Origin: Yponomeuta sedellus
Taxonomy: Eukaryota > Arthropoda > Insecta > Lepidoptera > Yponomeutidae
DNA length: 64,000 nucleotides
Direction: 5' to 3'
NCBI GenBank assembly: GCA_934045075.1
Contig: OW203736.1
Span: 1,656,591-1,720,590 of the forward strand
Shown here: positions 1 through 64,000 of the stretch, one piece after another
Layout of the letters: each line of letters starts with the position of its first letter
How positions within the stretch are numbered: the first letter of the stretch is position 1
Notes under the pieces: model-generated
Told to the model about the DNA's origin: nothing
Database searches by the model: none
Seen by the model: only the letters and a program-made list of their open reading frames with translations
Made by a program: the position numbers and the translations under genes

Positions 1-577
1 TTGGCAGGTACGAGTATCTGTGTGTTCAATCGCCGATGCTATGCTACACACAGGTTCGCTCGCTTTTAATTCGCAGTCTATAATATTAATAAAAGACGAT
101 GACTGCTAACGACTTACTTAGAAGTATTTTGTATTTGCCTGTACAAATTCTGGTTTTGTGGGAATCTGGTATTTTGGGAATCTGGTATTTTGGGAATCTG
201 GTGTTTTGGGAATCTGGTAAAGTGGGAAGAAAGCCTCTCGGTAGTCTATGTTCCCTCTACCATCCAGGTTGCGTTGCGAGATAGGCGCTCGCGCGTGATT
301 TTGGAACGCGCGGCGGCCTTCTTACTTGTCATTGTGTCGAAAACACCAGGCAGAAATTAAATATAAGCTTCAAATAAGGTAAGTATTTAATAAGCGTTTT
401 ATTTCAGGTAAAACGCCGCTATTAAATCCTGTACGTTATTTGAAGCTTTGTAGTTTGAGACGTGTTTTTTATCGCCTGGTGGTAGAGGAAGCCAATGTGA
501 TTGTGATCTACTGGTTAGCAATATATTAAACAAAAAGTTATTAGAATAGACTTTTTATTAGGTACATACTAATAAAA
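1..577. other. Left flank, no gene recognised
   Basis: I see no convincing coding region. The stretch holds a 16-bp tandem repeat (151-214) and a hairpin whose arms are AAGCTTCAAATAA (about 366-378) and its reverse complement TTATTTGAAGCTT (about 437-449). It ends at the 9-bp target duplication of MULE-1. It may be part of an older element, but no domain or terminus could be identified. Confidence 0.6.
151..214. repeat. 16-bp tandem repeat, 4 copies
   Basis: Four head-to-tail copies of TGGTATTTTGGGAATC. The first has two differences and the last has one. A partial fifth copy follows. The short open frame across it is only the translation of the repeat. Confidence 0.9.
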
Positions 578-935
578 AATATGTAAGCAATTCCGGTTTC
601 GGACTGCTGGTTCCATTGGAAAGTTCCATTGATGGGCCCAACAGGATTTTCTAGTCCTTTTGTCTCCACTACTTAGGATGAGTGGGTCCAACAGGATTTT
701 TACGGTACTCATGTCTCCATGTGGGTCCAATAAGATTTTGACGGTTCTCATGTCTCCATTGTTCGAAATAGGTGGAGCTATTAGGATTTATTCAGTACTG
801 TTGTCTCCACTGTTAAGATACTGGCCATGTAAGTGTAATTGACATTGATTGACATTTGATCTAATAAATAGATTACTATTTGATAATCTATTTGTAAGTA
901 ATTCACTATTCACACTTCTATTTGTATTTACTAAA

Positions 936-3900
936 ATGGACCAAGATCTCCGTTTTTTGGAAAGAAAGGGTGGTAAAGTTTTGATTTACAATGGTTACCA
1001 GTTTTATAAACACACGGTTTATAAAAATACCAGAACCCGTTGGATTTGCAGTCGTAAAAAGAAGGACAAATGCCCTGGTGCGATTACAGTTCATGTGAGT
1101 CTAAAACTAATTTGATTTAACCATGTTGATATTTCGAATTTCGATTGTCTCTCGAGAGGAACACCAGGATTGTAATAGTAGTTGGCGCTTAAAACCTTTC
1201 CTGAACCAATATTTCAAGACCAACATTACGGTTATTAACCTCTGGAACGCCGAAGCGCGGATCCGCGCGGCAGTACTAGAATGCCTAAGCGCGTATCCGC
1301 GCGCATCCGATATCGTGTAGGTTTTGCGCTATTTTAATCAATAATACAAGGGAACAGAGTTTAAAATAGTGTTTTTCTTAATCCTAATGAACGAATGAAC
1401 CATAAACAATAGTCACCCACAGAGTACAATGTCAAAAAACCGGTCAATTCAAGTGGTTGAAATTCAAACTTGCCGAGTGCGCGCAAACAACTACGAGGTA
1501 GACAAAAAAGTGAAATTCTAAGGAAAATAAGCTTATTTACGAAATAAGGGGTAAGTAATCATTATTTATAGTTCTTCTGCTATCCACATAAATAAAATTT
1601 TGATTGAATCTATGCATTATTATCGTATTATCTTGAAACCAAACTAACATTCTAAAGTACTTGGAATGTTTGTTCCATGTTTGTACACATCTCTCAGTAT
1701 GTTTGTATTGACTTACTTGTATCATTTTGATGGGAATTTTGTCCCTTTTATATATTTCAATTCAATAATTACGTTGGATAAATAGTGTAGCAGATAAATG
1801 CCTTTTTTGTCCATCATGTCTAAAATACACGCACACATGCACACATACGATGTTGTATGTTCACTCGCCGCGTAAGCGCGGATCCGCGCGACTATACAGG
1901 TGGCTCTTTCCTATTTCGAAACACATCATGCCATGTAAACATTGAACATTTTAATATGAAGACATATTTTACCATTTAGAAAATAGCATAATAATGATAA
2001 TATAAGTTTATTTCAAATTTTAATTTATAAAAAAATATCTAATATATAATTAATTATATAATAATAATTATTATAATACATAACTAATAACTCCATTTTT
2101 TTTCCTTTCTTTACTTTAAATAAGTTTGTAAATTCTTCAAGCGTTATATGTATATTTATTTATACTAATTATCTGATTGAAATGCTGTTAGGATATGATC
2201 TTTTGTTGGAGTTGCGTTACACGATGAAGTTCTATTCGTCACTCACGTGTCACGCGTTTTCCCGTTGTTTGCGTAATATACCGCTTCATTCCAAAAGGTC
2301 GTATCCTAACATCATTTGAACCTGATAATATTATATTATGTTTATTATATATTAAATATAAATACTATATAATATAATAAATATCGCGTCGATCTTGCCC
2401 CCGATAAACATAGTCTTTCTTACAGAAGAAATAATGGCGGATTTACCACTCCAACCATCGCTAGTACTGGGCATGGTCGTCGATCGTACTCCTGAAAGTA
2501 GTTTTAGGGTACGGAGCAACGACCAAGTAATATTAGAGAGGAGTGCGTCAGGGAGTCTTAGAGTACGTATAAATCTATATTTAGTGAACAATTTTATTTT
2601 GTGTCTAATGCATATTTTATGATTTGATAAATGTACAAAATTTTTGCAGCAATTTAGGCCCCAAGAAATTCTTGGAGGGGAAAGGGTTGAGGTGGTTGAG
2701 GCCACGCAGCCTTTTTCACACGGACAGTGTATGTATACTTTTTTACTTATTGTGTTGCCTATTATTATTATTATCCCCAGCAAACTAGGGATACATTTTG
2801 TGTGTGAAAGAATGTGTAAGCCTTGGCAGACCAACATTATTAAAAAAAATTGTAAAAATGTAAATATTGTTTATCAATAAAAATATTTTACTCTATCCTA
2901 ACTATTTATTTACACCATCTCAATAATATTAAATAATAAAACGTAATTGTAATTGGTACGAAATGTCCCTAGCTTTTTAGCGTCTATACGACCCCCTGTA
3001 TAGTCGCGCGGATCCGCGCTTAGGCAGGTGAGTAAAGATTACTTCGCGCGGATACGCGCTTCGGCAATTGAACGCAGTAGGCCGTTCACTCACACATGTA
3101 TAGAACAGTAGAAATGTGGTGCGAGAATATGCTGTGTTTATAGTTTATTTTCTCAAAAAAGTTGCTCCACAGAGTACTACTGTCTTATACACATCGACAG
3201 TCCATTTATTGAACATTGCGATACCGCTACTTCCAGAGACAAAAGAGTAGATCTTCATAAAAAAAAGCTTGAACGAAAATAACCTACTCTAAACACAATT
3301 GTTAGATTCATTTGGCAAAAAAATGTTCATTAGAAGGATTATGCGATTTATTGATAACTATAAATGAAAAAGGACATTATATTTTACCTAAATAAGCACG
3401 AACATATGACTTACATCAATGTGACGATGTGTTGTGAGCCTCGAAAAGTGAGCAACGAATAAGTGCAAAATGGCGATTCTTCTGGAGAAATGTGGACTTT
3501 TGATAATAGTTTTTCGGCGACAATTTTCTCTAGAAATGCGCTGTTTTTCATGTTAATGAATTTTTAGGTACATGGTGAATAGTTAGTGCTAAGTAAAAGT
3601 AAAAATAAAACAAAGTAGTTGACAGAAAACATCATCAATGCAGGAAGAAGGGAAAAAAAACACATTGTTTACTTTTTGAGGCTGTAAAATAAAAATAAAT
3701 GACGACCTTACAATCTTATTGTGTTTATATTACTTGTTCGTTATTGGACTTTCCATAACAATCATAAATTTCATAGGTTCCATACATTTTTCCAAATTTC
3801 CAAGACATTATCTAACACGCTGTCACTCGCGCTAATTTACACCGTTACGCCCGGCGCACAAGGGTGCAACATTTTCGGTGGCTCTGGCATTCCAAAGGTT

Positions 3901-5152
3901 AACCAATGTATAAGTTGTTTGGCTTATAAAATGTATGTAATATCTATATTTTTATTTATTTTAGGGTGCAAATATAGAAAAGATTACCGAGCACGCTGTA
4001 GAATGTTTGCCCGATGAGGCTAGAAATATGGTAGCCTTTGCTCTTGATGATGTGAAAGCAAGAGCAGCAATTACAACAGAACCAATCCCTGTTATTTTCA
4101 AGGAAGTCATGGCACCACTATATGATATGGGACTCGACAAAGTAACAAAAATTTCATATGAGAGTTCAAAAACATCAATATATGCTAAAAGAAAACAAGA
4201 ATTCGAAGTTAAAAAATTGGTCTACAATAATATCCAGGAAGCGGAAATCCCGGCAAAATTTAAATCATTTTTAAAAGCAGATTACTACTGTGACGGACGG
4301 AGAGTTATGATTTTTTATACAGAATATTTTAAGCAGTTATTGGAAAATATTGACGAATATTATGGGGATGGTACTTTTCGAAGCACACCTGTTCCATTCT
4401 CTCAATTATACACCTTACACGGTAACTTTAAAAGTACGTCAGGAACAACAAATATAGTACCGCTGATATATTGCCTTATGAGCGATAAAACTGAACAGTC
4501 TTACATCGTACTTTTTGAATTATTAAAAACACAATGCCCAGCGTGGAATCCAAGAGTTTTCCATTGCGATTTTGAAACAGCAGTAACAAATGCATTAAAA
4601 AATGTGTTTCCAACTATCAAAATAGTACGGTGCTATTATCATTACATCAATTCCCTGTGGCGAAAAGCAAAATATCTAGGTTTGAAAGCAAAAATGTATC
4701 GTCGCATAGTAGGTTTGTGTACAGCACTCCCATTATTACCTGTGGATTGTATGTATGAGGGATGGAATTATATTCAATCAGAATGCAATGAGATGCGAAA
4801 GTTAAAACCATTTATGGATTATATGAATACATATTGGTTTAAAAATGAACAATTTATGAAAGAATGGTGTGTATATAATCAACTTCATCGTACAAATAAC
4901 TTTGCGGAAGGCTGGCATGCTCGAATTAACCGTGCGATAAATAAAAATTATGTGACGATTGCTAAGTTGCTTTCCGTTCTGGAAAAGGATGTGTCTATTA
5001 ATAAAATGCAAATTGGTAATGCTACAAGTAACCATTCACAACGTAACAGGAGCATTCTACAAAAAGACAGAGATGCATTTATTTTAAATGCTCAGATGAA
5101 ATTGATTCACAAAGAAATAACAGTCGGACATTTCTTAGAGCAAGTGCGATAA
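936..5152 (+). CDS. MULE-1 transposase: FLYWCH zinc finger plus MULE DDE domain
   Basis: There are two exons, 936-1094 and 3965-5152 (about 448 residues), joined by a GTGAGT donor and a TTTTAG acceptor in phase. Exon 1 is a FLYWCH finger: GGKVLIYNGYQFYK, then RWICSRKKKDKCPGAI with the paired cysteines. Exon 2 is the catalytic domain, with acidic residues in YYGDGTF, HCDFETA and NNFAEGWHAR, plus the CYYH and RRIVGLC blocks usual for insect FLYWCH MULEs. I found no stop or frameshift, so the frame looks intact. The 2.9-kb intron is long because a TTAA element (1239-3898) lies in it. Expected role: cut-and-paste transposition at the element's inverted repeats. Confidence 0.88.
1253..1310. repeat. 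GCGCGGATCCGCGC-type palindromic subterminal repeats
   Basis: Copies of a GC-rich palindrome (AGCGCGGATCCGCGCG and variants with GTATCC) lie just inside the left end of the TTAA element. Further copies are at about 1871-1890 and 3006-3065. Similar spaced palindromes act as transposase binding sites in other piggyBac-like elements; that role is inferred here. Confidence 0.7.
2186..2311. mobile_element. 126-bp MITE-like inverted repeat
   Basis: The left end TGTTAGGATATGATCTTTT and the right end, read on the other strand, TGTTAGGATACGACCTTTT are inverted copies about 19 bp long around a non-coding centre. No clear target duplication was resolved. Confidence 0.6.
2426..2728 (+). other. Possible pair of captured exons
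   Basis: A segment opening after TTCTTACAG with ATG at 2434 reads MADLPLQPSLVLGMVVDRTP and continues openly to 2562, where GTACGT follows. A second segment after TTTTTGCAG (2650) reads QFRPQEILGGERVEVVEATQ in a compatible phase. The base composition is richer in GC than the surroundings. I recognise no family. This could be a captured host fragment or a remnant of the element's own gene, and chance is not excluded. Confidence 0.3.
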
Positions 5153-5756
5153 ACATTCATTCTTATATGCATTTTAATACCTAATTACTATTTTGTTTTT
5201 AAGTAAATGTTTTGACAATGGAACCACGAAACCGGATTTGAACCAAATAAAATTTCGATTATTGACTCCACCATCTAAATGGAACCATGCGAATTTGTAA
5301 ATCCTGTTGGACCCATCAATGGAGCCATGAAAACTTGAGAAACCTATTGGACCCATCAATGGAACTTTCCAATGGAACCAGCAGTCCGAAACCGCAATTC
5401 CAATGCGTAAGTGGAGAGTTTTCCACAGTTGTCTTAATTAAATAAAGTAGATAAGGTGCAAAATATATATATATATTTTTATTATTCGAATTCCCATTCA
5501 ATAAAAGAAATTATCCTTTAGTGCACTTTCATAACTAAGTTTTCTTAACTGGTTAAGAAAACCCCTTTTTTATTATTGTTTTCACAACTGGTTTTTAAAC
5601 AAGAATACGAAGTGTTCATTTATAACTGACAATCACAAATAGTTAAGAAACGAATAAATATGATTATGTTTTTATAACTAGCTACAGTCAGCATTAACAT
5701 TTTTCCTTTAACCTTAAATCAAACACAAAATGTAATTAAGGTAAATTAACTTTTAC

Positions 5757-7086
5757 TTAATATTTAAATGGGGCAATTATTTCTAAACAATGTCCAACAG
5801 TGATAGACTTATTTGTTAAAAGATGTATAGTATCCGCAATTTCTTGGTCAATCTCTTGGTAATTTTTGTTCGATTTGTTTTTGTTTGTGTTGAACGACAT
5901 TGAAATTTTTGTTTCTTTAATAAGATCATTCAGAATTGTTGCTAGCGACGGTTTTTGGCGTCCAACCATTCTATTAAGTCTTGCGTGCCAGCCTTCTAGA
6001 TTGTTGGTGGTCCGAATTTCCTCGCCGTAGCAGCACCAAGTCTTGATAAAATTTACGTCGCTGAACCAGTAACGGTTTAGGTAATTGTTGAACTTTATCA
6101 CTGCTTCAGTTTTCGGGGATTTGGTCATTGTATACTTGTAACCTGCCATTACATATCTCAATGGCAATCGGGCTAAGCCAGCACATCTCGCAATATGTCG
6201 TCTTTGTATCGTAGATTTATGCCCTAATCGTTTCGCCTTTTTAAAAAGGCTGGCACAAAAATGATAATAACATCCTTTCATTACTGCATTCGTGAAAATT
6301 TTTCGTATTGCTTTCATAGCTGAGATTTCGTAATCCAGTGTCAATTTTACGGGGTTCCATTCAGGAATTTGTGACTTTATCATTTCAAATATAAGTTTGT
6401 AGGTATTTTCAGTTTTATTATGAATGAAACCAAAGAATAAAGGTACAATTTTTTTTGTTATTTTATGTAGTCCATGAATGGTATATATTTGTGTGAAAGG
6501 TTCAGGGCAAGACTTAAAGGTCATTCCAGAAAGAAATGTTCGAAATTGTCCAAATACGTTTTTATATCAGAAGAAGAAAATATTAAAATCCTGGTGTTTG
6601 TGTCATTGTCGTTATAGTCGGCCAGGAGGAAGTTTTTATTTTTTTTTTGGTATTTCTACTTTAGTTGGTGATTCAAAATGGAGCTTAGAAACTCCTAATG
6701 CCTTATTTCTTGCTTTGTATAGACCACTTTTAATATTGTCAAATTTTGGTAAGTCAGCAACTAAGTGCACGCCATCGTCTTCCAGTTCGCATACTACTTC
6801 TTCAAACTGTTTTTGTATTGGATCGACATTAGCTACTATTTTAGTATTCAAATCTTTCATTTTCTTCAAAACTAGATATTTTGCACTATTAGGTAAACAA
6901 TCAATATCGTGCACGCCCTCTTTAACTATATGGTTTTCATTGCTTAATGTCACATTACCTTTATAACCGGTTTTATTGTATCATTTCCAAAAAAACATTT
7001 TCGTTCACATAAGTTTTAATTTTATGGTACTGACGGCCGTCGTATAGTAGTTTCTCGCGATCCCTTTTTGTCGTTATGAACTCCAT
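5757..7086 (-). pseudogene. MULE-2 transposase, decayed
   Basis: Reading leftward from ATG at 7086, the FLYWCH region (REKLLYDGRQYHK, about 7060-7020) runs directly into the transposase with no intron, unlike MULE-1, -3 and -4. It is broken by a frameshift and a TGA near 6970-7000. The next open part is 6953-6636, then a shift at a run of A near 6640, a short open part to about 6530, and another shift just before TFKSCPEPF. The catalytic part (6524-5757) keeps LDYEISAMKAI for the second acidic block and NNLEGWHAR for the third, while the expected DGTF is GMTF. It cannot give a full protein. Confidence 0.85.
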
Positions 7087-7588
7087 GATGGACTTAGAAA
7101 GCGACATAGTTTATCACTTAAGTTTTCGGTTGTTAATATATTTTATATAAATTGCACTCAATTGCAATAGAAAACTAAATAATACTAAAATGACAATGTC
7201 AATGTCATGCCATTGCAGTTTACATATCAATAATAGATAATAATTTATTGAGATAAGAACCTCATCCGTTTTCCGCATGCAATACTCTCGATAAAAACTT
7301 TTTAAGAATCCTAATGTCAAAACTGCAAGGAAATATTTTGTGTTTTGTAAAATCAACGCGGCTTGTGGCTTGTTTTTAAAGTTACAATTAGCAAAAAATA
7401 AAAATGCAAAATAATAATAAGAATGGAAAAAAAAAACATACACCTTTGACGAGGCAATTGACATAGATCAACGTAAGTATTTTAAAATTGTAGTGACAAC
7501 AGATGATTTCGGAAAAATAAAACATTGATATTGTACTTTACTTCTTATATTTACCTACTTCTTACAGTCTTAACAATAGCAGAGGGCG

Positions 7589-7822
7589 ATGAAGTGGCAG
7601 AGGAGGCGGCGGAGGAGAAGGAGGTGGCGGCGAAGAACGAGCCCGACGCGATGGGCGATGATTCCAACTGTCATCTACTTTGAAGACGACATTGCGTCCG
7701 AATCATCGGACACCATTATTATAGAGTCAGGCGACGATGATTCGGATGCAACTGTCATCTACTTTGAAGACGACATTGCGTCCGAATCATCGGACACCAT
7801 TATTATGGAGTCAGGCGATTAA
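7589..7822 (+). CDS. Small acidic accessory frame with SIM-like repeats
   Basis: The frame lies just inside the right inverted repeat of MULE-2 and is transcribed away from the transposase. It has two direct copies of a 28-residue unit (84-bp period starting near 7666 and 7750) with TVIYFEDD and DTIIIESGDDD. Each has a short run of branched hydrophobic residues followed by acidic residues, which resembles a SUMO-interacting motif. The arginine-rich start (MKWQRRRRRRRRW) is probably wrong: in the neighbouring frame the same bases encode an acidic stretch (EGDEVAEEAAEEKEV), so a 1-nt shift near 7660 is likely. A TTTACTTCTTACAG-like acceptor just upstream suggests it is a last exon. No family was recognised. 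Confidence 0.45.
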   Translation: MKWQRRRRRRRRWRRRTSPTRWAMIPTVIYFEDDIASESSDTIIIESGDDDSDATVIYFEDDIASESSDTIIMESGD

Positions 7823-8975
7823 AATGCGACTATTATATATGAATTTACATTTTGTGTTTGATTTAAGGTTAAAGGAAAAATGTTAATGCTGACTGTAGCT
7901 AGTTATAAAAACATAATCATAATTATTCGTTTCTTAACTATTTGTGATTGTCAGTTATGAATGAACACTTCGTATTCTTGTTTAAAAACCTGTTGTGAAA
8001 ACAATAATAAAAAAAAAGTTTTTCTTAACCAGTTAAGAAAACTTAGTTATGAAAGTGCACTAAAGGGAAATTATTAAGTGAGACAAGCTCAAATCAAATT
8101 TAGAAGAAAAAATAAATTCGAATCTGATTAATCAACAGGTACAAACATTCTTGTCACATGATTTGTGATTGGAGCGGGCATAATTTCACGTCTATAATAA
8201 CGAGCAAAGGTGTTCCCCGACCTCCAATTTCCTCTGGCCATTATTTCATCCAGGGGAAACTGGTCAGCCCAATTTTTTGAAGCTACTGCGGATCGAATGC
8301 TGCCCGGCGATGCCGTTATGCCAGCTTCAGACAAAAGGGTTTTGATCCACCCTGCAATTATGGTTCGACTAGCAATTTTGGGTTGGCCTCTAAGGCTGAC
8401 AAACAAATTATTACAGTTAGCCGATCTACGTCTAGAGTCGACCACTTTTATAGTTTGTTTTATCCAGTAAACTGGGTTCAAGTTGACACTGATTGAGTTA
8501 GGTAATAGTTTCCAGCTTGATTGCCTGTGTGTATTGTCATCTGTCTTTGAGCCGAACATAGGCCAAAATGTTATGCCTTCGCTATCCTCTACGAAGTGTT
8601 CGTCATCTACTGCTAACAGCGTTAAGTCATGAATGCGCCTGCCTGAACACAGCAAAAGGTAAGGCTGCGTGCCTACAAACTGCAAATGAATTATTGGTAT
8701 CAACAACTGTATTGCTCATAAAGGACGCTAACACATCTATGTTCCAAATAGGGGGTTTCTTAAGCAGCGGTTTTTTCAAAGCAATTGACTTGAGCACATG
8801 CTGTACAAGAGTATGTGAGCTTAAACTACATGACTCTTCTGTATTACTTAAGGTAGCAACCACAGACTTATGCAACAAAATAGTGTTGTAAGATAATTTT
8901 TCAATGAGGCAAAGATCTGCTAGAGACCTAGCTAAGGTAGACCCGCTCGGTTTTAAAGGACCCTTTAATTCGCGA

Positions 8976-9442
8976 CATTGAGAATACTCAACATTAATTT
9001 AAAAAAAAAATCACTCGAAACCAAAACGTTTCCCAAGTCTTTGCTCCTACTAATCATTTGCAGAAATAAAACGCAACGAAAACAAAAAAATGTCTATGCC
9101 CATAACGCTGACAATTTTGACAGTTGTGACGAAATTGTTAACCGACTGTGTGCGCTCTCCGGATACGAGGTAAACATTTTAAAAATTTCCTTGTTTTTGT
9201 CATAGTACCTATTGTTTGTTCATCAAATTATATTTGATGACTATTGCTTTACTTCTTTGCCTAAATATAACGGCGTTTTAGTGTGGTTTTGGTAAGTTAT
9301 TGAGCGGTTAAGTTTTTAGTTGAAAATACTCAACATTGCGAAAGCGCTCAGGATTGACTTGTTATGGACAGTGTTGAATATATTCAACATTGCGAACTTA
9401 TATACAAAACACCCTTCCCCAGCTACGTTGAGTATTTTCAAC
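8976..9442. repeat. piggyBac-1 subterminal palindromes, left set
   Basis: Repeated near-palindromic motifs of the type GTTGAAAATACTCAACATTG occur at about 8982-9000, 9322-9345, 9371-9395 and 9425-9442. The same motif recurs at the right end (about 12917-12990), next to GCAATGTTGAGTATTTTCAA. Matching sets at both ends suggest transposase binding sites; this is inference. Confidence 0.75.
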
Positions 9443-9993
9443 AACACCCCTAATAAAGACGTATTTAAGTAACACTATTTCCTGCATTTTTCGTTTCTTT
9501 TTTTCACTTGGCTGTGGGTTTTGCATGTGTTTTTTCTCACTTGCTGCAGATGAAACCGACATGGGGACATACGCGCAAAATTATGGCTCTCGTACCACCT
9601 GCAAATGCACCTTCTGATGAAGGTGATTCCTCTGATGATGAAGTTGTTATTCAACGGAAGACGAATCGCATTGGACAACCATTTTATTACTCTGACTCAC
9701 CAAGATCATCTCGAACATCATCAGTAGTTAGCTCGGAACCACTAGCCTACCCTTCAGATTTAGACAACTTACTTATTAGTTCTGATGAAGACATTCCAGC
9801 CACACCTCCACCAGCCAACGATATCAGCATCAAAGACCCTACTGTACCTTTGACACCACTAATGAACGAAATAGCACCAGAAGAGCAGCTTCCGGTTTTG
9901 AATTCTGTTTCTTCTCTTTTATCGCCTCCCAGTATCAGCACTCCTACAGCTGCAAATACTCGCTCCAAAAGACCAGCACCGACTAAACCTGTG

Positions 9994-11268
9994 TGTCGGC
10001 GATCGACGACTTTTTAGATTTAAGTTCCTTAGCGATTAGATAGACATTAGATAGGTAGTTAGTAGATAGGTACCTTAGTTGTAAGAATACGTTTGTTTAG
10101 ATTTAAGTCACATTTTTATTAAATAATTTTATCACCTTGTGTCTTATTTCCTTAGGCTTAAGAGTCAGTATTCAATAATAATTTTACATTATTTAGTTTT
10201 AGGATGATTTCACTTACCTTTCATTTGTTTTCATAGCCAGTACGATGCATATTATGTTATTTACTTTGTAAGCGATTGTAAACTAGATAGAATACCTCTT
10301 GCACCACAATTACTAGTGTATAAAATCTGCAGAACAGATTTTCTATGTAGAATTTTATCTCGTAAACCACGTTAGAAGCACGTCACGGATTAGGATAAAA
10401 CTGGTAAAACCACATAGATCAGCCTAAAATCTGTCGAAATACAACACATAGCACTCTATAGAATGGTGACATTGAGCCAAAATTAGCTAACAAAATCTTA
10501 TGTTTCCGAAAGCGATAACTTTCGATTGGCTCAACCGATTTTGATGAAACTTGCACAGCAGGTAGTTTTTACTAATATCTAACCATTTTTATTCTCACTA
10601 AAAAGATTTATTAATATTCTTCAGAGTTATTTCGATAGAAAAGTTCAGTCTATTTTCCTCAGTAAATCTGTACAAAATCCTATAAGAAACTTATTAGAAT
10701 GCTAGAAACTTATTAGAATGTCACTTATTCCAATGAGAAAACATTAATTTAATATAAATTAATGCGTAATTCTATGTAAATTCGCTAGGAAAGTAAATAA
10801 AGATAAGTAGGCTATCTATCTCGCTCGCTCACGCACCCCCCTCGCGCAGCCCCCGCCCCGGAACTAGGGCAATTTGGTATAAAAGGCGGCCGATCTCCGA
10901 CGATCGGCATTCATTCATTCGGACTCATTCCCGCGAACGGACGAGCGAGCTGGAAGCTGAAGATACTCTCGAGAACAAGGTGTTTTCTTTGCGGCAGTCT
11001 ACCCCCCGAACCGAAGCTGAACCCAGGCTGTGCAGCTAGCCGCAGAACGAGCGGCGATAAGAATTCACCGGAGGAGAGGCAGCGTGAGCGACGAGGCGAC
11101 GAGACTACTACGGCGGATCGACGTGACATCGAACTGAACGGGCGCTCGACTGGCCCTATACCTATAATACAGTCCACGTTTCTAATTCTTGTTTCTACGG
11201 ACGTAAAGGAGAGGGATTGAGAACTGAACTGAAGACGGGACGGGCTCTCTCTCACTCTCTCCTTTTCA
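9994..11268 (+). mobile_element. Solo LTR of an LTR retrotransposon
   Basis: The segment starts TGTCGGCGATCG and ends CTCTCTCCTTTTCA (the TG...CA rule). It is flanked by CTGTG at 9989-9993 and 11269-11273. It lacks internal coding sequence and lies within an otherwise continuous piggyBac frame, so it is a single LTR left by recombination between two LTRs. The 5-bp duplication fits BEL/Pao or Ty3/gypsy; the family is not identified. It differs from the 265-bp LTRs at 37361-40250. Confidence 0.88.
10878..10915 (+). promoter_or_regulatory. LTR core promoter
   Basis: TATAAAAGG (10878-10886) is followed about 30 bp later by an initiator-like TCATTCATTC and then GGACTC, in the GC-rich second half of the solo LTR. 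The spacing suits a TATA/initiator promoter on the plus strand, so it could drive transcription into the remaining piggyBac coding sequence. Confidence 0.6.
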
Positions 11269-13239
11269 CTGTGAGACATGTCGCTAAAAAAATAAAGAAG
11301 GACTTGAAGAAGCCATCGTTTGAATTCAAAATTGGAAAGTTTCTGTACTCTGCCTTAGTGGAATCAACTGAATTCGAACCAACTGCTCAGCCACAGTCTC
11401 CACTTGATTATTTTAACCTCTTCTTTTCCGATGATATATTTGATCTCATTGTAGAACAGACCAACTTGTATTCCGTACAGAAAGATGTTTCCAAATGCAT
11501 CAATGTCACTAAGGATGATATCAAGGACTTCATAGCTATTACGTTGATAATGGGAGTGGTCAAATTGCCATCTTACAGAGACTATTGGAGTCATTCACTG
11601 CGTTGTCCAATTGTTGCTGATATCATGCCATTGAAGAAGTATGAGAAGATAAGAAAATATTTGCACTTTGCTGACAATTGTAAAATGGACGACGATCGCT
11701 ACTATAAAGTGCGGCCTATTATTGAGAAAGTGAGGCAAAATTGTTTGAAGCTTAAAGAAGAACGAAAATACAGTATAGATGAGATGATGGTACCATACAA
11801 AGGTACAAGAGCAGGAAGCCGCCGTCAGTATTTACCTAAGAAGCCCAAAAAATGGGGTCTAAAAATATTTGTTCGAGCAGGAATTTCTGGCTTGGTGTAT
11901 GATTTCGTTTTGTATGGTGGACCGGATACTTTTAGAAACCACACATTCACAGAATATGAGAAAAGCTTGGGTCTGGGAGCCATGGTTGTGTTATCTCTCT
12001 GTAAAACAATCCGAAAGAAGCCCTCTGTTGTCTATTTCGACAATTTCTTTACTTCTTTGGAGCTGATAGAGCATTTACGTAACGAACATGGTATTTTCAG
12101 TCTGGGTACTATAAAAGCTAATCGTCTGAGAGGCACCCAAAAAAAGCTGCCTTGTGACAAAGCTCTAGCCAAAAAGGGTCGGGGTGCCAGTTACCAAGTG
12201 GTGGATAACAAAAACAAGATTGCTATAGTAAAGTGGCATGACAACAAGTCAGTGACTCTGGCGAGCTCATGTGTAGATTCGCACCCTATGGAGAAAATCA
12301 AACGTTACTCCAAGGACACAAAGACTAGAGTGGACGTGAATTGTCCACAAATTGTAAAACAATACAACACTCATATGGGTGGTGTAGATTTGGCGGATAT
12401 GCTTGTTGCGTTATACCGAACCAATTTCAAGACCAAAAGGTGGTATATGAGCTTATTCTCGCAAAGCCTTGACATATGCATCAATAATGCGTGGTTGTTG
12501 CATAGAAGGGAGTGTCCGGACGATAAAAACCGCATGTCTTTGAAGAAATTTCGTGTGACTGTATTTTCCGAACTCCTGAACAAAGACCGAGTCAGACAAA
12601 ATAATACCGCAAAGGTGACGAAAGAAAATAAACTTCCACAAAAAACCATCAAGACACCAGTTGCTGCCAGACCACCAGATTCAGTCAGGTTTGACAATAA
12701 AGGTCATCTACCTGTGTTCGTGCCCTATGGCAGATGTAAACATTGTAAAAATGGTTACACCAATATCCAATGCACAAAATGCGACCTTCGTTTATGCTTA
12801 GTTACTAAGAGGAACTGTTTTTATAACTACCATGTTGCCAAATAAAGTCCTATTTTTATATTATCCTAAGTATTTTGTGTTTTACTCATTTAAAGGTTCC
12901 TATGCGATAGGGGGCAATGTTGAAAATACGCAACATTTTATCTGTAGATAAAATCTTTACACGATTCGCAATGTTGAGTATTTTCAACACTACATGTACA
13001 TATATTACATGTATATGTTTTTTTTTTCAGTATTTTTTAGGGTTCCCCAAAACCATATTAAAGCTCATGAAAATAAATAAAATTGAGAAAATCACATTTT
13101 CCTACGTTGCGAACTAAAGGGTTAACAGAGTTCTTGCAAGCCCAATTGAGCCATCTGTTCCAAGCTACTCTATATGTCCGCCATGTAGAGTCTCTCCATG
13201 CTGATTGCAAAAGCTTAACCTGACCTTCGTTCCAGTCAT

Positions 13240-15266
13240 CTAAGTTCTTCGACCACCCCCACACTTCCATACTTCTAGTATCATTCCTTGGGTGTTCGGG
13301 GGTGATTGCCCAGTTACTGTGTCCACTAAGCATTGACTGAGGTTGAGGATTGTGAACGGGGCGGCTAGTGCTCTTGACTTCAGGTCTGCTCGCCAGAACA
13401 CGCGATCCCATCTGGGGACAACTAGGAGATACGTTCCCCTCGACGTGTTGAGATGGGTTAGTACTTTGGGGATCAAGTAGGGCGGAGGGAATATCCATGC
13501 CATCTGGTAGTCCCATGTCTGAGAAAATGCATCGTGAAACGCTGCCAGTGTGTCGGTCAAGTCCAGTGTCGCATATTTCGTCACTACGTGTGCGTTGCTC
13601 GACGCAAAAAGGTCTATTTCCGGAACTCCGAACTTTCTGAAGACTTGCTGCACACCGCTCGGCAAGAGGTGCCATTCCGGTGGCGAGCGGTGGCGTGATA
13701 AGTGATCTGCATGACTGTTGTATTTGCCAGGAAGGTGATAAACTTTCAGATCTATCTGGTATTGATTCAGTAAATGAAAAATGTCTATTGTCAGGTCCAT
13801 TAGCGACGTCGTCCTCGTGCCTCCCTCGTTCCTTAGGTACGCTACGACCGTGCGGTTGTCGCATTGAATTAGTACGGTGGACTGACTTAGATACTGACCG
13901 TGCGTCTGTAATACTTTCAAAACCGCTAGCATCTCCTTCACGTTTCTGTGTGCCTTCTTCTCCAAATCGGTCCACGTTCCTGTTAAGGGGTAATTGTCTA
14001 GTTGCGCACCCCAGGCTAGATCGGATGCGTCCGTCGTCAGATAGTGTGATGGAGGCGCAAGATGGATCGGAGAAGACATATTGCAATTTTGAAGCCACCA
14101 CTTCAACTCTTGTACCGCTGCATCTGGTAGAACATTTAGTACTGACCGGTTTTTTATTATATTGTTTAGGAGTTGCAGAAGCGCTCGAAAGTGGAGTCTG
14201 CCTTTGGGCACTACGAAGCTCGCGAAACTCAGATGTCCCACCAGACTTTGGAGCTCCTTCAAGGTAGTCTTTCTCCTTTTCAGCATTGCAGAGACTTTCA
14301 CCATCAATCGCAAGATTTTGTCCTGGGGCAAGTATTTCTCGTTGGACCAGGGGTTCCATTGAATTCCCAAAAAAGTAAGAACTCTCTGAGGTTAAATCAA
14401 GGATTTTTCGAAATTTACTTGCCACCCCAGAAACTGCAGTCGGTCTACCAGTAATTTCACATGAAGTTCCAGAGTTGTTTTGTTTTGATGGGCTATGAGG
14501 AAGTCGTCCAAGTAGACTGCTATGCGGACCCTTTGGTCCCTCAGAGTTTTGGCGATCCAGTTTGTGAGTGATGCGAACACCTTCGGCGCTGAGCTGAGCC
14601 CGAAAGGCAAACATGTCATCTGAAGCAGTTTCTCTTTGTACACCAGCCGCAGAAACCTCCTGTGCGAGTGGGCAACCGGAAGGTGGAAATAAACCTGCGA
14701 GAGGTCGACTTTGCATAACCAATCCTCCGGCTGTAAAAAATCGGGAACACGATAATGGTTTATCAGCCTGAACCGGCCTGTGAATATGTAGTTGTTCAGA
14801 GCTTTCAAGTTGAAGATGGGACGGTACTGGCCGTCGCCTTTGGGCACAAGGAACATGGGTGACAAGAAACTTGGAGAAGGGCGGGCCTCTTCTACCGCAC
14901 CTTGATTTATCATCTGAGTTATGGTTGCAGACATGTGTTCGTTTTTCGGGGTGCTGTAAGTCGTTTTCTTCAAGTTTGGCACGGCCAGAGGTGGCTTCTG
15001 AAGAAAGGGTAAGCGATAACCTCTTATTAACTTCAGTAATTGGTTTGGGGCCCCCAACTGTTTCCACTGCTCTTGATACCTTGATAACTGTCCCGCTCTG
15101 AACTTCTGAGAGTCAATATTTACGCCTTTTATTATTGGGGATGTAGGTTGCGGAGGGTGCTGGACGCTTGTGTGCTCTGCTCTTCCGCTCTTGAGGTCTG
15201 CCACCTTGACCACCTCCTTGAGGACGAAATGTATCCCTTGGTGAGTAACCCGTGCGACGGTCCACA
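13240..15266 (-). pseudogene. DIRS reverse transcriptase, RNase H and methyltransferase-like domain
   Basis: Reading leftward, the RT palm includes [28 protein letters not shown] and the active-site block [14 protein letters not shown] at 14394-14392 interrupts the frame just after the RT core. It continues with RNase H ([31 protein letters not shown] and [10 protein letters not shown] for the acidic residues). After this come PEIDLFASS and [12 protein letters not shown], which match the Dam-like methyltransferase segment that DIRS elements carry. The RT frame overlaps the gag C-terminus upstream and the recombinase downstream. Only the one nonsense codon was seen in this part. Confidence 0.88.
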
Positions 15267-15423
15267 TTAGAGCGAGGCCCCGTTAGAGCGTTGCGCTGCG
15301 TTGCGTCGCGTCGTCGTAACGGAACAGCGGATTGTATGCCACACCTGCGTTGCGACGACGCACGATGTCGCAGCGCAAGAGCGTCGCAGCAACACTGGCT
15401 GCGTCTCAGTTCAGCCTTCGCAA

Positions 15424-17998
15424 TGGACAGATACAAACGTGTTCTTTTGTTGCTTTTATTACGCCACCGCCGAAATAAACGTAGAAACCATAGAAGATTC
15501 TGGATATCTCCTTTGATAGCGTTAAGAAATAGTGATGGTCAGTTTTTTATGCAGGAATATAGAGAGTTGTTGTTAGATGAAAAGAAGTTTTTCAATTTTT
15601 TTAGGATGAGTGAGGCCAGCTTTAATAAGTTGGTTAAGATCTTAGAACCACATTTAAAGAAGCAGTATACCAAATTCAGGAACCCTTTAGAACCAATTGA
15701 AATGATTGGTATTACATTGAGGTAAGAAATTTCAAATATAATAATAATGTTCATCAGTTATTCGTTTATTATCTTTAAAATAAGTTTAATTTAAGCATTA
15801 TTACTAGACAACAAAGCAAAGTTATATTCTTCTTCTTGACTATCATCAGTAAAATTATTAACTGTAGTGTTGGCTGAGAAGGGATCGACGAATTCATCTG
15901 TTCGATACCCCGATGGTGACGGTGACTGGGTATGTTGTGTAGTGTGATATCCATACTGTTGTCCAGTTTGATACCCGCGTGACTGCAATGGTGTTGCTTG
16001 ATACTGTTGCCTAGTTTGATATCCGCGTGACTGCAGTGGTGTTAAGTGTGTACAGACGACGTGATTGCATATTAATAACTATATGATACCTTATATAACT
16101 GACAAAAACTTAACTGCAAGTTTGCTAAAGGTCATTCGAATGGTAGCGTGGTGTTCGGGTCATCTATCTCCCTCCAAAATGGTTGAGACTGATGATGGCT
16201 GAGCACTGCGTTATGCTCGTGAACGAGTGCTGTTCGTGTGTCTGGCCGCAGCACTTATGTTTTCCCCTATTATTGTGAGACATTTGACTAATGCTTTGGC
16301 ATTTAGGGTTGTTAATGGCAATCATGAAATCTTATTAGGTTTACATATGGCAACTGATGTATTTGGTTTTAAGATGATTTGAGAAAAGATGGTCAGAGTG
16401 GAGTTTTTTTTCCGCTGCCTTTTTCTCCACTACAATACGGCCCGAAGGCGGCGGCTTACACTTTACATTGTACATTGACATTCAGCAAATAGAATGTAAA
16501 TTCTTTACGTTGAAATAAAATTATTTGAATTTGAATTTTGAATTGAGTCTGTTCCCCGAACCGCATTTCGGTAATGATATTTATAACTTTGCTTTGGAAT
16601 GTAAAAATCTGTAATTCCGTAAAGCCTTCCAAAGAAGGCAAAATTCCTTTGAAAAATGATAAGTGGCGGTTTTCTTTCTCATGCAACGCTTCTAATGCTT
16701 GCGCCTCGAAATCATCTATTGCTTGGTTTGATCTCTTGCGGCTTGCAGGCACGTAGCGAGAAGGTCCTGGGGGTAACGAGGACATTTCTTTTGCATGAGA
16801 TGAAGAAGATGATGTTGTGTTTTTGTCTCGTTCCGTTTCTTCAGGCACGTTTTCAAGGCTACTGTCAGTTTTATTTTGGGCAATTTTCAACAAAAATTGC
16901 AACTGATTGTAATAATGATATTTTTTAAATGGTTTTGCCCCTGATCCAGACGAACTGTTTTCTTTTAATTTTTTTAAATATCGAAAAAAGTTGTACTTCA
17001 CGCTTCTCCATTTTTTCACAACCTCGTTACCTGCAAAGAAAAAAAAGAATATTAATTTATGTTTGCAGATCTAAATGAGCCACCCTATTTATTTTTTGTG
17101 TTTCTATTTCAGGTACTTGGGCAGTGGAAATTCGATAAACGACTTGCATTTCAAATTTAAACGTGGAAGATCAACAATTTCTAGAACTATTTCGTCAGTT
17201 TGTCAAGCTGTGTGGAAATATCTTCGACTACAGTACATAGAAGAGATTACAGTAGAATAACTACAAAATATTGCATAAGATTTTGATCTAAAAGCCAACT
17301 TTCCTCATTGCTTCGGGGCAATTGATGGGAAACATATACGTTTGATAAAACCGGACAAAAGTGGCTCTCTGTTTTATAATTACAAAAATTATTTTTCAAT
17401 TGTTTTGCTGGCGGTAATTGACTCAAATTATAAGTTTGTTTTTGTCGACGTGGGAGCAAATGGAAAGGAAAGTGATTCTACTATTTTTAGAAATTCGACG
17501 CTTTACAAGATTTTAATGAGAAATGAATTACCATTGCCTGTTTCTCAACCACTTAGAAATGATCATAATAACGAGCCACCAATCCCATACGTACTCGTCG
17601 GTGATGAAGCTTTTGGTTTAAGTAAGCATGTTATGCGCCCATACGGCGGACAAAATCTCAACGTGAAACAAAGGATTTATAATTATCGGCTTAGCAGAGC
17701 TCGTAGATACGTGGAATGTGCATTTCGGATCATGGCAAATAAATGGCGCATTTTACATAGGCCAATTGATACAGCATATGATTTAACTATTAATATCGTG
17801 AAAGCATGTGTTTTACACAATTTTGTTACACAACATGATGATTTACGACAGCAAGACAAAATGGCAATAAGTACGTTTCCACAATTGAGACCCCACGTCA
17901 ATGAAGAATCATTAGCCGTAAATTTTATCAGAGATCAATTTGCTAATTACTTCATGAGTCCGGAAGGGGCTTTACCATGGCAGTTGAAAAAGATATAA
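15424..17998 (+). pseudogene. Harbinger-1 transposase (DDE_Tnp_4 type)
   Basis: Exon 1 (ATG 15424 to about 15723) holds the N-terminal helical part (RMSEASFNKLVKILEPHL). Exon 2 starts after TTTCAG at about 17113 (YLGSGNSINDLHFKFKRG) and runs to 17998. The catalytic residues are the D in FGAIDGKHIRLI, the D in VDVGANGKESDSTIF and the E in RRYVECAFRIM. GDEAFGLSKHVMRPY and NYRLSRARR are diagnostic blocks. Two in-frame TAA codons (about 17258 and 17276) lie just before the first catalytic D, so the copy is dead. MADF exon 2 lies in its intron on the other strand. Confidence 0.88.
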
Positions 17999-18237
17999 AT
18001 TAACTTATAAAAGTTGTAAAATAACTTATTACTCATAATAAATAACAACTAACCAATCTTGTTTTTTTTTTGGTCCTCAAATTCCTCGTAGTCTTGAAAA
18101 ATTGTTTTATATATAGCTGCCCATTCATTCGCTTTACGAAACTTATCACTATAATGTTCGTGAGATTTATCCCATATAATGGGTCTTTCTTCAACCAAGG
18201 ATATTAGAAAGTCAATATCAATCTCCTTCTCACTCAT
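15791..18237 (-). pseudogene. Harbinger-1 MADF DNA-binding protein
   Basis: Exon 1 (18237-18054) encodes the first half of a MADF domain (DIDFLISLVEERPIIWDKSH). The donor is GTTAGT. Exon 2 starts at 17030 after CTTTGCAG and completes the domain (VVKKWRSVKYNFFRYLKKLK). A serine-rich middle and a helical segment (FEAQALEALHEKENRHLSFF) follow. Near 16545 the frame is interrupted by a retroposed fragment. It appears to resume at about 16040 with glutamine/tyrosine-rich repeats (SRGYQTRQQY) and to end at 15791. MADF proteins partner Harbinger transposases in DNA binding and nuclear entry. Exon 1 lies downstream of transposase exon 2, and exon 2 lies inside the transposase intron. Confidence 0.78.
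16045..16545 (+). mobile_element. 5'-truncated non-LTR retrotransposon tail
   Basis: This segment interrupts MADF exon 2. Its right end is a low-complexity tail, AATAAAATTATTTGAATTTG with further TTTGAA units, preceded by CCCGAAGGCGGCGGC and an AATAAA signal. This looks like the 3' end of a LINE inserted on the plus strand. No coding sequence remains and no target duplication was resolved. Boundaries are good to about 10 bp. Confidence 0.6.
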
Positions 18238-18778
18238 GATGTTAAAAAATGTTCGTTCGTTACGCTCGTCTAGCTTCCTCCTCTAGCAATGGATCATAGA
18301 ACACTGTCCGTCGGCCGCAGCGCAGAGGTGCCGCGTCGACGCAGCGCATCACCCTCCCGCCCGCTTCGTCTCTTGTCCGTCGATCCGTTAAAACATCGCG
18401 TGCGACGACGCAACGGTATAATGGAGCATGTCATAAAAAATATATGGAAAACGACGCAGCGTCGTCGCTGCGACGACGCAACGCAGCGCATCGCACTAAT
18501 GGGGCCTCGCCCTTATAGCGCTGTCCCTGCGAGGGATAGCTTTGTTTCAAACCCTGCGGGGGTTGATATCGAGTGCGCGCTGGCGCATTGTGCATAAAGC
18601 CCTGCGCGGGCATGCGACTGTTTGCCATCCCCTGCGCGGGGAGGTGTACTATGTTGCTTGTCCCAGCTTGCGAAGCTGGAAAGTTGCCTGATTTGATTCG
18701 AGGCACAAATGTCTTCCGAACCCCTCCACTTTTCTCCAAAGCTGCAGTAAAGAGGTCTGGGTCGAATAAGTACTGGCA

Positions 18779-19120
18779 GTTCGGTGGGATCTTCCGTAGA
18801 GCAGCCTTCACCACAGGATCACGGGTTTGGTTGATAATTCCATCTCTTCTCATTTCTATTACCTCTGCCCTGTGGCCGCATATAAACTGTAGTAAATCTG
18901 AAGAAACTTTAAAGTAATCTCCCGATGAAAAGGTCTCTTTGATCTTACAGTTCGGTGGGATCTTCCGTAGAGCAGCCTTCACCACAGGATCACGAGTTTG
19001 GTTGATAATTCCATCTCTTCTCATTTCTATTACCTCTGCCCTGTGGCCGCATATCAACTGTAGTAAATCTGAAGAAACTTTAAAGTAATCTCCCGATGAA
19101 AAGGTCTCTTTGATCTTACA
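18779..19120. repeat. 171-bp tandem duplication inside DIRS gag
   Basis: Two adjacent near-identical copies of 171 bp (57 codons) each encode KIKETFSSGDYFKVSSDLLQ to ALRKIPPN. They differ by only a few bases (for example LLQL/LLQF), so the duplication is recent and keeps the frame. Confidence 0.9.
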
Positions 19121-19870
19121 CTGCAGGGCCTCTCTGGATAATTCTTCGCCTGTATCAGCAAAACGAGCCAAATCACGCAGACAGTCTTTTAATGCTTCAT
19201 TCTGTTTGAGCACGCAGGCCGTGAGTGCAGCATAAGCCTTGTCGTCGTGACCAAGATGGTGCAGCATGTCATAGCCTTTCACTTCCTCATTTATTTCCAG
19301 CTCGACGAAGCCAGGTGTATTGTTGTATGACTTTTGGACCTCTGCATACCTCACTTCAGACCACTCCTTCTTTCCAAAGTGTTGGATTTCTATGAGCTGT
19401 TTAAGTAGACTATCGCTTGTCTTTGGGACTGCGGGTTCCTTTAACTTGGTGCCCAATTCAAACCCGAGCTCAGGAGAAGCTACCTCTCTGTACAGAGAAT
19501 GGTCCACATCTATACTCACAGTGTCCTCTTCGGTATACTGTGGCTGCACACTTGCGAGCTCACCATTGCGAGCCACCTCGCGCTGTAGATCTTTAATCTG
19601 TCTAGCCAGCTTGGCGAGTTGTTGCTTATCTTGCCCTTTTTTAACATGGTGTCGGCGGCGATGGCGGCGACGGCCATGGCGCCTTTTGGTTGGTGAAGAG
19701 CCGGAAGATGAAGAACTTGAACTCGAACTAGAGCTGGTAGTCGATGGACTTCGTCGAGACGTTGCCACACGTTTTCTTGGCCGGTTGGATTTGGTCGCCT
19801 CACCCTCCGAGATCACCACCGTATGGCCGGTGTCAGGGACTTGCCCTTCGATTTGCCCAACAGTGTCCAT

Positions 19871-20359
19871 GCTAAAGGATAAGTTATTAGACGAATAGCA
19901 AATAAAAATTATAAACTATATCTTCACGTTAGTTCGTGTCTGAATGCAACTTAATTTCCTTAAAAAAGTGACTTAGTAGGCAGGTGATGAGTTAAAAGGA
20001 AAATCACCGCTTGATTCAAGTGCAAGTAAGTACCTACTTTCAATTTCTGGGCTACACGGAACCCTGCCGCTTATAATCTCAACACACCAAAAACCATGAA
20101 GTCACGATGATGAGGATAGTACGTGTGCATAAAGTACCTACCACACGTATTATAATTTAATGGAACTAGTGAGAAGAAAATAGTTGCAGAGGTTCCATTC
20201 ACGAGTCCCATGGAACTACCGAGAAGAAAAGTTCTCACCTGTTCCATCATGGAACTAACCAATGGAACTAGTGGGAACAAACGACTATTTGGTCGTTTTT
20301 TCGTCGGTTGGTGCAAAAATATTTTTTTTTGTGTTGTTTTGTTACATTTTTTATGAAAA
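19871..20359. other. DIRS leader and piggyBac-2 left end
   Basis: No gene is seen. The first part is probably the DIRS 5' region. A TTAA at 20157-20160 is followed by TGGAACTAGTGAGAAG and several inverted GGAACTA.../TTCCAT copies (for example TTCCATCATGGAA near 20245), leading into the piggyBac-2 transposase at 20360. It is the best candidate for the left end of piggyBac-2. The matching right end was not found. Confidence 0.5.
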
Positions 20360-21188
20360 ATGAGTGGCAGACGGCAATATACCGATGAAGAGTTGAGAAG
20401 AATGTTGGAGGAAAGTGACTACGAAGAAGAAGAAGAAGATTCGTCATTGGAAAGTGAGTCGAATTACTTTGATGATGACGATAGTGTGGCAGACCCCGAT
20501 TTTATGCCAAGTGATACCGACATAGGATTAGAGCACCAGGTAAACTTGGATGACAGTCTTGTTCAGGATCTGCCATCTGTTCAACCATTACGATCACATT
20601 CTGATGATGAAGTTATTGAAAATACAGCGACACTTCGTAATTCTTTTGATGACAACTCTGTTGAAGTTCCCCTGCAATCTTTACGAGGCAATCGATCAAA
20701 TACAGCTTCTGGTTCAACACCTACTCCAAGTACTTTTCGAGCAAGAGCTCCTCCAAGTACTTCTCGTGTAAGAGCTCCTCCAAGTACTAAACTTAGGCCG
20801 GGACTCCACCAAAGCGGAGACGAGACGAGCGGAGAGGAGATGTTTTTTAAACAACCAATAGAATTTAGTTATTGACACGTCTCCTCTCCGCTCAGCTTCA
20901 GTGGAGATCGCTGTGCGGAGATGTGTAATATTTGTATGTCGCGATGGAAGCGGAGATGTGAGCTGTGCGCGGACGACGCGCAGTGGAGACGAGAGATGTG
21001 AGCGGCGTGCAGTGAGCGATGTCACCTTCCCCCCTCTCGCCCGCTAGCAACCCGCAGTACCCCGCGCGCGCGCTGGCCGGCCGGCCATCTTGCTAGTACC
21101 GTGCACGCGAGCACACGCTTTTATCGTGAATAATTTGTGCAGTTTGTATTTTTCAACGTAAACAATTAGTTAATTTAAATAAAACGTA

Positions 21189-24100
21189 ATGGATGAACAA
21201 TTTATTGAATCAGTAAAAAAATATCCATGTCTATGGAACACATCAATAGATACCTATAAACTTACTGACGTCAAAGATGCAGCTTGGGAGAACGTTTTGA
21301 AAGAAACTCAATTATCTGACGGTAAGTGCAATTTATTATACTAAGTATTTCGTTCAAGTAATATTGTAATACGAGTGTCTTGCCATGGAACGGCGCCCTC
21401 GTTGTTGAAATAACTACAGAATTTTTCTCGAACTTGATAGGCATCCATATTGTCATTCGATAATAGATTTTCCACGTTTGTGTCGTTAAACATAGTCGTG
21501 GCCAAACCCGTTTCATTATTATCTAGATAGCCAGGCATCTTGTCAATTAAAAAGTTGTGTAGAACACACGTTGCTTTTATCACTTTTTCCACTGTTTCTA
21601 TTTTACATTCAAATTCTTTACGGTATACGTACCATTTCCATGATAATACACCAAATGTAGCTTCCACAATACGACGAGCTCTTGAAAGTCTATAATTGTA
21701 TGTTCGTTTTTCGTTATTTTAATTATCGCGTGGATATGGTCTCATTAAGTTAGGCATCAAAGGGAAAGCTTCGTCTCCAATAAAAACAAACGGTACAGGT
21801 TCTCCATTTTGGTACAAGGGAGTAGTGAATTATTGGGAAGTCTATCCCACTCTACGTTCGCACCACCACCGCGCTTCGCACGGCGATGGTGCTCACTTGA
21901 GTGTGATAGCCTTCCCAATAATTCGTTTTGATACATGTTCGTTAAGTTATAATTAATTTCTGAATAACTTACACGTACGGTCAGTTGTGTAGATGAAAGC
22001 GAAACTTTATATAACCTGCCTGATCCAAAACTAAGCAAACCCTGACCTAAGCTAGGCAAGAAACAAATTAAGCATTTACACAGCGTTCTTCATTCTTTTT
22101 ACTCACACTAGATAAGTAAAGTGACCAATCAACGCTCCAGTGCCTTGTTTAGATTGGGCTATTTTTCCCCGCACCCATACCATCCTTAGCTTAGTCGGAC
22201 TAGCCCACAGGAAAGACAAGTCAATACGTGTGGTGTGGAGCCGACTAAGCTATGGGTTTCCTCACAATGTTTTTCCTCACATTTAGCAATTTTTATGGCT
22301 ACTAGAAATGTATGTAACTTTTGAAAAGAATGAAAGTCACAAGCAAGCAAGCCCACGCTACGAATCGCATATGAGTCTCTCACTTCCAAGTTCAATGTTC
22401 TACCGTTAGACCATCACTGCGCAAGCCCGTAGGCAAGAATAGGTACAACAGGAAAAAAAAACCCAGACTGGAACCCTTTGTACAAATAATATACTCTATA
22501 GAAATCGAACCCACGACCTCTTATTTGGAGTCTACCACCGTAACCTATTATATCACAATATCACTACTTTATTCACATGAAAATCTTGACTGTCATCAGT
22601 TTTAATCTAAATAATATGAAATTATAAGTAATAAAATTACTTATAATTTCATTGTCGGCAAGCAGCGACGACGAAAGCTCTTGTTACATGGAGCGCGTCA
22701 TGTCATTTGATATTCTACGTCCGCCAGAAGCGTCACCTAGGTATTTTATTTATAACTAACTGTTGCCCGCGACATTGTCTGCATGAACCTATCCACTTGC
22801 TTCGATCCACCAATTCTCGAATAGTTATTCTACATATATTCTTATTATACCGAATATTACTACAGAAGACATAAACTCACGCCTGTATGTCAGAGGGGTA
22901 GGCTGAGACCGTGGTTTGCCACTGGTCGCGATCCATCCAATATCGATTAGTATCGACTTATTTTTGTTTTACTACAAAGTACATAAAATCACGCCTGCAT
23001 CTCAGAGGAGTAGGCAGACACAGTGTTCGGCACAGAGCCCGATGCATCTATTTATCATATAGAACTTTATTTTGACATAGCTATTATAATAACACACACC
23101 GTCACCTAGAGGGTAGGTGATAACAATAATTTACCACTTACCATCCATCAATCCTACGTCAGTATTTTTAATTATAGATACTATTACAACACCTAGCATT
23201 AAATAATATGTTAGTATCTTAGAGGAAGGCAGGGACATCTCATAATTAGTGTGCTTCATAGTAACTCGTACAGTACCCGACAAGTGTCTTGACCAAATAA
23301 CTTAGTATCTTAGAGGAAGGCAGGGACATCTCATAATTAGTGTGCTTCATAGTAACTCGTACAGTACCCGACAAGTGTCTTGACCAAATAACTTAAACTT
23401 CTCATAGTCGTGTTTATGATCTTATTAGAGAGAGACAGAGAGAGTGGAATTTTGGCCAAAAATTCTTACTTTACTTTAGACAAACTAAAAAATAGTGAAA
23501 AAAATATTTGCTCTAAGGTTTCCATCGTAAACTCATCCTGACTGCGCGGATTTTTGTTTAAGTTATCTGTCGAGCAGTGTACCACGTTCCAACCATCATT
23601 GAGTCAAATTTTGATTTATTATTTTACAACTATTACTACATACTTAGTGCATAAACATACGCATATGTCCCGCTGCTCAGGCAAAGAAAATGGTTTGCCA
23701 CTTCTCATGATACATCCAAAAATAAAAGTCTGTCCAAAATATGTTAGCGTAAATATACAACACATTAGATAAACGCCCAAGACCCAAAAGGGTAGGCAGA
23801 GGGTATTTTTACCACTTTTGAAGGGCTTTATTTTTTGTCGCAGGTATTTATGTTTTATTGACTTATAGTTTCATTGCTATATACTAAAAAGATCACGCTT
23901 TACTTTTAAGCTTTTAAGGTAAGTAAAGCGATGGTTTGCTTTCTCAAAAATAGGTTTTTCGCTAAAAATGTTAGGGTGGAATGGTATAACAGCTGTTAGT
24001 GGTAATCATCCCATTATAAATGGGGTAAGTTTTTATATAGGGTTTGATAAACACGTGTCGCTAAATTTCGAATTGAGGTCACACATGTATATTGATTGCA

Positions 24101-27100
24101 CCACCGGCTAGGTACAAATAAACGCTTAGGCTGCAACTTGTTCTACACAACGTTGTATGCGTGTAGTAACAACCATATTTCATATTAATTTTATATCACA
24201 CTCTTAACATGCAAGCAATAAAGTTTAATTTGGTGCGATGTTTTTTGTGCACACGTTTTAGTTTTTATTCGTATAAAACGGTGAACGGTGGTCCTGCCAT
24301 AGTTCATTTCTTTCTTCGCGCCGCGAACAATCAACTTCAGCTGAGCCCCGTGGTACCGATACCTTCGCTCTTGCCAACCGCGCCGTGTTCCACCGCCCGC
24401 CCTCGCTCTTCTTCGCTGCCGCAGCCCGCCCTGTCACCGCCGCCGCCCACCGCCGCTGCCCACTGCCGCTGCCCACCGCCGCCGCCCACCGCCGCTGCCC
24501 ACTGCCGCAGCCCGTCCTGCCGTCGCCGCCGCCGCCCACCGTCACCGTTTGCTACCGCCTGCCCTGCCACCCCGCCCTGTCCACATCGCCGTCGCGCTGC
24601 TGTCACCAAAGTTGGTCTGTCGCCTTTGCCACCACTGTCACTGTTCACCCCTGAGCATCCATTTCTCATTGTAAAATGTTAGTAAGTATTACTAGACGGT
24701 TTCTCATTTTTTATGTAACCTATATACGTCCGACTGCAGGGCACTGGCCTTCTCTCAGAAAGAGAGAGAATGGGCTTAATTACCACTCTTGCCCACTGCC
24801 GATTAGTAATTTCAAGCGCTGAGGTTTTTGACACTCAAGTATCCTCATCATGTTTTCCTTCACCCTTAGCGAGTCGACTCTGACATTTACAACTTTAAAA
24901 TGTGTAACCACTTCACTTAATTATTATCAATATTGCAAGATGTTTAATTTGTTTTTTGTGTCTACTTTACAGGTCTGATTCTGAGTGCGAATCATTTGTC
25001 GTCGCGCAAGTTGACGCTGCGAAGAAGAAGCCGGCTTCTACAGCAAGCAAAAGGAAGTCGCCTGCAACTGCACCAAATACGCCTAGCAATAACGCAAGGT
25101 AATAGCGCCATTTAACCTGCTTAAACCGTTTTCAAGCAATCTCTGTTAATAAAAAAATAACCTTACGCCGATTAACGTACAGCACGGGGATATGCCCGTT
25201 TGTCAAACTTGTAACCGTTAATGATAAGTATAACAATAAGGAGCCCTGGTGGTGAGCATTTCAGATTTTACTGCGTGTCCTAAGTTTTTTTTTTTTTTTC
25301 ACAGAACCCAGAAGAAAAGGCTGAAAACTGTGGATGTGTTCGGACTCTCCAACGACGACGAATACAACGAAGTTGTGCTGCAGTCGAAGACCTTGCCGTC
25401 GTTCGTCGTGAACCGTGTGGCCAACGGCAACCAGCGACGCGGTGCTAGCACGTCTGGCGAGTTCTACGTGGAGGTGAAAGTATACGCACGCCGCGACGCT
25501 GAGGACACTCCGAAGGACACCCGCTGGACCAAGGCGTTGCTTCGACTGAACTGCTACCTCGAAGAAGGCTCATCGCAGTGGAAGCTGCTGCATCGATTCG
25601 TGAAAGAGGCTAGCATACTCTTTGAGGACAGTTCACCGACTTTTTATAACCCTGATATTTGTAAAATTAAAGCAGCCACCTAAGACAAATTTATTTTATA
25701 ATATTTTTAATTTTTTCCCTACATTTTTTATTTTTACCCAGTTGATAACATATAGCAGGTACTTATAAGTGCTAACAGATATTGGTATTGGTTTATTGGT
25801 ATTGGTAGAGGTAAAGGTATAGCTAGAGGTAAGATTTATTTGCACATGTACCGTAACTAGGTACCTATACTATTCTACTGCTAGTCAGTAAATTTTTAAA
25901 CCTTAAAGGTTTATTTATCTCGTGGTGTGAATTTTGCATTTTTGGAGTACCTACTGCTAAACATTTACGTGAAGGAAAATATTGTGAGGAAACCTGAGTA
26001 TATACTTACCTCGAAGCTTGTGGTCATACTCGCTGAGAAAAGGCTTGTAGTCTGGAGTGGAACTTTTGTAGGCTAGATCGTATTTTTTACATACATATAC
26101 ACTTATAAGTACCTGCTCACTAGTTAGTTAATCAACAGATCGTTAAAATGCCATTTTGCTCAGTATGTAAAGTAGCTGTTGATAAGAGAAAGTGGAGTGG
26201 GCATTTGCGAAGTAATTCTCATAAGAATAACGATATTGTTATTGTTGTGGGCGATGGTGTGCAAAAAATGAATTCCGCATTTGAAAGTAGAATTGCTACT
26301 TATAGAATAACTGTGCCGGAAGGTGAGGAGCTTTACTCTACGCCTTTATTTTTCATCCACATAAGAAATAAAATGAAATCGCTTTTAGATCAATCACTAA
26401 AAAAACATACAAGTATCAAAGTAAACTTTGAACTTTTTTCAACATTCTTGATGGTGAGCAATGACAATCAAGAGATGAAATCCTTTGCAACCAAAAATAT
26501 TGCTATCCATTTCAATTACGATTTTGATAAAATTTTCTCTGACACAGAATCCATGTTGATGAAAAAAATGGAAGAGTTTCAGGAAAGGGACTCCGGCTGG
26601 ACCTTTTTGAACAACTCTCATTTTGAGATTAACATAAATAAATATCAACCACTTAGCGGGTCCAAACACATCGCTCTACCTCAATTTATAAAGAACAAAA
26701 AAGCTTGTCTAAATATTCAAAACCAAGATGAATACTGTTTTCTCTGGTGTGTTACAGCAGCTTTAAATCCAACAAAGACCCATCCTGAACGGGTGTCGTC
26801 CTACCCACACTTTCAGGGTCTATTAAACACCGAAAACATGAACTTTCCGGTTAGTTTCGCGATATCACCATATTTGAAAAAAATAATCCGAATATAACTG
26901 TAAATGTGTACGGTTTAAACGACAACAAATTTATTGTGGGACCAATATACAAATCTGAATCAATTAATGAAAAAGCAAAACATATAAATTTATTGCTTGT
27001 TGAAAACGGAAATACATCTCATTATTGTTTGATTAAAAATCTACCCCGTCTCGTGCGAAGTCAAATTACCAAACATCATGGAAATATTTTTTTTTGTGAT

Positions 27101-30100
27101 ACATGTTTGTCATTATTCCGATCTCAAGAAGACTTAACCGACCATGTTTGCGGTGAAGCGGCATATTTTTTGCCCGTAAAAAGCTCATTTCTTCAATTCA
27201 AAAATTATGACAAAAAACAAGATGTACCCTATGTCATCTATGCAGACTTTGAAACAATGTTGCAACCAGTACATGGTTGTGAACCCGATCCAAATGTTGC
27301 TAATACAAATGACTTACACCGTCATATACCGATTGCTTTTGCTTACAATATAATTTGTTCAGTTGACGAAACTCAAAACCGATTCGTTTCTTACCGTGGT
27401 AAGGACTGTGTTTCAAAGTTCATTCAATCTCTGCAAACTGATTGTAAAAAAATTCACGATTCGTTAAATAACACTAGACCAATGATTTTTACAGAGTCAG
27501 ACAATGAAAATTTTCAAAAAGCAACGCGCTGTCATATTTGTAACCACTTACTTTGGAATGACAAAGTCAAAGATCATTGTCACATCTCCTCCCACTACCG
27601 CGGAGCGGCCCACGCTCATTGTAATTTGCAATATAAATCACCAAATTTTGTTCCAATATTTTTTCACAATTTATCAGGATATGATTGCCATCTTTTCATT
27701 AAAGAACTTGGTGAACTTCCTGGAAAGATACAATTAATTCCAAAATCTAAGGAAAACTATATTTCTTTCACAAAGTTTTTGCCTGTCGGTGATGGAGAAC
27801 ACATTCGTCTACGATTTACAGATTCATTCAAATTTTTGGGAACCAGCTTAGAAAAGTTAGCTAAAACATTGACAAAAGACGATTTTAAGTGTCTTCAGAA
27901 GCATTTCCCTGAAGAAAATGACTTTCATCTTTTAACGCGAAAAGGTGTATACCCTTATAATTACATGAGTAGCTGGAAGACTTATTTAGAAGACAGTCTA
28001 CCCGATATGTCAAACTTTTTCAATTCCTTGACCAACGAACACATTTCCGAGGAAGATTACCAACATGCTAAATCAGTTTGGACACAATTCAAAATTCAAA
28101 ACTTAGGTGAATACACTGATTTGTATCTCAAAACTGATGTTTTGATTTTGACGGACATTTTTGAAAGTTTTCGTAAGACATGTAAAGTCCATTATCAGCT
28201 GGACCCTGCATTTTACATCACTGCACCTAGCTTGTCATTCGATGCTATGTTATTAAAAACCGGCGTTAAACTTGAACTCTTAAATGATTTAACCATGATT
28301 CGTATGATTCAAAGTGGAATTAGAGGAGGAATAGTTATGTGCTCCCATCGCCATGCTAAAGCGAATCACAAATTTATGCAGGAATATGATCCCTCGCAAC
28401 AAGATTCCTACATCGTATATTTAGATTGCAATAATCTATATGGATATAGCATGTGTCAAAGTCTACCTGAGTCTAATTTCAGATTCCTCAACCAATGCGA
28501 AATTGACGAACTTGATATTTTATCAATGAAAGACAAGGCGGATTACGGCTACATACTCGAAGTAGATTTGACTTATCCTCATCATTTACATAGTGAGCAC
28601 GATGACTTACCATTTTGTCCTGAGAAATGTATCCCACCGGGAGGTAAAAATAAAAAGTTGATTCCCAATTTGTATGACAAATACAATTATGTTATCCACT
28701 ACATACATTTAAAAACATGTTTAGAACATGGTTTAATTCTGCGAAAAATTCATCGCGCTATTACATTTAAACAAAGTTCGTATCTTAAAAGTTATATCGA
28801 CCTTAATACAAAACTTCGTCAAGAAGCTAAATCAGTGTTTGAACAAGATTTCTTTAAACTTCTGAATAACTCAGTATTCGGCAAAACACTAGAAAATATA
28901 GAGTCTAGGGTTACCGTACACTTGTTGAAGCAATGGAGTGATACGACCAACAAAACCAAAAAGAAATCGACTGCCGATAGACTTATTGCGAGACCAAATT
29001 TCCACAGCGTCTCTGTTTTTAGTGAGAACTTAGTAGCTGTTCAAATGAAACCAAAACGAATTGTCATGGATATTCCGATATATATTGGGTTCTCAGTACT
29101 TGAGCTATTTAAGCACATATGTACCGTTTTCATTACGATATTGTAAAGCCATATTATCAAGATAGTGTTAAGATGTGCTACACAGATACTGATAGTTTTA
29201 TTTATTCCATAAAATCAGATGATTGGTATCACGATTTGAAAACTCATTTCATAAAATATTTTGATACTAGTAATTACAGCATTCAAAATGAATATGATCT
29301 CCCTTTAATTAACAAAAAGGTGCCGGGTCTATTCAAGGATGAAATGGGTGGACGAATAATAACAGAGTTCGTGGGTCTTAGGTCTAAACTGTACTGTGTA
29401 AAAACTGAAGATAGGCTTATAAAAAAAGCTAAAGGTGTTAAAGCATACATAGTTCGAGATCTAAGTGATTCAGACTATAAATCTGTACTTCTTAAAAATA
29501 ATATCATCCGCAAAAAAAATATTTTGTTCAAATCCATCCGTCATGAGTTATTCACCAGAAGCGTTAATAAAGTGGCTCTATCTCACAATGACGACAAAAG
29601 ATTGATACGCTCTGATAAAATTAGCACAATACCTTGGGGTAGCAAATTAATTTTTTAACGATCTGGTGATTTAAGTTATGTAATATAGTTAAGTACTTAA
29701 TTGTAATTTTAAATAAACTATGTATAAATAAGTAAGTACATCTAAGAATAATGAAAAATAATACATTCAATAGTTTTATTAAGAAATCAAGATCTGTTCA
29801 TTTATTTAACATGTTAGAGTAAAGAACCTACTTGTAATTTAAAATATGCTCCGCATAAATAAGTTAGTAAATATGTAAGTTGATCTTAAAATGTAATTTG
29901 AAATTTTTTAATAAAATATCATACCAAGTATTTTTTTTCTTTTTATTTCAACAACCTTTTCTTCACCGATAAAAATACTATTCAATATCCGCTAGTGAAA
30001 AACAAATTATTGCAATCAAACACAACCAAAATATGACCTACATGTTGGACGCAAGCACGTGTCATCCAGTATTACGGGCGCGAGTCTGTGTCAGCAAAAA

Positions 30101-33100
30101 GCAAGTCTATACTGGTTTGTAAAACATGACGTCCTCAAAATTATTGACGCTGCACTTTGTGCATAGGTATTTTGCTTATGATGTACCATCGAAGCTAAGT
30201 CATTCCGTCAACAACACGCAGCAGAGTCAGACCAGCCTCAAAATAAACAGAAATTTGCCGCAAAATGTCTCAATCGGTAAGTTTTCTTTCACTGCAAGAT
30301 GCAAACTGGTTGGGTAATTACCCATTCTAATTAGAATGGCTTACTTATTTTTTTCCTTCCTTTCAGATCCTGGCTGAACCTTTTAGAACTATTGAACCAC
30401 AGTACTATGGTCAAAAATGGTTTGATAGTGACGTCGAGGAGGTGCGACCGCCGAGTCCTGAACTTACCTCAAACAAGAAAAGCACACTAAGGTCATCGAA
30501 AAAACGTCGGGCAGACGATGATGCTACAACTTCCTCCGTCATATCCAAATCGCCGCGACCCGGACATCGTCTCGTGAAAATAGAGGTCATCGATTTAGAC
30601 CGTGGTTCAAGTGGTAGTGGGTGTATAATTCTTAAGGCTCAGTACGTTGTGATGGACCCAGTAGACGAGATAGTAGACCTAACGGAAAATTTGGTGAACA
30701 AAATTTCAAAAACCATTTGTAATAACCATTCCATGTAAGGAGCTTGTGTAATTACTTGATTTGTATACAGTGTACACTTGTTTTGTTTCCAAATGATGTC
30801 ATTTACAAATTAGCGGTTTATTTTTTAATAAATGTGTATTTATTATATAAAGTTTTTTTATTTTGAGATAATAATGTATGATTTATTCTTTGGTTGGACT
30901 TATCTTTACTGCGTGTTGTTGACAAGAAATACTATTGAAATAAAATAAATAAAACATGATTTAAAAAGTAGAAAATTTTTATTCATTTAAAATAACGTAA
31001 ACCTCTATTACAAAAGTTTAGATTTTTAAATTTAAATACTTATATACCATTACTTATATTATCATAGTACCATTTCCTTAAACATATCACTGTTTTTAAA
31101 GCGCAACACTTTTGATGGTTAAAACAACAAAATTTCTCACTACCTTGATACTTATCAAATATTGATTTCAGATTAGGACATTCCTTTAGACCTATATCTA
31201 TAACTTTACAGTTAGGCGATAACTCTTTCACCCAATCACATTTTTCAGAACCTTTAACAAATAAATTTTCTTTTTCTAAAACAGGCTTTATTATCCTTTT
31301 AAATTCATTATAATCTACAAACCCTTCTCGCCAGTATATTCCTCTATTTCTTTCCAACCATTTTACTTGTTTTTTTTCATTATCTGTTAATTTTGAAAAT
31401 GGATAGGGTGGCTTTACTAAATAAGTCTGAGTATAGTCTTTTGTAGCATAGGCTACTTCCTTGACAATAAACCTGTTTTTATAGTCACGAAACCCTTGCA
31501 AATCCAAAAAAAATATATCTGTGCTCATATTAGTTTTTTTACAATATTAGAAAGTGGTTTATATTCAAATACACAATCGTTCAAAATAAGACAGTAAGCT
31601 GTAGTCTGATCAGGTATTTCCAAGTCACTCTCTATTTCTACACGAACATCAACTGGACCTGTTTTCAATGTTTCGTTTTGACGACAACAGTCAATTACGA
31701 ACAATGGCGCTATTTCTTTAAATTGTTTCAAACTCATCAGCGCTGATCGACGACCAAAATATGTCTGTTGAAATCTAACGTACTGCTCGTATATTAATAG
31801 ATATCTATCTTCTGAGAACTTAATATCCAAATTTTCATACGGAAAATAGGTGGAATTTAAAAACACTTTAACGTTGCGTAGGTAACAATGATCAAATCGT
31901 GACATATCTGAATTCACATTACTTTTTCGTCCAGTTTGTAAACCTACTATGACAAACCGTGGCTTTTCCATTTGCGATGTAGTTTTTATTGACCAGGTAT
32001 GTTTGGTACTTCTTGGTAATAGAGGGTATTCGTGTAAATCCCAATTGCGAAATGCTACACCAATATTTCTGTCCATTTCTAAACATTTCAACAAATTTAT
32101 TCTCTCACGGTCGGATACTTTTATGTGAGGCATTCGCCAAACAATTTTTTTTATAGCAATGTCTTCTAAAACCTCGTTAGTAGATAATTTCACCGCGTTA
32201 AGGTTTGTATTACTACGCAGAAGTACCAACTCATGCTTACAATTCATTATAATTTTAGTGTAGTCCTCAGCAAAACCAAGAACCTTATTAAGCGGTATTG
32301 AGACAGAGAAATTACCACTTGTATTTTTTATACCATCAATATCCCAGCCCCATAATCGTGACATGTTTGATTCATTTTCATTCAGCGATAACAAAGATTT
32401 TATTGTTGACGTTATTCCAGCATTTTTTATCTTATCTATCTCTACACCGTTAAGCTCATACCGAATATCTTGAAAAAGAAATAGCACAGCATTATTAATC
32501 AGCTCGATGCTGCTGACTTTTTCTTTTTTGTCTCCAACAGAACGGGACACCGTGATTGAACCTTCTATGTATAGTGTACTCGCTGACGGTAAAACATATA
32601 TGTCTTGCTGATTAATAGGTATGCGGATCTCATCATTTTTGTTAAAACTGTTTATGTACGGTTTATATGAATGAACTTCATAGCTTTCAATGCTATTGTC
32701 ATGAGCGATGTGATCTAATATGTTCAAAATGCTCATTTTATGAGTTTGATTGATTTCAAAAAATCTCTGTTTTGCTTTGTTAACTTTCGTCTTTTTGGAG
32801 GTGGTTAATGTTGCACCGTATGTAATGTACTGGGAACTTTACATTGGGGTTCAAACCTTTTATTGATGAAATCAATCATTTTCTTCTCAAATGTAAATAG
32901 AGTTGTAGTTCTTCTTCTCGTAAATTAATTAAATTATTGTTTGCGTCTAAAATTCTTATATTAATTTCACTAACACTGTCTTGATTAACCGGAAAATAAA
33001 TCAAATTTTTCGGAATTTCTATGATTCGGTACCCTGGCGGTACACTAGGAGCAAATTCGTAAATAATATGACTAGGTATTCCGTTTATGTAAGATCCGCT

Positions 33101-36100
33101 CACGATATCACATTCGATGCGAACGATGGTTGTAGAAAGAATGCTAACCGGAAAGACAGATTCATGTAATATATTGGCTTTAAGTAACTCATTTTTAAAA
33201 CCCAAAGTCTTACCAATTGAACCAGCTTTTTCAAAATGAATGTCTTTAGAACAAAATATCTTTGTACTCAAAGTATTATTATTACAGAGCAACGAAAATG
33301 TGCAATCACTTAAATGAGACTTCAAAAAATCGCTAATATCCAACAGTTCGTAAGACCCTTCCGGAATTTCAATATGTTTACTATCACCATAATAAAACAT
33401 ATTGTTATTTTTGTCTACATTAGGTATCGAGTTGAAGGTTGAAAAAAACACAAGACCACATTCATATTCACCGCTAAGTTGCAAAGCTGGTGAATAATTT
33501 GTTGTCAAAGACGATTTACAACCAGTAATTGACAGCGTGAACGACATTGTGATAGTGACGAAATTCATGATCAATGCTTTAATTTAAATGTTTTCCAGAA
33601 TTTTTTAAGAAACTTAAGACATAAGTGCCCGCAGTTATAAAGATTACTTTTTTGATAGTTTTCATAATTATAATATATGTCGGTTTTTTTAGTTAAATAT
33701 GTCAATAATTCTTGAGGTGGTTTTAAGCCGTAACTATCAAAATACTCTGCATAATTGTTTACTTTAACATAGGCTACCCAGTGAGTTCCATCATTAACTG
33801 AAATATCTAAGTTTACAATGCCACACTCCATATTTTTAGGCTTACTTGGCAGAGTATCTCTCATATAAACACCTCGAAAATATGGTATGTCGTGAGTGTG
33901 ATTTAAAATATCAACATTACTTAGAGCTCTCCTAGGTAACCGCGAATCTAGTTTTTTGAAGATTGTACACATAATCCTTTACCTTTTTTGTAAGGTTTGA
34001 TGTATAACCCTTTACCTAAGGCTATAGATTCCATCATCTTATTATGGCGCTCTGATTCCGCAAGATTTTTTTGAGCCGACTTGTAATCATTTACTGCTTT
34101 GGCTATCCCACTTACACCTCCGGCTAATGAACCTAACGCTGATAGTCCGGCAAAAATTGGAATAAGAGGAAGTATCCCTCCAGTTTTAGGTATAGGAGGG
34201 TAATTTTATGTGATTATTTTTATGAAATATTTTTTTCGCTGCTAAATATGCCAACTCCATAGCAAGTTTGCTATTTTTTGGTTTTGCTTTCTTTAGAAGT
34301 GATTTTAATTTGGTAATAGAAGATTTAAATGATTTAATTCCAGCACCTGTTCTAAGTTTTGCTTTCATTATTTTATTTACCAACCAAGCTGAAATTTTTT
34401 CACCACCGCTAGCATCTTTTGCTTTTAATCTTTGTTTCGCCATATTTTTTAACTGTACGTCTGCCTTATGACGATTTTCCAAATTAGAATATCTTGAATA
34501 AGCTATATCGTGTAGCATGCATGCGTTGTCTAAAGGGTTAATTCCTTTATCGCCTCTTTTCAAACGTTCCTGTAAGCGAGTACCTGGACCACAGTACTGG
34601 TAGCCTGGTAAGTGTAACTCTACTGGTAAATTATTTATCAGCGAGTTAATGAGTCCTTTCCCTTTCATTACTAGGTAGATAATGAGAAATAAATTATTTG
34701 AATTAGTATAATATACTTCAACTATTTATAATATTGTTTTTATCAATCCAGCTGTTCTCTTTTTGGTTGAGACCAAGCCATTTGACAAAAACCTTATTTC
34801 CAGACTTTTTAATGACCTTTTCAACTAAATAAATATTAGGATATGCGGTTTTTTGAAGTTCATATTCATAAAAACAACCTTTTATCGGAACTCCGTGCTG
34901 GTCTCTTAAGTAATAAGTAGTAGGTTGAGATTGTATTACTTTCGAAACCGTGAACAATTCAGTGGACCAGTTTGGTGTATAGCCTTTTTGAAAATCTCCT
35001 TTGTGCTTACTAATACGAACAACATCGCCTGTATGATACTTATATTTTTTTACTGGTAAAGATTTATTACATTTTTGTATATTCCTTGCAACGAGTGATT
35101 GGTTTAACTCAGTAATCTCAGATGGTTTGTATTTTGTAGTACGATGAACAGTATGATTATAATTATTTACTACATCACATAAAGATTTTCCTATCCATTT
35201 ATAGTTTCCGACAAAGCTAAAATGTTTAAACAGCTTAGATTTTAAAGTTCTGATGAGTCTTTCCACTATTGATGCTTTTTTTGATGAATAAGTTGAATAA
35301 TGATTGATATTTCGTCTTTTCATAAGGCGTTGAAATATGTCGTTATAAAATTCCGTACCCATATCAGTTTGTAAATTTGCGGGTACTCGTCCTTCTTTCA
35401 AAACTTTATCAAAAGCTAGGACTACTTCATGTTTTGTTTTACTCTTTAAGGGAACTGTCCATGCATATTTAGAAAAGGCATCAATAACAACCAGTATAAA
35501 TTTAAATCCATTGTTAATTTTATGATATTTTTTTATATCAATCAAATCCGCTTGCCATAAATCATCAATTCCTTTAAGAATAACTGAACGACGAGGGAAA
35601 TTTCGTCTGGCTGCTTTATGAATTTCATTAACAACACCTTGTTTACTCATGTCGGCTGGGTAAGTTTATCTCTTAGGTCTACTATATGATTTTTTATCAT
35701 ATTACTCACGTCTACCTTAGAGCACTTAAGATTCAACTGCTTTTGAAGTAGATTAATTTCAGTTTTTATACCTCTTAGCTCTGCGAGAAAATCTTCTTTT
35801 TTAAAGTACAAGCTGTTGGTTTGATCGAGATACTCTTTACTGACAGCTTCATCATTATCAACCGCTAATTTCAATCCTTTTAATCTTCTTTGTTTTAAAT
35901 CGTAATCACCTACTTCATTTTGAATAAGTGCTTTATTTTGTGGAGTAAATTCTAAAGGATCCCATACACGCATTCTTTTATGAACATGATGTCCAAATTT
36001 ATCAATGTTCATCATGTAAGCAAATAGAAGGCTACGGTTATAATAAAACATAAATTAGTTTGCACAAGTATTTATTAAATCCCACGTTTTTTTAGTTCTT

Positions 36101-39100
36101 TCATAACTGATAATATTTCGTCATCTAATCCAGTGTTACCAGCGTCTCTTGAAGCTAATAATAATTTCAATGTTTCGACTAACTCGTTTGGATCATTCCA
36201 AAAAATGTAGTCAACGTGTTTACCAACTTCTTTAAATAATGACAAGCCTTTTCCCTTCGGAGTGCTAATGGATTTTGCTGAAGGTGAAATTAATAAAGGT
36301 TTTATAATTTCCAAGTACTTAAATCCCCTGTTACTATTTATTGGTTGATTGGAATCATATTTACGTTTATGTGCATTCGTAACCAATAATATGAACTTAT
36401 AATTTTGTTTATCATCTTCAGTGACTATACTCAAATCGGGTTTTTTTTGGTAGAGTAATTCGTCTAGTCCTCTTGTCCTTTTAAACGACTGTCCACCTAT
36501 TTTAAATTCATTGTCGTTTATGATAACACGCTGTGATCCAATCATAGGTTTACCATTTTCTAATCTGATTCCGTAAGGTATATCTTTGAACACTTCCGAT
36601 GATAAAGACCACGATGATATAGACTTTGGAGTTGGGGTCGAAGCAGCATCAGAAGTTGTTTCAAAAAATAAATCACTCGTGTTACTCTTACAGATTTGGT
36701 CCAATTCCGAGTCACTTATAGAACGATCAAAATGTGTATCACGCAATGCATGTTGCGGTGTATCAGGTGATACTTTAGTTGACTCAGATAATTTTCTTTT
36801 CCTTGAAAGAGTAATTTCTGGTATTAAATTGTCTTCTTCCACGCTTTCCTGATAAACACCCAAATTTTCTCCTGCATTAGTACGGTTTCTTGCTAGCTGC
36901 TTTAATGGGTCAGTTACTGGTTTAAACATAGACTCCAATGCATTTTCGGAATCTAGTTTACTATTTTTTAAGCGTTGAAACTTCTTTTTAACAGCCTCAG
37001 CAGATTTAATTATTTGCTGCTTTATTGTTTTTTCATCATTCATTTTTACAAACAGTACAACTTTTCACTCAAAAGGAAAATAAGAAAGTGGTAGGTATAT
37101 GATTGAGAAGCTTTATTTATCAATTTCAATTATCAACATTAATAAAAGTATCAAATTTCATTCTGTAGCCACCGTTGTTTTTCTGACAGTCTTTATTTAT
37201 GACTAAGTAGCTAAAGGAATCTTTCCAAACCCTGGAACACATTTCTCGGAATTGCAGCCAGCTCATATCAGTGTTCACATGTTCATCATATACATGACGT
37301 AGATTTATATCATCTTGCTTAAATAAAATTAACAGATTTGCGTTGTCACGGATTAATTGTTGGCTGAGTATCAAGCTCCTTTAGCGTCAGTTGCGGGATA
37401 TCTTGACTGTGATAAATTAAAGCGACGTATTTCTGTAGGTAACTGGTATAATAATATAAGAAGATGCGCTGACATGCGTGCGATCGCGACAAGGTGTATG
37501 AGCGAGTGTTCTAGTCTTGAGGTGAGGCGCGCGGTGGCCGGGGAGCGCCCGGAACCGGTCCAGAGCCCCGCTGCACCCGCGCCGCTGCCGCAGCCCGCGG
37601 ATACCTGCTCGTGACGTCAGGAACAGATTCCCCGGGTTGAAGTGTCGAAGGCTTCAAGATAATGTTGAGGAGACGGGAAGTGGGCATACGTTATTGTATG
37701 CACGTGTGATGGTGCCCACAAACTTGGGTTTACCACTGCCCAAATTGATTGCATCTGCTCCTAAGACGTCCCAAAAGACTTCAGCGCCTACAAGGATATC
37801 GATCGCTGAAGGTATGTTGAACGTTGGATCTGCTAGCTGAAGACCTGGCGGAATGGCAATTTGATGGATGTCCACATAAGAGCCAGGCAGCGAGTTTGTG
37901 ATTTTCGGTAAGACGAAACAGTCTACATTCGCCCGATAACCACCAAAAAAGGATTGTAAAGTTATGTTGCAACTTTCTGAGGTAGTAGAGACTTGGCCAT
38001 TAATACCTGAGATGGCAGAGCTAATGCTGGACTTTACTAAGCCAAGCCTGCCACAGAGATCTTGGGTGACAAAGTTGGAAGTGCTGCCGTTGTCGAGCAA
38101 AAACCTGACTGTGTGCAGCCTTCCGTGGTTGTCTGACACCTTCGCCAATGCTGTGGACAGTAGGACATGGGTCTGATTAGAGCCTGAAGAGGAGGCAATA
38201 ATGTTTGATGATAAGGCAATATTGCCTCCGGGCTGTTCTTCTGAATATTGTTCCCTATGTAAGAGGGTATTGTGTTTGCATTTGCAATATTTGCAATGTG
38301 AAAGACTGCAACGCTTGTCTGAATGGCCGGGACGTAGACAGTTCATACAAACGTTGCATTCTGATGCTTTTTTGATACGAGATTCAGTATCAAGGTTTCT
38401 GAACGATTGACAACTAATTAAGAAGTGATCTTGAGAACACATAGGACATGTTAGTCTTTTTGAATTGTTGTTTGTTTTGTTTTTTGTAGTTGTAAGAAAG
38501 TTTTTTGATGATTTTGTTTCGTGTGAAGGTGTAGTTGTGATGAATGTAGCTTTAGTGTTTTTGTTGTCACTCAACGTCTCGAGTAAATCTGCTCTGTTGG
38601 ACAAAAATTTTAAGAACTCTCTTAACAAGGGAAGGGAATCTAAGTTGCCCTTAAATTCCTCCCACTGACGATTGGTCACGGCGTCCAACTTTTTGGACAT
38701 GATGAAAATGACCAACGTGTCCTGGCCAAGGGTCTCAAGAGCTCGTAAGTTTTTATTTGTGACGTCGATCATGTGACGCAAACTACTACTAGACTCTCTC
38801 TGAAGTTGTTCGAAACTAAATAGGGCCTGTACGTGATTGTTGACCAATAATCTTTCATTGTTATACCTCTCAGACAACAACCTCCAAGCTATGGCATAAT
38901 TGTCAGCCTTGAAATCCAGACTCTTAATTACCAATGACGCACTGCCGGTTAAAGCCGCGCGCAGGTAATGAAACTTATTTATGTCTTGTATACTGCCGTT
39001 ATCATGAATAAGTGAAATATACGTATCTCGAAATTCTAGCCAATGCTGATAGTCCCCGTTGAAGTGAGGCAAGTCTATCTTGGGAAGCCTGACAAAGTCG

Positions 39101-42100
39101 TGCCTGCAACCAGAGCCGGCGGAGTGGCCGTCGTCGTCGGGCGCAGCGGAAGAGGCGGCGGGGGCGGGGGCAGGCTCAAGCATTGCGCGGGCACGCGACA
39201 CCAACGAGTAGTATTGTGTCTCGAATTGCTCCCGCTCCTCGTATCTGCCATCTTTATCCTCCGACAACGTATCCAACTCTGTCTGCAATACGTCGAAATC
39301 CTTATATAGTTTCTCGACTAAAATAAGACGGCAGTTTAATTCTGAAAGTTGAAATTTGTCTAAGCTTGAGCTCGGTATAAGCCTGATAAAGTTGTTGAAA
39401 TGAGTAAGCTTAGCTTTGAAGCTTCCACGCTTCGCCACAAGATCCTTTAACCTTGCATCAGTCATGATAGCAAAAAATAATAATATTAAGGCAAAAGTGC
39501 GAAACAATAAGATGCAATACTAAAGAAGTGAGTGATTGCCTGCGTAATAGTGATAAATAGCAACGCTAACGGTAAACAAGATCAGTGACCGGCGTGGGAC
39601 CGGTCCTCAATACAAAAGAATCGGGAATATAGGTGAAGCGATAAGCAAGACGGCAATAAAATCACCTGCTAAGATAAGCGAACAAAAGACTAGCAGGTGT
39701 TGATGTTACGTAATTCTCTTGTTGCTAATGACGTTGAATTATTGACAGAATAGGTAAATAGCTATGTATGAAGAGATCAAAATGCCTGACCCGTATAGCA
39801 CTATTCTAAATTCCTGCAAAAATTATAAGGAAGACAGGAAATAAGGATATGGAACGGACTCACTCAGTACAAAAAGTCCCTTTGTTGGGTAGACTGTCCT
39901 CTGCGCGTCCGCAGCGGCCAGTCCAAAGTCCACGGCGAAATGCGCAGCAAAAAGACGGCGATCTTCGTTCCTTTCGAAGGACCAATGGCTGAGTATCAAG
40001 CTCCTTTAGCGTCAGTTGCGGGATATCTTGACTGTGATAAATTAAAGCGACGTATTTCTGTAGGTAACTGGTATAATAATATAAGAAGATGCGCTGACAT
40101 GCGTGCGATCGCGACAAGGTGTATGAGCGAGTGTTCTAGTCTTGAGGTGAGGCGCGCGGTGGCCGGGGAGCGCCCGGAACCGGTCCAGAGCCCCGCTGCA
40201 CCCGCGCCGCTGCCGCAGCCCGCGGATACCTGCTCGTGACGTCAGGAACAATTGTTTTGGAACTTTACTATATGTTTGGTTCAAGTAAAAGCAGTCTATA
40301 TTTTTGTGCCTACCCATAGCAAAATAATCACGAATATTATTTTGATTATCACAAGCTACATCATCAAATATTATGACAGAATTTTGAGAGGCATTATCAG
40401 GACTTAAAACTTCTTCGTTGTCTTGATATTTAAAATAACCGATTCCAGGAACTAAGTCCATGACCCTTTCTAAAAATATGTATATTGGCTGGAAAAGAGT
40501 TTTTGAATATAGGTAGACGTTACTGTAGTGTAAGCCGTCAGGATGTAAAAGTAACCCTATCACTAAGTTTGTTTTTCCACAGTTAGACGGTCCACAGACT
40601 ATGCAACGGATATTACTAGGTAAAAGTTTTCCGTGACGAAGAGTAACTTTGTTACAACCTACATTTATTTTTCCAAGAGTCAGTGAAGTTTTCTGTTTAA
40701 CGAATTTCATCTTAATGCAAATGTGTTACCACTAACATCGTCATTGATAAAGTGCCGGCGAACACTATCAACTTGACTTTTTATTTTGTTAATTAAAAAC
40801 CATTTCACTTTCCATTGTTTGAATGAACGGAAGTCAAAAACGAATTATTGGGAAGGCTATCACACTCAAGTGAGCACCATCAACGCGCGAAGCGCGGTGG
40901 TGGTGCGAACGTAGAGTGGGATAGACTTCCCAATAATTCACTACTCAAGGGTTGTGGCTGTGGTAGATTTATTCTGTTTTCTCTCAAACGAATTCCGAAT
41001 ATACTATCAGCAAAAATACCACCATCGCTGAACCTTCCCATTGAACCTATATCTACCATAATTATTCTTCGGGTAGCGTCGGCTACGCACATCATTACAG
41101 TTGAAAACCTGTGTTTATAACAGTAATATGAGGACCCAGATTTTGGGGGTGAAAACATGTACACATGCTTGCCATCAATGGCCCCGACGCAGTTTTTGAA
41201 TTGCCAGATTTCTTCAAATTGCTTTGAATTTTTTTTCCAATCATTTTCATTAAGTTCTGGCATAACCAAAGGTTGTAATACTGTCCACAAGGCATCGCAG
41301 ACATCTTCTATAATTCTTGGAACAGTCGATTTTCCAATCCTAAAGTTTTCAGCTATTTGTGAATATTTTGAACCAGTCGCCAAATACCTGTAATAATTAT
41401 AATATAGATTTATATTTATGTGTCGTGGTTTCAGTTAGAATAGAAGGGTCATTTCAAAATAATATCTTAATCAGTGTCGTTTTATTTCCGGAACTATAAA
41501 AGATTAGGCATTACTGAAATTATGTATTTACAGAATTTTCACTCGTTCAAAAGTTATAGCCATTTTTAAATAATAGAAAATAAACAATTAAAAGTCTAAG
41601 ATTCACACGAGCACAACACATTGAAATCAAACAAATAAAATGGATTTATCACTCGTTATTTATTAACATTTCAAATTTCGACGCCGCCGTCTGCCGCGAC
41701 CACGTACGAGAGATACAATCCGTTTTGTTTGTTTGATTTCAGATATTTTTTTTTATAAATTGGTTTCCCTTGAAACTCTGGTATTTTTTAATATTTATAA
41801 TGGTTATAAATTCTGCATGAGTGATAATGCGGTAAGTATATTTTGACTATGGCAATGTCAACATTTTAATATTTATAATGATTTCAATTATTTTTATTTC
41901 AGTAAAAACGGCTAAATCTAAGTGGAAAAAGTTGAGAGACCGCCACCGGGACGCATTAAAAAGGAAGAATGCCACTAGAAGTGGACAGAGTGGTAAACAA
42001 ATTCGTGAATGGAAATATGAGAAGGTAATGGAATTTTTGATACCATATATGACGAATAGAAACAGGACTACAAATTATACCTCACAAACAAATATAAATG

Positions 42101-42777
42101 AACAGGAAACAAATTCATTGGAAAATAATGTAACCGATGAGTTTTTTGAAACATCAAGCAATCATACAAGAAGCACTCCAGAAGATCGTCGATCTGTACA
42201 ACATTCGCCGTCACCGACATCAAGCGTCTCAGCCTCGACATACAGAAATGCAACAAGAAAATCGGATGAAATAAGTAATTTACTTATACAGCACCATGCA
42301 AACCGTGAAAGAATACGCCAAGAAAAACTAGAAATACAATCATTGATAGAGAAAAATAATACCCTTGACGAAATGGACACTTTTTTTCTGTCGATATCAA
42401 AAAGTGTAAAAAAACTTTCTCAATATATGCAGCTTCAGGCTAAACGTAAAATTTTCAATGTTCTTTTAGAATTGGAAGAACTTGAGCTACAAAACACATG
42501 GTATAACACAAATGAAAATAATTGGTGTTCCCCCGGTTACACTTCAGCACCGGGTCCAAGTTCGACACCGGGTCCTAGCTCAACACAGGCACCGGTTCTT
42601 ACATCAACACAGGCCGGTGGTCCTAACTCAACACAGGCACCGGTTCCTAGCTCAACACAAACACCGGGTCCAAGTTCGACACAGGCACCTGTTCCAAGCT
42701 TGGAAGATACGCACATGACCGATGAACAGATAGAAGAAGCATTCAGAAACGAAGAAGACACATATGATAATTTGTAA
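21189..42777 (+). CDS. Harbinger-2 MADF protein, exons separated by the Polinton
   Basis: Exon 1 (21189-21321) encodes the start of a MADF domain (FIESVKKYPCLWNTSIDTYK). Its donor is GTAAGT. Exon 2 (41903-42777) starts after TTTATTTCAG and completes the domain (KSKWKKLRDRHRDALKRKN). An acidic/serine linker, a helical segment and a C-terminal run of GPSSTQAPV-type repeats (about 42545-42700) follow. The exons join in phase to 335 residues with no lesion. The intron is now about 20.6 kb because the Polinton landed in it. Expected role: DNA-binding partner of the transposase. Splicing over this distance is doubtful. Confidence 0.8.
21821..21930 (+). repeat. Polinton left terminal inverted repeat
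   Basis: About 110 bp matching the reverse complement of 40836-40945 with a few differences (for example near 21885). Each TIR is itself partly self-complementary: AATTATTGGGAAG occurs near the outer end and its inverse CTTCCCAATAATT near the inner end, so a single repeat can form a hairpin. Confidence 0.92.
22490..22565 (-). other. tRNA-derived (SINE-like) segment
   Basis: On the minus strand the sequence contains GGTCGTGGGTTCGATTTC, a good B box, with an A-box-like TAGGTTACGGTGG about 30 bp before it. A second, weaker tRNA-like head (GATGGTCTAACGGTAGAAC) lies at about 22430-22385. The flanks do not fold as a full tRNA, so these are more likely SINE heads or tRNA pseudogenes. Confidence 0.4.
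23211..23396. repeat. 93-bp tandem duplication
   Basis: Two adjacent, apparently identical copies start with TTAGTATCTTAGAGGAAGGC and end with TTGACCAAATAACT. The identity suggests a recent duplication. Confidence 0.9.
24676..25683 (+). CDS. Polinton gene of unknown function, three exons
   Basis: The main exon (25305-25683) follows a polypyrimidine tract and ACAG, and encodes RLKTVDVFGLSNDDEYNEVV to ICKIKAAT. An upstream exon (24973 or 24986 to 25098) is basic and serine/proline-rich (KKKPASTASKRKSPATAPNT) and joins in phase. A possible tiny first exon, ATGTTA at 24676-24681 with donor GTAAGT, fits in phase only with the inner acceptor (TGC at 24986). The gene is GC-rich and codon-biased compared with its neighbours. 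I recognise no family. Its place at the polymerase side of the element suggests a Polinton accessory or virion gene. Confidence 0.55.
25684..26147. other. Intergenic, Polinton
   Basis: No gene. It holds an imperfect GGTATTGGTTTATTGGTATT-type simple repeat near 25780-25830 and leads into the polymerase gene. Confidence 0.6.
26148..29658 (+). pseudogene. polB: Polinton protein-primed family B DNA polymerase
   Basis: The N-terminus has a C2H2 finger (FCSVCKVAVDKRKWSGHLRS). The frame shifts by one base near 26855 and continues with a second finger-like block (CDTCLSLFRSQEDLTDHVC), the exonuclease motif VIYADFETM, an HNH-like CHICNHLLW segment and polymerase motif A (YLDCNNLYGYSM), motif B (LLNNSVFGKTLEN) and, after another shift near 29115, motif C (CYTDTDSFIYS). 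It ends at 29658. The total, about 1,170 residues, is normal for Polintons. Both shifts are single-base, so sequencing error or recent decay would both explain them. Role: replication of the linear element from its ends. Confidence 0.9.
29659..30264. other. Intergenic, Polinton
   Basis: AT-rich with repeated short units resembling AAGTACATCTAAGAATAATG and AATATGTAAGTTGATCTTAA. No gene was seen apart from a short chance frame at 30126. It separates polB from the next small gene. Confidence 0.55.
30265..30738 (+). CDS. Small Polinton gene with a four-codon first exon, unknown function
   Basis: ATG at 30265 and three further codons (MSQS) end at a GTAAGT donor (30277). The second exon starts at 30367 after TTTCCTTTCAG and runs to 30738, giving about 128 residues. 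It is basic in the middle (KKSTLRSSKKRRADDD) and ends in a more hydrophobic, acidic part (VIDLDRGSSGSGCIILKAQY). The join is in phase. No family was recognised. It lies at the convergent boundary between the plus-strand polymerase block and the minus-strand structural block. Confidence 0.6.
31040..31528 (-). CDS. Conserved-looking Polinton protein, function unknown
   Basis: A 162-residue frame with start MSTDIFFLDLQGFRDYKNRF. The FLDLQGF opening resembles the first motif of DEDD exonucleases, but later catalytic residues are not clear. The C-terminus is rich in cysteine and histidine (KFCCFNHQKCCALK). The start codon overlaps the end of the capsid candidate (31525), suggesting co-transcription. 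Such short proteins are commonly found next to the capsid gene in insect Polintons, as far as I recall. No function is assigned. Confidence 0.65.
   Translation of the reverse strand: MSTDIFFLDLQGFRDYKNRFIVKEVAYATKDYTQTYLVKPPYPFSKLTDNEKKQVKWLERNRGIYWREGFVDYNEFKRIIKPVLEKENLFVKGSEKCDWVKELSPNCKVIDIGLKECPNLKSIFDKYQGSEKFCCFNHQKCCALKTVICLRKWYYDNISNGI
31525..32736 (-). CDS. Candidate major capsid protein (double jelly-roll type)
   Basis: A 403-residue frame, uninterrupted, lying between the small capsid-side genes. It has YVLPSASTLYIEGSITVSRS, then RYELNGVEIDKIKNAGITST and a C-terminal DVRVEIESDLEIPDQTTAYC. The length, the beta-rich sequence and the position next to the minor capsid candidate and protease fit the Polinton major capsid protein described from structure-based comparisons of Polintons and adenovirus-like capsids. 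The assignment rests on context and sequence feel, not on a search. Confidence 0.65.
   Translation of the reverse strand: MSILNILDHIAHDNSIESYEVHSYKPYINSFNKNDEIRIPINQQDIYVLPSASTLYIEGSITVSRSVGDKKEKVSSIELINNAVLFLFQDIRYELNGVEIDKIKNAGITSTIKSLLSLNENESNMSRLWGWDIDGIKNTSGNFSVSIPLNKVLGFAEDYTKIIMNCKHELVLLRSNTNLNAVKLSTNEVLEDIAIKKIVWRMPHIKVSDRERINLLKCLEMDRNIGVAFRNWDLHEYPLLPRSTKHTWSIKTTSQMEKPRFVIVGLQTGRKSNVNSDMSRFDHCYLRNVKVFLNSTYFPYENLDIKFSEDRYLLIYEQYVRFQQTYFGRRSALMSLKQFKEIAPLFVIDCCRQNETLKTGPVDVRVEIESDLEIPDQTTAYCLILNDCVFEYKPLSNIVKKLI
32733..32879 (-). pseudogene. Short ORF between the capsid genes, one in-frame stop
   Basis: ATG at 32879 opens a 48-codon frame that overlaps the start codon of the major capsid candidate (TGA/ATG at 32733-32736). 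A TAA near 32807 splits it. The second half is basic and ends KLTKQNRDFLKSIKLIK. The LT..N..FL.S pattern resembles short peptides placed before capsid genes in related elements, from memory. It is too short for a firm call. Confidence 0.35.
32876..33574 (-). CDS. Candidate minor capsid (penton-like) protein
   Basis: About 230 residues. The first ATG in the frame is at 33568, and it may start again at the MSFTLSITGCKS methionine. It is beta-rich, with ALQLSGEYECGLVFFSTFNS and ending NNNLINLREEELQLYLHLRR. The frame is intact and overlaps the protease gene end. Position and size suit the single jelly-roll vertex protein of Polintons; this is inference. Confidence 0.6.
   Translation of the reverse strand: MIMNFVTITMSFTLSITGCKSSLTTNYSPALQLSGEYECGLVFFSTFNSIPNVDKNNNMFYYGDSKHIEIPEGSYELLDISDFLKSHLSDCTFSLLCNNNTLSTKIFCSKDIHFEKAGSIGKTLGFKNELLKANILHESVFPVSILSTTIVRIECDIVSGSYINGIPSHIIYEFAPSVPPGYRIIEIPKNLIYFPVNQDSVSEINIRILDANNNLINLREEELQLYLHLRRK
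33571..33972 (-). CDS. Adenovirus-type cysteine protease
   Basis: A 133-residue intact frame. Catalytic candidates follow the adenain/Ulp1 order: His in DGTHWVAYVKV, Asp in AEYFDSYGLKPP and Cys in NLYNCGHLCLKFL. RGVYMRDTLPSKP before the histidine is a typical Polinton protease block. The start overlaps the end of the phospholipase-like frame. In Polintons the enzyme is thought to process virion precursors. Confidence 0.85.
   Translation of the reverse strand: MCTIFKKLDSRLPRRALSNVDILNHTHDIPYFRGVYMRDTLPSKPKNMECGIVNLDISVNDGTHWVAYVKVNNYAEYFDSYGLKPPQELLTYLTKKTDIYYNYENYQKSNLYNCGHLCLKFLKKFWKTFKLKH
33966..34668 (-). pseudogene. Phospholipase A2-like protein with hydrophobic tail, frameshifted
   Basis: The N-terminal half has the parvovirus VP1-type phospholipase A2 pattern: calcium-loop-like YCGPGTRLQERLKRG and catalytic HD in ACMLHDIAYS. 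It is followed by a lysine-rich helical region (about 34500-34200). One base appears lost near 34192. In the shifted frame the sequence continues with a glycine-rich hydrophobic segment (PLIPIFAGLSALGSLAGGVS) and a basic end, stopping at about 33966 over the protease start. Such a lipase would act on membranes during entry or egress of a virus-like particle; that role is inferred from the domain. Confidence 0.75.
34718..35650 (-). CDS. Retroviral-type integrase with chromodomain
   Basis: A 310-residue intact frame. The DDE catalytic core has D in LWQADLIDIKKY, D in LQTDMGTEFYND and E in KKASIVERLIRTLKSKLFK. A C-terminal chromodomain-like segment follows (YLVEKVIKKSGNKVFVKWLG). This is the standard Polinton integrase, expected to insert the linear DNA with 6-bp duplications, matching the CAGGG-like CAAGGG flanks seen here. 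Confidence 0.93.
   Translation of the reverse strand: MSKQGVVNEIHKAARRNFPRRSVILKGIDDLWQADLIDIKKYHKINNGFKFILVVIDAFSKYAWTVPLKSKTKHEVVLAFDKVLKEGRVPANLQTDMGTEFYNDIFQRLMKRRNINHYSTYSSKKASIVERLIRTLKSKLFKHFSFVGNYKWIGKSLCDVVNNYNHTVHRTTKYKPSEITELNQSLVARNIQKCNKSLPVKKYKYHTGDVVRISKHKGDFQKGYTPNWSTELFTVSKVIQSQPTTYYLRDQHGVPIKGCFYEYELQKTAYPNIYLVEKVIKKSGNKVFVKWLGLNQKENSWIDKNNIINS
35647..36051 (-). CDS. Small coiled-coil Polinton protein, unknown
   Basis: A 134-residue frame. The likely start is the internal MMNIDKFGHHVHKRMR. The second half is a predicted coiled coil (LRGIKTEINLLQKQLNLKCS). The stop overlaps the integrase start codon (35647-35650), so they are probably co-transcribed. A small fibre-like or scaffolding role is conceivable but unsupported. 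Confidence 0.55.
   Translation of the reverse strand: MFYYNRSLLFAYMMNIDKFGHHVHKRMRVWDPLEFTPQNKALIQNEVGDYDLKQRRLKGLKLAVDNDEAVSKEYLDQTNSLYFKKEDFLAELRGIKTEINLLQKQLNLKCSKVDVSNMIKNHIVDLRDKLTQPT
36075..37043 (-). CDS. Polinton protein of the DUF8207-like kind
   Basis: A 322-residue intact frame. The N-terminal half is helical, then acidic and serine-rich. The C-terminal half has PYGIRLENGKPMIGSQRV and FKRTRGLDELLYQKKPDL, which resembles a domain I know from many uncharacterised insect proteins and recall as DUF8207. Function is unknown. It sits between the integrase block and the ATPase on the minus strand. Confidence 0.6.
   Translation of the reverse strand: MNDEKTIKQQIIKSAEAVKKKFQRLKNSKLDSENALESMFKPVTDPLKQLARNRTNAGENLGVYQESVEEDNLIPEITLSRKRKLSESTKVSPDTPQHALRDTHFDRSISDSELDQICKSNTSDLFFETTSDAASTPTPKSISSWSLSSEVFKDIPYGIRLENGKPMIGSQRVIINDNEFKIGGQSFKRTRGLDELLYQKKPDLSIVTEDDKQNYKFILLVTNAHKRKYDSNQPINSNRGFKYLEIIKPLLISPSAKSISTPKGKGLSLFKEVGKHVDYIFWNDPNELVETLKLLLASRDAGNTGLDDEILSVMKELKKRGI
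37361..37625 (-). repeat. BEL/Pao-like 3' LTR
   Basis: Direct repeat of 39986-40250. The GC-rich segment GAGCGCCCGGAACCGGTCC and a GCGATCGC motif lie near its middle. Flanked on the left by ATTGT. Confidence 0.92.
37654..39465 (-). CDS. gag: BEL/Pao-like gag with zinc knuckles and partial aspartic protease
   Basis: About 600 residues. I chose ATG at 39465 (MTDARLKDLVAKRGSFKAKL), the usual start of this family, over the upstream methionine at 39507. DUF1759-like gag core: LPKIDLPHFNGDYQHWLEFR and YLRAALTGSASLVIKSL. Cysteine/histidine knuckles follow (CPMCSQDHFLISC, CNVCMNCLRPGHSDKRC). Near the end is the aspartic protease motif FLLDNGSTSNFV. The frame stops at 37654, just before the 3' LTR, so the rest of pol has been deleted. 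The gag frame itself is open and could supply particles. Confidence 0.85.
   Translation of the reverse strand: MTDARLKDLVAKRGSFKAKLTHFNNFIRLIPSSSLDKFQLSELNCRLILVEKLYKDFDVLQTELDTLSEDKDGRYEEREQFETQYYSLVSRARAMLEPAPAPAASSAAPDDDGHSAGSGCRHDFVRLPKIDLPHFNGDYQHWLEFRDTYISLIHDNGSIQDINKFHYLRAALTGSASLVIKSLDFKADNYAIAWRLLSERYNNERLLVNNHVQALFSFEQLQRESSSSLRHMIDVTNKNLRALETLGQDTLVIFIMSKKLDAVTNRQWEEFKGNLDSLPLLREFLKFLSNRADLLETLSDNKNTKATFITTTPSHETKSSKNFLTTTKNKTNNNSKRLTCPMCSQDHFLISCQSFRNLDTESRIKKASECNVCMNCLRPGHSDKRCSLSHCKYCKCKHNTLLHREQYSEEQPGGNIALSSNIIASSSGSNQTHVLLSTALAKVSDNHGRLHTVRFLLDNGSTSNFVTQDLCGRLGLVKSSISSAISGINGQVSTTSESCNITLQSFFGGYRANVDCFVLPKITNSLPGSYVDIHQIAIPPGLQLADPTFNIPSAIDILVGAEVFWDVLGADAINLGSGKPKFVGTITRAYNNVCPLPVSSTLS
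39986..40250 (-). repeat. BEL/Pao-like 5' LTR
   Basis: Direct repeat of 37361-37625, with no difference seen. On the minus strand it precedes the leader and gag. Flanked on the right by ATTGT. Confidence 0.92.
40836..40945 (-). repeat. Polinton right terminal inverted repeat
   Basis: Inverse copy of 21821-21930, ending AATAATTCACTACT next to the CAAGGG target duplication. The few mismatches between the two repeats are clustered in the central GCGCGAAGCGCGG stretch. Confidence 0.92.
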
Positions 42778-43208
42778 CTATATGGAAAAGAAAGCAATAT
42801 GTCTCATGTGATTTACTGTTATAATTTTTTTGTACGTTATGTTTCTAATATAACCTTACGTTTTTTTTGCTACTCCCAGAACGGCAGTTGATTTTTTTGT
42901 TTTTTTTATGAATAAATAAGATAATATAAAAATATATTTGGTTTTTACATAATATGCATCACTCCAGTCTCCCGGAGGGGTAGAAAGAGACAACGGATCT
43001 CGATTTCTCGTAATCCTTACATACCTCAGTTTACATAATATTTTTCATGTATTCTCGTACTTCTTGATTCTCGTTTTGAGTACTTCTCACTTAGCCCTTT
43101 TACACAAAAAAAAACAAACACTCAAAAAAGTCTGATTACATTCAAACGCAGATAACACACATAAACACAAACACACATTAACAAAAAAATAATTAGGTAG
43201 GTACTTAC
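42778..43208. other. Harbinger-2 intron / 3' region, no gene
   Basis: AT-rich, with poly-A signals for the MADF gene (AATAAATAAG near 42911) and a CACTCCAGTCTCCCGGAGG stretch near 42960 resembling other moth repeats. It lies in the transposase intron. Confidence 0.6.
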
Positions 43209-45312
43209 TTCAAACATACTGCTAGCCGCTCTTGGGTACAGATAGATCTCCTGTAGTTAGTATCTTGCTTAAATATATGCGGTTTAATTAAGTTATGTAG
43301 TTCGTAGAATATATTCCTCGGTAGTCTGTAGGACTTGGTAAAACTTTCATCATCTAACTCATTAAACAGAGTAAAAAATTCTCCATGACTGGTATGGTAA
43401 TACAAGTGACTTCTTTTCCAAAACCGATGTTTTCTTTTGTTTAGGTAGTATAAAGCTATCAATTCTGCTTCTTCAGGCTGTAGTTCTTCTTCAAGTAAAA
43501 GAAGATACTTTTTTTGTAATAATAGCGACATCGTCTACCTTTCGTGTCAGAATGCGTACTGAGCACTCAACGCCTCGCACCCGAGCTGAAAAACATCTCT
43601 TCTCGCACAGCACACAGCACACCGCACACATCTCACCGCACACATCTCCGCTTTGGTGGAGTCCCGCGAGCTGAAAAACATCTCTTCTCGCACAGCACAC
43701 CGCACACATCTCTGCTTTGCTGGAGTCCCGGCCTTACAGAAGAAAAAATGAAAGAAATTGATGAGCAGAACGGTTGGAACTACGAGATCCGGCCACTGAA
43801 TCGCCAAGATTTTACTGTAGGCGACTTTATACATACTGAACACATACCTGAAAATGCTGATATTTCTACAATCTTTCGACTTCTGCTAGATGATGACGTC
43901 GTAGAATTGATGGTACAACAGACTAACTTGTACGCTGACCAGATGATCTCTGCTGCTACAGGTACACTTGGTCGATTGACTCGATGGAAAGCCGTAAACA
44001 AAGAAGACATAGAAAAGTTTCTTGGCATTTACTTGTTGACTGGCATAATCCGATTTCCGACATTGGAAAGTTACTGGAAACGAGACCCAATATATTACCA
44101 TCCACTTATGCACATGATAAATATGTCCTACAATCGTTTTACCGCAATTTTGCGGTGCTGGCATTTTGTAGATAATACGGCGGAGAGGGACACAAATGAT
44201 CGACTATATAAAGTTAGATCAATTATAGAGATGGTAATGAAGAATTGCAGAAAACTCCTTACTCCAAAAGACTGTATTGTCGTCGACGAGTCTATGGTTC
44301 CGTTTCAAGGGCGACTACTGATACGACAGTACAACCCAAACAAAACCCACAAGTACGGTCTAAAAATTTATAAGGCCACGACTGATGACGGTTATGTGTG
44401 GAAGTACAAAGTTTATACAGGCCAGGACCCTGTAATTTCTAATCTGGACAAACCGGGAAGCGTAATCGTTGAGTTGTGCGAAGAACTCTTGGATGAGAGA
44501 AGAATTATTGTTGCAGACAATTGGTACACGAGTATACCTTTGGCCGAATACTTAATTCGTCGTAAAACAGATCTTTGCGGCACTTTACGTAAAAATCGTA
44601 AAGATTTACCATTACTGGTAAAAAACAAAAACTGAAAATTGGCGAGAAATCGATTGCTCAGCGCAATAACGTATCAGTTCTAAAATGGAAAGATAAAAGG
44701 GATGTTTTGATGATTTCGACGTGTCATGACGACGTAGAGACGATGACTACTGGAAGAAATGCACGCCAGAAACCAAATATGATTCTTGACTATAACATCC
44801 GAAAAAAAGGCATCGATCTGTCAGATGAACTGGCGAGTTATTATTCTCCAATCCGGAAGTCTTTGAGCTGGTACAAGAAGATTGCGGTGGATGTGTTGTT
44901 TGGAGTAGCCATTACAAACGCTTTATATATATATATATACAAAAAAATTAACCCTCTAAACAAACTTACCCTCTTGCAAGCACAGACAGACGTACTGAAA
45001 AGATTTTTAAGTGGAAATACTGCACAATTACCAGGTCCCCAATTACCGCCGGCTTCACCACAGCAACACTCAACTGGAAGGTTATCACAACAGCAAAATG
45101 TCCGGCCCTCAGCAATGCAGCATTTTCTCCAACAATTGGACAGAAAAGATGGTAAAATTACCAGGCGAAGGTGCACAGGTTGTTACGATCAACTCAGATC
45201 ATTAGGAGAGATACCAAAAGTCGCCACAAATAAAGCAAAACGTGTTTCGCAAGTATGCAACATTTGCCAAAAACCATATTGCTTGGTGTGTTTCCGATCA
45301 GCTCACAAATAA

Positions 45313-45796
45313 TGTTTTACTATAAGCACCTTTTGTATCTAACTTTGATTTTTTGCTCAATAAATACTTTCACTTATATTCGTGTTCATTTTTTCTTATA
45401 CCAATTATAACTGACAAATACCTAAGGCAATAAAAAAATACTGACCAATTTTGACACATTCTGTTTCGTGAGATGAAACTCAAAAAAAAAGGTTTTGTCG
45501 TATGTCCCAGCACTTTTTAGGTTCTCAGTGATATGTCCTGTCAAGTCCGCCCAGTATACGCAATTATCCTCTTACGTCCACAGCTCCAAAAAGCCTAGAA
45601 GTTATACCGGCAAGCAGACCATATGTGGACTGTGAACGTGTAGAGCTATCCGTCTACAGACCTCATATGGTCTGTGGACAGTGAACCTGTTAAAATAGAT
45701 TAGACATTTGTATAGTCGTCATCAAAGAGAAAATAAAATAATCACTACGTTTAGTTGTAATTTCAGGGATTTTTATTTATATTATTTATAGGGAAA
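45313..45796. other. Junction between piggyBac-2 and MULE-3
   Basis: No gene. It begins with the 3' flank of the piggyBac-2 transposase (AATAAA near 45360). At 45618-45690 it holds an inverted pair, AGACCATATGTGGACTGTGA and its partner CTCATATGGTCTGTGGACAG, ending at a TTAA (45690-45693). It must contain the right end of piggyBac-2 or the left end of MULE-3, but neither could be fixed. Confidence 0.5.
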
Positions 45797-46125
45797 ATGG
45801 AGGTATCAGAAACTGTTGAAACTATAAAAATTAACAAGGGGAGATTGTATTTACTGGGGAATTACCAATACGTGTTTGTACGAACATACAAATCGGGCGC
45901 GCAATACCTGCGATGCTCCAGGAACAAGCTGGAGAAATGCAAAGCAAGCATTACAATAAAAGTAAGTTCCTCTAGTCCAGCACCTAGTTCCGACTGGATA
46001 TTTTTCTGCGATTTTCCTTTTTATTCTTGTAACCATCCCTTATTTTTGATTGCAGGACGCTAAATTGACGAAAATTAACAAACCACACACGTGTGAAGAG
46101 GATTTTGAAAAAAATTTAATATCAA

Positions 46126-48583
46126 CCCTCTGTAGCGCTGTGTGACATTTCTGTCACAAACCGATTTTTTGCCATTTAAAAATAAAATATTATTTCTAGT
46201 CCGTGTTGCGTCCTCGTAACATCATTGTAACAAAGCGATTTATCTACTTAGTTTAACACAAAAAATGTAGATGGCGTTAGTGCCGCGTGATGTCGCTTGT
46301 TCGTCGACCGCGCTGTCTAAAGTACTTACTTGCTTTTTACGAATGAGTAAAAATCTGTGAAAAATAGAAAAACGCGACAAAAACTGTGTACATTTCGAAA
46401 ATATACAAGGTGAGTACATATACTATGTGGTGTATTGTGAGTTTTTATGTATTTGTATGCTTTTGATCAGTTTGACTGTCTGGCTTGTTTGTACCAGAAA
46501 TGTCACATTGCCTAACGTGGGTAATTTTTTTTGTTATGAGGTGGCTTACTACATGGCTCATTTGCTTTCTTTTTAGAATGTCTTTTCGACCTCTTGGGGA
46601 TAGCGAAATAGCTAATATACTGACTGAAGACAGTGAAGATGGTATGGAAGATGACGACGACAGCGTTGCAGATCCTGATTATCGTGCTGAGGATGAGATG
46701 GAACAAGAGCAGTTTTCTGGCGATGAAAATGAAGAAGAAGAAGAAGTGAACCTTGAGGAGATCATTCATAGCTTAGAAGACAATCAACCTGATATGTCTC
46801 CATCTACTTCTGCCGTGCCCACTGGTTCGCAACATACTCAATCTGTGGTACAACCTAGAAGGTCACTAAAACTCAACCTGCGATGGAAAATGAAAAGCCT
46901 TCTTTTGAATGAGCATCAATTACGTTTTCTAGGAAACGAAAACTTGCCAACAAATATTGCTTGACACGCCGATCCAGATTTTCTTGTCCTTGTTTCCTAA
47001 AGATTTAATTGATTTTATAGCAACTCAAACTAATTTATACATTGTGCAAAAGAATCCTAGTAATAATTTTCGGGTTACCGCAACAGATATCCAGCAATTT
47101 ATTGGCATTGTGTACATCATGTCTTTGGTTCAGCTTCCTCGAGTTACCTATCATTGGACTACTACTATTGGAACTCCTATGATTCAAGACATAATGCCGG
47201 TAAAGGCGTTTGAAAAGATTCGTCGATTTATACATTTTAGTGACAATTCACAAAACTTGCCTCGCGAACATCCAGAATTCGACAGACTATTCAAAGTTAT
47301 ACCAGTTGTACAGAAATTGAACCAATCTTTTGCCGAAATCCCTCTAGAGCAATATCTTTGTGTTGATGAGCAAATATGCTCTACGAAAGCCAGAAATAAC
47401 TTGAAAAGATATAACCCGAAAAAGCCTCACAAATGGGGTTATAAAATTTACGTTCTCAGTGGAGTATCTGGATTTGCGTACAAAATCGAACCCGAAACTG
47501 GCTCAGAAAATGTAGTATTGCCCAACGAACCTGATCTTGGTGCTTCGTCAAATGTTATTGTGCGTCTATCACGAGAAATACCTCGCAATCAAAATTATAG
47601 GTTATATTTTGACAATTACTTTACAAGCTTGCCATAGATAGAATACTTGTCAAAAAACGGTATACTGAGTCTTGGTACAATACGTCAAAACAGGATCCCA
47701 GATTGCAAACTACCTACAGACAAAGAAATGACCAAAAAAGACAGAGGCTATTCTGTTGAATATGTTGCTGATGTCAACGGTGTAGATGTAGCCACCGTAG
47801 CCTGGAAAGATAATAAAGTAGTAAATTTAGCATCTAGTTTTGTCGGAGAAATGCCAAAAGCACAAGTGAGGAGGTTTGACAAGAAGACCAAGCAGTACAT
47901 AACAATTGATCGTCCAAATATTGTTGGGGAATATAATCGCCACATGGGTGGCGTAGACCTTATTGATAGCATTATGGGATGCTACAAAATACGGCTTCGA
48001 AGCAAAAGGTGGCAGGTTCGAATGTTTTACCATTTATTAGATTTGACTATGGCAAACGCGTGGCTTCTTTACAAAAGAATTCATAAAGCTAAGGGCCTGC
48101 AGGAAAAACATTTGAACTCTGCTGATTTTCGCCTCGAAGTTGCTACAACTTTATGTAAGCTCGGTGTACCATCGAAGATGAAGAACCGTCGATCTATCGA
48201 AAACGAACTTCAATCAAAACGACACAAAGGTCCAGCACAACATGTTCCTCCAGAGGCAATCAGGCAGGATCAGACAGGACACTGGCCTCTTTGGTCAGAA
48301 AAGAGAATACGCTGTAAACTTCCTAAATGCTCTGGTGTCTCTCAAACAATGTGCGAGAAGTGTGGCGTCGCTTTATGTTACAATAAACAACTGTTTCAAA
48401 CAATTTCACCTAAGTTGAGATACCTTAATAATGCAATGTGACATTTATGTCACACTCCCTTTAAATGTGATTTTTTGGAATAAATAAATAAAGATTTTTC
48501 CCGAAACACGTGTATTTTTATTTCTTTCCATTAACGTTTTTCACTGCTTATTTTTAAAATTGGATATCTTGCCCTACAGAGGG
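46126..48583 (+). mobile_element. piggyBac-3, inserted in MULE-3 exon 2
   Basis: The ends are CCCTCTGTAG at both sides (left 46126, right on the other strand ending at 48583). The target TTAA is intact on the right (48584-48587) and reads TCAA on the left (46122-46125). The MULE-3 frame continues across in phase. Subterminal palindromes TGACATTTCTGTCA (about 46143) and TGACATTTATGTCA (about 48439) sit just inside the two ends. Confidence 0.9.
46577..48441 (+). pseudogene. piggyBac-3 transposase, frameshift plus nonsense
   Basis: An acidic N-terminus (MSFRPLGDSEIANILTEDSE) follows an acceptor-like TTTCTTTTTAG. The frame shifts near 46955. The catalytic domain starts IQIFLSLFPKDLIDFIATQT. The aspartates are in YLCVDEQICSTK, YRLYFDNYFTSLP and MGGVDLIDSIMG. 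A TAG at 47636-47638 sits right after the second aspartate block. The tail (to 48441) has a finger (CKLPKCSGVSQTMCEKCGVA). Two lesions make it inactive. Confidence 0.88.
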
Positions 48584-49309
48584 TTAAAGGAAAAAGCCAA
48601 ATTGAAAGAGACTGTTATAAATACAGATTTGCCAATCCCTCAAATATACAAAAATGCAATTTGCGAAATCCAAGACAAAGGCCTGGATTTCGTTACCACA
48701 ATGCCTAAATTTACAAACTTAAAAACTGGACTTTACAACGCTCGGAACAACGCAATCGGTACGACGAAAACGGTTTTTAGGTGTTTTAAAGAGGTGGAAA
48801 TACCTGAAGTACACAAAAAAAACTTGCTATGCGAGTTTCATGATGGAGATCAAAGAATGCTGGTATTTTGCAGTAATCGGGTACTAGAATTATTAATAAA
48901 AACAGGAGATTTTTTTGTTGACGGGACATTTCAGTGCTGCCCACCCCCATTCTACCAGCTTTTAACAATCCATGGGGATTTTGGCAGTACCGAGGATACA
49001 GTTCACACGAAACCATTAATATATGTTTTGATGCCTAACAAAAAGCAAACAACTTATACACATCTATTCGAATTACTGAAGATCAAATTACCCGATTTAA
49101 AAATCGAGCAAATCCACTGCGATTTTGAAGTGGCTTTGTGCAATACCATTACTCAGGTATTTCCGGATGTGTCTGTACGAGGCTGTTATTACCACTGGAA
49201 TAGAAATATGTGGAAAAAAGCAAAACAGTTGAAGCACAAAAGTAAGCGCGAGAGACGTATCGTTGGGCTCTGTGCCATTCTACCTTTGCTTTCGGAAGAG
49301 TGGATACAA

Positions 49310-49540
49310 GAGGGATGGAGTTACATAAAAAAAGAACATGCTGATAGTGGCCTGAAAATGCATCGATTTATGAGTTACGTGGGCAGATTACTAGGAAATC
49401 AGAACACTCGGAAAATCCTTAGTGTTTTTGGTCTGCGCCACCGCACGAATAATATATTGGAAGCCTTTCACTCCAAGTTAAACAAACAGTTAAATAAGAA
49501 TGTAACTTTGGCACGGCTACTCAACGTCCTTGCAAAAAAT
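49310..49540 (+). repeat. 231-bp direct repeat, left copy
   Basis: The sequence from GAGGGATGGAGTTACAT to CTTGCAAAAAAT is identical, base for base as far as I can compare, to 50920-51150. Both encode the same part of the MULE-3 transposase (EGWSYIKKEHADSGLKMHRF to LLNVLAKN). The two copies directly abut the two ends of the TIR element 49541-50919. Confidence 0.93.
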
Positions 49541-50919
49541 CGCGACAGACTGACCTTCACATTATTCTGTCACATCAGTGTGAAGGATAAGAAAGTTTAT
49601 TCCTATTCTTCACTTTTACACTGTCACTGAACGTCGTCACACTAGTGTGAACGTTAGGAAAATATTGTTCCTTACATTAACCTTTTGCTTCCACACTATA
49701 AAAGAATATGACTAACGGACACATTGTTTTTTTTTTTTTAAGTTATATTACTTAAGTATATCAGTCAGTTAATCGTTAGGTTGGTTGAAACCTCTTTGCA
49801 AATGAATGACACAACTAGGCACTTAAGATAATGCGATAGGATTGACATTGTCATGAATTACATGCTTTTGCTTGATTATTCCGTCATTTGCAAACAAATA
49901 AAATGGATTTTAATATTATTGATCGGAATGGCGGAAAAGTGCTGTTATTCGAGGGGTACCAATACCACAAACAAATAACATACGTAAACGGTAATACCAT
50001 TTGGTACTGCACTAATAGAAGGCATAAACATGCGGAAATAAAGTGTACTGGATCAATAACTACGAAAGTAAGTGTATAAATTTATTTTGCATAAGTCTTT
50101 AAATAAATTAATATCAGACAACTTCACACAAACTTGTGTTATGGGTACTAGAGGACGTTATACATAAATTATACATATATATAAATACATAAACACATAG
50201 AACATCCTTCACACTGATACCTTAATAGTTTAAATAACAACATTAAGTACATACACTGTTTAATATTTGAACCTTTACATCGTTAGAAGTATAACGATGA
50301 ATTTCCAAATATTTAAGACATATTGCTGATAAGGAAGTTTTATTAAATAATAGTAAACTGTTTTTTTTTAAATTGCTGAACGAGTGTTATTTTGTTTGAC
50401 GAGTAAACATTTTTATGTTTTAATTTATTGCTTATGTATTTTTCTTTCCGATATAACAAACTAATATTTAAAACGATCTCTACTATTAGGTACATTTAAA
50501 ATTATAAAATTCGAAAGTGTGTGAGGTACCTACCTCTAAGTAACGCTTGCACCATTTAACCTTAACCTTAGCCCATGTAACGTGCCATAAAGAACTTCGT
50601 TCTAATAATATTAGGAAAAGGTTATACTGTTCTTTTAGATAGTGTGACGGTTAAGAATTGATTTTCCGACAGGCCCACTAGTGTGATAGTGAGAAACACA
50701 AATTCTCCACCTTCACATCGCTCTGTCACACCGCTTCACACTAATGTGAAAGTAAGGATTTTAGTTTCTTGACATACACACTGATGTGGCGGTTAATAAT
50801 AAAAATATGACAGTTAGGAAATCGTTTGTCTGTCTAACACATTGGTAGTAAGGGTAGGATTTTTATTTCCATTCCTTCACACTGATGTGACAGAATAATG
50901 TGAAGGTCAGTCTGTCGTG
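49541..50919 (+). mobile_element. TIR element with a lone FLYWCH exon, flanked by 231-bp repeats
   Basis: The ends are CGCGACAGACTGACCTTCAC (left) and CACGACAGACTGACCTTCAC (right, other strand), matching inward through TCACATCAGTGTGAAG for about 48 bp. Variants of CACACTGATGTGA recur in the subterminal regions (49555-49680 and 50650-50910). It carries one FLYWCH exon but no transposase. By content it is a deleted MULE relative, yet its flanks are a 231-bp duplication rather than about 9 bp. Confidence 0.88.
49903..50067 (+). pseudogene. Orphan FLYWCH zinc-finger exon
   Basis: ATG at 49903 begins MDFNIIDRNGGKVLLFEGYQ, followed by TIWYCTNRRHKHAEIKCTGS, the paired cysteine pattern of MULE FLYWCH exons. 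A GTAAGT donor follows at 50068. No second exon is found in the rest of the element (to 50919), so it cannot make a transposase. It could make a short DNA-binding fragment only if read through. Confidence 0.75.
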
Positions 50920-51150
50920 GAGGGATGGAGTTACATAAAAAAAGAACATGCTGATAGTGGCCTGAAAATGCATCGATTTATGAGTTACGTGGGCAGATTA
51001 CTAGGAAATCAGAACACTCGGAAAATCCTTAGTGTTTTTGGTCTGCGCCACCGCACGAATAATATATTGGAAGCCTTTCACTCCAAGTTAAACAAACAGT
51101 TAAATAAGAATGTAACTTTGGCACGGCTACTCAACGTCCTTGCAAAAAAT
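50920..51150 (+). repeat. 231-bp direct repeat, right copy
   Basis: Exact second copy of 49310-49540. After it the transposase frame goes on with ENFGALQAATKRGKHDPCTD, so the left copy plus element is an addition to an original single-copy sequence. Confidence 0.93.
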
Positions 51151-51319
51151 GAAAATTTTGGCGCTTTGCAAGCGGCAACCAAACGAGGAAAGCATGATCC
51201 GTGCACTGATGGCGCCATACGAGCTATTTTATTTGTGTCGATAGATGTCAAACTTGCCTAAGTCCAGTTCCGTTCATTTCAACTTTTATTTGTTCATTTA
51301 ATTCAAGTAAATATGGCGG

Positions 51320-51445
51320 TTACACTATTTTTTTTATTTTTAATGCACTAACCCGTGCTAAGGAACAAATTTAAAAACCAATTTAGAGGCTAAAAATCTA
51401 AAAACCCCGGCATGGGTGAGATTTTTAGCCTCTAAATAGGTTTTT
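51320..51445 (-). mobile_element. Palindromic SINE, short copy
   Basis: Flanked by the 11-bp duplication AAATATGGCGG (51309-51319 and 51446-51456). On the minus strand it begins TAAAAACCTATTTAGAGGC, has an inverted partner of that segment, and ends with CCTTAGCACGGGTTAGTGC and an A-rich tail. It shares its head and tail with 62884-63082 but has lost most of the tRNA-like arms. Confidence 0.8.
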
Positions 51446-52787
51446 AAATATGGCGGACTTTTCTGACAAAATCAATTTAACCTATGAAGCTGTGGTTCAC
51501 GAAGAAAATAAGGGTCAAAGTCGAAACATTTTTTCAATCCAGCCTAAGTCGCACGTAGGTTGCAAATCACAAATGCCTAAGTCCATTAGAACCAATCACA
51601 CGCCGTCTCTAGACTGTCATGGCCACCATTCCTGTTTTATTGTCATGCGAGACACTGCGTTATTCAGTGTTTTTAATTAATAATGGAATATCTAATAAAT
51701 ACTGTGCCGCCAGAGTTAGCAAGGAAGAAGCAGAAAACCAATAGCAAGCAAAACATTAAAGAAAACCGGTAAGTTTTAAGCACTAAATCTGATTTCTTTC
51801 TAAAAGTACCTACGTTGAAGTACCCATAGATAGCGATGACGTCACGGTGTTGAACAGGGCCGGACCGTTTTGGTTGTAGGGATTAATAGATTGCTATTCG
51901 TTCATACGACTTTTTTAAATCAGTGAAATAAATACCAATGGACTTATTTATTTTTGAGGTACGTAATTAGGTATGTTATGTATGTATGTACCTACATCTT
52001 TTTTTTTTACTTTTAAATTCCAGTAAAATGGCTTACTTACCAACGTAACAAATCGGAACTTCATCGTCTACGACCATACTTTGTGTTTTTTATTATTATC
52101 CTAAATTAATTATATTTTTGTTTACAGGTACTTGGCAAAATCTTTACCTAAAAAGCCCAAATGTAAACACCCCACAAAAGGAAAATACAAATGTGAAACT
52201 TTGACTTCTAATAGCCTTTTCCACTTCCATAAAAAATTCTATAGCAGCAACAAAAAAACTGACCAAGATAATTTTTTGATAAAATATATAAGTACAAAGC
52301 CAGTGCTCCGAAAGCGACCCAGAAAAAATGCTAGAAACCAAAAATGTTTTTCTAACCATTTCTTTGTTCCTGTATGCTTAGTACGAGTTACAAGAAAACA
52401 AAACGAAAATTCGTATCGTAAGCTCGATAAACTATCGCAGTTGATACTTCCATACTGGCAGTTTCCGTCGCACTCGGCAGTATGAGTTTTATTTTCAACG
52501 TATCGTTTAAACTATGGATCCAATAGTTTGATCCAACGAAATAGTTACGAAATATTTTTCTTACTACTCGAACATGGTGAGATAGAAAGAGACAAACGTT
52601 TTGACGTCTCGCAGCTCGTTTTGGGTTGAAACTTAAAATTGTTTTTTTTAATATCATTTATTCGCCGGAAGCAAGTCCATTGGCATTTCAACAGATACAT
52701 TTGTACACGTACAATAGAAATAAACTATTACTGTAATTATTATAAAAATAAACATAACATTAACTTAAATCTAAACAAAAAATAACA

Positions 52788-55700
52788 TTAAATTTGTCCA
52801 ACGGTACTTGTGATGAACTGAAATACACACTTAAACAGTTTTGGATTTGATAAAATATCTTGAACGCGGCGGGGTACAACATTCCGAGGTTGACAGGTAT
52901 CAGCTGTCACTGTCACTGCAGGCACTGACGTCAACTTTGATGTATTTGAATTATCCGTTTGGACCGTTTCCTCATGCTCCTCTGCTTCAGAATCTCTCAA
53001 ATCAGCCACAAGTGTAAGTCGCTGCATATTGAATTTGGGACAACATTGAATAATATGAATTATGTCTGCATCTTCAGCTTCACAGTAAGTACATTTGCTA
53101 TTGTCTATTATCTTCATTCGATGTAAATGGGCAGGTGTTTGGCAGTGTCCAAATCTCAGGCGATTTATAATTGTAATGTATCTTCGCTCATTGGCATCCT
53201 TATGATTATGATACCATGGTTTAGTAGGTAATTCTTTTTGTATCTCTGCATACCATCTTCCTTTTGTTTCTGAAATATCCTTGTAATATTCATGCCATAG
53301 TTGTCTTTTCTTTTCTTTTAAAAACATAAATAAATCCGTGAATGGTATCTTGCATGTTTCACTGTGGTCCTCATCGTGCTGAGAATTGACTGTTTTGTCT
53401 ACTACTTCATTACCTTTGATCCCTCTATGAGATGGTACCCATTTGAAAGTCACTTGCTTATTGAGATTACATACAATGTTTCTGATCTTATACACTAAAT
53501 AATTAGTTTTATAATTAAAATTAAAATTTTGTAAAGACATTAACACACTTTTAGAATCAGAGACAATTATAATTTCGCTATATCCATCAATATTATTTAA
53601 GTTTTGTACGTAGAGCAAAGTTTGATAAATTGCATAAGCTTCTGCTGTATAAATACTACAATTTCTATCTAATTTAAAACATTTTGTTTTCTTATTTTGA
53701 GGATCATAATAACCAGACTGAACAGAATTTATTGACTTAGATCCATCTGTGTACAAATAAAAGCAATTACTTTTTTTGAAACAATATTCTATAAAATCAG
53801 TCTCATCTAAAATAAAACTAGTATCTACATTTAGTTTTCTTATTAATGTTTCATATTAACATTCATATACAGGCCATAACTGACTTTTGTACATATTTTC
53901 AGACAAATCAGTGACAAAACTCATAATGCGAGTAATTAATGGATATTGATTATTAAGAAGATCTGAAGCTGATAGATAAGAAGTTGACTGTAGAGAAGAA
54001 TGAAGAACCTCAGGTAAGCAAATTCTTTTACTTACTATTTCATTATTTACTGCTAACACTTTTAAGCAAAATTTTTCCGTAGCAAATATGCGCCTAATAC
54101 ATAAAGGTTGTATACAGGTCTCTGCTTCCATAGAATTAATAGGGGTTGTACGCATTGCACCACTAATAATCCTTAGTGCCATATTTTGTATCACATCAAT
54201 TTTTTTTAATAAAACAGGACTGATGTTCATATATACAAGAGAACTATAGTCAAAATGGCTACGAACCAAGCTCTTGTATAACATACTCAAAATTTTAGGA
54301 TCTGAACCCCAGAAGGTACCAGCTAATGATCTCATAACATTTATACCCCTCATTGCATTTCTACAAATGTAATTTATATGCTTATCAAATTTTAATTTTG
54401 TGTCAAAGATTACACCTAGAAACTTTTTTTCCTCTGTTTGTGGTAATAGTGCATTATTGTACTTAATATTTACAGAACTATTGCTACCAAATACTAAGAC
54501 TGAGCTTTTACTTGAGTTAATATTTAGTTTCAAAATGTTTGAATAATAACTATTGAGTTCATTCAAAGCCAAATTAATCTTTCTTTCAGCTATCTGTACA
54601 TTACTATCTACACAATATATTAAAATATCGTCAGCAAACTGTAATATTTTAACATCTTCAGTTATATGTTTAAGAATTTGAGAAGTATATAAATTGTATA
54701 ATATTGGGGACAAGGAGGCACCTTGCATTAGGCCTTTATAGGCATTTTTTGGGCCATGTAAAATATTATTATATTTAACAAATAGAGTGCGACCAAAGGA
54801 AAAATTAAAGAGCCACTTAATTAATTTTCCAGGAAGTTTCAACGAGTGGAGAACCTTTGCCATTTGATGGAGATCCACATTATCATATGCTCCCTGGACA
54901 TCAAGAAACACACATACTGCTGCTGACTTGGATAGCAAACAGTTCTTCATATCTATCAGGTATGTAGTAAAGCTTTCTACTGCACTTTTCCCCTTCCTAA
55001 ACCCAAACTGACATGAAGGAATTATATTCTCATTTTCAACAAAGTAGTCTAATCTTATTTTTATCATTTGTTCACATACCTTTCCTATACAAGATGCTAA
55101 AGAGATAGGTCTATATGAATTAGGATCATCATCAGGTTTCTCTGGTTTCAGTATAGGTATAACACACTGAGTTTTCCATGACTCTGGAATCAATTGTTGA
55201 GACCAGAGAGAGTTCAGAATTTGCAGTAAAATATTTTTAGCTGATAAATGTAACTTTTGTAACATGATGTAAGGGAAACTATCTAATCCTGGAGTAGTAT
55301 TTTTCCTTAAAGTTAGAGCTATTTCAAATTCCTCGTGTGTAAAAGGTTTTAGTAAAAAAATATTTGATTCATCATTACTATTTGTATTAAAGATATTCTC
55401 TAAATCTATATTGTCAACATCATTTGCTGGCTGTGCCAATTTGTTCATAAAAGTACCTATCCACTCGTCATTCTTAGAGGTGTTTCTATTTGTGTTTATT
55501 CTTTTAAATCTTCGTATATAATTCCACACTTTAGAAATTGGGGTATATCTATTAAAAGATGAGCATAAATTTTTCCAACTAGAGTTTTTAGCTTCTTTAA
55601 TAATAAGTTTTTTCCTAGCATCTATTCTCTTGTACTCAATATAATTTTCAATTGTCATATTACACCTATACTTTTCTAATGCATCTCTTGAATTATTTAC

Positions 55701-56633
55701 AGCCTCAGCACAGTCATCACTCCACCACGGAGCCGGGGCACTACAGGTTTTACCAGCGTGACATTTAAACACAGGTACACACTTGTTCCTTAAAGTACTT
55801 AGTATTTTGCACATCTCATCATATTTTTCTAATGAATCATCTATAGTAAAATTGAAATCATTAAATAGAACCTCTGATAAATTTTCATAGCTTTCCTAGT
55901 CTGTTTTATTAAATAGAAATTTCTCAATATTATCATTTACTTTATAGTTTGTAGTGGTTATAATAATGTCAATAAAGGTCTGTAGGTGATAGCTGCCCAT
56001 AGCATCATCACCTACGTGCCACTCACATAGTGGAGCTAGGTCTGGGCTGACACAAGTCACATCTATAGCTGATGCATTACAGCCAGGTCTACCGACAGTG
56101 GTCGGCGCACCAGTGTTCAATATGCATAAATCACATTCATCAAATAAGTCTAACAATTCCCTAACTCTGGGATTTGTAATGTCACATCCGAAGGCAACAT
56201 TATGTGCATTAAAGTCACCAGATACAATGCAAGGTTTTGGTAATTGGTTTATTATATTTCTCAGTTTATTTACCCTAATAAGACTATTGGTGTTTTTTGT
56301 TTTAGGTGGGCAGTATACACAGAGGACAGACAGAGGGCCGTTAACGGTTGATAATGATATTGCTATACATTGAATATCTTGATAGAAACTAGTTTTTAAA
56401 CATTTATATTTAATTGAGTTGCGAATTAAAATACCTACACCACCATGTTCATTTTTAGCTTGTTTTCCTACAAAATTGTAGCCAGGGATTGATAAAAAGG
56501 GTGTTGAATCTTTTAACCATGTTTCATTAAGAAGACACACATCTACGTTATTTTTAAGCAATGAAGATTTAAGTAAAGCCTTTTTATTATTGACACTCTG
56601 AATATTATGTTGCATTATTTTTAAGATATCCAT
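52788..56633 (-). pseudogene. LINE ORF2: AP endonuclease, reverse transcriptase, RNase H
   Basis: Endonuclease (56633-55896): KIMQHNIQSVNNKKALLKSS, LLNETWL and IVSGDFNAHN, the acidic residues being visible. An in-frame TAG (55898-55896) ends this part. Reverse transcriptase (55895-53856): SYRPISLASCIGKVCEQMI, CQFGFRKGKSAVESF, FLDVQGAYDNVD, GLMQGASLSPILYN and FADDILIYC. An in-frame TAA (53858-53856) follows. RNase H (53756-52788): YTDGSKSI, AEAYAIYQTL, VSDSKSVLMS and HRGIKGNEVVDK, then a zinc-finger-like CTYCEAEDADIIHIIQCC. Apart from the two nonsense codons the frame is continuous, so the copy died recently. Confidence 0.9.
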
Positions 56634-57805
56634 TATTTAGAAAGATTTTGCATTAAAATGTCTTTAATGTGTGCAGTTGTGTTAATTTTATTTGAATTTC
56701 CTAGCATAACTAAGGTTTTTATAATTTTCTGTAAGAATAGCTCGTCATTTACAAGGTGATCATACATGGTAGGGATCGGTGTAGCTTGAGCTGTCGCTTT
56801 AGATGTTGATTCATGTGAGCATTCATGAATATTTTCAGTCTTCTTAGTTTGTGTCTTAGTCATAGATTTTGTTTTGGAAGAAAATGTCACTGGTTTTTCC
56901 TGTATTTTGGGTAGAGCAGGGAAATCTTTTGATGAGAGAACTGTGGAGTACATTCTGCTTATGTAATTTGATTCATGCCGTTTAATTTGTTCAAGTTTGA
57001 TTGGGCAAAACTTTGAGATAGCTAAATGATCTCCACCACAATTACTACATTTCAAAATGTCAGATGTACATTCCTTGTAGCAATGTCCACCTGAGCATTT
57101 TGAACATACCTGCTCGTTCCTGCATATTTTTGCATTATGCCTAAACCTCATACATTTGAAGCATTGCATCAAAGGGGGTACATAGGTATACACTCGGTAC
57201 CTCCAGCTATCCAAAAATACAAATTGGGGGAGGGAAGTCCCTACAAATGTCAGACTAACAGTGGTGAGGGGTACAATTTCACCATTTACTTTTTTGGTAA
57301 ACCTTCGGACACCTACAATTTCCGAGTCTGCCATCAGTTTTTCGTACAATTCGACATTGCTGGTCTCCTTTGCGATAAATCGTATGGTCCCAATCCTTTC
57401 TACCGATGATACTGGTATGTAAGCACGCATGTTATGTTCCTTAAGACAACTATGGCCTAAGAAGTCATTCGCCGCTACCGCCTGCTTGAATACTACCATA
57501 ATTTTACTGGCATTTATTCGTCGTTTTTCTTTGATACCTTTCACATTTTTGAAAATTTTCGACAAGTGTAAGGGGTTCTTGTTTCCAATTTTTTCATTAA
57601 TTCCTTCAACGTAAATCGGAAATTCCTCCTTATTACTGTTGTCAGGGTATGACCTTTTATACTCCGGTTTTATAAATGGTTTATACTTATCTTCATCGAC
57701 CGGGGCTGGGGATGAAGATTGCTGCACCCTTAATTTTCTTTTTTTCCCGCTTGTCCGCGGTGTCGACATAATCTCGTCGTCATCACCGTCGCTTTCCGCC
57801 TCCAT
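56633..57805 (-). CDS. LINE ORF1, gag-like protein with CCHC knuckles
   Basis: A 390-residue intact frame with ATG at 57805. It has a basic N-terminus (SGKKRKLRVQQSS), a central region (FPIYVEGINEKIGNKNPLHL) that fits the ORF1 RNA-binding domain and three knuckles: CFKCMRFRHNAKIC, CSKCSGGHCYKEC and CSNCGGDHLAISKFC. A coiled-coil-like C-terminus follows. The stop overlaps the ORF2 start (ATG at 56633), a spacing seen when ORF2 is translated by re-initiation. It binds the LINE RNA. Confidence 0.88.
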   Translation of the reverse strand: MEAESDGDDDEIMSTPRTSGKKRKLRVQQSSSPAPVDEDKYKPFIKPEYKRSYPDNSNKEEFPIYVEGINEKIGNKNPLHLSKIFKNVKGIKEKRRINASKIMVVFKQAVAANDFLGHSCLKEHNMRAYIPVSSVERIGTIRFIAKETSNVELYEKLMADSEIVGVRRFTKKVNGEIVPLTTVSLTFVGTSLPQFVFLDSWRYRVYTYVPPLMQCFKCMRFRHNAKICRNEQVCSKCSGGHCYKECTSDILKCSNCGGDHLAISKFCPIKLEQIKRHESNYISRMYSTVLSSKDFPALPKIQEKPVTFSSKTKSMTKTQTKKTENIHECSHESTSKATAQATPIPTMYDHLVNDELFLQKIIKTLVMLGNSNKINTTAHIKDILMQNLSK

Positions 57806-60506
57806 TTTTCCTCAACAGGCCAAGGATCACTTGGATTTACCAATAAAACAGAAATTATTAAAATTTTGTTTTAAAAAAGGCGCCCTTCCTCTTTCCCGCC
57901 AAAAAAGGACCCCACTTAAAATTGTGTGTGTGTAGAGTTGCCAGGCGTCAACCAACCCAAAAAATACTGATTTTGTGCCAACCAAAAATACTGATTGGGG
58001 AATAATTATGTTCTTTTTAGTAAACTTATTCAAGAAAGTGGCAACTTCGATATTGTTACCCTTGGTCGTGCGTGGCGCCACTTTTTGAATTGCTTGTTTA
58101 TTTTTAATTGGTTTTAAGTGCAAACTACAAATTTTAGAGAAACTTTAATAATGAAGACCAGCGGGGGCCAATTCCTTGTTTTGGTAGATTAAAGTCTATA
58201 TGGTCACTTTTAAATTAACCTTTTTTCCAATGATACCCTTCGGGAGATTCATACGAAGATTAACTTTTCAATTCACAACAAAAAAATTGGTGAGAAAGGA
58301 AACTATTAGTTTGACACTTTTCGTTAAGTTTTTCTATGCGTAAACTGTCAAACTCTTAACTCATACTGCCGAATTGTATGGATCATCGAGCTGACACTCG
58401 AAAAGTTCCGTTCGAACTTGAACAGTTTAAGACGAAAAAAGTCATACTACCAATTTTAGTTAATAATAGTTACCGCTTGAGGCGCTGATGGTAAATGTAT
58501 GGAAGTAAACTGCCAGTTTCATCGAGACGATAAACTATCAAAACTCATACTAAGCATACTGATCACAAGAGTAAAGAACTTATTCCCGTATGCCTGCAAG
58601 CCTTTTGTGACATTCTGAGTATAAAACAGGGGATAATAAAAGGCGTCACTAAAAGATTTTTTGAAACTGGAACTAGTGCATCTGAGAGAAGAGGACCGCA
58701 AGAAATTTGCATTCAGATCAAAATTAGAGTCCGTTCAGAAATTCATAAAAAAATTCAAACCTTTGGATTCACATTACTGCAGGGGCAAAATTAAACAGAG
58801 AATTTACCTCGACCCGAGTCTCAATATTTCTAAGATGTAAGTACAAAATGTACGAAGATCAGGCCATGCCCGGATTTTCGGTAACAAAATCTTATTTTAG
58901 AAAGGTTTTCAATACCACTTTCAACATCGGGTTTGGATCGCCCAGACAAGATGTTTGCTCCGATTGCCTGCAGTTTTTGGAAAAACTAAAAAGGACCCCA
59001 AGCAGCGCAGAAAAAGAAACCATACGTGCGCAATATTTAATTCACAAGACACGAGCAAAATGCTTTTTCCAACTATTAAAAGATGAAGACCCAGAAATAC
59101 TTATTATATCATTCGACTGCCAAAAAAATTTACCAATGCCCAGGGTGCCCGATCAATCGACTTACTATTCGAGGCAGTTATATATATATAATTTTACTAT
59201 TGTTCAGGGCAACTCCAAATCCAGTTTGACGAGTGAAAATGTCAGCTCATATGTGTGGACTGAAGATACGGCATTAAAAGGTTCCAACGAAATATCATCA
59301 TGTGTTCATCACTGCCTGAATCGATTGAATATGGAAGGGAAAAAAATCGTCAGACTTATGGCCGATGGTTGCGGTGGCCAGAATAAGAACTCGACATTAA
59401 TTGGGATGGTTTGTAAATGGCTACACGACACGCAGTATGATATTTCTAAAGTGGAGATAATTTTTCCAGTAACCGGCCACAGCTTCATACCTCCGGACAG
59501 AGTTTTTGCGCTAACCGAAAAAAAAATTAGAGGAATAGAAAAAAATTTAAATCCAGAAGACTACATTAGTTTAATGTCATCTAACGCGACTATCTTTCGT
59601 GTAGTTGATGAAGTGCCAGTGTTCGACTGGAAGGAGGCTTCCAAAACAGTATTAAAAAATACCCAGAGCCTGCACTTCCAAATAAGCAATGTAAAAAAAT
59701 TGTGATCGAAAAACAGTCAAGAAAAATTTTTGTACGTGGTGAATTGTCTTACAGAAATGAAAACTCTTGCCAATTACAAAAAGAGGAAAAAAGATTTCAC
59801 AAATATTACCCGAAAGACTACAGGGGACTGTTGCCATCAAACAAGAAAAGCGTGATGACGTGAATAAATTATTAATTAAACACTTTGGTGAACAGTGGAG
59901 AGATATTTCAGAATTACAATATTTCAAAAATGTCCTATCTGCACCTAATCAGGATACCGAAAATGCGGATAACGGAGCTTCTTTTTTACCAGACCAGCAT
60001 ATTCCGGAAGAGATATTTGACTTTGTTTGACCTTTTTTTCTTCGTTGACCTTAATTTTCTACATAAACTGACTAAATAATATTATAATTCTAATTTGTTT
60101 TTTTGTATATCCTGAGTTCGTCCCCTGATTAATTAAATTACATCATTCATGCCTAAGTCCTAGTATTATATTTCATACTCGCCAATGTCCAACGCCCTAT
60201 TTATCAAAACCGACTAAATCCATTACTGTTAGATCATATCCGCTTAAGTCTTACTTATTTCATCAATTTTTAATGTTTTTCTAAGAGAACTTATTTTGCT
60301 GTGTATTTATTTGGCATTGCCAGCTAAGTATTCGTATCACTGAACATTATTTCTAAAGATTTTATAGGTAAAAGTTGAATTGTCAAAAAACGTCATTCCC
60401 CATAAAATTGTTAGACGTGACTTAGGCGCTTTTGGTATTTATCGACACATTTCAGTTTATAGATGGTGACATTAATCTCGGCCATGCCATGGAGAAATTA
60501 AGATAA

Positions 60507-60969
60507 TTCACGCGGAAGACTTAATTTCCACACCATAGTATGTGCGAGTAATCTCACTCCTGAAGCAGAATAATACTTATATTTACATCAATCGAAAACT
60601 ATTTGAACATGTTTAAACATGTTTGATTTTTTTTTACTTGGAGTAAATGGCCGCCAATACCTAGGCATGTACCGAATTAAGTACGCCACAAAGATCTAAG
60701 TTTAGTTAAGTTTATAATTTTGTTATTTAAACAGATACATAAGCATGAAGTTTATTATTTTGTTGTTTTTTTAACAACTTGTTCCTTGAAGAATAATAGT
60801 TCACCCACCCTTGGGGGTAGGGTGCGACGGAACCATACCACCGTTAGTAGTGCTGGGATTTGATGGGAAAATCCATTAATAAGATAGAATACTTTCAGGC
60901 CCAGTCATGGGCCTAGTGTTATATTCTAAAATGTTAAATGCCAAAACAAAACAAAAAACCCATCTTATG
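60507..60969. other. MULE-3 3' flank, no gene
   Basis: Non-coding, AT-rich. It includes CACCCTTGGGGGTAGGGTGCG and GGCCCAGTCATGGGCC palindromic bits near 60820-60915. The right terminus of MULE-3 must lie here, but no inverted partner was recognised near 45313-45796. Confidence 0.5.
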
Positions 60970-61327
60970 ACTTTCAACCCTTTATCCCCCGTGGCACTAC
61001 AGCTTGGCACTACTTGTAGTGCCATGGGAAATTTATATTTCCTTTGACTTTACTGGTAGTGTCAAGGGCAATAACGCATTTCCAGTGACACTACACTGGT
61101 TGCAGTTGATTCATGGGAAATATTATTTCCTGTGGCACGAGGGGCTATCTTATCTTTGTGTAAAACTTCTTGGAGTTTGAGTACTGGCATTTCAATAGGA
61201 ATAATAACATATCTGCTATATTATTGACATTGACTAGTTAGGCAGATAGTGTCAATGGCGTAAATGACATTTCAAAAAATACATATCGTTAAAATTTTCG
61301 ACTTTTTACTGATCTCATTTCATTTAA

Positions 61328-62771
61328 ATGGAAGTTGACAAAGATAGTGAACTTTTCTTCAGACAGCATAAAGGCGGCACAGTAGTTATGCATTGTGATT
61401 ACCAATAACATAAGCTCAGAGAATTCAAATGTGGTTCAAGTGTTTGGCGGTGTTCTGCTTATAAGAAAAGTAAATGTCCAGGAACAATAACAATCAAGGT
61501 GGGTGCTGTTGTGCCTATGTAATTGTCTAAAAGAATTATTAAGTATAATTATTCAATGTGATTTCAATTATGTATTAATTCTTTGTTATAGGACACAAAA
61601 GTTATCAAAAAGTCACAAAAAGCCCACACTTGTAATCCATCTGTGGGTAGGGCTATAGTTGCAAAAGCAATTGACAATTTGAAGCATGAAGTTACAAAAA
61701 GTGACAAACCAATCACGCAGTTATATGATAAAGCCTGTAATTCATTTGAAAATAAGGGTCTGAATTTTGTAGCCTCGCTACCCCCACTTTCAAGTGTGCA
61801 ACATTGCTTGTATGATATGCGGAACAAGTCGTTGGGTGTATCTAAAACAGTCTATAATAATTTCGAACAAGTCCAAGTACCAGTCGATTTCGCAGATTTT
61901 GTTTTAGCTGACTACTATCACGAAGGCAGTAGAATTTTATTATTTTGTTCACCGGAATGCAGAAAAATCATTGGTGGAATCCGTGAATTTTTTGGAGATG
62001 CTACATTCAAAAGTTGTCCTCCGCCGTTTGCTCAACTATATAGTATTCATGGTGACGTCGGTAGCACGGTACAAACCACAAACGTGATCCCATTAGTTTT
62101 TGCTTTGTTACCAAACAAGAAACAGAAAACTTACCTAACATTATTCAATTTATTAAAAACTGTGCTACCAAATTGGTGCCCTCATAGTTTTCATTGTGAT
62201 TTTGAGTTGGCAGCTATCAATGCATTGACAGAAGTTTTCCCCAACATTCAACAGAAAGGATGCTTCTTTCATTGGTCAAGAGCTGTATGGAAAAAGGCCA
62301 AAGCACTAAACTTTACTAAGAAGAAGGGGCACAAACGTATTGTTGGAATAACATCCGTCCTTCCATTGTTGCCCGACGAAGACATTGTGCGTGGTTTCGA
62401 ATATGTGAAGGAGGAATGTGGAGATTTGGGCATGCAAAAGTTTATAAATTACGTGGAATGCTTCTGGCTTAAAAAAAAACTTCAGCAAAATGTTAAGTGT
62501 TTATGGTCTCCGTCATAGAACCAACAATGTTATGGAGGGTTGGCACTCGAAAATTAACAAAAGGGTAACGAAAGGTACGATCATATTACCAAGACTGTTG
62601 AAACTTCTGAGGGAGGTGCAGAAAACAAAAATTACTAAACGACGACACAATAAAGAAGGTTCAAAACGGTCAAAAACCTCAATCGAAAATGATGATTATA
62701 TTATGAATATTCTTTTACAATTTATAAACGGCGAATTATCAGTCGGAAACACACTGGAGAAATTACGATAG
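61328..62771 (+). pseudogene. MULE-4 transposase, nonsense plus frameshift
   Basis: Exon 1 (61328-61498) is a FLYWCH finger with an in-frame TAA at 61406-61408, where the family has a tyrosine; VWRCSAYKKSKCPGTITIK follows. Exon 2 starts at 61592 after TTGTTATAG (DTKVIKKSQKAHTC). Catalytic acidic residues are in FFGDATFKSCPPP, FHCDFELAAINA and NNVMEGWHSKIN. One shift lies in the run of nine A near 62475, just before LSVYGLRHRTNN. It ends at 62771 with NGELSVGNTLEKLR. The two lesions are single-base, and the rest is well preserved. Confidence 0.9.
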
Positions 62772-62883
62772 TGCAGTAAAATTTTCATTTCCTAACATTT
62801 TGTTTTAATTTTAACATAATAATTCCGCTAAATAATCGATATCTTATTAGGACAGCCAATCAATTTGATGATTACTTACCTAC

Positions 62884-63082
62884 ACAATTTTTATTTTTAA
62901 TGCACTAACCCGTGCTAAGGAACAAATTTAAAAACCTATTTAGAGGCTAAAAATTTCACCCATGCCGGGATTCGAACCCGCAACCTCTGGCTATCCGTAC
63001 CAGATAGCCGGTACGGATAGCCAGAGGTTGCGGGTTCGAATCCCGGCATGGGTGAAATTTTTAGCCTCTAAATAGGTTTTTA
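62884..63082 (-). mobile_element. Palindromic tRNA-like SINE, long copy
   Basis: Flanked by the 14-bp duplication GATTACTTACCTAC (62870-62883 and 63083-63096). Two 73-bp arms (62929-63001 and 63010-63082) are perfect inverse copies around the 8-bp loop AGATAGCC. Each arm contains the B-box-like GCGGGTTCGAATCCCGGC. On the minus strand the palindrome is followed by TTAGCACGGGTTAGTGC and an A-rich tail. Long target duplications and an A-rich tail point to LINE-driven retroposition. Confidence 0.88.
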
Positions 63083-63453
63083 GATTACTTACCTACTATG
63101 CATTTAGGCACTTACCCTCAAATACCTCAAACACACCCCCCCCCCCCTCCTCGTCGTACCACCAGCTCGTGCCACTAGTGGTACGAGAAGGATTTCAAAT
63201 TTCCTCGTCGTACCACTGATCGAAATCCGAATGGAACGCCATGATATTTGCTCTACTTACCTACTAATAAAATACAACAAATAAAGGATAATGAAGTAAT
63301 ATGGTATGTTACTGGCAGGCTTACTACCCCTACTTAAAGTTGCAGGTTACAGACGTACAGTACAACCTGTAATCATAAGAGGGATGAAAAACCAATGAAT
63401 AGGTAATGTTGATTATATTTATTTAAAAACAGTCAAAGTCTAGGAAGAAATAA

Positions 63454-63657
63454 TTGATCTTGGCAAGACCTTCATTTCGGATGACAGCTGTCAAACTTAA
63501 AAACGTTGTATCTCGGAAACTGCTCATCATACACTTATACTTTAAATATAAAAAATACAGAAAAAGAAAAAGAGTAGTCTAGGATCAATAGCTTCCGAGA
63601 TATAAAGTTTTTAAGTTTGTCAGCTGTCATACGAAATGAAGGTCTTTCCGAGATCAA
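63454..63657. mobile_element. 204-bp MITE with about 65-bp inverted repeats
   Basis: The left arm TTGATCTTGGCAAGACCTTC and the right arm, other strand, TTGATCTCGGAAAGACCTTC continue through ATTTCG.ATGACAGCTG and AAACTTAAAAAC. The centre is an AAATATAAAAAATACAG stretch. No coding. The target duplication is not clear. Confidence 0.75.
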
Positions 63658-63916
63658 AAGTCTCTGAAGTCTCTATCATTGTATATAAGATATGATAGCG
63701 ACAGAGACGGCAAATTAAACTTTTAACAAAAAGTGATTTTAGCTTTGAGGTATTTGGGCGGTGGTAGTGCCACGGGTGATTAAATAGATCACGGTAAAAT
63801 TTGTTGTATGCGGTGAATGAGCCAATCAGTGTAGTAGTGTTATGGGTAAGTTAAGTTACCCATGACACTACAAGTTGTGCCAAGCTGTAGTGCCACGGGG
63901 GAAAAATGCTTTCAAC

Positions 63917-64000
63917 AAGTAGGTCACAAGTCCAAGTGACAGATGTCAAAATTGACATGTGATTGATTCCACAGATTTTGTGACAGATGTCAAACTTTAG
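63917..64000. other. Right edge of window
   Basis: Sequence outside MULE-4. It holds GTGACAGATGTCAAA twice, around a TTGACATGTGAT. No gene is visible. Confidence 0.5.

What the first reader, a model, noticed from the sequence alone, without database searches (positions are those of the whole stretch)
49310..51150. TIR element flanked by an exact 231-bp duplication of its target
A 1,379-bp element with clean inverted ends and a FLYWCH exon sits between two identical 231-bp copies of MULE-3 coding sequence. The copies abut its ends exactly. Mutator-like elements normally duplicate about 9 bp. The right copy continues the transposase frame, so the left copy plus element is extra sequence. Possible causes are a widely staggered or replicative insertion, repair of two distant nicks, insertion into one unit of a prior tandem duplication, or an assembly join of two alleles.
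Basis: seen in the sequence. Interest (0 to 1): 0.82.

Follow-up and report, generated by a model that had tools for sequence, protein, structure and literature searches.

The report
MULE transposon flanked by 231-bp repeats
A small jumping gene sits between two identical 231-base copies of its target; its two-ended relatives examined elsewhere in this genome make ordinary 8-base duplications, so this looks like a rare transposition accident of a known kind.

Summary
In detail: exact 231-bp copies (49310-49540, 50920-51150) abut a complete 1,379-bp TIR element, E. In the window's own assembly (657.5 Mb, 57 contigs), E belongs to a FLYWCH + MULE-transposase family; E has lost the transposase exon. 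All 11 other fetched copies with both ends have 8-bp target duplications (10 exact, one 7 of 8), so 231 bp is not the family's habit. An assembly join is unlikely: the whole structure is assembled twice on contig C16, 79 kb apart, with 7 differences inside E, and its right junction a third time. Two paralogues without E carry one 231-bp copy. Insertion into a prior tandem duplication does not fit. Best reading: E's two ends joined target sites 231 bp apart on homologous DNA (hybrid-element or alternative transposition), leaving unlike 8-bp flanks. A single-event 231-bp TSD, or a crossover between two ordinary insertions, is not excluded. Exchange between paralogues probably copied the structure. 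New example of a known kind; modest interest. No reads were available.

The parts
49310..49540 (+). left copy of the 231-bp duplicated target (MULE transposase coding sequence of host element H)
   Evidence: 100% identical to 50920-51150; single copy in two paralogues without E
49541..50919 (+). element E: internally deleted non-autonomous FLYWCH-MULE, 1,379 bp, both ends intact
49541..49587 (+). left terminal inverted repeat (CGCGACAGACTGACC...)
   Evidence: 45 bp perfect from 49543
50873..50919 (-). right terminal inverted repeat (CACGACAGACTGACC... on the minus strand)
   Evidence: 45 bp perfect to 50917
49903..50067 (+). FLYWCH zinc-finger exon (MDFNII...), followed by a GTAAGT splice-donor-like site
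   Evidence: PF04500 E=1.7e-8 for the frame 49876-50079; start and donor site read by eye
50278..50279 (+). internal deletion junction of E, where relatives of about 2.55-2.59 kb carry about 1.18 kb more, with the MULE transposase exon; 2-bp overlap at the junction
   Evidence: L014, L015: E positions 1-739 and 738-1378 separated by about 1.18 kb; MULE domain in the extra part
49533..49540 (+). 8 bp outside the left end of E (CAAAAAAT), unlike those outside the right end
50920..50927 (+). 8 bp outside the right end of E (GAGGGATG), also the start of the right 231-bp copy
50920..51150 (+). right copy of the 231-bp target; continues into the natural transposase C-terminal part
48584..51231 (+). 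MULE exon region of the host element H, which E interrupts
   Evidence: PF10551 E=2.5e-10 for the frame 48488-49630; same blocks in A, D and C5
45684..46122 (+). upstream part of H holding its own FLYWCH exon (alignment start; the true boundary is probably the TTAA at 45690-45693)
   Evidence: PF04500 E=6.7e-5, 23.4 bits, just under the cut-off of 23.6; present in A, D, C5
49000..49145 (+). interval in which this copy switches from D-like to A-like variants (exchange between paralogues)
   Evidence: variant sites; the A-like side rests on two sites, 49145 and 49174, plus presence of E

Best explanation
E is a non-autonomous, internally deleted FLYWCH-MULE whose family normally makes an 8-bp TSD (shown). 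At this locus its two intact ends were joined to two target positions 231 bp apart in the same sequence carried by sister or homologous chromatids: the left end at the end of the 231-bp segment, the right end at its start. That is what a hybrid-element (alternative) transposition gives. An E already inserted at the right-hand position supplies one end from one chromatid; the other end, from the sister, is inserted 231 bp upstream; [quoted passage not shown] The structure was afterwards carried to a second C16 copy by unequal exchange between copies of host element H (mosaic shown, route inferred).
For: Both ends of E reach the base at which the ends of the other copies lie; the last two bases vary in the family, CG, TG or TC. 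The duplications abut both ends and no short TSD is present. The family TSD is 8 bp in 11 of 11 other two-ended copies. Paralogues D (L011) and C5 (L012), without E, have one 231-bp copy with 230/231 identity and continuous flanks. The structure is assembled twice, and its right junction three times. Precedents: maize hAT/Ac duplications whose endpoints coincide with transposon termini, with natural cases of 116-148 bp and 1.26 kb, 3 among 7,611 insertions (PMC3744419, passages and sections 10-11); citrus MULEs with 'dissimilar' TSDs read as each end inserted at a different site (PMC4334395, passages).
Against: No reciprocal deletion product and no parental allele with E at either position and a normal 8-bp TSD was seen in the assembly (the listings score only the best candidates). 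[quoted passage not shown] The same product could come from a crossover between two ordinary insertions, and I found no chimerism test with enough power.
Confidence: 0.5

Rival explanations
1. True long TSD: in one integration event on one duplex the transposase made its two strand transfers 231 bp apart, and gap filling copied the whole stretch.
For: The anatomy is that of a TSD in every respect but length. HERV-K (HML-2), also inserted by a DDE enzyme (recalled), has rare long flanking duplications: its paper estimates 451 TSDs and tabulates 8 above 10 bp, of which 96, 206, 111, 250, 61 and 450 bp are the six long ones, two with preintegration alleles determined (PMC5488345, passages with Table 2; its authors also offer a recombination explanation).
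Against: All 11 other two-ended copies fetched show 8 bp. It needs 231 bp of duplex between the joined ends to be opened or displaced.
Confidence: 0.2
2. Two ordinary insertions of E, 231 bp apart in allelic, sister or paralogous copies of H, followed by crossover or conversion inside E.
For: Exchange between H copies at this locus is visible: piggyBac+/- and E+/- occur in all four combinations among B (window), A, D and C5, and B switches from D-like to A-like variants between 49000 and 49145.
Against: Needs two insertions into the same 231 bp; ends of E were found at only a few dozen places in 657 Mb (lower bounds), so local hopping must be assumed. Neither parental insertion was seen.
Confidence: 0.22
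3. Assembly join of two alleles or haplotypes.
For: I had no reads. The region is a cluster of near-identical copies, where assembly is hard.
Against: The complete structure is assembled at two places with different left surroundings and 7 differences within E (6 substitutions and one 1-bp indel); the E/right-copy junction is present at a third place with one difference in the 231 bp; no N in the loci held.
Confidence: 0.05
4. Insertion of E into the junction of a pre-existing 231-bp tandem duplication.
For: Small tandem duplications exist in the window (171 bp at 18777, 91 bp at 23205).
Against: With the 8-bp TSD of this family, insertion in such an array would leave 8 extra bases beside E or an intact tandem on one side; neither is seen. 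It would need a TSD-free insertion at exactly the junction.
Confidence: 0.02

Closest known systems
Hybrid element insertion / alternative transposition (Drosophila P, maize Ac/Ds and hAT; PMC3744419 passages and sections 10-11, PMC2775673 passages; the P-element papers themselves not seen)
   Same: Duplication endpoints coincide with intact transposon ends; short flanks at the two ends of the element do not match; 231 bp lies within the natural maize range of 116 bp to 1.26 kb.
   Different: Here a single element separates the copies, whereas the natural maize cases have two elements, one initiating each repeat; the superfamily is MULE and not hAT; no reciprocal product seen.
Citrus CitMule_ARR and CitMule_3 'dissimilar TSDs' (PMC4334395, passages)
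   Same: MULEs whose two ends are flanked by unlike 9-bp sequences, read as the two ends having inserted at different sites.
   Different: CitMule_ARR goes with a 2-Mb deletion and an inverted element; here a 231-bp direct duplication. The authors hold that the ARR deletion does not fit accepted alternative transposition.
HERV-K (HML-2) insertions with long TSDs (PMC5488345, passages)
   Same: Insertion flanked by exact or near-exact direct repeats, six tabulated at 61-450 bp.
   Different: Retrovirus, not a TIR transposon.
Phantom-type MULEs with FLYWCH (PMC6446971, passages)
   Same: FLYWCH in some members, TSD of 8-10 bp, TIRs of 18-613 bp, arthropod hosts among others.
   Different: Clade membership of this family was not tested by a tree, and the host species here is not named.

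Membership tests
Mutator-like elements (MULE superfamily) | MULE transposase domain in full-size members of the family | tested here: met
   PF10551 E=4.7e-12 (L015) and 3.9e-12 (L014), between ends matching E; in both the transposase region is split over two frames
Mutator-like elements (MULE superfamily) | Target duplication of 8-11 bp | tested here: met
   11 of 11 other two-ended copies: 8 bp with ends set at the same base, 10 exact and one 7 of 8. Not met at the locus in question, where the duplication is 231 bp
Mutator-like elements (MULE superfamily) | Terminal inverted repeats | tested here: met
   45 bp perfect
Phantom clade | Phylogenetic placement with Phantom transposases | not tested
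   No tree made; FLYWCH and 8-bp TSD are only compatible features
Hybrid-element / alternative transposition product | Duplication endpoints coincide exactly with intact element ends | tested here: met
Hybrid-element / alternative transposition product | Unlike short flanks at the two ends, no common short TSD | tested here: met
   CAAAAAAT versus GAGGGATG
Hybrid-element / alternative transposition product | Single copy of the segment at the empty site | tested here: met
   L011 and L012, 2 of 2 paralogues without E
Hybrid-element / alternative transposition product | Reciprocal deletion product or donor allele | tested here: inconclusive
   None seen in the assembly; it could have segregated away and needs population data
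Hybrid-element / alternative transposition product | Element not chimeric (the distinction from ectopic recombination in PMC2775673) | tested here: inconclusive
   Pieces of the 11 two-ended copies are 92.6-98.7% identical to E with no clear split between its halves; 7 of 11 have both 45-bp TIR arms identical to E's, so the TIRs do not discriminate
Insertion into tandem duplication | 8-bp TSD beside E or residual tandem on one flank | tested here: not met

The most novel reading that the evidence does not exclude
A MULE transposase can complete one concerted integration with its two strand transfers 231 bp apart on one duplex, giving a genuine 231-bp TSD, so that the normal 8-bp spacing is a preference and not a strict rule.
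Probability: 0.2. Interest if true: 0.5.

Novelty: new member of a known kind. Interest (0 to 1): 0.3.

Why it matters
It is a clean natural example, with base-exact ends, two empty-site paralogues and a sibling copy, of a MULE whose two ends joined different target positions. Such events duplicate target DNA on both sides of a transposon and can be mistaken for long target-site duplications, prior tandem repeats or assembly errors. It also suggests that exchange between nested transposon copies spreads such a structure. It does not by itself indicate a new insertion mechanism.

Tried and rejected
Family-wide long duplications: rejected, 11 of 11 two-ended relatives fetched show 8 bp. The 35 loci divide into 2 of this locus (L009, L010), 2 empty paralogues (L011, L012), 11 two-ended copies, 19 one-ended copies (L023, L025-L042) and 1 internal fragment (L043). 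The 19 were searched for a recurrence of the 8 bp beside their known end within the 3.4-4.4 kb held, and for recurring flank sequence. None gave a credible second end. Flank recurrences in L023 and L041 were judged dispersed repeats: L041 after a self-comparison (several copies, the relevant pair 79% identical), L023 alone. These 19, L043 and two one-ended matches that were never fetched (C12:7946755, C26:8408353) are not in the TSD count. The genome searches scored 40 of 48 and 40 of 52 candidates, so copy numbers are lower bounds.

The first alignment of empty sites was wrong, because an exact-string search failed on paralogues with one mismatch; one search replaced it. The direct display of D at the second MULE also failed; I use the coordinates. 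The reading that A is a simple segmental duplicate of the window was dropped: A and C5 share the left part of H but have different outer flanks, while the window and D share two insertions in H. That the second exact repeat in the window (265 bp) is a similar case was rejected by eye: 37361-37625 / 39986-40250 look like LTRs with a 5-bp TSD.

Full report
Observation. The window carries two identical 231-bp blocks, 49310-49540 and 50920-51150, directly abutting a 1,379-bp element E, 49541-50919. E has inverted ends that are perfect for 45 bp from its third base. At its inner edges there is no exact 6-13 bp duplication. E encodes a FLYWCH exon (PF04500, 1.7e-8) and interrupts a MULE transposase frame (PF10551, 2.5e-10). 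Seven protein relatives of the interrupted frame were found, five of which were aligned. The residues left of the left copy and right of the right copy are both natural, so the target originally held one 231-bp copy.

What E is. The search of the window's own assembly (G000, 657.5 Mb in 57 contigs; window = C16:1656591-1720590) gave 95 matches from 40 scored of 48 candidates. I fetched 35 loci. Two relatives, L014 and L015, are about 2.55 and 2.59 kb long and carry, at E position 738/739, about 1.18 kb more sequence, which encodes a MULE transposase split over two frames (PF10551, 3.9e-12 and 4.7e-12). L016 has an interval of the same size, not scanned. E is therefore an internal-deletion derivative of a FLYWCH-MULE. 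In the listing no copy other than the window's and A's spans E's deletion junction. The host element H, which E interrupts, is a different FLYWCH-MULE, 37% identical in protein over 216 residues.

How the family normally inserts. Apart from the locus and its duplicates, 11 fetched copies have both ends (L013-L022 and L024). All 11 have an 8-bp target duplication when the ends are set at the same base: 10 exact, L019 7 of 8; some extend by chance to 9 or 10. Their duplications all differ, so they are separate insertions. The other fetched E loci were one-ended (19) or an internal fragment (1) and were not counted. Another TIR element in the window (60979-63908) also has an 8-bp duplication, CTTTCAAC, which by the overlap of alignments is single in paralogue D. 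The 231-bp case is thus one in 12 insertions scored, and no other long one was seen.

Is it real. The whole structure is assembled a second time at C16:1626640-1628479 (copy A, L009), with the four 231-bp blocks of A and the window all identical and 7 differences within E. A third place, C16:1742378 (copy C, L010), holds the right third of E, the right junction and the right block with one difference; its left side is cut by another rearrangement. Two paralogues lack E: D (C16:1793340, L011) and C5 (C5:9213681, L012). Both hold one 231-bp copy, 230 of 231 identical, with 298/300 and 294/300 identity to the left and 79/80 each to the right. These are true empty sites. No locus held contained N. 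Raw reads were not available.

Exchange between copies. The window (B) and D share a piggyBac insertion between the two exons of H; A and C5 lack it. B and A have E; D and C5 do not. All four combinations occur. At informative sites B matches D and not A up to 49000, and matches A and not D at 49145 and 49174. In the upstream part of H, B differs from D at 2 and from A at 15 of 448 columns. Against a simple picture: B is alone at 45717, 48882 and 48897, shares 48946 with C5 only, and the A-like side rests on two sites besides E itself and the sequence that follows H. B looks like a D/A hybrid, as expected if unequal exchange between H copies made the local duplication in the order A-B-D (inferred). 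This could explain why the odd structure is present twice, not how it arose.

How it most likely arose. Both ends of E are complete and joined cleanly, which points to transposase-made joints. The 8 bp left of E (CAAAAAAT) and right of E (GAGGGATG) differ. A product with one complete element, unlike flanks and the intervening segment on both sides is what hybrid-element insertion predicts when one end from a resident element and the other end from its sister are used at a nearby site. I know the P-element work only through later papers (PMC2775673 and PMC3744419, passages; PMC1207714 is not held) and recall. In maize, duplications made by alternative transposition have endpoints that coincide with transposon termini, and three natural ones (116-148 bp and 1.26 kb) were found among 7,611 hAT insertions (PMC3744419, sections 10 and 11). 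In citrus, MULEs with unlike 9-bp flanks were read as each end having gone to a different site, though the authors say that their deletion does not fit accepted alternative transposition (PMC4334395, passages). Closely spaced VANDAL21 elements (MULEs by recall) in Arabidopsis were linked to alternative transposition in 2025 (PMC12312487, passages).

Rivals. A single concerted integration with a 231-bp stagger gives the same sequence and cannot be excluded; HERV-K shows that long flanking repeats happen elsewhere (451 TSDs estimated, 8 tabulated above 10 bp; PMC5488345, passages). A crossover inside E between two ordinary insertions 231 bp apart also gives it, but needs two hits in the same 231 bp. 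The H sequence next to it is found near full length at four places (window, A, D, C5), with four further 50-base matches (8 of 8 candidates scored), and none of the four is such a parent. A prior tandem duplication is contradicted by the absence of the 8-bp TSD. An assembly join is made unlikely by the repeated, diverged copies.

Verdict. Observation confirmed; most likely a real but exceptional product of ordinary transposition chemistry plus paralogue exchange. In my seven paper searches I saw no report of this exact arrangement for an animal MULE, but those searches were narrow and cover open-licence papers only.

Noticed in passing
37361-37625 and 39986-40250: Exact 265-bp direct repeats 2,625 bp apart that look like LTRs of a short LTR element, with a 5-bp ATTGT duplication read by eye.
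   Followed up: partly
46126-48583: piggyBac-type element (PF13843 in two frames) inserted between the two exons of host MULE H; one TTAA copy reads TCAA. Shared with paralogue D, absent from A and C5.
   Followed up: yes
TTAA at 45690-45693 and leftwards: A further insertion in H ending at TTAA, shared by the window and D and absent from A and C5; the adjoining frame looks piggyBac-like by eye only.
   Followed up: partly
60979-63908: Another TIR element (79-nt arms, 81% complementary) with a MULE-transposase-like frame (by eye, not scanned) and an 8-bp CTTTCAAC duplication, single in paralogue D by alignment overlap.
   Followed up: partly
51232-60450: About 9.2 kb that separates H's transposase from its continuation at 60451, including a reverse-transcriptase-like frame on the minus strand (by eye); its start is also present in A and C.
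   Followed up: partly
18754 / 50430 (L010 position 3001): Copy C joins sequence like window ..18754 directly to the middle of E (50430..), next to a 171-bp tandem repeat at 18777: a further rearrangement in this duplication cluster.
   Followed up: partly
5509-8072: Long inverted repeats (178 nt, 97%, and 63 nt, 92%) about 2.1-2.4 kb apart, possibly another TIR element.
   Followed up: no
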